Assembly: GCA_033064195.1 (NCBI GenBank) | Contig: JARBJD010000315.1 | Location: 18,645-82,644, forward strand | Source of the DNA: Blattamonas nauphoetae | Lineage: Eukaryota; Preaxostyla; Oxymonadida | Direction of reading: 5' to 3' | Length of the DNA: 64,000 nt | Shown here: in pieces, positions 1-64,000 of the stretch | How the letters are laid out: every line of letters begins with the position of its first letter | Position numbering within the stretch: the stretch's first letter is position 1 | Program-made: the position numbers and the translations under genes | The notes under the pieces: model-generated | Told to the model about the DNA's origin: nothing | Databases searched by the model: none | What the model saw: the letters and a program-made list of their open reading frames with translations, nothing else

Positions 1-2315
1 CCTGTCAGAGTGAGTTTGGCGGGAGACTCTGATGATGTGGATGAGATCTCAGAGCCAGTCGATTTGGCGGTGATCACGTCTGAGAGTTCGACATCGGAGT
101 GAAGAATGATGTTCTGGTTCAGCGCTGTCAGCTTGGCGTGCGCGATGAGGAGTGATGAGCAGGGAAGCTGTTCAAGTCCACAATTCGGATGATCCCAGAA
201 ATTGTTGTTGATGTGAACAGCACCTGTCGAGTGTCCAAATATCAAATATGCAATCGGACCACTCAGCGACGAGTTTTCTTTGTTTTCAAACCAATTCTCC
301 ACAATCGTGCTGCGTGTCAACTTCGACGTGTCTGAGCCAACAAATGATTTCCAATCCGAAGAAGCTGCTGACTCCAGTGACGTCCCTTCAATGAAGATTT
401 CGTGTGTGCCAGACGAGGTGGGTTGCGTGACAGAAACATCTCTCAAGTGTAGATTGTTCGATGTGAACGCATCAGAACGAGTGATGAACAGACTCCGACC
501 CTTCCCAGATGAGCCACACTTGCTTCCTTTCAGATTCACTCGGTCCAGGGAAAGACATCCAGACGAAGAAAAGTGAAGAACTGCTCCTGATCCAGAATTC
601 TCCATCGACTCAAAGTCAACTGTGCAAACACTCAACGATCCACTTCCAGAAACGGAAATCAAACTGTTCGATGACGAGAGTGTGATTGGTGGGATCGTCG
701 TCGAGGCCAGACTCGCTGATCCACCCGAGATCGAGAAAAGTGGTGCTGTGCGCGGTGAGTCAGGATGAGTAATGGCGCACGATCCTTCAACAATCAGCGA
801 CCCAGATTCGGTCGAGATGAGCGGAGCAGTCGAGGACACAAGATTCATCGTTGTCCCACCAATCGTCATACTCCCTCCACACACTCTTCCAACTGAGATC
901 CCAATCTCAGTCAATCCATCTCCAATCACACACAAAGACAGAATCATCGATCCTTCTTCAATCAACATCACTGCGCTTGTTCGACCTTCCTTCAGCGTCC
1001 CAAACTCCATCGAGATTCCAGACAGTGTCAGTTTCGATGGTGTGCTTTCTGAAATCGTCAGCTGTCCTTCTCCCTCAATCCAAAGAGAGCTACCACTCGA
1101 CTGAGTCAGAGTCCATTCCGTCGTCGTCGACACCAACTCACTCGACAACACTGATTTCGTGTCCAGATTCATCGACTTCTGTTCGCCCTTCAGTTTTTTC
1201 TGAGATTCCACAATCGACGAGCAGGGCAGGTGTTCGGTTCCACAATTCGGATGATCCCAGAAATTGTTGTTGATGTGAACAGCTCCTGTCGAGTATCCAA
1301 ATATCAAATACGCAATCGGGCCACTCAGCGACGTGTTTTCTGTGTTTTCAAACCAATTCTCCACAATCGTGCTGCGTGTCAACTTCGACGTGTCTGAGCC
1401 AACAAATGATTTCCAATCCGAAGAAGCTGCTGACTCCAGTGACGTCCCTTCAATGAAGATTTCGTGTGTGCCAGACGACGTGGGTTGCGTGACAGTAACA
1501 TCTCTCAAGTGCAGGCTGTTCGATGTGAACGCATCGGGGCGAGTGATGAACAGACTCCGACCCTTCCCAGATGAGCCACACTTGCTTCCTTTCAGATTCA
1601 CTCCATCCAGGGAAAGACATCCAGATGAAGAAAAGTGAAGAACTGCTCCTGATCCAGAATTCTCCATCGACTCAAAGTCAACTGTGCAAACACTCAACGA
1701 TCCACTTCCAGAAACGGAAATCAAACTGTTCGATGACGAGAGTGTGATTGGTGGGATCGTCGTCGAGGCCAGACTCGCTGATCCACCCGAGATCGAGAAA
1801 AGTGGTGCTGTGCGCGGTGAGTCAGGATGAGTAATGGCGCACGATTCTTCAACAATCAGCGACCCAGATTCGGTCGAGATGAGCGGAGCAGTCGAGGACA
1901 CAAGATTCATCTTTGTCCCACCAATCGTCATACTCCCTCCATACACTCTTCCAACTGAGATCCCAATCTCAGTCAATCCATCTCCAATCTCACATGACAA
2001 CAGAATCATCGATCCTTTTTCAATCGACATCACTGCGCTTGTTCGACCTTCCTTCAGCGTCCCAAACTCCATCGAGATTCCAGACAGTGTCAGTTTCGAT
2101 GGTGTGCTTTCTGAAATCGTCAGCTGTCCTTCTCCCTCAATCCAAAGAGAGCTACCACTCGACTGAGTCAGAGTCCATTCCGTCGTCGTCGACACCAACT
2201 CACTCGACAACACTGATTTCGTGTCCAGATTCATCGACTTCTGTTCGCCCTTCAGTTTGCTCTGAGATTCCACAATCGACGAGCATGGCAGGTGTGCATT
2301 TCCACAGTTCGGATG
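1..2315 (-). repeat. Tandem 1062-bp (354-codon) coding repeat, about 2.2 units
   Basis: The block around 191-200 (gatcccagaa, inside the FWDHPNCG segment) recurs exactly 1062 bp later at 1253, and in diverged form again near 2315. Copies 192-1253 and 1254-2315 differ by only scattered substitutions; for example 280-576 and 1342-1638 are almost the same. The period is a multiple of three, so the unit is an in-frame module of the beta-helix protein. The array continues off the left edge. Confidence 0.85.
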
Positions 2316-5300
2316 GTCTTGTCCAGCTGTGTTGATGTGCACTGATCCACTTGTGTGGGGATGCCAGAAAAAAAGAAGACTCCACTCTTCCGATCCGTCT
2401 TTTCCGAAGAAGCGATTCTTGTCAATTTCAGAGAAGAGAGAGTCGGTAGCTGGCGGAAGTGTGGCGTTGAAAGGAAGAATGGTCTCGTTGATGGCCGTTT
2501 CGCTGAGATCGGCTGAGTTCACAAAAATGTGCGAGCCTGTCCCGTTCGACCAGATTCCACTGAAAATGTTCACTGAGTTTGTCGAGAATGTGGCGCTTGT
2601 GTGGAGGAGGATCGCCGATCCCTCACTTGCATGTGTGAATTCCACGTTTTTGATCGTCGATGTCGTCAACTGCAATGATCCTTCACTTAACACTTCCATC
2701 AGCACTGTCACGGATGGAGGGAGCAGTGTCTTTGTGTCTGTCCCGATCTCACACGACGAGAGATGCAGCGTGCCCTTCGATGCCACGAAGAGCGGAGAAG
2801 ACGAGCAAGTCGAGTCGATTTCCATTTGAAGCGACGACAGTAACAGAATGGTAGACAAGGCGTCGATTTTGAATTGGGACTCTTCCTTCAGGGTGAGAGA
2901 GGATGGACTGGTCGGCGATTCAATTGTGAACGACGACGATGCTTCAAACAATCTTGACATTTCGCATCGGCAAGAGAGACTGATTATGGAGATCGAAAAC
3001 TTCGACGACGATGCAACACCAGAATCGAAACTGGAGCAGCCGACTCTCGACGACCCGCAGTTCGGATGTGGGCTGGAGTGAGCAGAATCACTCACAAAAA
3101 CTCTTCCTGAAGGCACTGTCCCCAGAAACAGAAGAAGAGACAGCTCAAATAGTTCGTCGGTTGAAACAAGAGAACGATCCTGGCCATAAAACCACCCCGC
3201 TTCTGTGTTCGCGTTGAAACTCCCACTCCAAAGAGCTTTTGTTATCGCAGTGTCCAGCCCTGATGTCTTCACTCGAACCAGCGTTCCTTTGATCTCTGAC
3301 GAGCACGAGCATCTCGTGAACGTCGTCCCCACAACTGAAATCGTTCCGTCGGTGTCTGCAACCACAAGTGGGTCTGATCTCGTTTCGAAGTCTGAGAAGG
3401 AGACAGAGGAGAGAGTGAATGCAGCCGACGGAACAACATCGCCAGACGGAGGGACCAGTTGGACGAGTGGATGGGCCAGTCGCGCTGTTCCGCTCGTCGT
3501 CGTGTTGAATGTGCACAATTCAATCGAAATCGGTTTCCCGTTCGACTTGATCAGTGGTTGCGAGTATTCTGCCTCCAACGAGCACACAATCCCGAGATCG
3601 CTCAACTTCAGTCTGTCCCCACTCGACTCCACACAGAACAGCCCACATTTCGCGATCGGGCGGAGGTCCAGACCAGACACGGACAGTTTGGCGTTCCCTT
3701 TGATTGTGAAGAGCGACGAGGCTGTCGTGCTTGGCACAATCTCCACAATCGTCCGAAGAACTTCCGCTTGGGCAGGAGTTTTTGCTTTCGTTCCGACAAC
3801 AGACACATCCTGATCGTCCGCAACAATTGCTGTCTCGTTGTACGTCATGTTGTGAAGGAATTGAATCGATTGTGGGAAATGCTCGCCTGTCGAATACTTC
3901 TTCGTCAAGTGCTTGATTCCATAACCGAGTGTCGCACAGAATGTCGATGTCCATTTGCAGCTCTCCGTGTCTTCTCCACTCATTCCCGTCATCAGCTCAT
4001 CCACTGACCCGTTCACTGACACGATTGGTGATGGGATGAGAAGACCAATCTCGGCGGATTCAGCAGGCAATCGTCCTTCAATCGCCACATGATCGTCCAA
4101 GCTGAACGATCCTCCTCCGAACGACTTCAGACTTGCTGTCGGGACCGAATCGAAGAGCGACGATGTGATGAACAGGTCATTTCCAGATCCGGCCAGATTG
4201 CCTTCGAAGCGAGCGTGGTTTGTTGACGAGTCGTTGAAGCGGATGGGAGTCGCGTGAGACGACGCTCCTGTCACAAACAGCGCTCCTCCCTTTCCTGTCG
4301 GATTGGATGGATCAGCACTGTCTCCAATCGCCAAACAATTCTTGAATGACGAAGCATATTTTGACGTCTTCTCGTGTTTCACAAGAATCGAGTCTGTTCC
4401 AGCAAGCTCAATCCACGCCACTCCCCCGTTTGGTGCTTTGCAGTTTGAGAATGACGAGCTTTGACAAGTGAAGGTGCTCTGCGAAAGACGCAGAACTGCC
4501 CCGTCCACTGTCGATGTCACGTTTGCGATCGAAGACTCCAAAAACTGGACATTTGTCGACGAACATTCGATCATCGAGTGGCCAGTGATGGTCAGACCCG
4601 ATGGAATGCTGAACGTAATCAACTCGACGATGAGAGTCCCTCCATTGCACTGAACAAGAGGGAAGTTTTGGATTCTTTCCTTGATAGTAATTGTGAACTT
4701 CTGCAGGTGAAGCTGTTTCGCATCTGCAGCAACGATGAATGGAACAGCGGTGAATGTCTGTGAGATGGTCAGAGCAGTCTCTCGGGTAAAGAACGATCCA
4801 TCCTCTCCCACAAAAACGAGAGTTTCGTCATAAACCTTTGGAGAGAGAGGGCATGATTGGAACTCGATGTTCTTCCTGATGATCCGAATTGGTTCCAGGA
4901 TCTGGGTTGCTCCCACTCTGAGTCTGACTGCCGTCTGCGATTCCATCAGAGCGTCGATTTCGACTTGAAATCCGTTGAACCGAGAGAGAGGGAGTCCAGC
5001 CTCAAACCTGACGGCCAGTGGATGATCGATCCCGCCTGCTGAGAAATACTTCACTGGGCAGAGGAGGTTGATGTTGTCCGAAGTGTTGACGAGGTAATGT
5101 GGCATCTCGCTCAAAGTACGACCGCTCGTTCCCATTGTCGAAATTTTGGATGGGTTGAAATCAGTGTACGCGACGTCATTTCCAAAGTGTTCGAGAGTTG
5201 TGTTTGCCTCGTTGAATGAGAAATACACACTATCGAAGACGACAGAACTGGTTGTGGCTGACGCAGTCAGGTCAAGACATCCAGCTCGGCCAGAGGACGA

Positions 5301-7793
5301 ACACTTTGCGAAATCTGTCTGACTTAAGGTGAGTGTGCCAGATGACGAGAAATCAATGCAACTTCCGCCACTCCCAGTGAGAAGAGAGACTTCAACAAAC
5401 CACGTTGCACGGAAGGTGACACTGGCGGAGCCGGTGATGCTCACTGCCGCATGATTGTTGAGAGAAATCAGGTTCAACCAACAGTTGATCACATTCGATG
5501 TTCCTGCCGAGAAGACGAGGAGGGGAGCAGCGTGTTCTGTGATTGACTCCACTCGAACTTGACCCAAGAAACTCCGACTGGATTTGACTGTCAAGAGAGT
5601 TGCTGATGGGCTGGACGGTTTGAGAGCGAGCGAGATGAGCGACACATTTCCACTTCCTTCGCTTTCGATTCCGGTTGTTGTGATTGTTGTGAATGTCGAC
5701 GAGTTCACGAGGAAGCCAAGTCCTCGAAACTCCACTGCTTTTGTGATGGCTGCCTCGCTCATCTCAAACTCCCCTCTTCCCACATGGATCAGCGATGTCC
5801 CTGTCCCTGTCTTGCTCATCGCTGTCGAGATGCTTCCACACGCACTTCCCTCCAAACACGTCCCAGACTTTCCTTCCTCCACAAACAGGATCGCTGAGTG
5901 AGTCGATGCTTGTGGTGTTGGAAGGAGGATATTCTCACTTGAGTGATTCCCATTCTGAGCATCGTTTTGATAATACCCATATTTTGGCGATTCCGACGTT
6001 GATGTGCATCCAAAAACAGTACTTGAATACATCCCGATTGCGGAGCTGGTCCAAGTAAAAATATCATTTCCTCGATAGTGGGTGAGGACAGTTGGGCGAT
6101 TTGCATATGTTTGCTTCGCCACATTTTGGTCGAAATGGCAATCAATCATATACAATGTTCTGATATAATTGGATCTGAACGCTCCACCCATCTCCTTCGC
6201 CTCGTTCTTCCTGAAAATGCAACTCGTTAAGTAATGAAATAGAGATGCGGTGTAAAAAACTCCGCCTTGTTTTGCCTTGCTGCCTTCGAAGAGCGTTCCA
6301 AAGAATCGCAGGAGGGAAAATCGGGCGTAAAGAACTCCACCTTCATTGGCTGAATTTTGGTTCAAGAATTCATTGTCAGTGAGGAAAATAAAGGAGATAG
6401 TGTCTGTGACGTAGATTGTGCGGGCTGAGGAGTATTGGGACAGTTTGGGTGGAGAGAAGGTGGATGACACGACGAAGATGTTGAAGAAACTGGACAGATA
6501 AATCTGATTGTTACCAGTTTCTGTTTCTGTTTCCCTCCAGAAGTTGACAGTGCACGAATCAAACACAAAGTCAACTTTGCTGTCGCGGACAGTTGTGATC
6601 GAGAAAAGTGTGTTGTGTTGGGTGTTACATTCCACAGTGAATGAACAACCTGAAAACTTGATGTTTCCTTGCAGAGACGTGAAGTAGATCAAGGTGAAGG
6701 CTTGTGTCATGTTCGTGGCTTTGATCGTGCATCCCTGGAAGACGAAGTTTGTGATGACTGAATCCCTTTTGATTTGATCAGCGGACGACGTGAATTCTGG
6801 GATTGTCGTGATTGTCTTTGTGGTCGACGAGTCTTCGTTCACACATTCCAGAAGCGTTGTGTTCTGAAGAAGAAAGTCGCTCTGCTCGCCAAGTCGTGAG
6901 CTGATCGTTCCATAAAGAGCGTTCCACACGCACTCGACTTCACACCCAACCATCCCTTCTGAGAGAGTCCCCATTCTTGTCGAGGCAGTGTTCGTGTCTA
7001 ACGATGACATGTTGTGGAACTGGCTCTGGGAAATAACACTTCGAATCCCAATCTTCTCCCACTCTGATCTCGATTCAGAAGGCAGAGAGAAGCAGATTCC
7101 GTTCCCCGACGAGATCGTCTGCGACGAGAGTGAGAGAGAAGAACAAGCAATGTCAATCCACTTTGACGACGAATATTCTTGTCCCAGCCGCATAAACGAT
7201 CCGATCATTCCATCGTCGTTCACAATCGAGCATTCCGAGAGCATCAGTGAACTGCAATCCGAGTCAATCTCAGATGACCCAAGTTCGAACGCTGACTGTC
7301 CGCAAGAAACAATCAACTCCACATTCCGCACACTGACATCTGAGCCCTCCGAGAAGCGGCTTGCAAACCATCCACGCGAGTCACTCCCATCTGAACAAAA
7401 GTCAAAGCGAAAGAAAAAACCTCCTCGCAAATCAAATATAACTGTTTCGAGGCACAGTGTCGTGTTCCGAATCTCAAAGATCGCGGGACAAGGCTGGCTG
7501 GCATGGTGTTCAGTCGTGGAGGCGAGGCCATTTGCGACAAATCCATTCTTGTTCGATTCTCCAAAAATCGTTGTCTTCTCGTTTCCATGCACCAATAACC
7601 ATGTGTTCGACAATGCAATTGATTCCGATCTCCAAACTCGATTTGAGAGATCAATACGTGTTTCACTGTTTCTTTCCAAAGATTTGTCCAATTCTTCGTG
7701 AAGCGAAGAAACACTTAGCCACTGGGTTTCAACTCCTGATATCGGTCTCAGGAGACAAGCCACAAGCAGTATGGGTGAGAGAAAGGCTATCAT
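1..7793 (-). CDS. Giant secreted/surface beta-helix repeat protein (5' part, runs off left edge)
   Basis: The reading frame starts at the ATG complementary to 7791-7793; I translated its first 350 or so codons and found it open wherever I sampled it down to position 1, so at least about 2597 residues lie in the window and the 3' end is missing. The N-terminus is a typical signal peptide (MIAFLSPILLVACLLRPISG). It is followed by Ser/Thr/Asn-rich, short beta-strand sequence typical of right-handed parallel beta-helices. A WNALYGT motif corresponds to NHLYGT in the two other giant proteins of the window. The last third is made of 354-residue units, each with a NNFWDHPNCG...LPCSS segment and a GDGLTEIGISVG-like strand. 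A role at the cell surface, probably adhesion or recognition, is inference. By analogy with the gene at 28944-37673, a transmembrane helix and kinase-like tail may lie beyond the edge. Frame continuity was checked at several places, not at every codon. Confidence 0.8.
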   Translation of the reverse strand, partial: MIAFLSPILLVACLLRPISGVETQWLSVSSLHEELDKSLERNSETRIDLSNRVWRSESIALSNTWLLVHGNEKTTIFGESNKNGFVANGLASTTEHHASQPCPAIFEIRNTTLCLETVIFDLRGGFFFRFDFCSDGSDSRGWFASRFSEGSDVSVRNVELIVSCGQSAFELGSSEIDSDCSSLMLSECSIVNDDGMIGSFMRLGQEYSSSKWIDIACSSLSLSSQTISSGNGICFSLPSESRSEWEKIGIRSVISQSQFHNMSSLDTNTASTRMGTLSEGMVGCEVECVWNALYGTISSRLGEQSDFLLQNTTLLECVNEDSSTTKTITTIPEFTSSADQIKRDSVITNFVFQGCTIKATNMTQAFTLIYFTSLQGNIKFSGCSFTVECNTQHNTLFSITTVRDSKVDFVFDSCTVNFWRETETETGNNQIYLSSFFNIFVVSSTFSPPKLSQYSSARTIYVTDTISFIFLTDNEFLNQNSANEGGVLYARFSLLRFFGTLFEGSKAKQGGVFYTASLFHYLTSCIFRKNEAKEMGGAFRSNYIRTLYMIDCHFDQNVAKQTYANRPTVLTHYRGNDIFTWTSSAIGMYSSTVFGCTSTSESPKYGYYQNDAQNGNHSSENILLPTPQASTHSAILFVEEGKSGTCLEGSACGSISTAMSKTGTGTSLIHVGRGEFEMSEAAITKAVEFRGLGFLVNSSTFTTITTTGIESEGSGNVSLISLALKPSSPSATLLTVKSSRSFLGQVRVESITEHAAPLLVFSAGTSNVINCWLNLISLNNHAAVSITGSASVTFRATWFVEVSLLTGSGGSCIDFSSSGTLTLSQTDFAKCSSSGRAGCLDLTASATTSSVVFDSVYFSFNEANTTLEHFGNDVAYTDFNPSKISTMGTSGRTLSEMPHYLVNTSDNINLLCPVKYFSAGGIDHPLAVRFEAGLPLSRFNGFQVEIDALMESQTAVRLRVGATQILEPIRIIRKNIEFQSCPLSPKVYDETLVFVGEDGSFFTRETALTISQTFTAVPFIVAADAKQLHLQKFTITIKERIQNFPLVQCNGGTLIVELITFSIPSGLTITGHSMIECSSTNVQFLESSIANVTSTVDGAVLRLSQSTFTCQSSSFSNCKAPNGGVAWIELAGTDSILVKHEKTSKYASSFKNCLAIGDSADPSNPTGKGGALFVTGASSHATPIRFNDSSTNHARFEGNLAGSGNDLFITSSLFDSVPTASLKSFGGGSFSLDDHVAIEGRLPAESAEIGLLIPSPIVSVNGSVDELMTGMSGEDTESCKWTSTFCATLGYGIKHLTKKYSTGEHFPQSIQFLHNMTYNETAIVADDQDVSVVGTKAKTPAQAEVLRTIVEIVPSTTASSLFTIKGNAKLSVSGLDLRPIAKCGLFCVESSGDRLKLSDLGIVCSLEAEYSQPLIKSNGKPISIELCTFNTTTSGTARLAHPLVQLVPPSGDVVPSAAFTLSSVSFSDFETRSDPLVVADTDGTISVVGTTFTRCSCSSEIKGTLVRVKTSGLDTAITKALWSGSFNANTEAGWFYGQDRSLVSTDELFELSLLLFLGTVPSGRVFVSDSAHSSPHPNCGSSRVGCSSFDSGVASSSKFSISIISLSCRCEMSRLFEASSSFTIESPTSPSSLTLKEESQFKIDALSTILLLSSLQMEIDSTCSSSPLFVASKGTLHLSSCEIGTDTKTLLPPSVTVLMEVLSEGSLQLTTSTIKNVEFTHASEGSAILLHTSATFSTNSVNIFSGIWSNGTGSHIFVNSADLSETAINETILPFNATLPPATDSLFSEIDKNRFFGKDGSEEWSLLFFWHPHTSGSVHINTAGQDHPNCGNAHLPCSSIVESQSKLKGEQKSMNLDTKSVLSSELVSTTTEWTLTQSSGSSLWIEGEGQLTISESTPSKLTLSGISMEFGTLKEGRTSAVMSIEKGSMILLSCEIGDGLTEIGISVGRVYGGSMTIGGTKMNLVSSTAPLISTESGSLIVEESCAITHPDSPRTAPLFSISGGSASLASTTIPPITLSSSNSLISVSGSGSLSVCTVDFESMENSGSGAVLHFSSSGCLSLDGVNLKGSKCGSSGKGRSLFITRPDAFTSNSLHLRDVTVTQPTSSGTHEIFIEGTSLESAASSDWKSFVGSDTSKLTRSTIVENWFENTENTSLSGPIAYLIFGYSTGAVHINNNFWDHPNCGTEHLPCSSIVESQKKLKGEQKSMNLDTKSVLSSELVSTTTEWTLTQSSGSSLWIEGEGQLTISESTPSKLTLSGISMEFGTLKEGRTSAVMLIEEGSMILSLCVIGDGLTEIGISVGRVCGGSMTIGGTTMNLVSSTAPLISTESGSLIVEGSCAITHPDSPRTAPLFSISGGSASLASTTIPPITLSSSNSLISVSGSGSLSVCTVDFESMENSGSGAVLHFSSSGCLSLDRVNLKGSKCGSSGKGRSLFITRSDAFTSNNLHLRDVSVTQPTSSGTHEIFIEGTSLESAASSDWKSFVGSDTSKLTRSTIVENWFENKENSSLSGPIAYLIFGHSTGAVHINNNFWDHPNCGLEQLPCSSLLIAHAKLTALNQNIILHSDVELSDVITAKSTGSEISSTSSESPAKLTLT

Positions 7794-8074
7794 GAGGCTT
7801 CCAACTTTCTGGAGTGTTCTGTTCTCACTTGATCTCTCGGCCCCTTATTCCCACTTCTGGACACTTCCAGGAATCAACTCAGAAGAAAATTGGCTTGAAT
7901 TATTCGCGTTGCATCCATATGTTTGAAAAAGGAAAATTGACAAATTTACGACAGGAAGCGCAACAAAATGAAGAATAGCGATACACAGCCTTCGTAATCT
8001 CCAAACAAAACAGTTCATCCAAAATAGATAACAAATACATAGTTGTATGAGAGAATTTCGATCACATCGACCAA

Positions 8075-8818
8075 TCACTCCTTTGAGATCGTCTGGTCGG
8101 GACCAGTCGCTGCCACTGGTTGTTGAGGCGCGGAGTACAGAACTGGTGGAGGCTGGGACGATCCAACGTACCCGACAGGCTGTTGCCCATACGAGGGTGG
8201 GAGGGCATACCCCGTGAGAGGGGGATAGCCTGCCTGCATCCCATAGCCATGTTGTGGTGGAGGGAGCGTTCGAGCGGCTTCCAGGTTCTGTGGCGCATGC
8301 TGCATCAGATACCCATTCACTGCTTGCCCAAACCGCATCGCATCGACTGTCTTGAAGTTCGTCACCGAGTTGAAGATGTATCCGTTCACGAAATAGATCA
8401 CAACGACTGATTGTCCCAACGCTGGCGTCGAGTTCACACGAAGAACATCCGTGAACTTGTACGTGTGGGTCCCCACCATCCCGGATTTGCAGCAGCACGA
8501 CATCATTCGGCGCAGGAATCCATCCTTCACTGTCATCACGAAACTCGAGTCGGCCATGTCAACGGTTATTGTTGTTCGCTGGCCATACAGTCCTCCAAAC
8601 ACCAATCCTATAAGGATGGGCATAAGTGGAAATGGAATCCCAATCCCGAGGAACCAAGGTTCAACAATGATGCAGAGTGGAATCGCTGCACCGAGGAGCA
8701 GAATTCCGACGACTACGAGAATAACCATGGGCGTTGTGCATCCACGAGCTAAGAAAAGGATGAGGAAACCACTGGACAAACCGACGATTGTGAAGCGTTG
8801 TTGTTCGGAAGGGTTCAT
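8075..8818 (-). CDS. Small multi-pass membrane protein with Pro/Tyr/Gln-rich tail
   Basis: This is a 247-residue protein. I chose the ATG at 8816-8818 (MNPSEQQRFT). The frame stays open further upstream, but that extension lies inside an inverted duplication and looks non-coding. Hydrophobic stretches at about residues 10-25, 30-55 and 60-85 predict three or four membrane segments. A polar region with a Cys triplet (MMSCCCKSG) follows, then a tail rich in P, Y, G and Q (YGQQPVGY, YPPLTGYALPP) like low-complexity cytosolic tails. The Cys cluster beside a membrane segment could be acylated (inference). I do not recognise the family. The gene lies 281 bp downstream of, and on the same strand as, the start of the giant beta-helix gene. 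Confidence 0.7.
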   Translation of the reverse strand: MNPSEQQRFTIVGLSSGFLILFLARGCTTPMVILVVVGILLLGAAIPLCIIVEPWFLGIGIPFPLMPILIGLVFGGLYGQRTTITVDMADSSFVMTVKDGFLRRMMSCCCKSGMVGTHTYKFTDVLRVNSTPALGQSVVVIYFVNGYIFNSVTNFKTVDAMRFGQAVNGYLMQHAPQNLEAARTLPPPQHGYGMQAGYPPLTGYALPPSYGQQPVGYVGSSQPPPVLYSAPQQPVAATGPDQTISKE

Positions 8819-8821
8819 TGG

Positions 8822-9161
8822 TACAGTCCTTTCCAAAAAGTTGATCAGGTGTTTCAAAAAGATGGTTGATCGAGTTGATACCCTCGCCCACAATACTGAT
8901 TTTCCTCTCCTGACCACTTTCCACCCCTGACTCATCTCTCGTTTTAGAATACCTAGATGGACAGATAGGACAAAAAAGATGGTATGTCTTATTTTTCGCA
9001 AAACATGTGCACATTTTGTGGAGATTTTCTGACCACTTTTTTCATTCCAGATTTTGCTCTCATTATTCATCTTTCTCTCCAGCAGAACAAAATTCTTAAT
9101 TAACACACAATATTATTCGGTGCCCCGCATTTTCCCCACTGCCACAGTTGTATTCTCTGAC
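8822..9161 (+). repeat. Left arm of a 340-bp inverted duplication
   Basis: 8822-9161 is almost the exact reverse complement of 9611-9951. The only difference I saw is a few bases in the run near gatggacagata. The arm begins 3 bp upstream of the start codon of the membrane protein gene, so it holds that gene's promoter and 5' leader. Confidence 0.9.
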
Positions 9162-9610
9162 ATAACATCTGAGATTGACGAAATGGATGTTGTGACATCA
9201 CTACGGATTGAAACATCGACACAAAGCGAGATGAGAGAATTCGAGAAGAGGATAAATGCATAGAAGATGTGATCGAGTCTACAGAGAGATATTGGCAGTG
9301 TTCTGATGGTGTGAACAGCTCCGATCTTGAAGTTGTGAACAACTGATCATTTTGCAGGAACAAGTTGAGATAAATGCCTAATATGATAAGAGTAAGATAG
9401 AACACTCGTGAAAGTCAGATTACTATCCAGTGGAGAGAGACAATCAGATCGATGGTTTCGTGATTGATTTTGAGCTGATAGTCCCTTCTACTACCAGATA
9501 GTTTTTCGTACCAGGATCTATAGACTGAGATTGAGAGTATGAATGACGTGAAAAATCCATAAACTCGCATACACATCAAATTGTCGACGCTGAATGACTG
9601 TGATCGACAG
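9162..9610. other. 449-bp spacer between the inverted arms
   Basis: This is unique sequence with no convincing reading frame. I saw no tRNA-like fold or protein match. It would form the loop if the two arms paired. Confidence 0.5.
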
Positions 9611-9951
9611 GTCAGAGAATACAACTGTGGCAGTGGGGAAAATGCGGGGCACCGAATAATATTGTGTGTTAATTAAGAATTTTGTTCTGCTGGAGAGAAA
9701 GATGAATAATGAGAGCAAAATCTGGAATGAAAAAAGTGGTCAGAAAATCTCCACAAAATGTGCACATGTTTTGCGAAAAATAAGACATACCATCTTTTTT
9801 GTCACAATCTGTCCATCTAGGTATTCTAAAACGAGAGATGAGTCAGGGGTGGAAAGTGGTCAGGAGAGGAAAATCAGTATTGTGGGCGAGGGTATCAACT
9901 CGATCAACCATCTTTTTGAAACACCTGATCAACTTTTTGGAAAGGACTGTA
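9611..9951 (-). repeat. Right arm of the inverted duplication
   Basis: This is the reverse complement of 8822-9161. It carries a copy of the membrane gene's upstream region, now pointing rightward with no downstream gene: similarity stops at 9951 exactly where the original gene would begin. It could be a foldback insertion or the remains of an inverted gene duplication. Confidence 0.9.
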
Positions 9952-10453
9952 AATGTGAAAAGAGTTCGTTTATGGGGGATAGAATGCTGAAATCGAAGAG
10001 AGTCTATTCTTCTTCTCAGGAGGTGGACTCGTTGAACAACTAAAATGGGAACAATTTGGATATGTCACAGTTCCATTCGGATGGATTCTGTCACATTCGA
10101 GGCCGAAATCTCTTTCTCGACTTTTGTGACATCATTCTATTGAACTGTCCATCGTGATTCCTCCACACACTTCAAATCGTGCTCTCTTCCTCTCTTGCTT
10201 CTCCTTTCTCCGTCTATCTTGTGTTGGATTCGCTGAAAAATGAAGATTGAAGAACACCAATGTCAGAATGATGTAAAGAATGAATGAATAAGGTAATGAG
10301 CAACTGTCCGACAGAGAAGAAGATGAATTCTGACACATCTGCGTGAAGAACACCCTTCATAAGAATTCGACTTTCACATCCCATTCAACGAATCCAATCA
10401 AAGAGAAGACAAAGCCAGAATTTCACCTCGTTGCCTTGTTCGTTGCTCTCTCC
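9952..10453. other. Gene-free stretch
   Basis: I see no supported gene here. Short frames on the minus strand (10132-10353) have no recognisable features. Confidence 0.4.
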
Positions 10454-10461
10454 CCCTCATC
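10454..10461 (+). repeat. Left 8-bp target-site duplication (ccctcatc)
   Basis: The octamer ccctcatc directly abuts the left terminal repeat of the hAT-like element and is repeated at 12782-12789 beside the right one. Confidence 0.85.
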
Positions 10462-12781
10462 TAGGCTTGTCTGACCGGCACTGACCGGTCAGTTTTCACC
10501 GAAAAGTACTGACGGTCACTGACCGGAGAAATACCAGAACCCATAGTCCAGAGTTACAATTTCTCCGAAGTGTTTTCATTTTGATCCGAGATTTGCAGAA
10601 ATCCCATGAAAATCAACGTAATTTCTGCTGCAGATGATTGGATTGAATTATTGTCACTTCATTCAGGCCGTCTCACTCTTCTTTACAGGCATTTGAAGAT
10701 CGTGCGGTTCTTCAAAACAGTTATGGACGGATGATCGTTCTGATTCGTCATCTCTTACAGAAACCATTATAGCTGCAAGTCCTACTTCTGTGAAATGAAT
10801 CACAACGACATATTCATTTGACAATAATGCAAGAAAAGATGGTATTGTGATGTCATCCGACTCATTCTCATTTCGCTCATCAATCCCCTTATTATCCCTA
10901 AATTCATCTCATCTCGTTTTTTTTCTTCTATTTTCTCAGGATCTCTTGCCTCTGCTGTTCCATCATCGTCTTGTACGATCTGCTGCATGCCGTTTTCTTC
11001 ACGGTCAAGTTCCAGTTCTATCCTAGCTGTTTATGTGGAAATCTCATTGATCTTTGTCGTCGGTTTGATTCTTGGATATTCTTGGGGTGATCGTTCCATC
11101 TCAGTCCAACCAAAAAGGGTCGAATCTTTGATTTGAGAGGCGAATCTGAATTTACCACCCACAACGACAGCAGATACACTCCCTCCATTCATTTCATTCC
11201 ATCTCCACTGCCACTACTATTCTCTAGCCATCAACCACAATGAAGTGAGATTTTACAAAACCGAAACAACGTCCAGAACCATCGATCAAACAGCAACGAA
11301 CAGAAAAGAAGAGAAGTAGTTTGTCACACATGTTCCTCATCTCTTATTCCAACTCTCTGTCCATTCAGAAACTCAATGTTGTGCTGAAGTTGATTCTCGA
11401 TAAGGTTGGAGGGAAGAATCCGGATCTCGTTGTGAAAGTTTGATGATCAGTGCAAACATAGACCAAGACTGGACTTATTGTATTGTCATTTCTCGCTTTA
11501 CTTCATCTGGTCTTCATCAACAAAACAACACTCGATGTGAATGTCAAAACTAAATAAAATCTGAGAGATTAAGTGAACGGGATCTTCTCCAGCCGACTGA
11601 TTGTGGAGAAAGGAGAATGTCTGTGACAAGACCAGATGATTTCTCCAACAGCTGCTGACTGACACTTGTGACAACGAAAAGATTGGAGGGTACGTGGATG
11701 AACATCAGATGCACTCCCTGCACACAGCCATCCACATACTCCACAACTGTCAACTTCTTCTCTGCTGCGTTAGAAGGGGAGAAGCCCATCCGATGTGGGG
11801 AGTCCATCTGACAAGTGCGGTGAGTGAGGAACAGTGTCAGAGTGCTCAGACAGATCGAGGAAGCCGAACTGAGAAGGCGGTGGAGAGACGATGGTTGGGT
11901 TTGGAGTGTGTTGAAGGCTGTCGACGCTGCCGTTCTATTATGGGTGTGTTGGTGTTGGGTTCCCTTTCGACTAGAGAGTGGCTGGGAGAAACTCATGCCC
12001 TTCGATTGTTGCTGTGTCGTCGGCCACGGCAACACCTGATGAGGACGATTGCCGGCATTGGTGCAACATCAAGTTCTGTCTGATGAGTAGGATCTTGTCG
12101 AGGAAGGTCGTTTCGGAGGGAATTTGGACTTTCCTGGCATAAACAGCAGGAGGGATAACTTCAATCGCATGTTGGTCAGTATCCCACAAGTGCTAGAGAG
12201 CAGCAGTGGCAGAAATCCGAAGTGGCGTCAGGGCAGAGGGAAAGCAGACAAGAGAGTCATACTCGATAGAGATATGATGGAGAGGAGTGAACGGGGACAA
12301 CAAAAGTCTGAGAGGTAGAAAAAGGAGGAAAAGAGACTTGATTAGATGGACTGATGACGTCGCAATGAATGGAAGTCTGAAATCAACAAAAAAGAGATTG
12401 AAATGCGAAAAGAAGACCTAGAAACTGTCCTGTGACTTCGATTCACGATGAGAGCAAAAGATTGAGGAGACGTCATCAAGATGTGTGTTTCGGCTCCGAT
12501 TAGTCCTGAATCCCGTATTGAGGTCGATTATCTGAAGAAAAGTGAGAATAAGACAGAGATGGTGAGAAAAAATCAGTTCCAACGAACGAGGAACGTAGAG
12601 CCGAACAAATAATTGAAACCAGAGTGCCAAACGGTATCCAGAAGCAGCTTCCAACATGCATATCTGTAAATGTCTTAGTTTCTTGTTCATAGCACGTGAT
12701 TTCATGTTCAGGTTAGATCTGACCCTTTGAAAAATTTCGGACTGACACTGACCGGCACTTTTGGCCGGTCAGACAAGCCTA
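10462..12781. mobile_element. hAT-like DNA transposon, apparently non-autonomous (2320 bp)
   Basis: The element begins taggcttgtctgaccggc (10462) and ends with its reverse complement gccggtcagacaagccta (to 12781). Identical 8-bp direct repeats flank it. Both ends carry extra copies of the ctgaccgg motif (about 10480-10530 and 12742-12775), as expected for subterminal transposase-binding repeats. An 8-bp target duplication and TAGG-type inverted termini are hallmarks of the hAT superfamily (established knowledge). I found no hAT transposase reading frame inside, so it is probably mobilised in trans. It ends 87 bp before the first ATG of the papain-like gene, so it sits in that gene's upstream region. 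Confidence 0.8.
11550..12189 (-). CDS. Possible spliced gene or captured fragment inside the hAT-like element
   Basis: Two minus-strand frames with coding-like composition adjoin here. The upstream one (12189 to about 12000) contains VIPPAVYARKVQIPSETTF. The downstream one (about 11770-11550) contains VVEYVDGCVQGVHLMFIHV and NLFVVTSVSQQLLEKSSGL. They could be exons joined by an intron between about 12010 and 11800, or a host gene fragment carried by the transposon. I do not recognise the product and could not settle the splice sites. Confidence 0.3.
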
Positions 12782-12789
12782 CCCTCATC
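12782..12789 (+). repeat. Right 8-bp target-site duplication (ccctcatc)
   Basis: This is a perfect copy of 10454-10461, directly after the right inverted terminus. Confidence 0.85.
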
Positions 12790-12876
12790 TCATTTCTCAT
12801 CTGTTTTAAAACTCTGAGACCAAGCTTCATTCACTTTTGAATCCGAAACTCAAACAATCAAGACAGAATATACTCA

Positions 12877-13770
12877 ATGGGTCTGATCTATTCCACATCT
12901 GATTTCATCCCATTATGGTTTGTTCAACCGATTTTATCACATATTCCTCAGATGTTTGTATATCTTTGTGCCACTCTTGTGTCGGGGAGTTCATGGACAG
13001 CCAGAACGTATCCGAAAGAACTTGTTGACATCTGGACTCAACGCTTGGGACCAGTTCCTGATGTGAACTCTGAATTCACCTCGCTTGATTCTGTGACTAT
13101 GGATGACAACGAAAGCAACGATGTTGAATTTGATGCCCGCACACGCTGGCCAGGTTTCATCTCGGATTCCCGAGATCCCGGTCTGTGCAGTGGATTATAT
13201 TCTTTCGCCGCTGCATCGATGGCAACCGATCGTCTTGCAATCCACGGAGTGACCACCACGGTTGTCTCACCACAATATTTGTTGTCGTGTGGACCAAAGT
13301 GTCGCGGATGCAAGTCGTGCACTGTGACGGAAACAGTGGACAACATCAAATCCATTGGCTTTGTCTCTGAATCTTGCTTCCCATTTGTTTCTGAAAAGGC
13401 GCGTGTCCCACAATGTCCTGCCAATTGCCAGAACGGCTCCAAATTCACTCCCTTCCGCCCAAAGCGTGTCTACAGCCAACTCACAGTCAAAAACGATGTC
13501 TATACGAACGGTCCAGTTGTCTTCATCCTGAACATCTTCCCGTCGTTCAACAGATACTCCTCAGGAATCTACTCTCCTGGGTCAAACGAAACAGCCATGG
13601 GAACTGAACCAGTCTTGGTCGTTGGATGGGGTACAGATGGGAGCAATGATTACTACATCGTGAAGTGCTTCCGCGGAGTGTTGTTTGGAGAGGGGCGCGG
13701 ATATGCTCGAATTCGAAGGCTCAATAGTCTGTGGGCTGGTACAGGCTATGGAGTCGAATTCGAACAATAA
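12877..13770 (+). CDS. Papain-like (C1A, cathepsin-type) protein with all catalytic residues lost
   Basis: The 297-residue frame resembles a C1A cysteine protease: mature-domain start FDARTRWPG, an active-site-like block DPGLCSGLYSFAAASMATD (about residues 100-118), SPQYLLSCG (the usual SEQ-LLDC block), PVLVVGWG and YYIVKCFRG. In active enzymes these blocks read Q-G-x-C-G-S-C-W, N-H-A-V-x-x-V-G-Y-G and W-x-x-x-N-S-W-G. Here the oxyanion Gln is Pro, the nucleophile Cys is Leu, the His is Pro and the Asn is Cys. Disulphide-type cysteines and the fold signature remain. The ATG at 12952 is in frame and gives a clean signal peptide (MFVYLCATLVSGSS), so it may be the true start. Function as a non-catalytic binding, inhibitor or scaffold protein is inference. 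Confidence 0.85.
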   Translation: MGLIYSTSDFIPLWFVQPILSHIPQMFVYLCATLVSGSSWTARTYPKELVDIWTQRLGPVPDVNSEFTSLDSVTMDDNESNDVEFDARTRWPGFISDSRDPGLCSGLYSFAAASMATDRLAIHGVTTTVVSPQYLLSCGPKCRGCKSCTVTETVDNIKSIGFVSESCFPFVSEKARVPQCPANCQNGSKFTPFRPKRVYSQLTVKNDVYTNGPVVFILNIFPSFNRYSSGIYSPGSNETAMGTEPVLVVGWGTDGSNDYYIVKCFRGVLFGEGRGYARIRRLNSLWAGTGYGVEFEQ

Positions 13771-14281
13771 TGTTGTTAGACCTTATCTTCCTCTTCATTT
13801 CCTTTCCTGGAGCTTACCTCTTTTTGAAAAACAAGCAGAATGTTGCCTCGAACACACGCTGTTTCTTGTGTCCTCATGTCTTTCTCCATGAATAAGACCT
13901 TTATCTGAGAAGATACTTTTCCAGTGAAATGAAAAGATGTTTTTGTGAGAATTAAATGCATCAAAATCATCTCAAGCGAGTAGGGGATTGAAAGATGAAT
14001 GGTTCATCACAGATGTCCGTAAAACAGCGTGAGCAGACATAAATCTCACAGTTTCCCGGCATAAAGGGTGAACGAGCAAAATCAGAATAATTCAAGCAAA
14101 ATATTCAGATAATTCAAATATTTTGCTGATTTCTGGAGGATCGTCAGATGATCATCCCTGTCACGTCCAACTCTCAAATCAATTGTCCTTCTCTCTCTTG
14201 CTCGGCTTCAAATCACCTGAAGTGTTTCCAGAGGAATTCTCAAGCCACAAAGAGGGAGGAGTAGACTTCAGCCTGAATCGG
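13771..14281. other. Convergent intergenic region
   Basis: This is AT-richer sequence between the 3' ends of the papain-like gene (+) and the SET/MYND gene (-). I see no gene in it. Confidence 0.5.
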
Positions 14282-16072
14282 TCACAATGAGAAGAAAAAC
14301 AAACAAGTTCGGCAATATCTGTTGCAGCAGAACAGAGACGAGCGAGACGAGTGAAAAGAGAGGTCCATCTGGGCTGGGGAACACCACAGGAGAGAACTAT
14401 GTGAGAAATGTGATTGTGATGGTGAAGAGAGAGATATCAAACCTTCTTCCTTCCTCTGAAGCAACTGAGACATATGGACAGCTTTCTCCTTGTCCTCTGT
14501 TTCTGCTAACATCATAAACAGGAGCCATTCAATTCCAATGAGATGCTCGTTCGTTTCCCATGGCCCACGCAAAGGGAAAGGAGGAGTTAAAAGTCGTTGA
14601 TAAGAAGCAGTAGCGCGAGAGAGGAGAAAGGTGAAGGCAGAGACATCACACTCGTCTGATTCTTTGTTCTTTTTTTCTTTCATTGCGATCTCCATTTTCG
14701 CCCACTCTTTCCCCATCTCCCGTAATTCCTCTTCCTCCTCTCTCCACAAGCAAGAATGCAGCACTCTCTCCCGAACATCCAGCACCCGAGGACAGTGACA
14801 TCGCAGGCACACAAAATGATAAACAGGTGCTTTGGGCATTGGGCGGCGTGGGTTTGATGGCAACAGACCAGCCCACAGTTTCTCCCGAATTGCGGTTTCG
14901 TAAATGCGGATTGGCGAAAAGACTCGAATCATCATTTCCCCACATTCGCAGCGGAGCGACGATCTGAGGATGTCGCAAGGAACACGGTTATGCGGAATTG
15001 CGTCAGGCCATTTCCGTGTTCGCTCATATTCCATGATCTCCTCCAAAAAACTGTGTGTCGTCGTGCAGCGAGAACAATCGCAGTCAAAAAACCAGTTCAT
15101 CCCAAGTTCTCTTCCCCGCTCCTCAAAATCTCCATCAGGTCCAATATAGCTGATTGAGAGCACTTCCCCTTTTTGGATTTTCCGTAGAGCCACTGTTTGA
15201 TTTGTGTTGTTGCTTGAAGTCGTTTGGAAACAGTTTGGACAACATGAGTGGTTCAGACTCGCAATGCGAGGAAATGTGCCTGATAATGTCGAACATTCAA
15301 AGGAATTGCATTTCAGAATTCCATATACCAACAGACATTCTTCTAGTGCGTTTTTTCCTTCATAGAACAGAGCCGGTGAGTTGGGATCGATATCCATCCC
15401 TGCCAGAAACGAAGAGGCAAAGTCTGACGCCTTCTCCAGTTGATAAGGTGTCCAATCTTCCAGATGCGGCATCAGTCGGAGCAGATCGAGACACGATGGC
15501 GTTACAATTCGAGGAAGAGCTTCACGATTGAATTGCTTCAATTCTTCTTCATTAGGAATCAATCGCTTTTCACAATTTCGAGACACGCGCACCAAGGTCC
15601 TTTCTTCAATTTCACCAAACTTTGGATTGGTAAGTTCTTTTCGAATTTTCATCATGGCGCGAATCCATCGATGGCCTTCTTCCCGCAGGAAATCTTCATC
15701 TACTCCCGAAATGATTGAGCATTCCCACTTGTGAATGACGTTGAAGTGTGTATCCCTGCATGTTTTTGAACAGTAACAGAGCTTATTGCATCCTGAACAT
15801 CGAACGATTTCGCGTGGTTCCATTCTTCGCAGGCAGTTATGGCATTTACGTTGCCAGTCCCGAGCACACACTTGGTAGCAATAAGGTGATTCATCGATAA
15901 TGACTTCACCAATATCAAAATCTCGTGGTGCAATTCCATCCATCCCTCGTTCTTTCGTGAAACGCAAGTAAAATGATTCCACGCTGCATGACGAGCCAAA
16001 AGGAGAGGAGAACGTGAGATTAGCTTGTTCTGTCATTAACTTGTTCTTCTTGAGTGTTTTTGAGGTGTCCAT
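14282..16072 (-). CDS. SET and MYND domain protein (SMYD-type lysine methyltransferase)
   Basis: This is one exon of 596 residues starting MDTSKTLKKN. The split SET domain begins at about residues 34-60 (RFTKERGMDGIAPRDFDIGE). A MYND zinc finger with the expected Cys/His ladder lies at about 77-118 (CHNC, CSGC, CYCSKTC, H, C). The SET core motif SLNHSCCPNC lies near 270 and the catalytic-core motif LSISYIGPDGDF near 305. A post-SET cysteine cluster (FFDCDCSRC) lies near 330. This order is that of SMYD proteins, which transfer methyl groups from S-adenosylmethionine to lysines of histones and other proteins. The cofactor-binding NHSC-C-N pattern and the SYI motif are intact, so activity is plausible. 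The last 60 or so residues are low-complexity and Ser-rich. The substrate is unknown. Confidence 0.88.
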   Translation of the reverse strand: MDTSKTLKKNKLMTEQANLTFSSPFGSSCSVESFYLRFTKERGMDGIAPRDFDIGEVIIDESPYCYQVCARDWQRKCHNCLRRMEPREIVRCSGCNKLCYCSKTCRDTHFNVIHKWECSIISGVDEDFLREEGHRWIRAMMKIRKELTNPKFGEIEERTLVRVSRNCEKRLIPNEEELKQFNREALPRIVTPSCLDLLRLMPHLEDWTPYQLEKASDFASSFLAGMDIDPNSPALFYEGKNALEECLLVYGILKCNSFECSTLSGTFPRIASLNHSCCPNCFQTTSSNNTNQTVALRKIQKGEVLSISYIGPDGDFEERGRELGMNWFFDCDCSRCTTTHSFLEEIMEYERTRKWPDAIPHNRVPCDILRSSLRCECGEMMIRVFSPIRIYETAIREKLWAGLLPSNPRRPMPKAPVYHFVCLRCHCPRVLDVRERVLHSCLWREEEEELREMGKEWAKMEIAMKEKKNKESDECDVSAFTFLLSRATASYQRLLTPPFPLRGPWETNEHLIGIEWLLFMMLAETEDKEKAVHMSQLLQRKEEGLISLSSPSQSHFSHSSLLWCSPAQMDLSFHSSRSSLFCCNRYCRTCLFFFSL

Positions 16073-16276
16073 TCGAGATTAGATAATGTTGTGGTTTGAT
16101 CAAAGTCAAACTCCGTCACGAAGCAGATTCTGATCCAAATCCCCCGAAATTCCAATATGTTGGATTTTCATGACCAGAGAGTTAAAAAGAAGTTTTCAAG
16201 TGAAATGAAAGAAAGATTAATGATGATTTCAGATGAATTAAGAAGAAGTGGATAATCAAGACTGTTCGACGAGATT

Positions 16277-19200
16277 TCAATCAGATGACGACGACATCCA
16301 CCCAGCATCTGAGGAATCCGAGAGCAGATCGATAGTGTTCGCTGAATCGACAGGCGCGGATTTAACAGGTGCAGTTGAGGGAATTCCCGCCCCATCAGCC
16401 CCAAGATAGAAGTTCCGAACCTGCCGAATAGCTTCACTCGACACTGGCTGACTCAGACGAGGCAGAGAAGGGAGGTGGGAAGAGGCTGGAAACACTGTTG
16501 TGGAGTTCGAGATGAGGGTGGGTGAGGTGGAAGTGCGGGACGAGGGAGATGTGGCGAGGCTTGCGGTCGACTGTTTGAGGAGTGAGGGCGTCGTGTCTGT
16601 CTTTCGGGTTTGTTGAGGTTGCTGTGGAGACGAGGAGTCGCTGTCGCTTTCTTCCAGCACCATCACTTCTTTCTGTCCGTCTTTTTCAATGTGCACTCGT
16701 TGGGGGCCGAGGAATTGGATGTCGATGGCTGAAGGGCGAGTTCGAGGAAAGGAGAGAGAAGGGAAGAAAGAGAGAGGTGAAGAAGAGACGTGAAGAAGAG
16801 AGAGGAAAGAGAACATAATAAGAATGAACAAGAAGACAGAGAAACACACCCTTGACAATGCCCTCTTCGTGCATCTTCTTCAAAGTCTGCAACGAGAACG
16901 GATCAACAAACGAAAACAATTCTTTTGGGTCTTCAGCAGCGAGGACAGAAGCCAAATGGAGTGACGTGTGCTCCTTCCGACTGGGCGAATCAGAAGGGCT
17001 GAGAGGGAACGGATCAGGCGACAGAAGGCTGTTGTGCTTTGCCCGTTCCTCGTTCTCCATCTCCACTGCTCGTGTGAGCACTCTCTCCCGCATGATCTTC
17101 TTCCTCTTCTCAATCAGCACGTTATGCTCCCTTCTGTTTATCATTTCCTGAGTTTCGACCGATCGTGTCTGTGACTGTTGCACAATGCTCGCAACATTCG
17201 GAAGTTGTGGCGAAAGAGGAGTTGACGATGACGCAAACAGAGCCGACGCCATCATCCTCCCAACAGGCGAGTATGACACGGGCATTCCATCGTCGAATGT
17301 GAGATCGGGCTCGGCGACTGAGACTGATTCTTGGAAGATCAGTTGCGAGTGATATTCGAGTTCCTGTTGGCGTTCTCTGGCTGAGGCTTCGAGCTGTTCC
17401 TGTTCTTTTCTTCGTTCTTCTTCGTCTCGTCGTTGCTTCTTCCTTCTTCGCCGTTCTCGTCTTTCCCTTTCTTTCTCCCCCTCCACCCGCTCCCCATCCT
17501 CGTCCACCAACTTGATGTGGAAGAACAGACGCGGGTTGTTTCGCTCTGCTTCTGTCAGTTTGTCAACAGACTGAATGTTCGTCTCGTCGGAGTCGTCAGA
17601 ATCCAACCTCCCATCCTTCCCGCGAGTCCTCAGCGTCTTCCTTCTCCGAACCTTGCCCTTCCCCTTCCCTTTGAAGCTGACCTTCACAATCTCCTTCTTC
17701 CCAACGTGGTCTCCGTCATCTTCCTCGTTCTGCATTCCGGTTTCGAGCAGTTCGGTCACCACAGCATCGATTTTGATTTGTTCCGGCCCGCCCATAATCT
17801 TCCGGCAGACAGGACATCTCCAATCTCGCGTTTCCTTCGCCTGTGCAATGAAAGACGAGAGAGAGAAGAGCGTCGGATGCGAGCAGGTAACAGCACGTGC
17901 TGGGATGGACGATGAGGTGAATGGGAGAGTGGTGAGAGGACAAGTTAATGGGATGGAGAGGGAGGACGGTTTGAACTGGTTTTTGGTGGCTGGTTGGTCG
18001 GTTAGATCGATCGAGCCGTGCGGGGAAGGCGGAGGAGACGCCGACGACGACGATTCCGTTTCTGATTCGGACGATGACGAGGATGAAGAGAGAGATAAGA
18101 TGAAGGGTGTTGGTGATGTGGTCTCCGCTCTACTTGCTGTGAGCTGTGGGAGGGAGAGAGAGTCGTGTGGAGGAATGAGGCTTGGTGAGACTGAGTCACG
18201 CAGACGGCTGGCGGGTGATGTTGCGATGGGGGTGAGGGTGAGATTGGCAGTGTCGGTAGCTTGTTCTTTGAGAAGGTGAGTGGACGAGTTGGGTTCTGGT
18301 TTTGGTGTTGCTGTTTCGTCTGGTGGGAGAGCAGAATGGGATGTGAGTGATTCGGGACGATCAACGAGCATTCTGCTCTCTTCGTCTTCATTCCTGCTCT
18401 CATCCTTTGTCTCTCCTTCGACCTTCTCCTCATCATCCTTCTTGTTCTCCCCACAATCTGCTTTCCCTTCTCCCTCCTCACACGTCTCCTCCTTCATCAT
18501 TCCCTCAGATGCTTCAGACACTTCCGACCCAAACTTCGTCATTTCATTCAAACTCGGCGTTGTTGGAACCGACTTGCTTTTGACATTCAGGTCTCCCTCG
18601 TTGAGAAGCGGCGATTTCGTTCGTTCAGGATTCGTTCGAACGTAAAGCGAGGACGGAGAGAACGATGGGATGGGTGATGTGAACGGCGAATTCTGTGAAG
18701 AGTGGTGTTCTTCGTCGGGTTGGTCATTTGGCCGATCGGCGAGCGGAGACATGGAAAGTTGGAGTTCTTCCGATTTTGGGATTGTGTCTGTCTGTGTCGG
18801 GGAGTCTTGTGTCCCGTTTGTGGTCTGTCCGTCTCCTTTCTTCATCTCCTCTTCTCTCCTCCTCTCATACTGCTCTCGATCGATCCTCCTCCTTCGCTTC
18901 TTCCTCTCCAATTCCTTCTCCCTCTTCTCCACGCTGTAATCAATCTGCCCCGCAATCATCTCGATCGTCTCTCTTTTGCTCAGCGAAGCAAACTTCGGTG
19001 TCAACACCTTCTTCACTCGCCGATTGTCTTCCTCCGCCAGTCTCATCTCTTTCTCGAGTGAGTCTTCGTCGTCAGGCGCGATGGATGTGATTTCCATTTT
19101 CGTCTCTTCTTCCTTCTGTTCCATCGTCTCCTTAACAATCTTGTCTTCTGCCAGAACAACAGCAAAGCAGAAGTGGTCCAAGAACTCCGATCGGAACTCG

Positions 19201-22176
19201 TACAACAGCGACACTGTCCGATTGGGAGGGAACACAGATCGGAACACTTCGTCCTCGCTCGCCTTTCGTCCAGCTGCTTTGTCTTCTTCGAGGATCCTAT
19301 TTCGGCGTTCGGCTTTTTCCTCGCTCACTTCGAACCCATTCTTGTCGAACCATTTCTCGGTCAGCTCTCCATCGATCAGAAATCGTGTCATGTCGGTCGG
19401 GCCGGATCGGGAGAGAGCGACAGAGAGAGGCGGGTTGTAGAAAGGAGGGAAGGGAAGAAGAAAGGATGAACGGTAATTTGAAAGAAAGTTGGCGAAGGAG
19501 TTCTTTGGGGGATTGGGCTGGATGGGGAGGAGAGAAGCATGCGAGGCGAGTGGGCGAGACGGTTTGTTATGTTTCTGTTCGTGACGAATCTCATCTTTGA
19601 TGATTGCTTTGAATTCCTCTTCCCAGTTCATTTCTGTTTCCTTCGGCTTCTCTCCTCGACTATCTCGACGGCTTAAGTTCTGCATTTTGAAAGGAACTGA
19701 GAAAAAATGGGAAAGAAAAATGGGGCAGACCGATGACCTTTTTGTGGATCGCACATGAAAAAGGAAGCGGGAAAGCGGATAATGACAGTGCCTCAGAAGG
19801 GGTGACCTGTTCGAGCAAACTAAAAAATGTTTTTGGGGCTGTAGAAGTTGGAGGAATGTTTGAAGGCGATGCATATGATCGATTTCGGTCTGACGGCTGA
19901 TTGGGGAGAGATGGAAATGTATTTGCCGGAAATGAAGATTCTGTTCGCCGTTTTTTGGATTTCACCGGAATTTTGATGATGAGAGAGCCTTGTTTCTGGT
20001 TTGCTGGAAGCTGAACCACATCCTGTCGGTTTGCACGTTCCAAGGCGTCTCGCTTCGATTGTCGTAGTTTACGTTCGTCCTCAACGTATTTCCACTTTTC
20101 AGTTCGACCACGATTCACAAGACAGAGGAGGACTCGGTGGAAGGAACGAAAAGGGAACGGGAGGGTGAAATCAAGCGTGTTTGTGGAAGGACGAACAGGA
20201 AAAGAACAGTATGGAAGTCTGGTTCGATTCAGTGAAGTTGATAGCAAGGATTGTGAGGGCGAAACGGGAGGGACAAAAGAAAGAGGTTTGTAGAAAAATG
20301 AGGTGATTCGTTGGACACCAAAAGGAGAGAGATGATTGGGGAAGAAGTATTGATCACAGAAAAAGAGAGATAGAAGGATTTTAGAGGGAATTTGGGGTGG
20401 ATGGTGTGTGGTGTTGGTTGATGAGGATGGTGACTCTGATCGCGGCGGATTGACTGAATTTTGTGGGAGAAGTGACAAGTCCACAGGAACTATCAAGTTT
20501 TCCGAGCTATTCCAATCAAAGGAGAGGAGAGGGTCAGCTGGTTCCGTTGTGTGCTGGTGATTTCGCTTCTCTCCCTCTGCGTCTTGATTGACCAATGAAT
20601 GAAGAATGGAATTGTCTTGAAGAGGCCGAAATTCAGAGAGATCTTGCTTTATTTGTCGCATTTCACGTCTCTTTTCTCGATTCTGCTTCTGTTTTTCAGA
20701 CATCGCTCGCCGCCTGCCCACGCTATCAGAATCGTCCGTATTTGAAATGGAATGATACGACTGAGATTCGTTCTGAGACCATTCATGGCTGTCTTCGATT
20801 CCGTCCTGCCTTTTTCTTTCATGACGAGATCGAGAGTCTGTAAGTGAACTTGGTCGATCTCGTTTCTGCTTCTGAGGCTCAAAGAGGGGAGATTCTGGAG
20901 GTGGTGTTTGTGGGTTGATGATGACAGTGGAAGAATGCGATTGATGGTACTGAAGTTGTGAAGGTTGAGATTGTGAAATGATGTTGCCTGGTTGAAGATT
21001 GGGCTGTGTTTTGAGTGTGGACGATGGGTTGGAAAAGCGGACCAGAATGCGAGCGGGAAGCTGTGTGGAATTGAATGGTGGGGAAAGAAGTGACGTGAAC
21101 ATTCGGCTGGAGTGGATTGAAGAACATGATGTAAGTGACAGAAATGAGGCCCCTTGGAGCGTGCACTGAGTGAATAGCGACAGGTGGAGAATGATCGAGA
21201 TCGCACAAAAGAGATGAAAGGGATGGATGGAGAAGAGAACAGAAAGGATGAAGAGAGAAAAAAGTGTGTTAGATGCAAACATATTTCAAGAGTGCTTCAA
21301 CAAACGGATCCTCGCTGAGAAGATCTGGAGATGATGGCGTAAATTTGACGAATGGATGATTGTTCAATTGATACGCCTATATCGGGACAAAACAAGGAAA
21401 TATTTCAGAAATCAGGGGAAAAGAGGAAACGGGATAGTGTATTGATCTTGAATAGAACATCACAGGGCTTGATGTCAAGTTGTATCCAAATTTGTTGAGG
21501 AGCTGCTGTGTCGGACTGATTTCTCGAAAGTACACCCGGCTAAAGACGAAAAAGGAATGGAAATCTCAATTTTCGATCAATGAGCATACTTGCACGTCCC
21601 GAACATGCCCACAATGATGTTGAACATGGCGGCATAATTGGCCTGTTGGATTGGGAAGGGAATTGAGAGAACAGCTACAGTGGGTAGGGTTGGTGTTGAA
21701 AACAAAAAGGCCGTGGCTGGTGTGGCTGAGGAAATGTTTTGAGATGTGGACTTCTAACAGACAGAAAGATGAGAGAGGAGGCGATGAGATAGAGGGGAAT
21801 AGACATTCGTGTTGAAGGGGAGATAACAGTATTCAAACGAACAGGGATATGTAACAGAAAAGATCACATTAGCAGACCAGTTGACCAGTCTCAGAAAATG
21901 AGGCTTGAATCTTTCCAAATCCATCGTATTGGAATAGGTCATGGACAAATTTACAACTACTTGCTGTATAATCGAAATCACATGAACAATAAAAGAGTGA
22001 AATTGATTTTGGAGATCAACAGTTTGCAAGAAGGGAGAAATCAGACCATCATTAGCGATGAGTAACAGCCTGTACGAGGGAAACATTGGTTGTGTCGTCG
22101 CATAATGGCGGATTGATGCCTCTCTCCTGTTCGTCTTTGCCCGAGGTTGAGGTATTTTCCCTCCACCACGACGCAT
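16277..22176 (-). CDS. SP-RING (MIZ zinc finger) SUMO E3 ligase candidate, seven exons
   Basis: My model has exons 22176-21856, 21642-21590, 21539-21431, 21376-21281, 21165-19731, 19696-16850 and 16728-16277. Every junction is GT-AG, phases agree throughout, and the total is 1770 codons. An SP-RING domain (about 17960-17740) reads SIPLTCPLTTLPF, ARAVTCSHPTLFSLSSF, then WRCPVCRK, matching the PIAS/Siz pattern of C, C-x-H and C-x2-C ligands. SUMO-interacting-motif-like segments GSIDLTDQP and NTIDLLSDSSD flank it. Most of the remainder is acidic, Ser-rich and coiled (KRREKELERKKRRRRIDREQ). PIAS/Siz proteins attach SUMO to nuclear targets. A SAP or PINIT domain is not obvious. The four 5' exons are less certain and could belong to a separate gene. 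Confidence 0.7.
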
Positions 22177-22520
22177 TTATCTAAAAAAGGACAGATCTCT
22201 GGAGGGTGAATGAAAACAGCGAAAGATAGTTGAATGAGAGGAGAAAGCAATGAAAATGACAGTAGAGGTGAAACTTCAATACATACCGTTGGTCACTACA
22301 CGATTAGAAGGGATGATAGAACAAAGATTCAAGGCCCACAACATGTTGCGGATGTGAAATGAGTGACGAAATACGAAATGGTGGAGTCGGTTGTAAACAA
22401 AATTCCTTTCACCCAAGTTTATTCAAGCAATTCAGATAGCCTTTGTTTTAGATATTCACTTTTCAGATCTGGTCATTGACTATTTTCTGTTATGGCTCTC
22501 ATGATCATTTTTCATTCTCG
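22177..22520. promoter_or_regulatory. Shared upstream region between divergent genes
   Basis: This 344-bp region separates the proposed start of the SUMO ligase gene (-) from the next gene (+). It is gene-free and likely holds both promoters. I see no specific element. Confidence 0.4.
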
Positions 22521-25500
22521 ATGATGCACGTCGAACAGATCTTTCCAGTTGAGGTTGCAGATGTATGTCAAATTGCTTGCTCTTCTCTATCTCTTTTTCT
22601 TCTACTATTCCATTCCCATGCTGACTTTTCTCTCAACTAATCCACCTTTCCATCTATTCTTCAAACATCTCGTTGTAAAGCCCCATGACCCTCGCATTGT
22701 GCAAGAGTTGCTGCAATCTCTTCATGCTGGTAATGAGCTTCTCATAAACGTTACCCTTCGCCGATTCCTAAACCATTACAAAAGTCTTCCATTTTGCCTG
22801 GTAAGCGCAGAACTAAATCAGGTGGAACTTATCAAGATCCTTGGTAATCGTATTCTGTCTGCGTTTTTTTGAAGATTATATCCACGAAACATCTTCCTAT
22901 ATTCACCTAGATCGTGCCCAAATCAGGAAGATCGCATTCTGGCAATCCATGCTGTTCGCTATCTTGTCAGAAGGCGTCTGTCACTTTCCATGCTCCCTTA
23001 TTGCCTTTTTCTTTCATTGTTCGCCTATTTCATTTGTAGATGAAAACAAGGCGACCTTCTACTCGGAATTCGGCGCAAAATGCCTCATCGATGGACTTCT
23101 GGCCACACTCCCACCACCCAAAGATCCAAATGATGACTTAGGATTCTCAGAAATCCCTATGGAAGATCACTCTCTGGTTGTCGTCCACGAATGCGACAAG
23201 AGAATCAACGCAGAAATTTCGTCGCAAGATCTTCAGCTATGCCAAGCAAGGAAGGGCGAGGAAGAGTTTCACGCCTGGTTGAGATTGAATGTCAACATGA
23301 GCGTGTACAGTATGCCATCAGAAACACAATCAGACCATCCTCCAACTCTTTTTCCTCATTTCTCATATAACGGGCTTTCTCCAACGATGATTCTTCCATT
23401 TTCTCGTCTTAGGTCCATGTGCAACTGCTTTTATGGAGAGAGACCTCTTTTCGATTCTTCTTCCGCTTTATACAGCTCCACGAACAATCAGTGGTATGTC
23501 CATTCCCAAAACGAAGACTCTTCCCATTAACCGTCATTTTATCTCTTCAACTTCATCTTTTTTCTTTATTGCACTTCTAATTTTTTGACTTTCCTCATCT
23601 CTGATAGATCCAACACTTGCCATTTCACTCGACATCATATACAACACGACATTGATCCGTATGTTCTTCTCTCTCTTCAGTTCTCTTTCATCCCAACCCT
23701 ATTTCGTTTACTGTTTTTTTATCTCTCCCTCTCCATCCATCTCATCATCATCTCTCTCTTTTCACAGCTGCCAACGTCCCCGCTCTCATCCACCATCCCC
23801 TCTTCCCCCACTTTGCAGCCTTTCTCCAAGCATCCTTCTTCCTCTATCCTGCCACCATCATCCCCATCGCCACCAACATCTGCAACGCTCCCTTTTTCAC
23901 CTCAAACAAAACCAACAAAACCGAAAACTCCAACTTTCAGGAAAAAGTTGACAAACAGGAGTCAGGCGACTCCCCTGAACATCAAACACCTTCCCCCGCT
24001 GTCTTCACATTTCTCCAGACGGTCTTTGATTATGTGATGGTCCTTCTACGCCGATACTTCTTCCCGCTCCCCAAACTTGTGATCTGCGATCCAACTGGAA
24101 CACCCTGGCTCTCTCCCAACCCCACTCCCTCGCCTGCTGGCCCGCCATCTCCTCGCTACATGACGCACACGGCAGACTGCACTGAAGCATCTGTCCAGGA
24201 CGACTCTTTCGCGCCATTCAACCAGAAAATCACGCCCTACACGCCCATCACTCGGTTCATCCTCCGATTCATTGATTGCTTCGTCGAGACCAGGATTGGC
24301 GTGGATGGGATGAAAACCGAGCAGCGGAAGCACAATCGGAGGCAGCGGCAGAACAAGCAGACCAAAGATGTTCCTTCGCTCGAGCTGATTGCATCGCTCG
24401 TGAAGATGATTCTGTCGGACGACCTGATGACCGAGCCTTCTGAACAGAACTTCGATCCCGACACAGGACGGCCATACACCACAATGCGCACGGAAACCAT
24501 GCACATGGTGACGAAACTTGTTGGGTCACTTGGACCAGGTATGAGGAGACGAGCAGGGAAGGAAGGGAGATCTTCATTTTTGGGTTTCATTTGTTCAGTT
24601 GTGGGGCATTCTTGTCACTTTTCTGATTCTGTTTTTTGTTCTCCTTTTCTCAGATTACACATCTGCAGTTTCGTGCATCAAGATATTCTTCCCAATCTGC
24701 TTCCAGACTCTGAGATCGTTCGTCTCTCTGCGTGTTCAGGAACGGTTTGTATTTCAGCTCTCTTTTGTATCCACTCTGTCCATTCCTCCTGTTTTGTGCT
24801 GTTCTGCACCTTTTGCTCTTCGTCATTCCTCACTTTTCGTTGTTCTCATTTGTCCATCTCCCAGAACTGCTGTCACCCTTCTCACCCTCCTTCTCATCTC
24901 CAACGACATCATGCCATCTTTTGTGCTTTCGTCCAACCTCGACTCCCTCCTTATCTCTCTCCTCAGCACGTTCGTCCGCGAGCACACCACATCCCAAACA
25001 GAAACCCCAAATTCTGTGGCCAACCACACCCTCCCTGCCAAAGTGGAAAGCGGGCATTCTGCGTGTGAGGGTGTGTTCCTTCTTTTGTCCTCACTGATCC
25101 TTCTCCTCTCGCTTCGACAGATTCACTGCGCGATGACGAACTGACCGTCCATCTTCTGCTTGCTCTCCTTTCGCACTACGTGAACATTCTGAGCAAGCAG
25201 TTGACTGGCACGTTCACCGACCTCTCAGGCGAGTCCAGTGAGCATCTGGTGCCGGATGACTGGCTGCCCTCGCTGGGCCCGAACGAGGTGGACGACGGGT
25301 GGGATGACGCGGTGGGAGGGGAGTACGGGGCGGAGACAGACCACTTTGATGGGAACTCGGATGTGCCGGAGGTGAAGCGGATGGTGTCGTGGAAAAGGAC
25401 GATTCTGATGGTGGAGTTGTCGAAGCTGTTCCCCGAGTCGACGATGATCCAGTCTGACATTTTCACGATCTTGCAGCAGGCCTCCCTGGCGAGTCGGATG

Positions 25501-26544
25501 TGTTTGTTCCGTTCTTTCTCATCTCCGTCTGGATTCTGTGTGCTGTCCTTGCTGCTCCTCTCAGCTGGTGCACCTGTGAAGCTGTCGTCGTCTGTGAGTC
25601 GTGCGCTCTGCCTGAATGCCACGCGGACACTCCGAAACGACGATCTGAGCACTCACATGCACTCCCTCTCCATTCTCGGCTGGCTGCAAGAAAACATCCA
25701 CAGTTTGTTCTCATTTGCTTTTCATTGTTTCACTCTTCTTCGATCATTGGTTGTTTCTTTCCATTTCTCACCTTTTCTCGTCTTCTTTCGCGAATCAGCC
25801 TGTGTCTCCATGATCAGCGAGTCCCCATCAGCCTTCTTCCCCCTCACCGCTCTTCTCACTCCGTCGGTTCACTCAGCCTCTCCCCGCCACTGCGACATGG
25901 CTCTGTACCTCATCTCCGAGCTCCTCACGAACTACCAACGCCACTGTCGCCCCGATCACCTCCATCTTCCCGCCGATGCTGGCGAGTCTGACGATTACGT
26001 TTCTATCGCGCTTTCCCCGACGGATTTCGTTCCACACACCCCGTCTCCTTCTGCGCCCCTTCCGCATCCTCTGAACTCGCCTCAGCACTTGTGGTCGAAC
26101 TTCGAAGGAGAATACCACAGAATGATGCTGGCGTTGTTGGAGAGAGAGCGGATGGGCATTGTGATGATGGTCGCGCAGAAGCTGAGGGGCGAGGGTGGGC
26201 GACCAGAAGTGTTTGTGTCAGCGTTGATTCAGTCACTTGCTGACGAGACAAGTTTGAAGCATTTTCGAGTCGTTATTTCTTACCGTTTTGGATTCTGCTT
26301 TTGTTTTCGTTTTGGATGTGTTTGCTGTCTCCTTCTCAACCATCCTCATTCTCACTCTCTCACTCTCCCCATTCTCTTCCAGTCCCTAACATTGTCCCTG
26401 CATGTCCCATTGCTTGAACGCTCAACTCAGTTTTCTTTATCTCCTAATAACTGCTTCTGTCCTCTTCTTTTCGATGTCGTACTGACCCCACAAATGTGCC
26501 TATGTCGTTCATATCCTTGCACACTTGCTGTGGGCGATCCATAG
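22521..26544 (+). CDS. Large multi-exon, probably alpha-helical-repeat protein, family not recognised
   Basis: The best-supported 5' exons are 22521-22562 (MMHVEQIFPVEVAD), 22681-22843 and 22875 onward. They are joined by introns of 118 and 31 nt with GT-AG ends and agreeing phases. Further coding blocks are clear by composition: about 23041-23290 (DENKATFYSEFGAKCLIDGL), about 24040-24540 (ITPYTPITRFILRFIDCFVE, SLELIASLVKMILSDDL), about 24860-25070, about 25122-25500 (ELTVHLLLALLSHYVNILSK) and about 25860-26270 (MALYLISELLTNYQRHC). Between them lie T/C-rich introns. The repeated leucine-rich helices suggest a HEAT/armadillo-like scaffold, but no diagnostic motif is visible. The exact exon set, and the 3' end (taken as the last open frame), remain uncertain. 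Confidence 0.5.
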
Positions 26545-26938
26545 CTTCCGTTTTCTCCATTTCCATCTATCGTTGAATTCTTTGAGACTTCAGACATGAG
26601 CTGTTCTCTTTGTTTGGCTCATGAGCTTCGGAATTATGTATCGTGATTATTTTGCTCTTCTTTTCAATGATGTTGTTCAGTTGTCTCGTACTTGAATAAG
26701 GGGAGAGAAACTCGGACGAACAGCTCAAAAAGAGGTTGAACTAGTGTTGATCGGCCCTCATCGATCAATGGATCGGGTTCGATTTCATCAAGAAGAGTCA
26801 AAGGACACTTGGGAGAAATATATGATAGTGATCCAGCCACCCTCTATGTCTAGAGACTGTAAAAACACAATTTGAAACTTCCGGCGAAAGTGGAAATTTG
26901 GAGAAAATTGGAAAAAGTGCTGGGTCACGAAATTAAAA
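26545..26938. other. Intergenic, nothing recognised
   Basis: This is AT-rich sequence with stops in all frames between two plus-strand genes. I see no RNA gene signature. Confidence 0.4.
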
Positions 26939-27748
26939 ATGACTGAATCAAATCAAACTCAACCCAAACAGTTCCCAATCACGTTTATTCCCACATTCCG
27001 CAGGAGATACCTCACCATTCCTCCAGAAATGACCTTCGAAGAGTGCGAATGCCAAATCTTCGCTCTCTTCGACATCCGCTGCTCCGACCGTCTCATCATC
27101 GAGGCCGAGTCTCCCACTCTCGCACGCCACCGCTTGACTTCCACAGACACTTTCCGAGCTGTCGTCCCGAACTCGGAGGAAGACAGCGGAGTCCAGTTCT
27201 TCGTCACCACGGAAGGAATGCGAGCCTCGCACGAAGGGAAAGACAAGCTCACGCCACTCGCGTTTGTGTTCCCCAGAGACCCCGAAAGAGGCGTCATCGC
27301 GCAGGAACAGATCGGATCGTACGCCAGCGACATTCTCGGCGGCGTCTCCCGATTCTTCTCGCGCCAGTTCGCCAACCGCAGCAACAGTCCAAGCCACGAC
27401 GAAAGCAACGACTCTCCAAGCGAGTCTGGCGAAGACAGCGAACAGGCCGAGCAGAAATGCGAACAGAATCCGACAGACACTGTATCGGCTGAAGAAGCGG
27501 CAGCCGAAGTGGAAGTCGGAGGAGACGAGCTGCAGCAACCACCCCAAAACGACGAGCCTCTCGACGAGCAGACAAAGCACGCAGAAACAGAGGTAGTCGA
27601 CGAAGCCATCAATTCGTCAGAAAACACGAGTCCGGCTTCCCCTCAGACCCAAAATCCAAATCAGCCGCTCCCAGACATCATGGCCCAATTCATGCAGATG
27701 CTCCAAAACTTCAATCAGGCGGTCGCTCCGAAACCGCACGACGAATAA
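26939..27748 (+). CDS. Acidic 269-residue protein with possible ubiquitin-like/PB1-type N-terminus
   Basis: This is a single-exon frame with an ATG in a plausible context. Residues 12-75 (FPITFIPTFRRRYLTIPPEM, then ECECQIFALFDI) look like a compact beta-grasp region: basic strand, helix, then an acidic patch. That would fit a ubiquitin-like or PB1-like fold, but this is a weak inference. From residue 145 onward the chain is low-complexity and very acidic (Glu, Asp, Ser, Gln), ending with a short amphipathic helix PDIMAQFMQMLQNFNQAV. This layout is common in adaptor proteins. No enzyme motif is present. Confidence 0.65.
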   Translation: MTESNQTQPKQFPITFIPTFRRRYLTIPPEMTFEECECQIFALFDIRCSDRLIIEAESPTLARHRLTSTDTFRAVVPNSEEDSGVQFFVTTEGMRASHEGKDKLTPLAFVFPRDPERGVIAQEQIGSYASDILGGVSRFFSRQFANRSNSPSHDESNDSPSESGEDSEQAEQKCEQNPTDTVSAEEAAAEVEVGGDELQQPPQNDEPLDEQTKHAETEVVDEAINSSENTSPASPQTQNPNQPLPDIMAQFMQMLQNFNQAVAPKPHDE

Positions 27749-28943
27749 TCGATTCTTCTTTTGTCTTCGTTTGCCTTGTTGCGCCATACGTCACACTTCA
27801 ACACTTGGTAACAATCGAGTCATTGTCGTGAATATCCAAGAGAGGTTCTCCAAAGTGAATAAACGAAAATGGTGTTCACTCTTCTAGATGAGATTGTCTT
27901 GAGGGCTGATCCAGCTTAAAACTCGAAATGAGTTCCCCAATGATCCATACAATCATCCATCTCATCAGAATCACGGTTTCACATTCATTTCAATTTCATA
28001 CTCTTCCGCAAATAAACTGAAAAGAATGGAGGGAAGTCGATGAAATGCGAAAACTGTGTTGTGTGTCATGGACAAATGCCTCTCGTCAATACAGATCGAA
28101 GCACAGAGAGATCCTGCCATGCTCCATCCACGAAAGACACTGTCTGATGTCAAGTGAGTGTTGTGATGGCGAAATGGGAGATGAATCGGCTGAAATGCGA
28201 ATCAGTTCGGAAATGTGAAATGAACTTTTTGAAATGCGTGTGAGTGATATTGAAAATGAAGATTCCTCTCGTTCCATGTGGTGTGAATGTCTGAATTGCT
28301 CAATCAAGTCAAAAAATGATTGGAATTGAGAGGAATGAAATGAGCAAAAGAAGAGAGTGAGGGGAGATGTGTCTGTAACACATCGAATGTCTCGACGAAC
28401 CATTCACATGACGTGCAATAAGGTGTACGAATAGTGGGATGAGATTGGGTTGAGGATTGTCTGTCTGGGCTCTTCCATCTGTTCTGTTTCCTTCGTTGGT
28501 CAATGGTCTAGTCCAGATGATGCCAGAGACATCAGAATCGTTGGTGGTTGAGTGTTGGGTGACGTGAGTAACTACACCAACAACCTCAAGCTCCAGATCT
28601 GTGAAGTGGAAGAATGATTCGTCTGTAAGAATACTGAAGACATTGATGAGTCAATCATGATCAACATAAACTTCCTGCGAAGAAGGCGAGTGAGTTGAGG
28701 AAAAGATGAGTGACGGCGATGAGAGTTCGTCCGACTGTGTCGGAGGTATTCATCGCGTTGGGTGAGATGGAGTGATGTGAATCGATGCCTGCGCCTTCTC
28801 AGAATGGATGTGCATGTGCAAAGTTAGAAAAGATATATGGAGATGGCTGTGTACGGATTTTTGAATGAAAAATGACATGAGAATGAATAGCTGTGGATCA
28901 AACGAAAGACGAGATGGATGTGATTTGGACAATTAGAGATGGG
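27749..28943. other. 1.2-kb intergenic region, nothing supported
   Basis: Only short frames occur, such as 28086-28403 (-), without coding-like features. The region lies between the 3' ends of the acidic protein gene (+) and the giant receptor gene (-). Confidence 0.4.
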
Positions 28944-31900
28944 TTAGTGCGAGATGAAGATCTCAAACACATCCTCCTCATCACAGTCGATCGAGTTCAC
29001 TCGCTCCAAAACACTTCCAAGTGTTGGCCGATCGTCAACTGAGATCGTCAGACAGTCGCAGATCAGCGTCTTCATTTCCGAGCTTCGCACTCCATCCAGA
29101 GGAGGCAGCATCCCCGAACACAGCTGCCGAGACGCGTTCATCGCATCCGTCTCTCCAAACGGAACCGTTCCAGTCTCAATCTCAAACAAGATCAGGCCAA
29201 GCCGAAAAACCGACACTTTTCCATGGTCAATCCCTTCATCTCCCGTTTTTGCTCCTTCCTTCTCCTCTCCTCCCTTCTCCTTCTTCTCTCCAATCGCTTC
29301 TTCAGGCGATCGCCATCGAATCTCTTCGTGTGCCTTTCCTTCTCCAACATTCGTTCCAAAGCTCGCTTTCGTTGTGTTCCAATCCTCATCTTTCAGTTTG
29401 AATGCCAGTTCGGTCCCATTAATGAACACTCGATGTGGCGACAGTTTCGAGAGATCGCGAACATCGTTCGGGAAGCGTGAAAGATTGTGCAGACCGCGAA
29501 CCAGCTTCTGTTCCGTCGATCGGCGAGGGAGAGGACGATGGCCTTTCTTGTGGAATGCATCAAACAGCGACATGTGGACCACAGCTGTGTCAGCAAAAAT
29601 CTTGTCATCACACACAATGACATCCATGACTTTTGGGTCTCCCGCTTGCTCTTTCCGGTCTTCCTCCTCACCATCCACTCTGATGAGATCTGTTCGCTTA
29701 TCGCGAGTAAGTTCACCACCTTTGATAGCGTCAGCTGTGGAGTCAAACATAGTGCGCCCGAGAGTGTCGCGATAATCTTCAACATCCATCTTTTCGATGT
29801 CGTCCTGACAATCCAGTTCTTCTGCTTTCGTCATCTTCGATTTCTGTTCTTTTTCTTTTCGACGACGGCAGCACAAATAAATAATCAAAATCAATCCCAA
29901 CAATCCCACTCCAACAACAATCGCAACAGGAAGCCACCATTTCATGTTGTCCTTTGTTGATTGCGAAAAACGATCGGACGAACTCTTTTGGATCACAAAT
30001 GACTCACTTGTTCCCAAGTTCTCTCCAAATCTCAATCGACCTCTCCATTCCAGCGATGGTGAGAGCAACGACAGCGACGACAGTGCAAGCGACAGAACAA
30101 TTTCAGTTTCAGTGAAGGACGATGTTGTCTCCAGATTCAGTTCAAGTTCTTTGTGTTCTCCCTCCGATTTGTTCTTGTTCATCTCAAACACTTCTAATGA
30201 CAGTCCACAAGGAATCAGTGTCGACCCACAAATCACAATCGAGAATGTCCCTGTCTTCTTGTCCAAACTGGACGAGGACTTGGAGGAGAGTGTGGGGATG
30301 AAGAGTGGTGCGTTCGGGTTGATCACCGTCGATGTGACTGTGCAGTCTTCCGACGAGATGAATCCCGATTTCGTGTCGCCTGTCCCATCTCCCCCATTCA
30401 GACTCCCAATCTCAATCAATCCATTTTCTGAGCAGTGGATGTTGCGTCGAGCTGATGGGAAGAGTGTGTTGTGAGGTGAATTGCTGTCGAATGACGACGA
30501 TCGGATGCTCAGGCTTCCTCCTTTCACGTTAAACACTCCTTGTGACACTCCATGGAACTCGTTCAGGTTCACAGTGATGTTCGAGTCTTTAGATAGAATG
30601 ACTCCACTTTGCCAGTTGCACAAGTCATCCACTACTGATGATTCTGTGTTCGAAGATGACGATTCTCGGCCCACGATCGATCCATCTTTCAGAAGCAGTG
30701 TCGAGTTGGAGAGGGCAATCAGAACAAACCATTCCATCGAGTTTTCAAACACAATGTCGATGTCCACAAACTCCAGCGAGCCATTCTCCATCACAATCAT
30801 CCCCTTCTCTTCTCCCATCGACGCCGACTTCGAAATCTCAAGTGTCGGCTCAGTGTTGCTTCCATTCTCAAAAAGAAGATTCATCCCAACCCCACACACC
30901 ATCGCTTTCGTCTGACTCGCTTTCTTCTTCAAACGAATCGTCACTTCCGAACAGCCCAAGTGTTGTGCCAGCTTCCATGCCGAGTCAATCGATGAGCATG
31001 CTCGTTCCTTCGTTCCGCAAAAGCCAGACGAATCAGTGGAGAGAGAATCCGCAAACACGATCAGCTCAGTCGGACGAGCTTTCGTTTTGATTTCAACAGG
31101 TGAAACAACCACAATCGCTTCTGAAGTTAAAACGTCTTTCACTGAGATGATCGGATAAGTCTCGCTGAAGTTCAGAGTGTTCGAGTAACCAAGAAGCATT
31201 TCAGAGGTTTGTCCATCAGTCGATGACGAGAATGAAATATCAAAAGAGAGACCACCATTCAGCTCGACGATAAACACACCTGTCGTTGGAAGACCTTCAC
31301 CAATCAGTTTGATGACACAAGTCGAACAGAGAGAGTTGGAGAAGTCGAATTCAGCTTTGGTGATTTTGGGAGTATTTGGTACAATCAGGTCGGTCTTGTG
31401 AAGAATCACATTCACAGTCGACGAGAAGACACGCTTCAGCGAATATGTCGTCCCATATTTCACTCCACTTGTCCCCTCAACGTCAACTGCAACCCGAAGT
31501 TCCAGCGATGATGCAGATACAAAAGTGCATGCTGAAGACTCGAACACCTGCTCAGGAGAAGACGACAACGAGATTTCCGCTGAGAACTCATTCGACTCGT
31601 CCAGCTCTTCACAAGTCAGCACGAACACAACAAACTCTCGGTCCCCTGTCAGAGATGAAGAGATGTCTGTCACACGAGCGGGCGCTGGATCCACTTTCAA
31701 TGTAACTGCCGCATTCACACCACACCGATATCCCGAAATCGAAAGATCTGTAATCCGATATTCCGCTCCATACTTCATCTTTCCTTCCGATCCATACACT
31801 TCTTCCCACAACTCGTGGTTCGTCTGGACTTCACTTCCAACCAATCCTCCAAATGTGCTCGACAGTCTCAAATCCGTCCCAGAAACATCTCCATCCGATG

Positions 31901-34900
31901 ATCGCTCAATCAAACCAATCGAGAACGCCGTTCCACTCGGAAATCCTTCTCCAACAATCGTGATCTTCGCTTTCGTTTTCATCGTATCCCCAAGAACACA
32001 TTGAGAACTCGTGATTCGAGGTGGCGTCGCTGGCGTCAAAAACGAAATCGTTCCTTCAAGTGCTGCAATCACAACAGAATTCTTCACCGAAATCACTGAA
32101 TAGTTCGTTCCATATTTCAGTTCTGTGCTTCCAAACACCACTGCTTCTCCAGTCCCAGTCTGACTATCAGAAAATGTAACCGGAATCCTGATCTCATTCG
32201 ATGTCCCAGCTTCACAGACAACAAGCACAAATCCTGTCGCAATCATGTTCGATCCTGTCACAACTATCGAAATATTCTCAATCGTCGACAACGAAAGAAG
32301 AGCTTCCACTTTCGAAATCGTTGGACCAACTGGCGTGAGAAACTTCGGCGCTCGAACAAGAACAATCTCGTCTGACCCAACCACCGAATCCACAAGCGAT
32401 GACATCAAATATTCTGTGTTGAATTGAACTTCTGCCTCAAGTCCTGCTTTGATCGACCCACTCCCACTCTCAGCCGATGAGAACGAAACCAAGAATGTGT
32501 GCGAGCTGTTCAATGTCGCTTTGAATGTCTTCCCTTCGGGCAGTTTCGTCCCAACAATAGACACTTCAAACGTCGTTCCAGCACATGTCAATGGTGCGGT
32601 GATCAATGTCACAATCGGAGGATCAGGAACAACCAAGTCGGTCTTGTGAAGAATCACATTCACAGTCGACGAGAAGACACGCTTCAGCGAATATGTCGTC
32701 CCATATTTCACTCCACTTGTCCCCTCAACGTCAACTGCAACCCGAAGTTCCAGCGATGATGCAGATACAAAAGTGCATGCTGAAGACTCGAACACCTGCT
32801 CAGGAGAAGACGACAACGAGATTTCCGCTGAGAACTCATTCGACTCGTCCAGCTCTTCACAAGTCAGCACGAACACAACAAACTCTCGGTCCCCTGTCAG
32901 AGATGAAGAGATGTCTGTCACACGAGCGGGCGCTGGATCCACTTTCAATGTAACTGCCGCATTCACACCACACCGATATCCCGAAATCGAAAGATCTGTA
33001 ATCCGATATTCCGCTCCATACTTCATCTTTCCTTCCGATCCATACACTTCTTCCCACAACTCGTGGTTCGTCTGGACTTCACTTCCAACCAATCCTCCAA
33101 ATGTGCTCGACAGTCTCAAATCCGTCCCAGAAACATCTCCATCCGATGATCGCTCAATCAAACCAATCGAGAACGCCGTTCCACTCGGAAATCCTTCTCC
33201 AACAATCGTGATCTTCGCTTTCGTTTTCATCGTATCCCCAAGAACACATTGAGAACTCGTGATTCGAGGTGGCGTCGCTGGCGTCAAAAACGAAATCGTT
33301 CCTTCAAGTGCTGCAATCACAACAGAATTCTTCACCGAAATCACTGAATAGTTCGTTCCATATTTCAGTTCTGTGCTTCCAAACACCACTGCTTCTCCAG
33401 TCCCAGTCTGACTATCAGAAAATGTAACCGGAATCCTGATCTCATTCGATGTCCCAGCTTCACAGACAACAAGCACAAATCCTGTCGCAATCATGTTCGA
33501 TCCTGTCACAACTATCGAAATATTCTCAATCGTCGACAACGAAAGAAGAGCTTCCACTTTCGAAATCGTTGGACCAACTGGCGTGACAAACTTCGGCGCT
33601 CGAACAAGAACAATCTCGTCTGACCCAACCACCGAATCCACAAGCGATGTCATCAAATATTCTGTGTTGAATTGAACTTCTGATTCAAGTCCTGCTTTGA
33701 TCGACCCACTCCCACTCTCAGTCGATGAGAATGAAACCAAGAATGTGTGCGAGCTGTTCAATGTCGCTTTGAATGTCTTCCCTTCGGGCAGTTTCGTCCC
33801 AACAATTGACACTTCAAACGTCGTTCCAGCACATGTCAATGGTGCGGAGATCAATGTCACAATCGGAGGATCAGGAACAACCAAGTCGGTCTTGTGAAGA
33901 ATCACATTCACAGTCGACGAGAAGACACGCTTCAGCGAATATGTCGTCCCATATTTCACTCCACTTGTCCCCTCAACGTCAACTGCAACCCGAAGTTCCA
34001 GTGATGATGGAGATACAAAAGTGCATGCTGAAGCCTCGAACACCTGCTCAGGAGAAGACGACAACGAGATTTCCGCTGAGAACTCTTCCGAATCGTCCAG
34101 CTCTTCACATGTCAACACGAACACAACAAACTCTCGGTCCCCTGTCAGAGATGAAGAGATGTCTGTCACACGAGCGGGCGCTGGATCCACTTTCAATGTA
34201 ACTGCCGCATTCACACCACACCGATATCCCGAAATCGAAAGATCTGTAATCCGATATTCCGCTCCATACTTCATCTTTCCTTCCGATCCATACACTTCTT
34301 CCCACAACTCGTGGTTCGTCTGGACTTCACTTCCAACCAATCCTCCAAACGTGCTCGACAGTCTCAAATCCGTCCCAGAAACATCTCCATCCGATGATCG
34401 CTCAATCAAACCAATCGAGAACGCTGTCTTACTCGGAAATCCTTCTCCAACAATCGTGATCTTCGCTTTCGTTTTCATCGTATCCCCAAGAACACACTTC
34501 GAACTCGTGATCCGAGGTGGCGTCGCTGGCGTCAAAAACGAGATCGTTCCTTCAAGTGCTGCAATCACAACAGAATTCTTCACCGAAATCACTGAATAGT
34601 TCGTTCCATATTTCAGTTCTGTGCTTCCAAACACCACTGCTTCTCCAATCCCAGTCTGATCATCAGAAAATGTAACCGGAATCGTGATCTCATTCGATCT
34701 CCCAGCTTCAGACACAACAAGCTCAAATCCTGTCGCAATCATGTTCGATCCTGTCACAACTATCGAAATATTCTCAATCGTCGACAACGAAAGAAGAGCT
34801 TCCACTTTCGAAATCGTTGGACCAACTGGCGTGACAAACTTCGGCGCTCGAACAAGAACAATCTCGTCTGACCCATCTTCCGAATCAACAAGCGATGTCA

Positions 34901-37673
34901 TCAAATATTCTGTGTTGAATTGAACTTCTGATTCGAGTCCTGCTTTGATCGTCCCACTCCCACTCTCTGCCGAAGAGAACGAAACCAAGAATGTGTGCGA
35001 GCTGTTCAATGTCGCTTTGAATGTCTTCCCTTTCGGCAGTTTCGTCCCAACAACTGACACTTCAAACGTCGTTCCAGCACATGTCAATGGTGCGGAGATC
35101 GAGGTCACAATCGGAGGATCAGGAACAACCAGTTTTACATTGCTGTTCACAAAAATCCCAGATCCAGTCGATGACGCGTCCAATATTTCATATTCTGTCC
35201 CAAACTTGAGCTGAGTGCTTGTTTCACTTTCACTGACAGGAAGAGTCATCACACAGTGAGTCACATTCAATACAGTCACTAGTTTTGTCAGTTCAACTTC
35301 GCCTGAACTTGATTTCATCTTCAGTGTCATCGTCGTCCCTCCAAACTGTCGACCAACAATCATAACTGAAACTGCTGTCTTCTCTCCATTCAATTTCTCA
35401 TCCTGAATTCTTTCGATTCGTGTTGGTTCAATCGGTGTTGTCATTTTCACATCATTCAGTAGAATCGATGTTGCCCCACATATCACCGATGTCAGTGTGT
35501 ACGTCTCCCCAAACTTCAGAGTTGATGGAGTCGGATAAAGTGAAAATGATTGGGTCAGAGTCGTCGTGCCGGAAAGGGAAGGCGTGATTGTTTTTGTTTG
35601 GCCTGCTGAATCTTTCATCACAACGGAGTAGCTTCCACTTGGAAGACTAATCCCAGACACAACAACAGTTGTCGAGTTTCCACTCGCATCCAGCGAGGCT
35701 GTGGCTTCGTACACAAATTGGGTTGATGGAATGTGTCCTGATATCACTGAGCTGAGAGCGGTGTATGCCACTGCTGATTGGAGCACTCCATCCGCTCCAC
35801 TCGTTGTCGTCCCAATCCCAACTTTCGAGCCTGCTCCGTTGTTCTCTGCGAATGTCACCTGAACAAGACGAGGCAACGATCCTCCGCTCAGAAGCACATT
35901 CATCTTTCCTTTCAACGAATTCAGAGTGGTCACTGTCACAGTTGCGGTGTCACTCTCGTGTGTCACTGCAGTTGTCAGAATCTTCATCCCCTTCGTCACT
36001 TGGGGAACGTAGACGGAGTCAGAAGTGCCGCCTGTTCGAAAAACAACGTTCGGAGATCCCGACGACGAATCACAGTTCGACACATTCACGCGCGGAAGGG
36101 TTGAAACACTGTAATTCCCAAAGATGATGTCTCTCGAGTTCGCTTCATTTGTGCACGTGCATCCTCGAAAGCTGACAGACGAGAGAGAAAGAGCGCCGAT
36201 CAGGTCCAGATAGCATCCTCCACCACGCACCGTCGCAGTTCCCTTTTCGATCGTGATGTCTGACAAAGTTGACACGAGCAAGCCTTGAATTGAAATTGAG
36301 CCACCATGATTCCCGCAAGAGCAGCCGTAAAAGGCACAGTTGTCGAGGTAGGTGTATCCTGTGACACCAAATGAGACCGCTCCTCCACAGTCCTTAGCAT
36401 AACATGAGTGGAATGCTGACCGACTCACACGCATAGTGCTGTAAGGAGCTGATTCGTTTCCATGGAAATTGACTGCCCCACCATCAGCAGCGTCACCTGT
36501 GATGTTACAATTGGAGAAAGCACAGTCAGCAACGGTGAGATCAGCCGCGGTTTCGTAGACTGAGATGGCACCGCCGCCGCCAATAGCCAGAGTATGGTGG
36601 TATGTCATTGAACGGAACGTACAGAACGAGAATGTGATGGACGAGTAAGTGTTGGTTGACGTGTAGGATTTTCTTCCTGTGGTGACGAAATGTTTGCCAT
36701 CGATTGTTTCTTCAGCGTTCGATTGGACATTGTCGGTGAGACAGTTCGAAAACGTCGTGTTCTTGAACAGAAAATCCATCCCAGTGTTGATATCCATTCC
36801 AAGAGTTCCATAAAGATGGTTCGTGCTTTTCATCATGTCACACCCACTCACAATTTGACGGCAATCGCACCAGTTTTCTTTGTCGATCGGTTTTGTTGTT
36901 GAGCTTGTCATATTCTGAAAGAAACTTGACAAAAGAACTGTGGATATCGTTGGCCTGTTGATGTGATCGTGCTCGGGCATCGAGGATTCATGGGTGGGGA
37001 AGAGGAAGAGAGGACCAGTCGAATGTTCCACATTCATGTTCTCCAGATTCAGATGCTCTCCCAATATAAACACTTCCTCGTTGTTCAAATCTTGCTCAGG
37101 CGGAGACATCAACAGTTTCGCATTTCGAGGAGTGGAGTGGTCGTTCAGCGAGACAAATGGTTCGAGAATCGAAGGGTTGGGAGTGTGCAATGAGCAAGAA
37201 ACAACAGAAATGGAGCAAAATCCATTGTTCGAAGACGAGGGGACGACGATGATGGGTGAAGCAAAAGAGAGACAGAAGAAAGAACAGTCGGAGAATCGAA
37301 GCGACGATGATTCAGTTTTCACTGCTCTTCCGTTTTGTGCTTCAAATATCAAGTCAATCACGTCCACACTGCTGTTTTGGATTTGCAGAATTGAAGCATG
37401 ATTCCCACCCTGTCCGTTTTGTTGTTTGTGCACGTTCAAAAGAAGTTTTGTTCTGTTCCCCACGATAGAAATACGGTCTTGTGAAATAATTGGCGTGTTG
37501 TAGCTTATGTATGATCTTGGCTCAAGGGATATCGTTTGCCAGTCGAGGTTTGAGCTAGGTTTCTGTGTGTTCGCAAGTGTTGCCAATGTATCCGACAGAG
37601 AAATCGGCTGTGATGTGATTGTCGTCGGAAAAAAGTTGGGGACGAAGAACAGAAAAAAAAGGAGGGGAAGCAT
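28944..37673 (-). CDS. Giant beta-helix / IPT-repeat receptor with transmembrane helix and pseudokinase tail
   Basis: One exon encodes 2909 residues. A signal peptide (MLPLLFFLFFVPNFFPTTIT) leads into a Ser/Asn/Cys-rich parallel beta-helix (about 60-600) containing the NHLYGT motif. About 600-2200 is a chain of IPT/TIG-like Ig-fold repeats (PDPPIVTSISAPLTCAGTTF, PATPPRITSS, PAPARVTDISSSLTGD). It includes three near-identical 416-residue blocks at about 850-2097. A second beta-helix starts with CGTKERACSSID (about 2230). One transmembrane helix (WWLPVAIVVGVGLLGLILII, near 2580) is followed by a basic stop-transfer CCRRRKEK and a roughly 300-residue cytosolic kinase-like domain. That domain keeps RWRSPEE and VFRLGLILFEIETGTVPFGE but has LSPHRVFI where the HRD catalytic loop should be, and no DFG. 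Surface sensing or adhesion is inferred. Confidence 0.9.
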   Translation of the reverse strand: MLPLLFFLFFVPNFFPTTITSQPISLSDTLATLANTQKPSSNLDWQTISLEPRSYISYNTPIISQDRISIVGNRTKLLLNVHKQQNGQGGNHASILQIQNSSVDVIDLIFEAQNGRAVKTESSSLRFSDCSFFCLSFASPIIVVPSSSNNGFCSISVVSCSLHTPNPSILEPFVSLNDHSTPRNAKLLMSPPEQDLNNEEVFILGEHLNLENMNVEHSTGPLFLFPTHESSMPEHDHINRPTISTVLLSSFFQNMTSSTTKPIDKENWCDCRQIVSGCDMMKSTNHLYGTLGMDINTGMDFLFKNTTFSNCLTDNVQSNAEETIDGKHFVTTGRKSYTSTNTYSSITFSFCTFRSMTYHHTLAIGGGGAISVYETAADLTVADCAFSNCNITGDAADGGAVNFHGNESAPYSTMRVSRSAFHSCYAKDCGGAVSFGVTGYTYLDNCAFYGCSCGNHGGSISIQGLLVSTLSDITIEKGTATVRGGGCYLDLIGALSLSSVSFRGCTCTNEANSRDIIFGNYSVSTLPRVNVSNCDSSSGSPNVVFRTGGTSDSVYVPQVTKGMKILTTAVTHESDTATVTVTTLNSLKGKMNVLLSGGSLPRLVQVTFAENNGAGSKVGIGTTTSGADGVLQSAVAYTALSSVISGHIPSTQFVYEATASLDASGNSTTVVVSGISLPSGSYSVVMKDSAGQTKTITPSLSGTTTLTQSFSLYPTPSTLKFGETYTLTSVICGATSILLNDVKMTTPIEPTRIERIQDEKLNGEKTAVSVMIVGRQFGGTTMTLKMKSSSGEVELTKLVTVLNVTHCVMTLPVSESETSTQLKFGTEYEILDASSTGSGIFVNSNVKLVVPDPPIVTSISAPLTCAGTTFEVSVVGTKLPKGKTFKATLNSSHTFLVSFSSAESGSGTIKAGLESEVQFNTEYLMTSLVDSEDGSDEIVLVRAPKFVTPVGPTISKVEALLSLSTIENISIVVTGSNMIATGFELVVSEAGRSNEITIPVTFSDDQTGIGEAVVFGSTELKYGTNYSVISVKNSVVIAALEGTISFLTPATPPRITSSKCVLGDTMKTKAKITIVGEGFPSKTAFSIGLIERSSDGDVSGTDLRLSSTFGGLVGSEVQTNHELWEEVYGSEGKMKYGAEYRITDLSISGYRCGVNAAVTLKVDPAPARVTDISSSLTGDREFVVFVLTCEELDDSEEFSAEISLSSSPEQVFEASACTFVSPSSLELRVAVDVEGTSGVKYGTTYSLKRVFSSTVNVILHKTDLVVPDPPIVTLISAPLTCAGTTFEVSIVGTKLPEGKTFKATLNSSHTFLVSFSSTESGSGSIKAGLESEVQFNTEYLMTSLVDSVVGSDEIVLVRAPKFVTPVGPTISKVEALLSLSTIENISIVVTGSNMIATGFVLVVCEAGTSNEIRIPVTFSDSQTGTGEAVVFGSTELKYGTNYSVISVKNSVVIAALEGTISFLTPATPPRITSSQCVLGDTMKTKAKITIVGEGFPSGTAFSIGLIERSSDGDVSGTDLRLSSTFGGLVGSEVQTNHELWEEVYGSEGKMKYGAEYRITDLSISGYRCGVNAAVTLKVDPAPARVTDISSSLTGDREFVVFVLTCEELDESNEFSAEISLSSSPEQVFESSACTFVSASSLELRVAVDVEGTSGVKYGTTYSLKRVFSSTVNVILHKTDLVVPDPPIVTLITAPLTCAGTTFEVSIVGTKLPEGKTFKATLNSSHTFLVSFSSAESGSGSIKAGLEAEVQFNTEYLMSSLVDSVVGSDEIVLVRAPKFLTPVGPTISKVEALLSLSTIENISIVVTGSNMIATGFVLVVCEAGTSNEIRIPVTFSDSQTGTGEAVVFGSTELKYGTNYSVISVKNSVVIAALEGTISFLTPATPPRITSSQCVLGDTMKTKAKITIVGEGFPSGTAFSIGLIERSSDGDVSGTDLRLSSTFGGLVGSEVQTNHELWEEVYGSEGKMKYGAEYRITDLSISGYRCGVNAAVTLKVDPAPARVTDISSSLTGDREFVVFVLTCEELDESNEFSAEISLSSSPEQVFESSACTFVSASSLELRVAVDVEGTSGVKYGTTYSLKRVFSSTVNVILHKTDLIVPNTPKITKAEFDFSNSLCSTCVIKLIGEGLPTTGVFIVELNGGLSFDISFSSSTDGQTSEMLLGYSNTLNFSETYPIISVKDVLTSEAIVVVSPVEIKTKARPTELIVFADSLSTDSSGFCGTKERACSSIDSAWKLAQHLGCSEVTIRLKKKASQTKAMVCGVGMNLLFENGSNTEPTLEISKSASMGEEKGMIVMENGSLEFVDIDIVFENSMEWFVLIALSNSTLLLKDGSIVGRESSSSNTESSVVDDLCNWQSGVILSKDSNITVNLNEFHGVSQGVFNVKGGSLSIRSSSFDSNSPHNTLFPSARRNIHCSENGLIEIGSLNGGDGTGDTKSGFISSEDCTVTSTVINPNAPLFIPTLSSKSSSSLDKKTGTFSIVICGSTLIPCGLSLEVFEMNKNKSEGEHKELELNLETTSSFTETEIVLSLALSSLSLLSPSLEWRGRLRFGENLGTSESFVIQKSSSDRFSQSTKDNMKWWLPVAIVVGVGLLGLILIIYLCCRRRKEKEQKSKMTKAEELDCQDDIEKMDVEDYRDTLGRTMFDSTADAIKGGELTRDKRTDLIRVDGEEEDRKEQAGDPKVMDVIVCDDKIFADTAVVHMSLFDAFHKKGHRPLPRRSTEQKLVRGLHNLSRFPNDVRDLSKLSPHRVFINGTELAFKLKDEDWNTTKASFGTNVGEGKAHEEIRWRSPEEAIGEKKEKGGEEKEGAKTGDEGIDHGKVSVFRLGLILFEIETGTVPFGETDAMNASRQLCSGMLPPLDGVRSSEMKTLICDCLTISVDDRPTLGSVLERVNSIDCDEEDVFEIFISH
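31384..35127 (-). repeat. Three tandem 1248-bp (416-codon) near-identical units
   Basis: The marker cggtcttgtg occurs at 31391, 32639 and 33887, a spacing of exactly 1248 bp each time. Units 31384-32631 and 32632-33879 are almost identical; 33880-35127 is slightly diverged. Each unit encodes four IPT-like modules. The near-identity, including at silent sites, points to recent duplication or gene conversion. Confidence 0.9.
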
Positions 37674-37894
37674 CGGGATGTGGGGACTCGCAACCCGGTT
37701 TTTGTGTTTTATGGGGTTTGATCAATCTTCCCTGTCCTTATTCTTGAGCAGACTCATATTTCGATATTTGTTCAACTGAAGTGGATGCGTGACAGGAAGG
37801 AACTTACTGGACGAACAATTCTAACATCAGTATCTCAGCGAAAAGAAAACACGAATAAAGGGCAGTCAAAACCCACAAGGACAGCAAGAAGAAA
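37674..37894. promoter_or_regulatory. Divergent promoter region
   Basis: This 221-bp gap lies between the start codons of the giant receptor (-) and the polytopic membrane protein (+). No specific motif was identified. Confidence 0.4.
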
Positions 37895-39617
37895 ATGGCG
37901 TCCCTCCTAAAAAAGCTGAAAGGTGGAAACTCAAAAACTGAGGAGAAACCGGAATCTGCAACTGCAACACCTGACTCACCAAACGAACAAAAAGACACCA
38001 GCACAAACTCTGACCAAAACTCTCCACAAACACAACCAGACACGAAGAAAGAAGAAACTAAAGAAGAAAAAGGTGGATTCTTGTGCATTCCGGCATGCTG
38101 TTGCAATCGATTCTGCTGCTGCCTTCCGTGTGCACAAAAAAAAGATAAAGACCCAAATAAGAAATGCTGTGCATCTATCCGCAAACGTCTTCGCCGAAAA
38201 GAAGACGAAATCAACGAGAAGGCTATGAAGTACCTCGAAAAAAACAAATGTTCCATTATCGTCCGTGCCATCTACACCATCTCAGCTGTGATCAATGCTG
38301 TTCTCGGCTTTGTCGTCATTCTGTTATCAATTCTGAATTATGTTGCGTTCCCCAGCATCAGTGTTCTCACATCACGAACCCTAACTTCCGGTCTTGCGTT
38401 GATTAGTAACTCTGTAAGTATTATTTGTTGCTCGTGCGTCCTTTGCTTCTGTTGTAAGCCATCACCAGCAACCATGCGCAAGAATTTCCTGGTGGGATTC
38501 ACAACTGCTGTCGAAACTCTTCTTTTCTCACTCTGGTATCTCTTCTACCAAGGTCGCTGGAAAGCAGTCATCGAACTCAACGGGAACAAGGGATTCCTCT
38601 GGAAAATCACTCCAGACAGCACTCTCGATTTCGATGATGCAATGTCGTCTCACATGGGGCCTGTCACGATTGTTTCCGTCTGTCTTCTTGTCGCATCAAT
38701 CTTGACACTCGTTGGAATGTTCTCGGCTGCCTACCTTCTGCAACCTGTTAATTTCATGGCTGTATGATGCGATATATTGTTATCTTCATTCTTCTCAGCA
38801 AATGAGGTTCATTGGGTATCAGATCCTCGTCACGTCAGCAACAGAGTTTATCTTCATCGGTGCTTTTTTCCAGTCCATAGGTGTGTTCTATCCTTCTCTG
38901 CGTCATTCTTTGCCTTTTTCCAGAGACATATTCCTCAAGTCATCGGAGTTCGTTGAATATAGTGCTTTCAACTGGTGGTGCGATCGACACCATCATGCTT
39001 ATCCTCGGAATCCTTCGAAGCTGTACGCAGTGCTGCTGCCCTCTGCATTGGATCACCTTCATTCAAGTCCTCCTTTGTGTCATCTCTGTCATATACCTCA
39101 TCGAAGGAATCGTCTCGGCGAGTGTCGGAGGAGTCAATGCGAAATCCCTCAAAGAGAACATCACCAACAGATGCAATGGGTTGGAAGGCAAAATTCCAGA
39201 TTTCTGTTCCAAAGCGATTAATGGCGTGACCAAAGCTCACAATTGTGGAAAAAAAGACGGTTTCCGTGATCAGGCGACTGTCTGCGCGGGGGTGATTGGT
39301 CGGACCTACACAAAAATGGCCTTCTTCTCCGAAGCTGTGGATAGTTGGGTTGGTCTGCTTTCTCTTCTCTTTGATTCTGATCTTTAGCCTTGTCCGTGTT
39401 CGTTCTGCTGATCTTCATGGTTATCGCATTGGCTACCATCTTTATCACCCAATACCTCCTTCACAAGGCCGCCAAGAGGAAGGAGAAGGAGGAGGACAAA
39501 GAACTGGCCGATCCGGAGAAGCAGAAGTCCGCTCCGGATTCCTCTCCTGAAGCTTCGCCGGAAAGTGAACCAGTGGCTGAAGCTGTACCCCAAGTTGCAC
39601 AGGAAAATACGACATAG
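37895..39617 (+). CDS. Polytopic membrane protein with cysteine-rich N-terminal segment (four exons)
   Basis: Exons 37895-38761, 38799-38880, 38924-39343 and 39388-39617 join with GT-AG introns of 37, 43 and 44 nt and matching phases, giving 532 residues. A charged, Lys/Glu-rich N-terminus is followed by cysteine clusters (CIPACCCNRFCCCLPC) and a basic linker. Then come about eight hydrophobic segments, including IVRAIYTISAVINAVLGFVV, VTIVSVCLLVASILTLVGMF and LSVFVLLIFMVIALATIFIT. A soluble loop with four cysteines (NRCNGLEGKIPDFCSKAING) lies between the last two segments, somewhat like the large tetraspanin loop, although no CCG motif is present. The tail is acidic. The N-terminal cysteines suggest palmitoylation or metal binding (inference). 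The family is not recognised. Confidence 0.8.
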
Positions 39618-40200
39618 CTATTCTGTTTTTAGACTAACTGTCGCCCAGTTTCTCATTTTACAGATCTAACGGCAATTCTTTTGTTCTGTAAGTGATTTGA
39701 TGATCTTGTTTTGAAGAAATCCCTGAGAATGGTGAACGACAGACGAGTAAGAATTTCTCCAAGCACTCTCGGCGAAAAGTTAGACAGCGCTTGAGATCAA
39801 GCCACAAGAGAATATTTCATGACAACGACTCGTCAAGGTCTTGCGGTGGAGACTGAACCTCCCACCATTTCTCGATACTTGACGTTTCTAACCACAACGG
39901 TACGAAATGGGGAGCATATATTCACCGACAAAACCAAAGGACTCTTCTCAACGCAAATGCGCGCTTTTTCCAGCAAAGATGTTATCAAACAAGAAGATGT
40001 CTGAGATTTTGTCTTCTCACTTGATTTTATATCATTTATTTGGGACAGTTTGATGTTTTAGGTGAACAAAGCTCTTCGGTCATCCATCAATACGCAGAGT
40101 ACATCCTTCATGCGCTTCACCACACACAAACTGAACTATTCCAAAATCACGATGTACATCATCTCTTTTCTCATGAATCTTCGTTGTTTTCTCCAATAAG
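39618..40200. other. Intergenic, nothing firmly supported
   Basis: A 61-residue frame (39819-40004, +) begins with ATG but has no recognisable features. The rest is stop-rich. Confidence 0.35.
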
Positions 40201-43200
40201 ATGGATTACGAACGATTATACCAACATTATCTAAATGCGCGTCAAGAACTCTGGATGACAAGATCTTTCGTGGATGGCATGAAAGGTGCCATATCCAGAC
40301 GTGATTTTGCACTGAATGAACAACGAAAAATGTACTACAAGGAAGTAATCAGACTCAGAGAGCAGCTCACCGTAAAAGGCACTCTTGAAGAGAAATATGA
40401 CATGGACCAGACTACTCTCTTCAACCCAGAAGCCTGGCTGAAAGATTTAATTGGAGATGACTTCAGTGATGATGACTCAATCGAGGCAATTCAGAAAAAA
40501 GCCCAAGCTGCAGTTGATCGGCTGAATGAGCAATTTGAGAAAGATAAGTTCAAATTGCAGAAACAAATGAATGTATTTTGCGATGGAGATGATAGTTTTC
40601 TTCCATTACATACCTTTCTCTCAATATCTATCCGCGTCATCGATCTCGTCGTTCCATCTCTCATTATTTTGCCTCATTCCAGCAATTATCTGTCGAACGA
40701 GATCGACAACTCGAAATTCTCAAAGCAGAAGTACAAAGACAGATTGATGAAGCATCGAGTCGCCAGAAACAACTCGAAACACTCGAAGAGTATGTCTTCG
40801 CACCAAAGCCCACATTTTCATCTCTTTTTCCTCTCCTCTCCTTCCCCATCCTCCAGAGAATCAGCAGCCGCCAACTCAAATCTCGATCAACTCTCAGCCC
40901 AGTTCCAAATGCGAATTGAGGACCAACTCGCTTCCCACCGACAAATGATGCAAGATTTCGAGCAGAAAATGATCACTCAGCAATCAGAGATGGATCAAAT
41001 GATTGCTCGTGCAACAGAGACCCAAACACACGAATTTGAGGAAGAAAAAGAAAGATTGCTGATGGAGCTGCAGGAAACGCGAGTGAAAGTGGAAGAAAAG
41101 CAAGACAAAATATTTGAACTGGAAGGGGTCATCGAAGATCTCAAAATAAAAACAGAAATGACCGCAAAGCGAGGGAAAGTGGAAGAAGAATCGAAAACGA
41201 ATGAACTGCTCGAGAAATTGACCCGACTGCAGCTCGAAAAGGAGATGGTTCAAAATGAATGCACACAGCTCAAATCCAAAATCACAAAAATCGAAACCGC
41301 GTTGGGGGAGGACGAAATTAAGGCCATCACCCAACAACCGACGAAGGGATCGAAATCGAAGGGGGGAGTGAAGGAAAGACAGTTCAAATCAGAACAGGAA
41401 CGAATTGTGGAGCAGGAACAGGAAACGAAGACTAATCTCCGAAGTCTTAAGATGGCAGTCAGCACAGCGAATACTGCGGGGAAAGAGAGATACGAGCTGA
41501 ACTGGATGATTCTGACGTCTCGACTGCTCGAACAGCAGAGGCAGGAGAGGATGGAGGCTGTTCATGCTTTTGCGGAGAAGAAGGAGAAAGGGGAGATCAA
41601 TGATGAGGACTTCGACGATTTTTGGGATGAGATGAGAGGAGAGGGAGGGAGAGTGGGGCAGGCACGAGAGAAGAACAAAGCGGGAAGAAAGCGAGGAGGA
41701 AAGAGAAGCGAAGACAACAACGGCCACGACGACAACGACGACGAAGAGAGAGGCGGAACTGGTCGAAGACATGTCAAATCTGCAGACGGGACACTCAACG
41801 CCTCCAAACGATCTGTCTCTCGCCAATCCCCAAGCGGTGTCCAGAAGCCAGTGTCCTCGCTCTCTCACCGCTCACCCGGCCGATCCTCTCCAACAAAAAC
41901 CCCAAAACCACTCTCCAAACGAGTGTTGAACTATTTGGAGTTGCTGAAGGAGAGAGAGGAACAGAGAGTGGCGAAGCTGAACCTGTCGAAGAATGAAATC
42001 GAGATGGAGCGGCGGAAGAATCTTGAGCTCGTTTTGAAGGCAGCAAACCGTCTCGTGGATGGGATCGACTCGATGGGCGGTGTGGACAGCTTCCCTCTTT
42101 TCGGAAGGACATTCGAGAAAGTGCACTCGTCCACTGTGACGGGAAGGGAGTTTACGATTCGGAGACCGGAGGACGATCTGGCTGCCTATTTGGGCAATTC
42201 GATTCCTCTCACATTGGACGATACTCAGGAAGGGATGGTCAAACTGGACATGGAGAGACTGCGGCACTTCCCGCCCGATCCGCAGAATCTGCCATTCCAT
42301 TCAGCAATGTCAGTCAGAACAGCAAAGAGGGAGTGGAGGATCGAGAAAGAGCGAGAGGTTCAAACGATGCGAGAGAGGACAGTGAGAGAGCGGCAGATGC
42401 GGATCAACACAACACAGCTGGAACTGCCTGTGCAGACGCAGATGGGCAGGAAGAACGCTCAGACGTCTCCTCGTCGCTTCGACACGACAGTCAACCCGTC
42501 CTCCGTCAACGACGACGACCCACTCCTCGCCACGTTCACCTCTTTCGGTCTCAAAACCCCAGAACCACATTCACTCAACACAGTTGACTTGAACGAGACA
42601 CTTCCAAACACAACGCGAAGGGATGATCAGCTGAACGCTACGGGACAGTTCCCGACGAGACCGGAATGGACGCCGAGCGTGAAAATGAAGGAGAAGCACG
42701 CGGTGAGAGATGAAAAGGAGGACACACGGATCAGCCAGCAGTCGACTGTGTCGGAAGTGTTCACACCGATTCAGTCGGAACGAAGGGCAAACAAGCAGCC
42801 AGACTCCAAGCAGAGGAAAGATGAGAAAGAAGTGAAGCTCCGAGTGTATGATTTCAACACAATTGAAGGGTCGATGAGCGAGCGAGACCTCAACCGAATG
42901 AAAGAACGAAGGAAAGAGGAGAAGCGGAAGAGGGAAGAGATGGAAGACTTCGAACGCAGAGCGGAGGAATGGAGACTCAAACAAGAAGCCGACACGTCGT
43001 TCTCCTCTCCCTCCAAATCAACCCCCCAGCCGCACACGCCCTTCTTTCCGTTTTTGCTGAACATTCCTCACAGTGCAGCGGAGGAGACTGGGAGAAGAGG
43101 ACAGGACAGTGCACATCCGCTTCAGATGGTGTTTGAGGCAGAAGGGGATTTTGAGGTTGTGCCTGGAGGAGAGCAGCGGAAAGCGGAGAAAGGGAAGGAG

Positions 43201-43584
43201 AGAAGGAAGGAGTGGAAGGCAAAGGAAGAGAAACGATCGCTGGACACGACGAGAGAGGTGAAGGAGCGGTGGGTGTTATCAAAAGAGCATTCACAAGACG
43301 CCCTCCGCAAGCAGTCCCATTCTCCGAACTCCTTCCAAAAGCGAGAAGCGAGAATCGATCAAATGGCAGTGTACTCGTCGCCGTTGAGCGGGAGGCCTGC
43401 GGAGAGGGGAAGGGAGGACGGGCGAGAAAGGAGGAAGAATGCGGGACTGTCTGGGTGGGACATGACGAGCTTGCCTGGACACTTCGGATCGCCAAGCTCG
43501 GCGAGAGAGATGCCGCAGGAACCAACGAGGTTGTATGTGACGAATGTGAAGAGAGTAGTGTTGCCTCCACTGAGCAATGGATGA
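40201..43584 (+). CDS. Long coiled-coil protein (three exons)
   Basis: Exons 40201-40572, 40683-40789 and 40857-43584 give 1068 residues. The 110-nt and 67-nt introns begin GTATTT and GTATGT and end CAG. Splicing restores continuous heptads (KLQKQMN then QLSVERDRQLEILKAEVQRQ), which the unspliced frame breaks. The N-terminal 400 residues are coiled coil rich in Gln, Glu and Lys. The middle is basic and acidic low-complexity sequence (GRKRGGKRSEDNNGHDDNDD). The C-terminal half has further charged helices (ERDLNRMKERRKEEKRKREE) and disordered Ser/Pro linkers, ending in LYVTNVKRVVLPPLSNG. A cytoskeletal, centrosomal or flagellar structural role is likely from composition alone. The family is not recognised. 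Confidence 0.75.
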   Translation: MDYERLYQHYLNARQELWMTRSFVDGMKGAISRRDFALNEQRKMYYKEVIRLREQLTVKGTLEEKYDMDQTTLFNPEAWLKDLIGDDFSDDDSIEAIQKKAQAAVDRLNEQFEKDKFKLQKQMNVFCDGDDSFLPLHTFLSISIRVIDLVVPSLIILPHSSNYLSNEIDNSKFSKQKYKDRLMKHRVARNNSKHSKSMSSHQSPHFHLFFLSSPSPSSRESAAANSNLDQLSAQFQMRIEDQLASHRQMMQDFEQKMITQQSEMDQMIARATETQTHEFEEEKERLLMELQETRVKVEEKQDKIFELEGVIEDLKIKTEMTAKRGKVEEESKTNELLEKLTRLQLEKEMVQNECTQLKSKITKIETALGEDEIKAITQQPTKGSKSKGGVKERQFKSEQERIVEQEQETKTNLRSLKMAVSTANTAGKERYELNWMILTSRLLEQQRQERMEAVHAFAEKKEKGEINDEDFDDFWDEMRGEGGRVGQAREKNKAGRKRGGKRSEDNNGHDDNDDEERGGTGRRHVKSADGTLNASKRSVSRQSPSGVQKPVSSLSHRSPGRSSPTKTPKPLSKRVLNYLELLKEREEQRVAKLNLSKNEIEMERRKNLELVLKAANRLVDGIDSMGGVDSFPLFGRTFEKVHSSTVTGREFTIRRPEDDLAAYLGNSIPLTLDDTQEGMVKLDMERLRHFPPDPQNLPFHSAMSVRTAKREWRIEKEREVQTMRERTVRERQMRINTTQLELPVQTQMGRKNAQTSPRRFDTTVNPSSVNDDDPLLATFTSFGLKTPEPHSLNTVDLNETLPNTTRRDDQLNATGQFPTRPEWTPSVKMKEKHAVRDEKEDTRISQQSTVSEVFTPIQSERRANKQPDSKQRKDEKEVKLRVYDFNTIEGSMSERDLNRMKERRKEEKRKREEMEDFERRAEEWRLKQEADTSFSSPSKSTPQPHTPFFPFLLNIPHSAAEETGRRGQDSAHPLQMVFEAEGDFEVVPGGEQRKAEKGKERRKEWKAKEEKRSLDTTREVKERWVLSKEHSQDALRKQSHSPNSFQKREARIDQMAVYSSPLSGRPAERGREDGRERRKNAGLSGWDMTSLPGHFGSPSSAREMPQEPTRLYVTNVKRVVLPPLSNG

Positions 43585-44026
43585 AGGAGTACTTGGTGTT
43601 ATGTTCTCTTCATTTAAATCATTTCGATATCTTTCTTTTAGAGTTCATTCGGATCATTCATCCCTTCGTGATTGTCGAGAGCTCATGGCTGATGAGAAAA
43701 ACGATTTTTGGGTTGTTTCGAAAAAGACAAGAACATTTAGGAAACAAAGAATGTGGAGTTCGAAGAAAAGCATTCTGAGTAATACACAACAATCAATAAC
43801 TCAAAAATAAAGCCCTTCCAAGCGACAATTGTGTGGATGGAAGAGTCGTTCGTTGGTATTGATCGGGCACGTCAGAATCTCTTTCAAAGACCACAAGAAA
43901 GTAAGAACAAGGTCCTTCCGACGAAAATGAATCTCGTTTCACTGACCTCACCAGAGTTGAGGTAGGAAACGTTACCAAAAGAGCAGAAGGACAAAATGAA
44001 CTAACAAAGCAAGAACGAGGGGTATC
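43585..44026. other. Convergent intergenic region
   Basis: This gap lies between the coiled-coil gene (+) and the next gene (-). I see no supported gene. Confidence 0.4.
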
Positions 44027-45585
44027 TCAATAAGGCTTGGAATACCAAACACTTCCACTTTGTTGTGGTGAATATTGGGGGTAGTTGCAGTTGTATTGTG
44101 ATGGAGGATACGGAAAGACATTCGAGCCAAAGTGACCGTAGTGTGTGGGTTCAGAATGAATTTTGGGGTCGCGTGGGGGAGAGGGAATGAGGGGAGGGAT
44201 AACTTGAAATCGTGAAGTGGACGGTGGGACGTTGTGTGAGTCAGGGGGTGTGGGAGAGATCTGCAGAGACGGTCTTTGTGGGATGAGTGTCGTGAGGCCA
44301 ATATGCGGCTGCTGTACTGCTGGGGATAACGTATTGCCTCTGTTTGGATCATCTTTATCGATTATTACCCAATCATCATCATTCTGTTTCCGGCGGCGTT
44401 TGCGATGTCTTCTTCGTTTGCGCTTTCGTGTATGTCGTTCCTCAGGGAGATTCGAAGTGTCTTTGCCATCAGTTGAGTCGTCTGAGCTATCCGATTTTTC
44501 TTCAATTTGTTCAGGAGCTGTCGAGACTGAGTTGTTCTTGAACACCCTAAAGTCTCCGTCTGGTTGATCAACAAGAGCAGTTGATGTGGGCTTGGGTTTG
44601 GAAATAGTGAAAAATGAGGCTGGAATAGGAAATGTTGGTTTTTCGAACTGAAGCTTCTGTTTTGGTGGATGAGGCCAACTCTCCGGAACGAATGACATAA
44701 CGGGACTTGACGGGACTCCTTGGGTGGGGGAGGGTGAGACAATAACCCAGTCGTTAGTTTCTTCATTTTGTATCCTTTGCTTGGTCCTGAGAGACTGAAA
44801 GATGGTGTCGTTTGGTTGGCTATGGGTTGACGAGTGGTGCTCATCGTTGTAAATGATTGTGGCTGCTCTTGTCCCATGAGACGTTGTTTCGCTGTAGATA
44901 GATGACATTTGGGGGTCGAACGGCGTTCGAGGTGATGGTGGTTCAGAATTCAAGGAGGGTAGAGACGGGTCAATTGGATATTGTCCAGAATTATGGTCAT
45001 AGGACGAAATTGTATCAGATTGAAATCGAAACTGCGTTGAATTGAAAGTAAACAGGTCATTATCGAATGAGGCTGATGGTGGGCGAAATGAATAGGCCGA
45101 TGGGTCATAAAATGATAGTTCTGGCGTTGATTGGCGTTGTGGAAGTGTGTTTGAGACAAACATGGACACATTATGGGAATCTTTTGCTAATGACTCCCCT
45201 CGCATCGCTGGTTGGAGGAACGGGCTGAGGACAGAACTAGACAGGGAATCTGTATCCAATGAATGTGGGACTGAATGAAGTGCATGGTGTGAGAAAGGCA
45301 TGAGGGTTGGCAATGAAAATGTGTCGAGTGGATTGGTGAACTGAGAGCCATCTGTGTCTGGTCGGAGAGATGGTGAAAGGAGGCATGAAGAAGATAATTC
45401 AGAAGAAGATTGATCAGATAGAAAAAAAATGAAAGCACCAGTGAAGAATAGAGGAGAATACCTTCCGAAAGAGTATACGATGGATCGACATGGAGACCGA
45501 GTAGATCTGGAGGACTCAATCTTCCTGTTTCGGACACGGTATCCATGCTAGGAGAAGATTCCAACATGCCTTGTGGCGATTCCAT
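44027..45585 (-). CDS. Disordered protein with basic cluster (two exons)
   Basis: Exons 45585-45462 and 45357-44027 are joined across a 104-nt GT-AG intron (phase 1), giving 484 residues starting MESPQGMLESSPSMDTV. The chain is Ser/Pro/Asn/Gln-rich with no globular domain visible. Features are a duplicated NDDDWVIIDKDD / NDWVIVSPS motif and a strongly basic stretch (RHTRKRKRRRHRKRRRKQ) that could be a nuclear localisation or RNA-binding signal. The C-terminus is rich in Tyr, Pro and Gln. Paired WVI motifs within acidic surroundings resemble LIR/AIM autophagy motifs (W-x-x-I: WVII, WVIV), but this is speculative. The gene's first codons overlap those of the divergent gene at 45545. Confidence 0.7.
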
Positions 45586-47872
45586 CTTCGCCACAAGGAG
45601 AGAGACTGAGGTTGATGTTATTGAAGTATGGATTGATCAGAACAATGCGAACCATCCAACGAATGTTGATTCAGAATTCACCATTATTCTTTCACTGATG
45701 AATAAATCAGCTCTCTTCTCTCCTGATCTTCTGGAGCCGTTATCTTTGGAGACCAAGACGGACTCAAATCTAACCTCAGACTTCTCCGCATTCTTACCAC
45801 CATCATACAGAAACCTTCCTTCTCATCTGGAAATCATCTTCGATGAAGTTTCTTCCTTTTTCAAGTGTTTCATTTGTTTAGTTACTCGATATTCCGTCTG
45901 AATCAATGACGTATGTCCTCTCTCATCACGATTGCTTCTTTCCTCTCCTCTCAGAAATTCTCTCTCTAAAGTCGTAGCATGTCTCCACCAAGCTTCATCC
46001 GTCCTTTCACAGTTCAAAACGATCTCAGTCTCATCGTTCGGCCACACCAGAACCTCTATCCTCCCACAACAAACAATCTGCGCTAACTTGCCTTCAATTC
46101 TTGATTCAATTCTCGATTCGCTGAATTTCTCGGACTATACTCCGTTTAATCCAGTTAACTCCCAAATCAACGTTCCTGCCTGTTTGAAGACAGAACAATC
46201 CAAACCAGGACGTCTAAAGCCCAGCCGTGCACCATTTCATCCCGTCCCACAACCCCCTCTAACGATACTCATTCACAGCCGCCCATTGGACATCACAACA
46301 ATCCAGCCATCCGACTTCTTATTCTCTATTCATCTCAACCCACATTCTGAACACACTCTTGCAGACTGTTTTGCGTCTCTTGAGATGGCACTTCGTGTCA
46401 GGAACTCGCCCCTTCACACGTTGTTCAGATGGCTTGTCTCGATCTTGACCCATCGCCCGCTCAATCCTCCGTTCCTCTCCATTATATGGATCATCATCTT
46501 CTCCATCTTTGGAGGAGTTGCTTTCGTTATCCTGTTATACTATCTCGCCTCTCTCTTCTTCGGATCCTCGCCCACCCTCCTCGGCGTTTTCTCCATCCTC
46601 TCCTCGTTCACCGGATCAAAAATGCGTTCCAAGCCGACCCTGGCCATAACTTCTCCTTTTAAGGACACTGCCATCTCTGATCTTGTCGTCTACAAGCCAT
46701 CGACAGGTGACCTCGACCCATTCGTCACAATCTCGAAAAACGGACTTGATGGGGACCGTGCGTGGATGAACAAAATGAAAATCACAAATCTGTTCGCTCC
46801 AACCACAAAATTCTCGTCGCTGTCGTCTCTGGCGTTTGGAAATGTTCAGATCTCGAAACTGGGAGCAGTTTTTGGGTTATCGTCGGACATAACTTTTTCC
46901 AAACGAGACCAGGCCATTCCCTCACCCCCAACTTCATTTTTTTCCCGAAAGCCCAAGTCAGAACCGGAAAAGGGGAAGATCAACTTCGAAAACCTCCAGA
47001 TTGATCTTGCTGGGAACAGACTGCTCATTCCTGTTGAATTGCTTGAGGCGGACACTGTCACCATCAAATCTGCCGACAGCAACGTGTTTTCCACCCCAAC
47101 ACTCGTCGGAGAGAGCATCGAAACAACGAAACTGGAAGGCGACACCGTCACAACTGACGAAATCCGAACAAACAGCTTGTCGTTCGCTGATCGAACAGGA
47201 AGGATTGGCCAACATCCAAAAACTGTGAACAGTCGTGTGGAGAACGAGCCAAGTCCCTCAATCACAAATCTGAACGGATCAGTGCTGTTCACAGGTGAAA
47301 CAGCCATCACCTCTCCTTCGACTGTCTCCTCACCAGTGACCACAACCACACTTCGTGTTGGTCAGGCTTCACCATTCACAGCACCTCTTACAATTGTCAC
47401 TCCAACCACTGCAGGTGCTGACACGCCGAGTCTGTTTGTCTCACACTCCCTCATCTCAAATTCGGGGAAATACCAAAAAATCTCATTTGAATATGCAAAA
47501 GCGGCAACATTCACTCAACTCCACCTCAAACTCGGAAAAGACACCAAAGAAACGAAGAGGAAAGGGTTGAAAAGTGGATGGGAGACGCTGGATTCGACGA
47601 TGCTTGTTGTTGTATCCACATCGGAAGGGGTAGGCACAGCTGCTTTTCAACTGCGTGGAGGAACATGCAAAGTGGACTCGTTTTCGGGAGTTGTGCATTC
47701 TGCCGTGTGCGATGAAGAGGGACGGCCGACTCTGTCGTTTCTTGCTGTGGACTTTGCACGGGATTCGGTTGTCGGAGAGGCTGAAGTGTTGATGCCAGGG
47801 TTGGTGGATGGTGGAATGCGAGTGACTGTTGATGTTACATCAGTAGCAACTCTTGCCCAGACGATTAATTGA
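45545..47872 (+). CDS. Single-pass or tail-inserted membrane protein with beta-rich C-terminal half (three exons)
   Basis: Exons 45545-45847, 45882-45910 and 45955-47872 are joined by tiny introns of 34 and 44 nt, giving 749 residues with consistent phases. Splicing turns a stop-interrupted stretch into IIFDELLDIPSESMTNSLSK. One strong transmembrane helix (LSIIWIIIFSIFGGVAFVIL) lies near the middle. Beyond it the chain is Thr/Ser/Val-rich and strand-like (LLEADTVTIKSADSNVFSTP, TTLRVGQASPF), ending in a compact domain with MLVVVSTSEGVGTAAFQLRG. There is no signal peptide. The family is not recognised. In-frame ATGs at 45545 and 45566 are both possible starts. Confidence 0.7.
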
Positions 47873-48025
47873 AATTTTTCTATATCTTGCTAATATCTCT
47901 ATTCTCATCCAGCCTTTGAAGATTTTCCATCAACTAGATAGATGATCAAGATAATGAAAGGAAAACATTGTTATGTGCATTTGGTTGAAACCTGATCCTT
48001 GTTAAGGGTTGGATCATTTTTGTCA

Positions 48026-51000
48026 ATGCTCTTTCTTCTTCACTGTCTATATTTGACCCTTTCATTACCTCAACCTCTCCATGATCATGTCGCTTCGCGT
48101 TCTTTGACTGCCATTTTCACAGCTAGCGACAACCGTCTCGACTCAAACATTCACACACCCATGGATGAGATTCTCCTTCCATCTGGCCATTTCCACGCCT
48201 CCAACTTTGGTCTCGCCTCTGCCAAACTTGAACTGAGAGGGAATGCAACAACTATATCTCTGTCACCAGGAAATGACGAATCCGCATCGATTTTCATTTT
48301 TGAGAATTCAACAATTTCACTCAAGATTCTGGATTTGAATTGCAGAAAAATAGGAACTTCTGTTGCACGACTGAGTCGCTCCTCGTTATCAATCTCGACA
48401 TGCACGATCACATCAAACTCCACCATATCGCCATTCGTCATCGAAGGGAGTGATGAAAATGATGATAGTTCGCTTTCATTCATTGATTGCTCACATATCT
48501 CTTCATTATCCACAATCCTTCTCCCGCTTGTCCAATATTTGCCCGAATCGTCCTCCATCGCCTGTCATGGCCTCCATCTCACGAATTCACATCTGATTCG
48601 AGGAACAGGCCCACTTTGCGACATCGAAGGACTCTCAGTGTCATCGACAAAGAATGGACAGTTTTCATCTCTCCTCGCCTCATCAATTCTTACCAACGTG
48701 ACCAGCTGTAGCCGCAGCCGAAATGACGTCTCCGCAACAGCCCATCAGTCTCTGAAGATCGTCGGATGTCATGTTCATGATTGCTCTAACCACCTTTATG
48801 GGACAGCCTGCCGCGACATGAACGCCGGAGGCAGTCTGCTCAGCCACAACACATCGTTCCTCCGCTGCACCACAGAAGCACCAACACACCAAAACGAGTA
48901 CTTCTCCATTCGAACCGAACTCTCGCCGACTGAATCGTCCCACTTCTTCCGCCTCTGCACCTTCAAAGACTGCACCACAATTGACCTTTATGGAGGGGCA
49001 CTTCACTTACAAAGCCCAACATCGGATCTTATTATCGAAGACAGCTCATTCGAGTCATGCATGACCGACCGCCTTGGGATGGCAGGAGCTGTCTACCACG
49101 ACCCTGTTGGCGGGATAGGTTTGAAGACGACACTGAAAGCATCCTCGTTCGTTAAGTGTTCTGCACCACAAAATTCCCCAGGGTCGCTCTATGTTCGTGA
49201 TCCGAGGGCCGTCACGATCTCGGATTGTGTTTTCCTCGACTCAACCTGCAGAGACAATGGCGGAGCACTTCAGCTTCACCAAAGCAATCCTCCACAAAAG
49301 GGAGCGGTCCTTTCGAACTGCCTCTTTCAACGCTGCCGAGTAACGTCTCAGTTCCCTGAGCGGAGACTGGGAGGCGCCTGTTATTTTTACAACCACTCGT
49401 CAATCAGACTGGACTCACTCTGCTTTCTGGAGAATAATGCCACCGCAGGTGGAATCGATATCTACTTCGAAAACTTTAACGACGCTTTCAACAAAGACAC
49501 AGTCACGAATTGCGTCTCCACATCGACACCAGCCGAGAAGAGATTCTTGCCAAGCTCGCACAGTGATCTGCTTCGAGATCTCCCCGAACCGCCGACTCCC
49601 TCTGTCGACATTGAACAAAATGAAAATCAGGCGGTAGTGACGGTTAACATGGATGCAGTTGTGTCAGGAAAGATCCTTGTTCTCGTCTCAAATGAGAACG
49701 GGAGTCGGACAGAAGAAAATGGAAAAGCCCCACGAATCGGTCGACTGGTTTTAATCGATTTTGTCCAAAATTCGAGTGGATCGACAATTGTTTCGTGTGG
49801 TGAGGATGGTCTTCTCCAGCTCCCTCTCACCGACTATGAAGTCGTCACATCTTCGTTCTTCCCAAAACCAGCCCTCCTTGCCGTTAATCAACCGACTCTC
49901 ATTGAAAATCAGACGAAAGCAAAAGTGACATTGGTTGGGCTGATGTTGAAAGGGGAATACACCCTGACACTCTCTGTGAACTCGTCTGAGACAGACACAA
50001 TGACAGTGATTGTGACATTTGCCTCAAATGCTGGAACGCTGGAAGAGATTGTGTATGACCCAGAAACACCTACGAACGCGAAACTGTCGTTTAACACGAT
50101 CTATTCGGTGGTGAAGATGGAGAAAGATGGAGAGAGTGTGTTGTTCAAGAAAGGTCTCTTCTTCACAATTGATCCAGAACCTGAGCGACTGACAGAAATC
50201 TCAGTTGGAGACATCAACCACACACCTTCAAGCACGACAACACTACTCACCTTTTCGTCACGCGCACTGAAGAGGGAGAAAGAATACACACTCACTCTCG
50301 TTTCAACAGCCGCACAAAACAATCCTTCTCACGAAAGAACAATCAAAGTCATGCCCGACGAGAATGGAGAATTGAAGGCATTCACAGCCACTCTGTATCC
50401 ATTCGAGACGGAAGATGAAAAGAAGAAAAGCCAACTGGATTTTGGAGTGGAGTACACAGTGACATCATTCCTCCTTGGCACCGCACCGATCTTGTTTGAC
50501 GAAGAAAAAACCACTTTCACGACACCACACGAACCACCACGAATTGAAGAATGTGAGGAGCCAGAACTGAGTGGAGATCGAAGCAGTGTGCATGTTGTCT
50601 TCTCCGGACGAGCTCTGAAGGATGGACTTGGGCATGTGAATGTCACCGATGGAGAATCGTTCTGGGAATCGACATCAACTCTGGTCTGCTCCTCGACAAA
50701 TCAATGCACAGCCACTTTTCTCACTGGAATTGTTGAAGACACGACGAAACTCGGCTTTGGGCAGAAATACTCGATTGTCTCTTCTCGTTCCATGCCTCCG
50801 CTGTTCGTCGTGAACGAGAATGTGAAGTTGTCAGTTCCGAAAGCACCGATTGTGACAGAAACAGAAACCGAGCTGAACGCATCGACGCATCTCTCATTCC
50901 GAATTGTGATGGATGGAAGCGACCTTCCATCAACAGGAGTATTCACTGCTTCATTGGAAGGAGTGAGCGAGACTGTTGAGATCACATTCGATGGAAACGA

Positions 51001-52642
51001 AGGGAAATCAGACTGGATTGAGATGAGAAAGAACACAGCCATGCAGTTCAACAAAACATATACCCTTTCAACCCTGATCCACTCTGAAAGTGGGAAGGAA
51101 GATGAGCATGTGCTTTGCAGTGGAGTCGAAATAGAAACACCAGAAGGACCGACTCTTCTTCGTGTTGGTGAGGTGAAGTTGGAAGGACAAGAAATGGAGA
51201 CAGTCGTGATGGAAATTGAACTGAAGCGGATGCCCGTCGGATCGTTCCAAGTCGAAGTTATCGACAGCTTGGATCAGTCGCAGACGAAGATCGAGCTGAC
51301 CATCGCAATTTCGGATGTGTCTGACACAACAGCAGTGATTCGCGAGTCTGTTGGGGAAGCCAAAACGCTGAAGTATGGACACTCTTATGATATTGTTGGG
51401 ATGTCGAGCGCAGACATTGATGTTTCCATTCCGTCGTCTCTCTCCTTCTTCGTCCCAAATCTGCCTCACTTTGAATCAATCAGTGTCTCCCCCAACACAC
51501 TCGGCACTGCAATCCTCGTCTCCTTCTCTGGCTCGAACTTTGTTGGCTCGTATGCTGTGAAACTGAACTCAGGCTTCTCCTTCGTTATCGCTGCCTCATC
51601 ACCAACCCAAGCTGCCTCCTCTGAAGTCCTGCTTGGCTGGTCAGATGGCCTTCCCTTCAACACGCAATTTCCAGTCTCAACAATCACATACACCTCATCA
51701 CCGTCTCCCTCGTTTTCGGTGAAGCCTGGTCTATCGCTCGACACTCCACCAAAGCCGACCGAGCTGACATTATTTGTGAATTCTCTTTCAACCGACTCGA
51801 CACGCTTCTGTGGAGGGAAGAGTCGACCATGTTCATCGTTTGATCCAGCGTGGGTGATTGTGAAAGGGATTGATGTGAAACGAGCAACACTTTCCATCAT
51901 CGACTCTGCATCACTCAGCACACCAATCACGATTTCAGACAAGATGATCGTTCTTTTCTCGAATGGAGGGAACCACGAACCAACACTGACAATCCCATCA
52001 TCAGTGTCGATGGGAGATGAGAAAGGGATGGTTGTTGTGAGGGACGCAACATTGGACATTGTGGATGTCGGTGTTGACATTGAATCCACTCTCTCGTCAT
52101 TTATCTTCCTCTCAGCGATCGACTCAACCATTGTTTTGAAAGATGGCTCGTTTTCTGGACACCCATCAGTGAACTCACCACTCACCAACGATGACGAGGA
52201 AGAAGAGAACGATGTGTGCGGCTGGTCGAGTGGGATTCTGCAACTCGACAACTCCTCAACCAAAATAACGTTCACCGTTCTGTCGAATCTGTCACAAGGA
52301 GCAGTCAACATGAAGGGAGGAACTCTGAAGATCGATACCAGCACGTTCCACGACAACATTCCCACAATCTCATCCTTCCTATCAGCTCGACGAAACATCC
52401 ACTGCTCAGAAAATGGATTGATTGAGATTGGGAGTCTGAATGGGGGAGATGGAACAGGCGACACGAAATCGGGATTCATCTCGTCGGAAGACTGCACAAT
52501 CACATCGACGGTGATCAGCCCGAACGCACCTCTCTTCATCCCCACACTCTCGTCCGAGTCATCGTCCAGTTTGGACAAGAAGACAGGGACATTCTCGATT
52601 GTGATTTGTGGATCGACACTGATCCTCTGTTTGTCAAAGTGA
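48026..52642 (+). CDS. Second beta-helix/IPT receptor, C-terminally truncated by a retroelement
   Basis: I start at the ATG at 48026, which gives a clean signal peptide (MLFLLHCLYLTLSLPQP); 1538 residues follow. The N-terminal half is a parallel beta-helix with NHLYGTACRDMNAGG near 256. The centre (about 530-1240) is IPT/TIG-like repeats (PTLIENQTKAKVTLVGLMLK, HEPPRIEECEEPELSGDRSS). A second beta-helix opens with FCGGKSRPCSSFD near 1260. Its end, SENGLIEIGSLNGGDGTGDT through TFSIVICGSTLI, is almost identical to the receptor at 28944-37673. Similarity stops abruptly at about 52621, and a foreign frame adds LCLSK and a stop. The transmembrane helix and pseudokinase tail of the homologue are therefore missing. 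The product, if made, would be secreted or non-anchored. Confidence 0.85.
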   Translation: MLFLLHCLYLTLSLPQPLHDHVASRSLTAIFTASDNRLDSNIHTPMDEILLPSGHFHASNFGLASAKLELRGNATTISLSPGNDESASIFIFENSTISLKILDLNCRKIGTSVARLSRSSLSISTCTITSNSTISPFVIEGSDENDDSSLSFIDCSHISSLSTILLPLVQYLPESSSIACHGLHLTNSHLIRGTGPLCDIEGLSVSSTKNGQFSSLLASSILTNVTSCSRSRNDVSATAHQSLKIVGCHVHDCSNHLYGTACRDMNAGGSLLSHNTSFLRCTTEAPTHQNEYFSIRTELSPTESSHFFRLCTFKDCTTIDLYGGALHLQSPTSDLIIEDSSFESCMTDRLGMAGAVYHDPVGGIGLKTTLKASSFVKCSAPQNSPGSLYVRDPRAVTISDCVFLDSTCRDNGGALQLHQSNPPQKGAVLSNCLFQRCRVTSQFPERRLGGACYFYNHSSIRLDSLCFLENNATAGGIDIYFENFNDAFNKDTVTNCVSTSTPAEKRFLPSSHSDLLRDLPEPPTPSVDIEQNENQAVVTVNMDAVVSGKILVLVSNENGSRTEENGKAPRIGRLVLIDFVQNSSGSTIVSCGEDGLLQLPLTDYEVVTSSFFPKPALLAVNQPTLIENQTKAKVTLVGLMLKGEYTLTLSVNSSETDTMTVIVTFASNAGTLEEIVYDPETPTNAKLSFNTIYSVVKMEKDGESVLFKKGLFFTIDPEPERLTEISVGDINHTPSSTTTLLTFSSRALKREKEYTLTLVSTAAQNNPSHERTIKVMPDENGELKAFTATLYPFETEDEKKKSQLDFGVEYTVTSFLLGTAPILFDEEKTTFTTPHEPPRIEECEEPELSGDRSSVHVVFSGRALKDGLGHVNVTDGESFWESTSTLVCSSTNQCTATFLTGIVEDTTKLGFGQKYSIVSSRSMPPLFVVNENVKLSVPKAPIVTETETELNASTHLSFRIVMDGSDLPSTGVFTASLEGVSETVEITFDGNEGKSDWIEMRKNTAMQFNKTYTLSTLIHSESGKEDEHVLCSGVEIETPEGPTLLRVGEVKLEGQEMETVVMEIELKRMPVGSFQVEVIDSLDQSQTKIELTIAISDVSDTTAVIRESVGEAKTLKYGHSYDIVGMSSADIDVSIPSSLSFFVPNLPHFESISVSPNTLGTAILVSFSGSNFVGSYAVKLNSGFSFVIAASSPTQAASSEVLLGWSDGLPFNTQFPVSTITYTSSPSPSFSVKPGLSLDTPPKPTELTLFVNSLSTDSTRFCGGKSRPCSSFDPAWVIVKGIDVKRATLSIIDSASLSTPITISDKMIVLFSNGGNHEPTLTIPSSVSMGDEKGMVVVRDATLDIVDVGVDIESTLSSFIFLSAIDSTIVLKDGSFSGHPSVNSPLTNDDEEEENDVCGWSSGILQLDNSSTKITFTVLSNLSQGAVNMKGGTLKIDTSTFHDNIPTISSFLSARRNIHCSENGLIEIGSLNGGDGTGDTKSGFISSEDCTITSTVISPNAPLFIPTLSSESSSSLDKKTGTFSIVICGSTLILCLSK

Positions 52643-52651
52643 GGAAGAGTG
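52618..52651 (+). repeat. Terminal inverted sequence of the DIRS-like element (outer copy)
   Basis: This 34-nt sequence is repeated as a perfect reverse complement at 52926-52959. It starts where receptor homology ends, so it probably marks the element's terminus. The paired copy would be the internal complementary region typical of DIRS elements. Confidence 0.75.
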
Positions 52652-52925
52652 AGAATCCTTCCACATCTGAAGTGAGAAGTTTGGTAATGGGTTAGATTCT
52701 TGGGAGCAGGAAAGTGAGATGCGATGAGAGCTGAAGAAGTTTCATTCAAGAAGGTAAGCCACTCAACAAAACAAACGATACGCTCCAAGATAGACAACAT
52801 GAAAAAACAGAAAAGACCAGACGATAGTCAATGAATTTCAACACACACAAAAAGAATAGCAGAAGATAGATGAATGAAAGAATACTTCGAAGATAGATGC
52901 AGTGACCGTCGGGGTGGGTGGGTGG

Positions 52926-52959
52926 CACTCTTCCTCACTTTGACAAACAGAGGATCAGT
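52926..52959 (-). repeat. Internal complementary copy of the element's terminal sequence
   Basis: This is the perfect reverse complement of 52618-52651, lying directly downstream (in element orientation) of the recombinase frame. DIRS internal complementary regions occupy this position. Confidence 0.7.
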
Positions 52960-52968
52960 CTGCACTGA

Positions 52969-53995
52969 TCATGTTCGTCTGAGCTCGGAAGAGTGAGGGC
53001 TTGGGAGAACTGCTTCAGACTCATCGTGTATTTCACTTTCCGACTGAGGGTTGCATTGTGTGTCGGCGAGTGTTGGGAGTAGATAATGCGTTTCCATGAC
53101 GCCAGACTTTGCGGACAGGCGCACTGAATGTGCAGTGGACCCAATTGACTCCCCACTCATGACCCGAGACGAGATGCCCGCGTGCTTCAACGAATAGGGC
53201 GAGAACTTGGTGACGTCTATTCCCGCTGATTGCATAAGAGGTCTGACCAAACCTCTAACCTCCTCCACTTTCCTCTCCCGCATCGTCACGTCATTGAAGA
53301 AGATCGATGTTGTCTCCCAACCTGTTGGTCGGAGAGAACGAATGCGTTGGCTCGTCCTCTGAAGAACATCTCCAACGCGGAGCTCGCTCGGAAGGTTGTC
53401 TTCCCTCAACACTACACGCGAAAGTCCGACCTGAACCTTTAACTCAGCCAGGAGAATCACTGTCTGTCCCCCTTCTGCTACCTGGATACTCCCACAAAGG
53501 ACTGAAGTCATTTCAGTGAACCTCATTCCATGTTGGAGGATGAGGCTGACTGCAAGAAAGGACTGCCATTGATTCAAAGTGGATGCTCTTGCCTTATAGT
53601 CTTTTAGATGAGGGATGAGAATCTTCGCGTCGAAAATTGAGTTGTACTTCGAGCGAGTAGGGTTCCTTTTCTTCTCTCCTCGAATGAAGAGTGAGACTGC
53701 TGATGACTCACTCACATCGTCTATCCCCAAATGCTTGCACAAGAAACTCAAGGCAGATCTTGCCACCTCCTTCGTTCTTCTACCTCCACCTCGCTGAGCC
53801 AAAAAAGTTGGCAGCTTCCACATCGGAAATCTGTGTCCACTCCTTCCCCGCCTGTACACACCATCTCACCCATCTCCTAATCTCTCCAGCATACTGTGCC
53901 CTCGTTCTCTCTGCGAAGGCCCCTTTCCAACTGCTGATTGCCTCCGCCGACAGTCCCTTCATCTCTCCGAGGGTGTCCCAGATCTCCTGGGAACG
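52969..53995 (-). pseudogene. DIRS tyrosine recombinase (frame interrupted at a homopolymer)
   Basis: The N-terminal SAM-like core-binding domain (AISSWKGAFAERTRAQYAGE, VEAANFF) is encoded from about 53995 to 53801. The chain continues in a different frame from 53859 to 52969 (LAQRGGGRRTKEVARSALSF onward). The switch falls on a run of six T (six A on the plus strand, 53801-53806), equivalent to +1. The catalytic domain shows the first Arg (LILQHGMRFTEM), the Lys/His region (FSPYSLKHAGISSRV) and the nucleophile Tyr (METHYLLPTLAD). This could be a mutation, an assembly error or a programmed shift. The start overlaps the end of the RT-RNase H frame, as in other DIRS elements. Confidence 0.75.
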
Positions 53996-55710
53996 AAGAA
54001 TGCTTTCACCATCCCAGCTGGGATGCTCGCTCCTGCTGCCTTGACTCCAGGTCCCTCGACTAGAACGTCCGTGCTCCTTCCCAGTGTCACTTTTTTCGTC
54101 GCCAATTGCTTGAGCTCTGAATGACCTGGGAGCGTGGCCCAATCGAATGCCACTACGATTCCTTCGCATCCGTCCCGTTCCATCTTCCTCACTGTCTTGA
54201 GGAGGAGCGGGTTGGGTGGGAAGGCCCAGACGACCTCCTCTCTCCAATCGACCATCAGCCCGTTCGTGGCTATCGCCTGTTCGTTTCTCTTCCACGCACA
54301 AAAGCGTTCTGTCTGCGTGTTCCACGCGTTGGCGAACACATCCAGTGTTGGGATGACCTTCCATGTCTGACACACCATGCGATATAGATCCTTCCTCAAC
54401 TGATAATCCCCTCCGTCCTCTCCGCGTGACAACTCGTCTGCCTGACGATTGTCCCGTCCTGGGATATGGACTGCTCTCATTCTGTGTTTGTGTTGCGTTA
54501 GATACGACAAAATGTTTCGAAGGGTAGGGAGGAGTGAGACGGCACAACTCCTCCGGTTGATGTTGAAGACAACGGTTGAATTGTCCGATTTGAGGAGGAT
54601 GTCCGTCCCGTCCTTCAAACTCCTCTCCTTCTGCATCTCTTCGATGATCCAACTGACCGCAAGCATCTCTCTCCAATTGCTGCTCTGCTTCCTCTCCTCC
54701 TCGCTGAATGTCCTCTGATGAAATGTGTCCTCCTTTCCTTTGGAGCTGACGACTGCGCCCATTCCCCACTCCGATGCGTCTGTCGTGACGACCACGGTTG
54801 GAACGAAAGGTCGGATGCTGGCTTCCATCTCCCTCTGCAATCGTTCCTTCCACCATCTGAGCTCCTCGATCTCTGTGTCCCCCAGAGCTCCTCGGTTGTG
54901 ATATCCTCCGTCTCCCACGATCTCCTCCTTCCTCCTCGTCAGGTTCCTTGTTCGGACGAACGTCTCCGCCTCGACGATGGCGAAGGACTGGAGGACACCT
55001 ACGAGCGACGCCAGTGCGTGCCCGACGCACTGGCGCTGGTGTCTGCACTGTGTCAGCCTGTCCCTCACCTTCACGAACGCCTTCTTCCGCTTCATCTTCG
55101 TCGCGGCCACCATCATCGACTCGGTCTTCCAGAGGAATCCGAGGAACTCCAGCTGCCTTGAGGGTTGGAGGATGGACTTCTCCTGATTCACAGTGAATCC
55201 TAGTCTGTCCAATTCCAGCAATGTCAGCAGAATGCTCTTCTCCATCTCCTCCTCCGATTCCCCCATCAGCAGAATGTCGTCCAGATAGATGACCAGCCTG
55301 ATCCTCCTCCTGAGCTTTGATACGACCTCCCTCATCATCTTGGTGAAGATGAGTGGTGAGAGACTGAGTCCAAACGGGAGAGTTGTGTGGCTGTAGTAGA
55401 TATTTTGGAAGGTAAAGCATAGATACTGGGCTGAGTCGCTGTGGATTGGGACGTGTTGATATGCCAACCGCAGGTCGATCTTTGCCAGATAGTCTCCAGT
55501 CCTCATCGTGTCCACAATTGTCGTCCAGCTCTCCATCTTGAAGTGCGTCGGCAGCAAGAGCCTGTTCGCTGGCCGACAATCGAGAATCTTTCGATACGTT
55601 CCATCCGACTTCGGAACCAAGAACGTGTTGTTGAGAAGAACCACTTGGGACAATATTTTTGAGATCATCGATCGCAATGGAAAAAGTTCGAGCGACATTT
55701 CGATTTTCAA
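53959..55710 (-). CDS. DIRS-type reverse transcriptase-RNase H
   Basis: This frame has 583 residues. Reverse transcriptase motifs are in order: NNTFLVPKSDGTYRKILDCR, KIDLRLAYQHVPIHSDSAQY, TTLPFGLSLSPLIFTKMM, and the catalytic YLDD (VIYLDDILLMGESEEEM) with LGFTVNQEKSILQPSRQLEF. An RNase H domain follows: TDASEWGMGAVV, SSNWREMLAVSW, LKSDNSTVVFNINRR and IPGRDNRQADELSR, which keep the acidic metal ligands. This RT/RH type, with a tyrosine recombinase downstream, is characteristic of DIRS elements. The catalytic motifs look intact. The N-terminus is short for a DIRS RT, which fits 5' truncation; the true start is unknown. Confidence 0.88.
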   Translation of the reverse strand: MKIEMSLELFPLRSMISKILSQVVLLNNTFLVPKSDGTYRKILDCRPANRLLLPTHFKMESWTTIVDTMRTGDYLAKIDLRLAYQHVPIHSDSAQYLCFTFQNIYYSHTTLPFGLSLSPLIFTKMMREVVSKLRRRIRLVIYLDDILLMGESEEEMEKSILLTLLELDRLGFTVNQEKSILQPSRQLEFLGFLWKTESMMVAATKMKRKKAFVKVRDRLTQCRHQRQCVGHALASLVGVLQSFAIVEAETFVRTRNLTRRKEEIVGDGGYHNRGALGDTEIEELRWWKERLQREMEASIRPFVPTVVVTTDASEWGMGAVVSSKGKEDTFHQRTFSEEERKQSSNWREMLAVSWIIEEMQKERSLKDGTDILLKSDNSTVVFNINRRSCAVSLLPTLRNILSYLTQHKHRMRAVHIPGRDNRQADELSRGEDGGDYQLRKDLYRMVCQTWKVIPTLDVFANAWNTQTERFCAWKRNEQAIATNGLMVDWREEVVWAFPPNPLLLKTVRKMERDGCEGIVVAFDWATLPGHSELKQLATKKVTLGRSTDVLVEGPGVKAAGASIPAGMVKAFFVPRRSGTPSER

Positions 55711-56020
55711 ATATCCTTTTATCCTTCACACATTCAGATTGATTGCATTTCTAAATGGAGATTCCAGACGTTCTGACCTCCAAAGTCGTTCTGTCAATGA
55801 ACGTTGTGTGATCAAACCATAATCGTGCGTTTTTGTCTATCTTCTCTGATTGAATCGTTTTTTTTCGATTTTGCTGCCTGTGAAATATATCGTTGTCACG
55901 AATGAAAGAGTTTTCAATAAATGTTGTTCATGATTGTTCATCTACTTAGTCATTTCAAATCAATCCGTTTCAATGATGCAAAAGACAACGTATTCTGGAA
56001 CTATGTGCACAGTTTCAGTA
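55711..56020. other. Junction between the DIRS copy and decayed sequence
   Basis: No gag, no terminal repeat matching the other end and no gene were found here. The left boundary of the element cannot be placed. Confidence 0.35.
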
Positions 56021-56024
56021 AAAC

Positions 56025-57990
56025 ATGGTTCATGGAACCAATACAGTGAAATGGATTAAAGATGAATATGTGTTCTTCGACGCCTGGAGTGCTTATGTGC
56101 CCTCGCCGTTGTTTTCGGAAGCACGCATGTTGCCGGAGCAATTATCGAAAAGCTGTCGCCTCTGCGCGTCTCTTGAAACTGCATTGGACGCTGTTCTGGC
56201 CGCTCTCCGCGGTCCGTCGGTGGATGGCACAGAAAAACAGGAATTTGGGAACTTTGGATTGCCTCTGCTGTTGTCGTTTGGTCTGCTGTCCCTTCTCCAC
56301 CGCCGAACGTGGTGTCGCTGTTTGACGAGCTGGTTCTGCCGTTTCTGTCCTCTTTCCGATCGATGCTGTCATTCTTCCACTCGTTGCTCGCTTTCTTCTC
56401 GCCGAACATGCCGTCGCTGGTATTCCCTGCTCTGCACTCGCTGAGCCATCTGCACGCCACTGCTAGGTGTTGTGCATGGGGTTCTGGCGACGTCCTCGGA
56501 AACGCTGTTGCAGATGAACTTTCTGCTGTTCTGGTCTGAACTGCAGACGGCACTGAGCAGTTTCGCTTCGTCGATCGAGCAAGACGCGTCGCTTCATGTT
56601 TCGCAGCCTCTTTCGGAGTTGGTGGAGAAGTGGGTTGTGGAGGAAGGCCTGCGTGCGATGTGTGCGTTGGAGCTGTTTCACTTTGTGTTGGCGTTGGACG
56701 GAGACAAACAGTCGGAGCTGTCGAAACTGCTGCACACCGACTCGATCTGCACGGAGTTCATTTTGCTGGCGAATCAGCTGGTGACTTCACTGCGCACGTT
56801 CTTCGAAGCTGACCGCTCTGTCGCCCCACTCGCCACACCCGCCCTTCCTCGCTAACTTCCGAAGCCCCGCACGCAGCCGCACTGCTTGTCGATTGGATTG
56901 TGACAGGCTGTTCCAGACGAATGTTGTTCTTTCGGAAGGAGGAGCTACGATTGTTCGGATTGAGTTTGGGATGCTTCTCCAAACACTCTGCTGGTTTGTT
57001 CATCTGTCGCTGGTGAAGCTGGACGCTCTGATGCAGCTGCTTCATCTGACGCTGTCGTCGTTCATCCCACACCCTCTCGCAAATCTGGTGCCCACATTCG
57101 CACCTGAGCACGAGCCTCGCCAGATCGGGCCGAAGACCCGGCACTTCCTTCTGTCGCCGTGGGTGGAGACAGGGCGGAGTGGAGAAGGGTTGGTAGGGGC
57201 TGAGGGGCGGGCGTTCCCGCTGAGTCTGAGTGTGGAAGTGTCGACGACTGCGATTGTGTTGATTCTGATTCACAAAATTCACCGAAAACCTTCGAACCAG
57301 CGATTCTGGGCACGGCTCTGCCTTTGCTGTTGTCGGTGCGTCTGTTGTCGCCGTCGATGGATGTGTGCTGGCAGATGTGGCATCGGAAGAGAGGTAGAGG
57401 ACTTTGCGATTCTCTCGTTGTTGGACTTGACCACTTCGTAGATTATCTCCACATGCGACGGCACAGAACTAAATTGGTGGAAAGTGTGAATTGGATTGTG
57501 GTGTTGGGGAGGTGGTGGACGATGTGGTTTGTGGGAATGAAGTTGGAGAGCGCGAACTGAACGAGCTGTCCAAATTGAAGATCCCGTCGCTGCTCAGCCC
57601 TCTCTTCCCCATCATCACATCCACCACTCGCAGCATCAGCCGCTTTGCCTGAAGTCCCTCGCTTCGTTTCTATCATCACTCGGTGCTGTTCACTGATGAG
57701 GTTCTGATGTCGCTGGCTCGGATTCTGCGCTCGCTGCTTGGGACGTTCGACGATAAGTGGAGGACAATCGAGTCGATTTTCATTTCTGTGTGGACGTTGT
57801 TGCTCATAGTGATTGGAGGAGTGAGTTCAGCAGAAAAGAAGAAACTGACGAGAATGATCGTGTGGACAGGGCTGTTGGAGATGTTTGGAGAATACATCAA
57901 TCGCTTCTGGACGACACAGATTAAAGGCGAAGTCCTTCGCATTGTCCCAATACTCCAGCGTCGTGTTCTCGTCGAAATGTGAGTCTTCAA
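56025..57990 (+). pseudogene. Decayed protein gene, multiple frameshifts, family not recognised
   Basis: Good coding composition hops between frames. 56025-56290 (PEQLSKSCRLCASLETALDA) is followed by 56309-56460 (VSLFDELVLPFLSSFRSMLS) and 56490-56855 (FLLFWSELQTALSSFASSIE). Further pieces are 56893-57140 (LSLVKLDALMQLLHLTLSSF), about 57410-57560, and 57683-57860 (EVLMSLARILRSLLGTFDDK). Stops and frameshifts separate them with no plausible introns. The pieces are Leu/Ser-rich helices, suggesting one formerly long helical protein. Confidence 0.55.
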
Positions 57991-58900
57991 AGAAAATCAG
58001 GTCTGGCTGATTGAAGTTGTGTGTGCCGCCTCTTTCAGCGGCTGTGTTCTTCCGAAAGATGCATCGGTGGAAAGTGTGGTCGGAATAATGCGTTGAGATG
58101 CACCTCCCTTCTTCCCTGCCTAGTTGTTCTCGAAAAGCGAGTCGAAGGCACGGAGGACGTGAAACGTTCCACTTACTAAAAACAACACCGCTCCCAGAAA
58201 ATGTCTGATCGGAGAACTGGCAGTTGGAGACTTGAATGAAGGCAATTGAATCAGCTTCTTGAAGTGTCCGAGTTCGCGAGGCTCCATCCAGCGATGTGAA
58301 TTCGGAGTTCGAATCATCTGTGCTCACAGAATGATGAGTGATGATCTGGTGTTCGCTGTCGGGAAGAGTGGTGGCTTTGTCACACGAGATATTGGACGAA
58401 TCAATGACGAGGCGAGGATTGGGGTTCAGATTTCCTCGCAGGTCCATCAGAAAACATGATGTTTTGTGCAGTTGATTGCGAACGTGGTGCGTGTGGTGGA
58501 CCACAATCGGCGATGCCAGCTGGCCCAGTCGGAGAACAGAGTCCTAAATGACACACAGGATGTCTCCACAATCGCACATCGCGACGGCGAGGACAGTGTC
58601 GGAGAGAGGGATGGCCAGCTTTGCGTTCGTGCAACCAAGAGACTCCACATCGAAAATCAGAGCGTCAAGCGAAAGCGTTGAGTTCACAATATTAAAAGGC
58701 AGTTCTGATGAGTCCTGAGCCGAGAAACTTCACTTGAGATGGGTTGCTCTCTGTTGAGTCGCACGAGTGTTGACTTCGTGATTGATGTTCTTGTTTCTCC
58801 CTTCAGTGTGAGGTCCACAGATTCAAAATGTTGGAATGCTCATCCGTTCTGCTTGTTCTCGAGTCTGATGATAGGTTGCGAATCATACCCGTGTCTCTGC
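57900..58900 (-). pseudogene. Beta-helix surface-protein relict
   Basis: Minus-strand fragments carry family features: NSTLSLDALIFDVESLGCTN (about 58660), IDSSNISCDKATTLPDSEHQ (about 58370), IAFIQVSNCQFSDQTFSGSG (about 58230) and FHRCIFRKNTAAERGGTHNF (about 58040). They resemble the N-terminal beta-helix of the intact receptors (ENSTISLKILDLNCRKIGTS). Stops and frameshifts interrupt them. The 3' end merges with the plus-strand pseudogene near 57900. Confidence 0.6.
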
Positions 58901-58919
58901 CTCCTTGATTCCTGCCAGA

Positions 58920-59760
58920 ACCCGAAGAGAAAGAAAATGACGGATAGAAGGGGAGGAAATGAACTGCCGAAGGTGTTGTGTGCAGATGGGATGCGGCGAA
59001 AGGCCCTTCTTCTGTCGATCAGCCCTCACAAAAGTGGCAATTGTTTCGATGTCGCCTGTGGAGAGGAGTGAGGCATCAAAGGGAAGAGCTGGATCGAAGT
59101 CCTTCCTCCCTTACCATCGATACTCTTCGCAACGAACGAGTCCTGCTCGTCCAGAGACTCGCTGCGGGAGTGCGGCGAAGGAGTCGTGCTGCCAGCGGGT
59201 GGAGATGCAGACGAGCCGCGGTTGCCAGGCGTGGTCGGTGTCTGGTCAGCCCGATCGCGTGTCGACTGTTTCCAGTTTTGACGAGTTCTTCGGTGTTGAC
59301 CAGAATCTGCTCTGGTTCAGATAAGACTGCGACCGCAGCGTCGAGAGCGACAGCGCGTTCGTCAGCCCTCACGAAGTGCTGAATCTGCGGCGAAATCGGC
59401 GGGTTGGCAGGAATATCGTCGTTTTCTCTTTTTTGGACTTTCGCGTGCTTGTATCGCCACCGTTTCTCTTGGAGGGGACAACAAAGAGCGACGAAGAGAT
59501 CGAGTTTTGGAGGAGGTCCGTTTGGTTCGGAAAGAAGAGGGGTGTCCCGAATGCGTGGGTGGATGAACAGATACTGGAAAGGGAAAGAGACGGGACAATG
59601 GGTGGATCTGGCGCTGGAGAATCAGCAGGTAGACGAGATCTGAAAGAGATGGGGATGGTTGTGATTGTTTGGTCGGAGAGACAGATGAAACCGGTTGAGG
59701 TGGGGTGGGAGGGACTCTGTCGTCGAGAGACGTATTGCTGGGAGAATCGTGAGAAATGAT
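58920..59760 (+). pseudogene. Degenerate coding-like fragments, unrecognised
   Basis: Short frames with coding-like composition (for example 58960-59070, GNELPKVLCADGMRRKALLL, and 59376-59759) alternate with stops. No family could be assigned. Confidence 0.3.
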
Positions 59761-59929
59761 GGAGACGGTCATCGACGTGCATTGTTCCTTACTATAGTGA
59801 TATTCGTGATGGCCATTCGGTTTTTCTTGTTTTGATTGTATTTCGGGTGATGTTGACCTGAATTCCAGTAATTGACGTGCTCGTCCGCGAGTCACCGCGC
59901 GATGGAAATGGTGAAACAAGTCTGATAAA

Positions 59930-61100
59930 CTACAGTTGAACAAACCGGCTTATTCTGAAAAATAGCCATCCACGATGATCCAAGTTCCACAAACTTGTAA
60001 TAAACACATTTTCAACATCCGAATATATCGGACGAGATCCTCCCGAGTCAAGATCGTGGTAAACTGGCGGTTGTCCCGTCTGCTTCGTCGAGTATCTTCT
60101 GACCGTGGTTGGCAATAAAGTTGTACGCGCTCAACGTGAAGAGCTTCATCGGAAGAATGGGTGGAGAGGGAGAGGGCTCGACTCTTTGTGAACAAGAACC
60201 CAGCCTTCGCAACTCGCATGTCTCAGCTGAAGCTGTGAAGAGGCGTCCATCCCAGTGCTGTTGTATGAACACAGCAGGTCTGGGTCGAGAAACTGGTTTT
60301 GGGGAGATCGATGGGAAGATGCAGAACGGAATGAAATGCGCGTCAGCTACCGGGATCTTCGCGTTGATGTAATTCCTCAGAAGTGTGATTCTGTGGAAGG
60401 GAGGTCAGGATCAACTCAAGAAGGGAAGAGTTCAGAGTGTGGTCTGACAGACGGTGCATCAGAAAAGTGGCGATGAGGAGGAAGAACAGCTTTGTTCAGG
60501 CGAATGAGGGTGGTCGAGGAGAGCATGCGGGAGGAACGACGAAGGGTTGCATTGGTCTTGCAAAGAAAGAGGTGGATGAGAGTCCAATCCCGAAATGGAC
60601 GGAAGTGTCATATTTGGCGTATTTTTAAGGAAAGAATAGAGTCAAGAATGTGTTGGAGGAATGGAGGGTCGTTCGAAGGAAGCGGAGGGTGAGTAAACCC
60701 GAGTTGGAGAAGAAAGAGAGAACCTGCTGATGACTTGTGACGACCAAATGGTACGTATGTACACGGAGTTGCTGGAGGGGAGAGAAGAGGGATGGGTATG
60801 ATATTATTTTGGTGAAGACTGTGATGATGAACATGAAAGGGGAATTGAGGAGGATGAGACGAAGCAAACGACGTTGGGTCCTGGAGCGAAGAGTAAGGAT
60901 TGAACAGCCGAAAGAGGGAGATAATTGGAGGTATAGAGAAGATATTAGAGGCAGAGACATAACTGAACTCAATTTGGAAGGGTTGTAGTTGTTGTTGAAT
61001 GGTATTGAGATCGTTGGGTGGTTGAACGTGACCTAGATCAGAATCATCAAAGTTGACTATCTCGAATGGAACATCTTCAGCATGTGTTTCAATAATGGTT
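59930..61100. other. Decayed or non-coding stretch
   Basis: Short overlapping frames on both strands occur without motifs. I could not support a gene here. Confidence 0.3.
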
Positions 61101-61183
61101 TGTTCAGGGGAATATCAAGGCCGGCTTGGAAATTGTGGGCGAACACGACTGAGCCATCGGGGAACTGATCCCAGGAGACGAAG

Positions 61184-61555
61184 ATGGAACAATATGTTCA
61201 ATTGAAGGTGAATGAGTTTGTGGTGGAGACGAAACTGTGGTTGGAGAGGCAGACTGACCATTTGAGATCGATTATTGTTGGGAAGGGTGTGGATGTCCCC
61301 ATTCGTGATTGCAGTCACAGTAGTTGCTTTGTATTGAACTGTGTGATTCAGGGAGGAGATTTGTTAGTCTTGAATGGCCTTCCTCATCATTGGCGGAGAC
61401 CCTTTGATTTGAACATCACAGATTTGAAACGATATCAACTTTGTGTGTTTATAACGTCTCTTCGGGAGAGACTTCGCACGGACGGGGAGTTGTTATCCAT
61501 TGGAAGTGGCGGGAGACCAGTTCAGATAATAAGCGACAGGATGGGTTTGCGATGA
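61184..61555 (+). pseudogene. Possible short gene or fragment, 123 codons
   Basis: The frame starts MEQYVQLKVNEFVVETKLWL and contains SSCFVLNCVIQGGDLLVLNG, strand-like and faintly similar to the beta-helix family. It ends 60 bp before the minisatellite. Given the decayed surroundings, it is probably a fragment. Confidence 0.3.
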
Positions 61556-61614
61556 GAGTTGAGTGCTTTTGTTATCTCTCGTCCAAGAGCTATGATTGTC
61601 GGAGAAGATTGGGA

Positions 61615-62107
61615 TGGGTGGAGGGAGGAAGGAGGTGAATTTGCGATGGGTGGAGGGCGGGAGGAGGTCAATTTGTGATGGGTGGAGGGAGGAAGGAGGT
61701 GAATTTGTGATGGGTGGAGGGAGGAAGGAGGTGAATTTGCGATGGGTGGAGGGAGGAAGGAGGTGAATTTGTGATGGGTGGAGGGAGGAAGGAGGTGAAT
61801 TTGTGATGGGTGGAGGGAGGAAGGAGGTGAATTTGCGATGGGTGGAGGGAGGAAGGAGGTGAATTTGCGATGGGTAGAGGGAGGAAGGAGGTGAATTTGC
61901 GATGGGTGGAGGGAGGAAGGAGGTGAATTTGTGATGGGTGGAGGGAGGAAGGAGGTGAATTTGTGATGGGTGGAGAGGAGGAAGGAGGTGAATTTGCGAT
62001 GGGTGGAGAGGAGGAAGGAGGTGGGTGCGATGGGTAGAGGGAGGAAGGGAGGTGAATTTGCGATGGGTGGAGGGAGGAAGGAGGTGAATTTGCGATGGGT
62101 GGAGGGA
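61615..62107 (+). repeat. Minisatellite, 32-bp unit, about 15 copies
   Basis: The unit combines the G-rich runs gggtggagggaggaag and gaggtgaatttgygat and recurs about every 32 bp from 61615 to 62107. Most differences are the y position (c or t) and one-base length changes near 61970-62045. Because 32 is not a multiple of three, all frames stay open on the minus strand, producing a spurious Pro/Ser/His-rich 197-codon frame. Confidence 0.9.
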
Positions 62108-62250
62108 GTTCTCACTCGAATAGAGTCAGAGAAGTTGATGACCCAGACTTGTGGGTCATTGAAGACAGATTTCTCAAATCTTCATACAACCCCCAAGAAA
62201 TATTCAAGCAAAACTCGAAAATTTTATCCCCATCATATCTTCTCGCAACC

Positions 62251-62536
62251 ATGGAAGCTTATATTACAAAACCCAAATCAACCATCAGCACGCGCCGGAA
62301 GGAGATTTACGACCTTCTCGTCAAACAACATCGCGACTATCCAGCAGCACCTCTCATCAAAGCTCTGGATAGTCGTCATGAACTCATACCAATCAAGGAG
62401 ATTGTCCTTGCTCATTACAATAGTTTGGCTTTCTTTTCTCTCATTCTTTCTCTCTTTAGATAAATTCACTTCACTTATTTCGTCTTTAACTCATTTACAT
62501 CGTGAAATGAGGTGCAAAGACGACAAGGTGAAATGA
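62251..62536 (+). CDS. Small two-exon gene, 82 residues
   Basis: Exons 62251-62422 and 62460-62536 are joined by a 37-nt GT-AG intron with a pyrimidine-rich acceptor, phase 1. The product starts MEAYITKPKSTISTRRKEIY and is helical and basic, ending in LTHLHREMRCKDDKVK. I do not recognise it. Codon composition and the clean short intron argue for a real gene, although it lies between a minisatellite and a hairpin cluster in a decayed neighbourhood. Confidence 0.5.
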
Positions 62537-62540
62537 TGCA

Positions 62541-62575
62541 GTGTGTCTCCCAAGTACTCTCACTTGGCGAGACAC
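62541..62575 (+). other. Perfect 14-bp hairpin with one bulged base
   Basis: TGTGTCTC-CCAAGT pairs with ACTTGG-(C)-GAGACACA around a six-base loop. It starts 5 bp after the stop codon of the small gene, so it would be in the 3' UTR or terminator position. Confidence 0.7.
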
Positions 62576-62676
62576 AGGCTGTTGGTTTCGACGTCGAGGA
62601 GGGGCATATAACTATGCCCGCCCCGATTCGACAGAATCGGTGGGAGACCTCGGAATCCCACTCGACGTCGACCAGC
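62576..62676 (+). ncRNA. Cloverleaf-like structured element (candidate RNA)
   Basis: The outer stem 62587-62597 pairs with 62660-62670 (11 bp), extended by GG/CC and GGCT/AGCC pairs. Inside are three hairpins: 62601-62618 (7 bp, loop taac), 62622-62639 (7 bp, loop gaca) and 62640-62659 (5 bp). It lacks tRNA signature loops. Whether it is transcribed is unknown. Confidence 0.4.
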
Positions 62677-63240
62677 CTCAAAACAGGTTACTTTTCCTTT
62701 TTCAATCATTCTCACAGAAAATAAACATCCTCGAAGACACTGAACTGATGAAAGCAATAGAAGATAAAACGTCACCAAGCTGCGAAAACCAGAAAAGAAA
62801 CCACAGAAGAGGGTTAAGAAACGTATGCTCACACTCCTTTTCACCCAATTCTCTTTACACTATTAGAAAAGCCAGCAGTTGACACACTGGACGACGATGA
62901 CCTGCTATTCCTCCTCAGCAGGTCAGATAGTCCATCAACTCCGGACAACTCCCTCGAAACCATAGCAACCGAAACACACCACATCGAAACAAGGCTCCTT
63001 GAAACAACGAAAGGAGCTTCACCGTCAGCTAGTTGAGGAAGGAAAACCAAAATCTCTTACTCTACTTTCTGCAAACAAACAAAATTCCTGAAAAAGCAAC
63101 AAAAGACCGACCTCTGTTCCTTTGTGAACGAGGCAAATATTTACAAAAGAAACATTAAAAGCACAAAACAAAAACTCACAGAAAAAGAACAAAATGAACT
63201 AAAACAATGAAAACACAAAAATAGCCGAAACACAAAGAAA
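62677..63240. other. Stop-rich stretch upstream of the transposase remnant
   Basis: This is AT-rich sequence with short frames. It may contain the decayed N-terminal part of the transposase gene, but no motif is recognisable. Confidence 0.3.
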
Positions 63241-63775
63241 TTATTACAATTCATCCATTTCATCCATAGACGATGACACATTGGTCATCGTCATGGACTT
63301 TAAAGAAAATTGGTCATTACCTCTTTCCAATGACCAAGTCGGACACGATTTTATCTAAAACTTCAGTTTCTCATCTCTGCATTACTTGTTTCACCTCACA
63401 GAATTCTGTGATCAAAAACATATCACAACTTTATTTCCCTGTTCTTCTCATGATCACCGTTTTGTTCAAGAATGTCTTGCCGATTTATTTTCTCTTGATT
63501 CATACACTTCCAAGAAACACATCACTGTATTTACTGATACTGGTCCGCATTTTAGGAACCAGTATGTTCTCAGTTACTTTCTGTCTTCTCAAAATCCCTT
63601 GTTTTCAGGGAAGAAAATTCAGTACTGTTTCTTTTCAGGCAGCATGGGAAAAACTGCTGCGACTCCAGGTCAGGTCCTTTCAAATTTTGTTTCCGCATCA
63701 CCTCACTGAACCAATCCGCTCCTCGGATGACCTTATTGATTTTTCACTTCACATCTCCTCCAATTGAATGGGAAT
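63241..63775 (+). pseudogene. DDE-type transposase remnant
   Basis: DTLVIVMDFKENWSLPLSND (from about 63270) resembles the first catalytic block (D-F-x-E-N) of a widespread eukaryotic DDE transposase group. In another frame, VFTDTGPHFRNQYVLSYFL and YCFFSGSMGKTAATPG (63515-63675) match the second and third blocks (usually D-x-G-x-H-F-R and F-F-x-x-x-H-G-K-x-x-x-D). A frameshift near 63350 separates the blocks, and the third acid is doubtful. The copy looks inactive. The superfamily was not assigned. Confidence 0.5.
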
Positions 63776-64000
63776 GACGGAAATTCCGTTCATTCCTTCC
63801 ACCGGTGTGTCTCTTTTTGATAGTTCATCTTTTTTATTCACTTTAGACATACTGTCTTCCCAGACAGTCACTCATATTCCGGGTCATAATCACCGGTCTG
63901 AAGGAATCCGGATTTTCCGATCTCCCTTGACCAGGGCCCCTGTTTGTGTGAACGCGTCTTCATTTGACTTCTTATTGCGTTTTTCAGAGAGACAAAGGGT

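Follow-up and report, generated by a model that had tools for sequence, protein, structure and literature searches.

The window, the whole 64,000-nucleotide stretch of Blattamonas nauphoetae DNA analysed here (C241:18645-82644), ends where its contig ends, and it was searched against an assembly of 88,311,006 bases in 837 contigs. In its last part, the upstream half of a receptor gene (48026..52642, plus strand) is followed by a DIRS1-like retroelement, which in turn is interrupted by the start of an ~11.3-kb transposon (55647..64000). A paralogue of the receptor that is free of the element, and that has a membrane helix and a kinase-like tail, lies at 28944..37721 on the minus strand and represents the empty site. 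Elsewhere in the window, two minus-strand frames carry SET and a MYND finger (14285-16078) and a MIZ/SP-RING finger (16689-19961).

The receptor and its element-free relatives

The receptor frame extends from stop to stop from 47996, with a Met at 48026 and a closing stop at 52640-52642 (1,548 codons), and its ectodomain is open for ~1,540 codons. It tracks the paralogue up to TFSIVICGSTLI and then reads LCLSK-stop versus PCGLSLEVFE in the paralogue; the host letters continue until ~52623, and the final codons, including the stop, are element-derived. The earlier note had placed the divergence of the two genes at the edge of the element, and frame comparison agrees, the divergence coinciding to the base with the element terminus. 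Its statement that the element "beheads" the receptor names the wrong end: the tail is lost, not the head. The upstream frame starts with a hydrophobic N-terminus (by eye) and, as had been proposed, lacks the membrane helix and the kinase-like tail, whose likeness to kinases is a sub-threshold match to the C-lobe. Pfam gave no named domain for the N-terminal part, and the predicted structure of the first 525 aa (mean pLDDT 53.6, from two sequences) contains many short strands. A structure search with this model returned 0 matches at E<=0.001 and weak ones otherwise; the 50 rows listed are mostly enzymes and tailspikes, which we take to be beta-helices.

Does the receptor simply end at this point? 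Twenty receptor loci were compared, and nine of them reach the site, two being the insertion itself (the window and C585); the matches of the other 11 end earlier. All of the seven element-free relatives (C357, C634, C19, C394:38900, C576:5715, C167 and the window paralogue) continue in frame beyond the site and through the membrane helix (by eye), and no element-free paralogue was found that stops there. For this reason, the window receptor ends where it does because of the insertion, and not at a normal gene end. The kinase-like tail is complete in one frame in C634, C394 and the window paralogue, and broken in C357 and C576. In C19 (L040) and C167 (L043) the membrane helix is kept and a long lysine-rich tail replaces the kinase-like one, so that tails appear to have been swapped within the family.

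Large families contain decayed members, and the two broken tails among the seven relatives fit a truncation by ordinary deletion, or an early-stopping paralogue, with the element merely nearby. This account has a vanishingly small probability, because the divergence is the element terminus itself, the same terminus is found in unrelated flanks, and all the relatives read on. Alignment to the empty sites instead shows an insertion with an exact boundary.

The retroelement and its copies

All the parts of the element lie on the minus strand. The recombinase-side terminus, an inverted terminal repeat (52617..52700), matches the opposite terminus of the full copy C23 at 89% over 84 nt. It is followed by an internal complementary region (ICR, 52926..52990), in which both termini are joined as in a circle, by the catalytic part of a tyrosine recombinase (52972..53865), the frame of which is broken near its upstream end in the window and open in other copies, and by a reverse transcriptase with RNase H and a Dam-type methyltransferase (53962..55646), cut by the nested insertion at 55646. 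The 34-nt inverted pair on which the earlier note relied is exact (52618-52651 and 52926-52959, 100% complementary), and its arms are element DNA, one in a terminus and the other in the ICR; a search of the window with the 34-mer, at up to three mismatches, found 2 matches versus 0 in 100 shuffles.

A DNA search with 52600-52970 located nine places where this stretch is present almost in full (all 21 first-look candidates were scored). At eight of them the 34-nt pair recurs inverted, so that it is not unique host sequence, and at the ninth, C823, a variant particular to that copy takes its place. Counting C585 with the window locus and C46 with C23, whose flank is repeated, leaves seven independent sites, and the mapping of these copies defines the termini. 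Full-length copies of ~4.7 kb are present in C23 (4,699 nt), C150 and C823, while in C257, C31 and C181 the element is split into pieces by other DNA, and C46 matches up to reference position 4299. Beyond the core, the ICR equals the copy's own left end in nine copies, with a one-letter difference in C181. The frames of C150 are Gag-like (399 codons), RT and YR; in C823 and C46 an RT frame of 796 codons overlaps with a YR frame, of 1,095 and 1,093 codons respectively. Compared with C46, C23 and C150, the window element shows 99.6-99.9% identity, and its insertion would thus seem to be recent.

The assignment to the DIRS type, already made in the earlier note, is supported by Pfam matches above cut-off for the window's RVT_1 (3.3e-24) and RT_RNaseH_2 (3.2e-8), by a Cre recombinase match of the C823 recombinase (phmmer, E=4e-4), and by the inverted termini and the ICR. 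A Dam match at the expected place after RNase H (E=0.0026) is sub-threshold, and a Phage_int_SAM_1 match for the recombinase (E=0.0036) is below the Pfam cut-off. The window's own 260-aa recombinase gave no integrase match in Pfam, PHROGs yielded a chance-level match and no recombinase, and a single-sequence structure model of the recombinase was unusable (mean pLDDT 33). Recombinase relatives in the genome account for 147 match rows, and C114 holds a partial relative at 68%. The box of tyrosine recombinases usually reads HxxR. Here, it reads YSLK in the window (recombinase at 52972-53751), C150, C823 and C46, FSLN in C181, and YAPK or YSLK in three more distant copies (L078-L080).

With the DIRS1-like elements described in the relevant parts of Piednoel et al. 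2011 (PMC3266345), the present element shares Gag-like, RT-RH-MT and YR frames with a long YR/pol overlap, inverted termini, an ICR near the YR end, the absence of a target duplication, and a size of 4.7 kb within the published 3974-6283 bp. It differs in its core, ATC in ACTGATC, whereas 23 of the 28 published elements begin and end with NTT, and in its YSLK box, the published one being HSTR (present in 13 of 28); the same source states that this motif varies. PAT-type elements, treated there as well, also are retroelements encoding a YR, but they have split direct repeats; a PAT-type element was ruled out here because the termini are inverted. Among the papers searched, none dealt with DIRS together with oxymonad genomes or with Monocercomonoides.

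The exchange point

The earlier note had suggested recombination at a small core common to the receptor and the element, ACTGAT (52618..52623, plus strand), and a crossover test in which the circle junction letters were taken from each copy's own ICR bears this out at all of the seven sites. The possible exchange positions are 0-6 for the window joined to C732 (the contig with the opposite flank), 5-9 for C150, 5-7 for C31, 2-7 for C23, 5-7 for C257, 1-7 for C823 and 2-7 for C181. Every site allows positions 5 and 6, and no other position is shared by all of them; in other words, the exchange fits one base within TGWT, which in the window places it after 52622 or 52623. A single core imposed on all copies gave no common crossover position, because C823 failed.

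The host triplets in columns 5-7 are ATT (window/C732), TTC (C150, C31 and C257) and ATC (C23, C823 and C181), so that the host differs from the ATC of the element at four of the seven sites. In C150, C31 and C257 the ICRs retain TGATC while the recombinase-side junctions read TGTTC, and therefore the junction letters are those of the host. Further, the variants beside the core in C257 and C823 are mirrored in their own ICRs, the core being kept, as templating by the ICR predicts. These alignments show that integration can go ahead when target and junction triplet differ. In the published model, a 3-bp junction meets a target identical to it; table 3 of the same paper (PMC3266345) contains elements with unlike start and end triplets, and tolerance of a mismatch is thus not wholly new, being implicit in print.

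Joining the flanks of each site (150 nt per side) restores receptor sequence at several of them. The joined flanks of the window and C732 align to the paralogue at 96% over 99 aa, across the joint; those of C150 align over 2471-2557 of the paralogue at 53%, and those of C31 over 101 aa at 38%. At these three receptor sites the alignment reveals no target-site duplication, and in the same test the C823 joint, which has no receptor similarity, also is an open frame. In C150, C23, C257 and C181 no frame is open from end to end of the 300 nt; the C257 joint matches the receptor in part, and those of C23 and C181 do not match it. Other DNA separates the flanks of C257 by 28 kb, and the left flank has a separate receptor-like match in opposite orientation, so that their pairing is less certain. 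As for an allelic empty site of C150, none was found: its 401-nt flank is present once as a whole, and the remaining 39 rows match over shorter lengths, in many cases to receptor relatives.

A probable displaced tail and the nested transposon

Where is the rest of the receptor? The window holds reference positions 1-3034 of a full copy (52617-55646), and positions 3026-4699, with the complementary break, are found in C732 and C576; C394 has positions 3871-4699, at which point the contig ends. The outer flank of all three reads ...GCAGACTGAT|TCCTTGTGGACTGTGG..., which is receptor sequence 3' of the empty site, so that the search for the displaced part located a receptor tail behind the other end of the element. 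Its reading frame stays open for 420 codons in C732 and C576, where it passes through WWLPVAIVVGLVLLGLIVIVLVCC and into a tail whose partial similarity to a protein kinase is sub-threshold; in C394 the frame breaks after 9 codons. The earlier note had regarded the membrane helix and the kinase-like tail as lost; they are absent from the upstream frame, as stated there, but the tail would be displaced rather than gone, still present ~16 kb downstream.

The DIRS element breaks at 55646 because the ~11.3-kb inverted-repeat transposon inserted there. The ends of this transposon, GGG[A/T]CAATATTTTTGA in general form, are GGGACAATATTTTTGA and GGGTCAATATTTTTGA, and the end that lies beyond the window is seen at C732:8603. 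The two DIRS half matches overlap at reference 3026-3034, and the DIRS letters ACTT are found on both sides of the transposon as a target duplication; the alignments thus show one element nested in the other. Pfam gave no identification for five frames of the transposon, the single sub-threshold match being CSTF_C (0.004). A tandem array with a period of ~64 bp, visible as self-matches, occupies 61609-62108 within it. Stretches of the gene cluster at 24690-37784 recur in C732:10272-14900, rearranged and in other orientation, at 84-96% identity.

No contig spanning both receptor halves was found in the assembly, and the link from C241 to C732 passes through a transposon whose ends each have at least 40 matching places (the best 40 of 154 and 158 candidates were scored). 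The halves might then come from different genes, if two relatives had each received a DIRS insertion and both insertions had been cut by transposons of one family. The repetitiveness of the transposon is consistent with this, as are the presence of the tail side in three contigs and of the front side in two, and the behaviour of C585, which demonstrates that a contig can switch partner at its end. That contig (15760-27916) leaves the nested transposon for unrelated DNA and not for the DIRS remainder, perhaps as an assembly chimera in a repeat. Such an origin would require the same receptor site and the same DIRS break twice, and C732:1-5610 is 98.2% identical to window 58411-63990, though copies of the transposon are alike anyway; two separate genes are, on balance, very improbable. 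We infer that the front in the window and the tail in C732 would form one locus.

The most convincing explanation, which we hold with high confidence, is that one gene of a large receptor family was the target of a 4.7-kb DIRS1-like retroelement. The element would have entered as a circle whose junction was templated by its own ICR, and the tyrosine recombinase would have exchanged ACTGATC of the circle against ACTGATT of the receptor, neither duplicating the target nor removing host letters. The ~11.3-kb transposon would have followed later, duplicating ACTT. The outcome would be two open receptor halves ~16 kb apart at one locus, an ectodomain with an element-borne stop and a membrane-helix/kinase-like tail. 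The circular intermediate and the order of events are what we infer from the junctions. For Dictyostelium DIRS-1, the pertinent part of a 2017 review (PMC5633606) likewise describes a circle and ICR model and three partly overlapping frames, and it presents the scheme of replication and integration as proposed, not fully proven.

Insertions within the receptor family

Another intriguing question is what the insertion does to the receptor. From its sequence, the upstream half would be predicted to give a secreted product, and one may ask whether the insertion is functional, a membrane receptor having been turned into a secreted form that is retained. The long open ectodomain, with its hydrophobic start and without a membrane helix, is compatible with this. 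In C585, where the upstream half occurs a second time with the same insertion, the last 0.9 kb of the receptor is nevertheless 4 nt shorter than in the window and reads partly out of frame, through either a natural change or an assembly error. Moreover, the insertion looks recent, and therefore the open frame is no sign of selection. A functional role is, all considered, unlikely.

A further point concerns the choice of targets. With 350 nt per side, five of the seven sites match receptor proteins at E<1e-3 (window, C150, C23, C31 and C257); shortening the flanks to 150 nt per side removes C23 and leaves four. C823 and C181 have no receptor match with 350 nt per side or with longer flanks. Control stretches gave none in 17 of 700 nt (20 were asked for, and three contigs were too short) and none in three of 350 nt, with Fisher p = 2.6e-4 for 5/7 and 0.001 for 4/6 without the window's own site; the control positions were picked by hand and not drawn at random with weighting by length, and sensitivity is lower for the shorter stretches. 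In the Dictyostelium element, the same part of PMC5633606 describes a preference for own copies and gathering at centromeres, unlike the receptor family found here. A second receptor relative, at C150:109466 (L030), is also interrupted by this element, its insertion point lying 15 bp downstream from the window site in aligned coordinates. Among sister DIRS copies, none of four recombinase-side flanks (301 nt each) matches the receptor at E<0.01; in the sister copy C386, a short kinase-like frame and a stop lie near the site (by eye).

The receptor family is itself a large target. A search with the receptor tail gave 1,445 first-look candidates, of which the best 100 were scored, and at an estimated ~5 kb each the family could make up to 8% of the genome; 22 of 91 window tiles of 700 nt match the receptor, and therefore its genes cluster. 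Survival of insertions in a redundant family is the simplest account of the excess of five in seven. That the DIRS family is biased towards receptor genes, repeatedly making tail-less or split receptors and helping to diversify the surface repertoire, is a reading to which we give only a small chance.

Collectively, the filled sites narrow the exchange down to one base when set beside the element-free relatives and the ICR that templates the junction, and the value of this locus is the completeness of its evidence on how DIRS-type elements integrate. It also offers what appears to be a recent example of a retroelement splitting a surface receptor between its outer and its inner half, and it raises the testable possibility of an insertion bias towards the receptor family.
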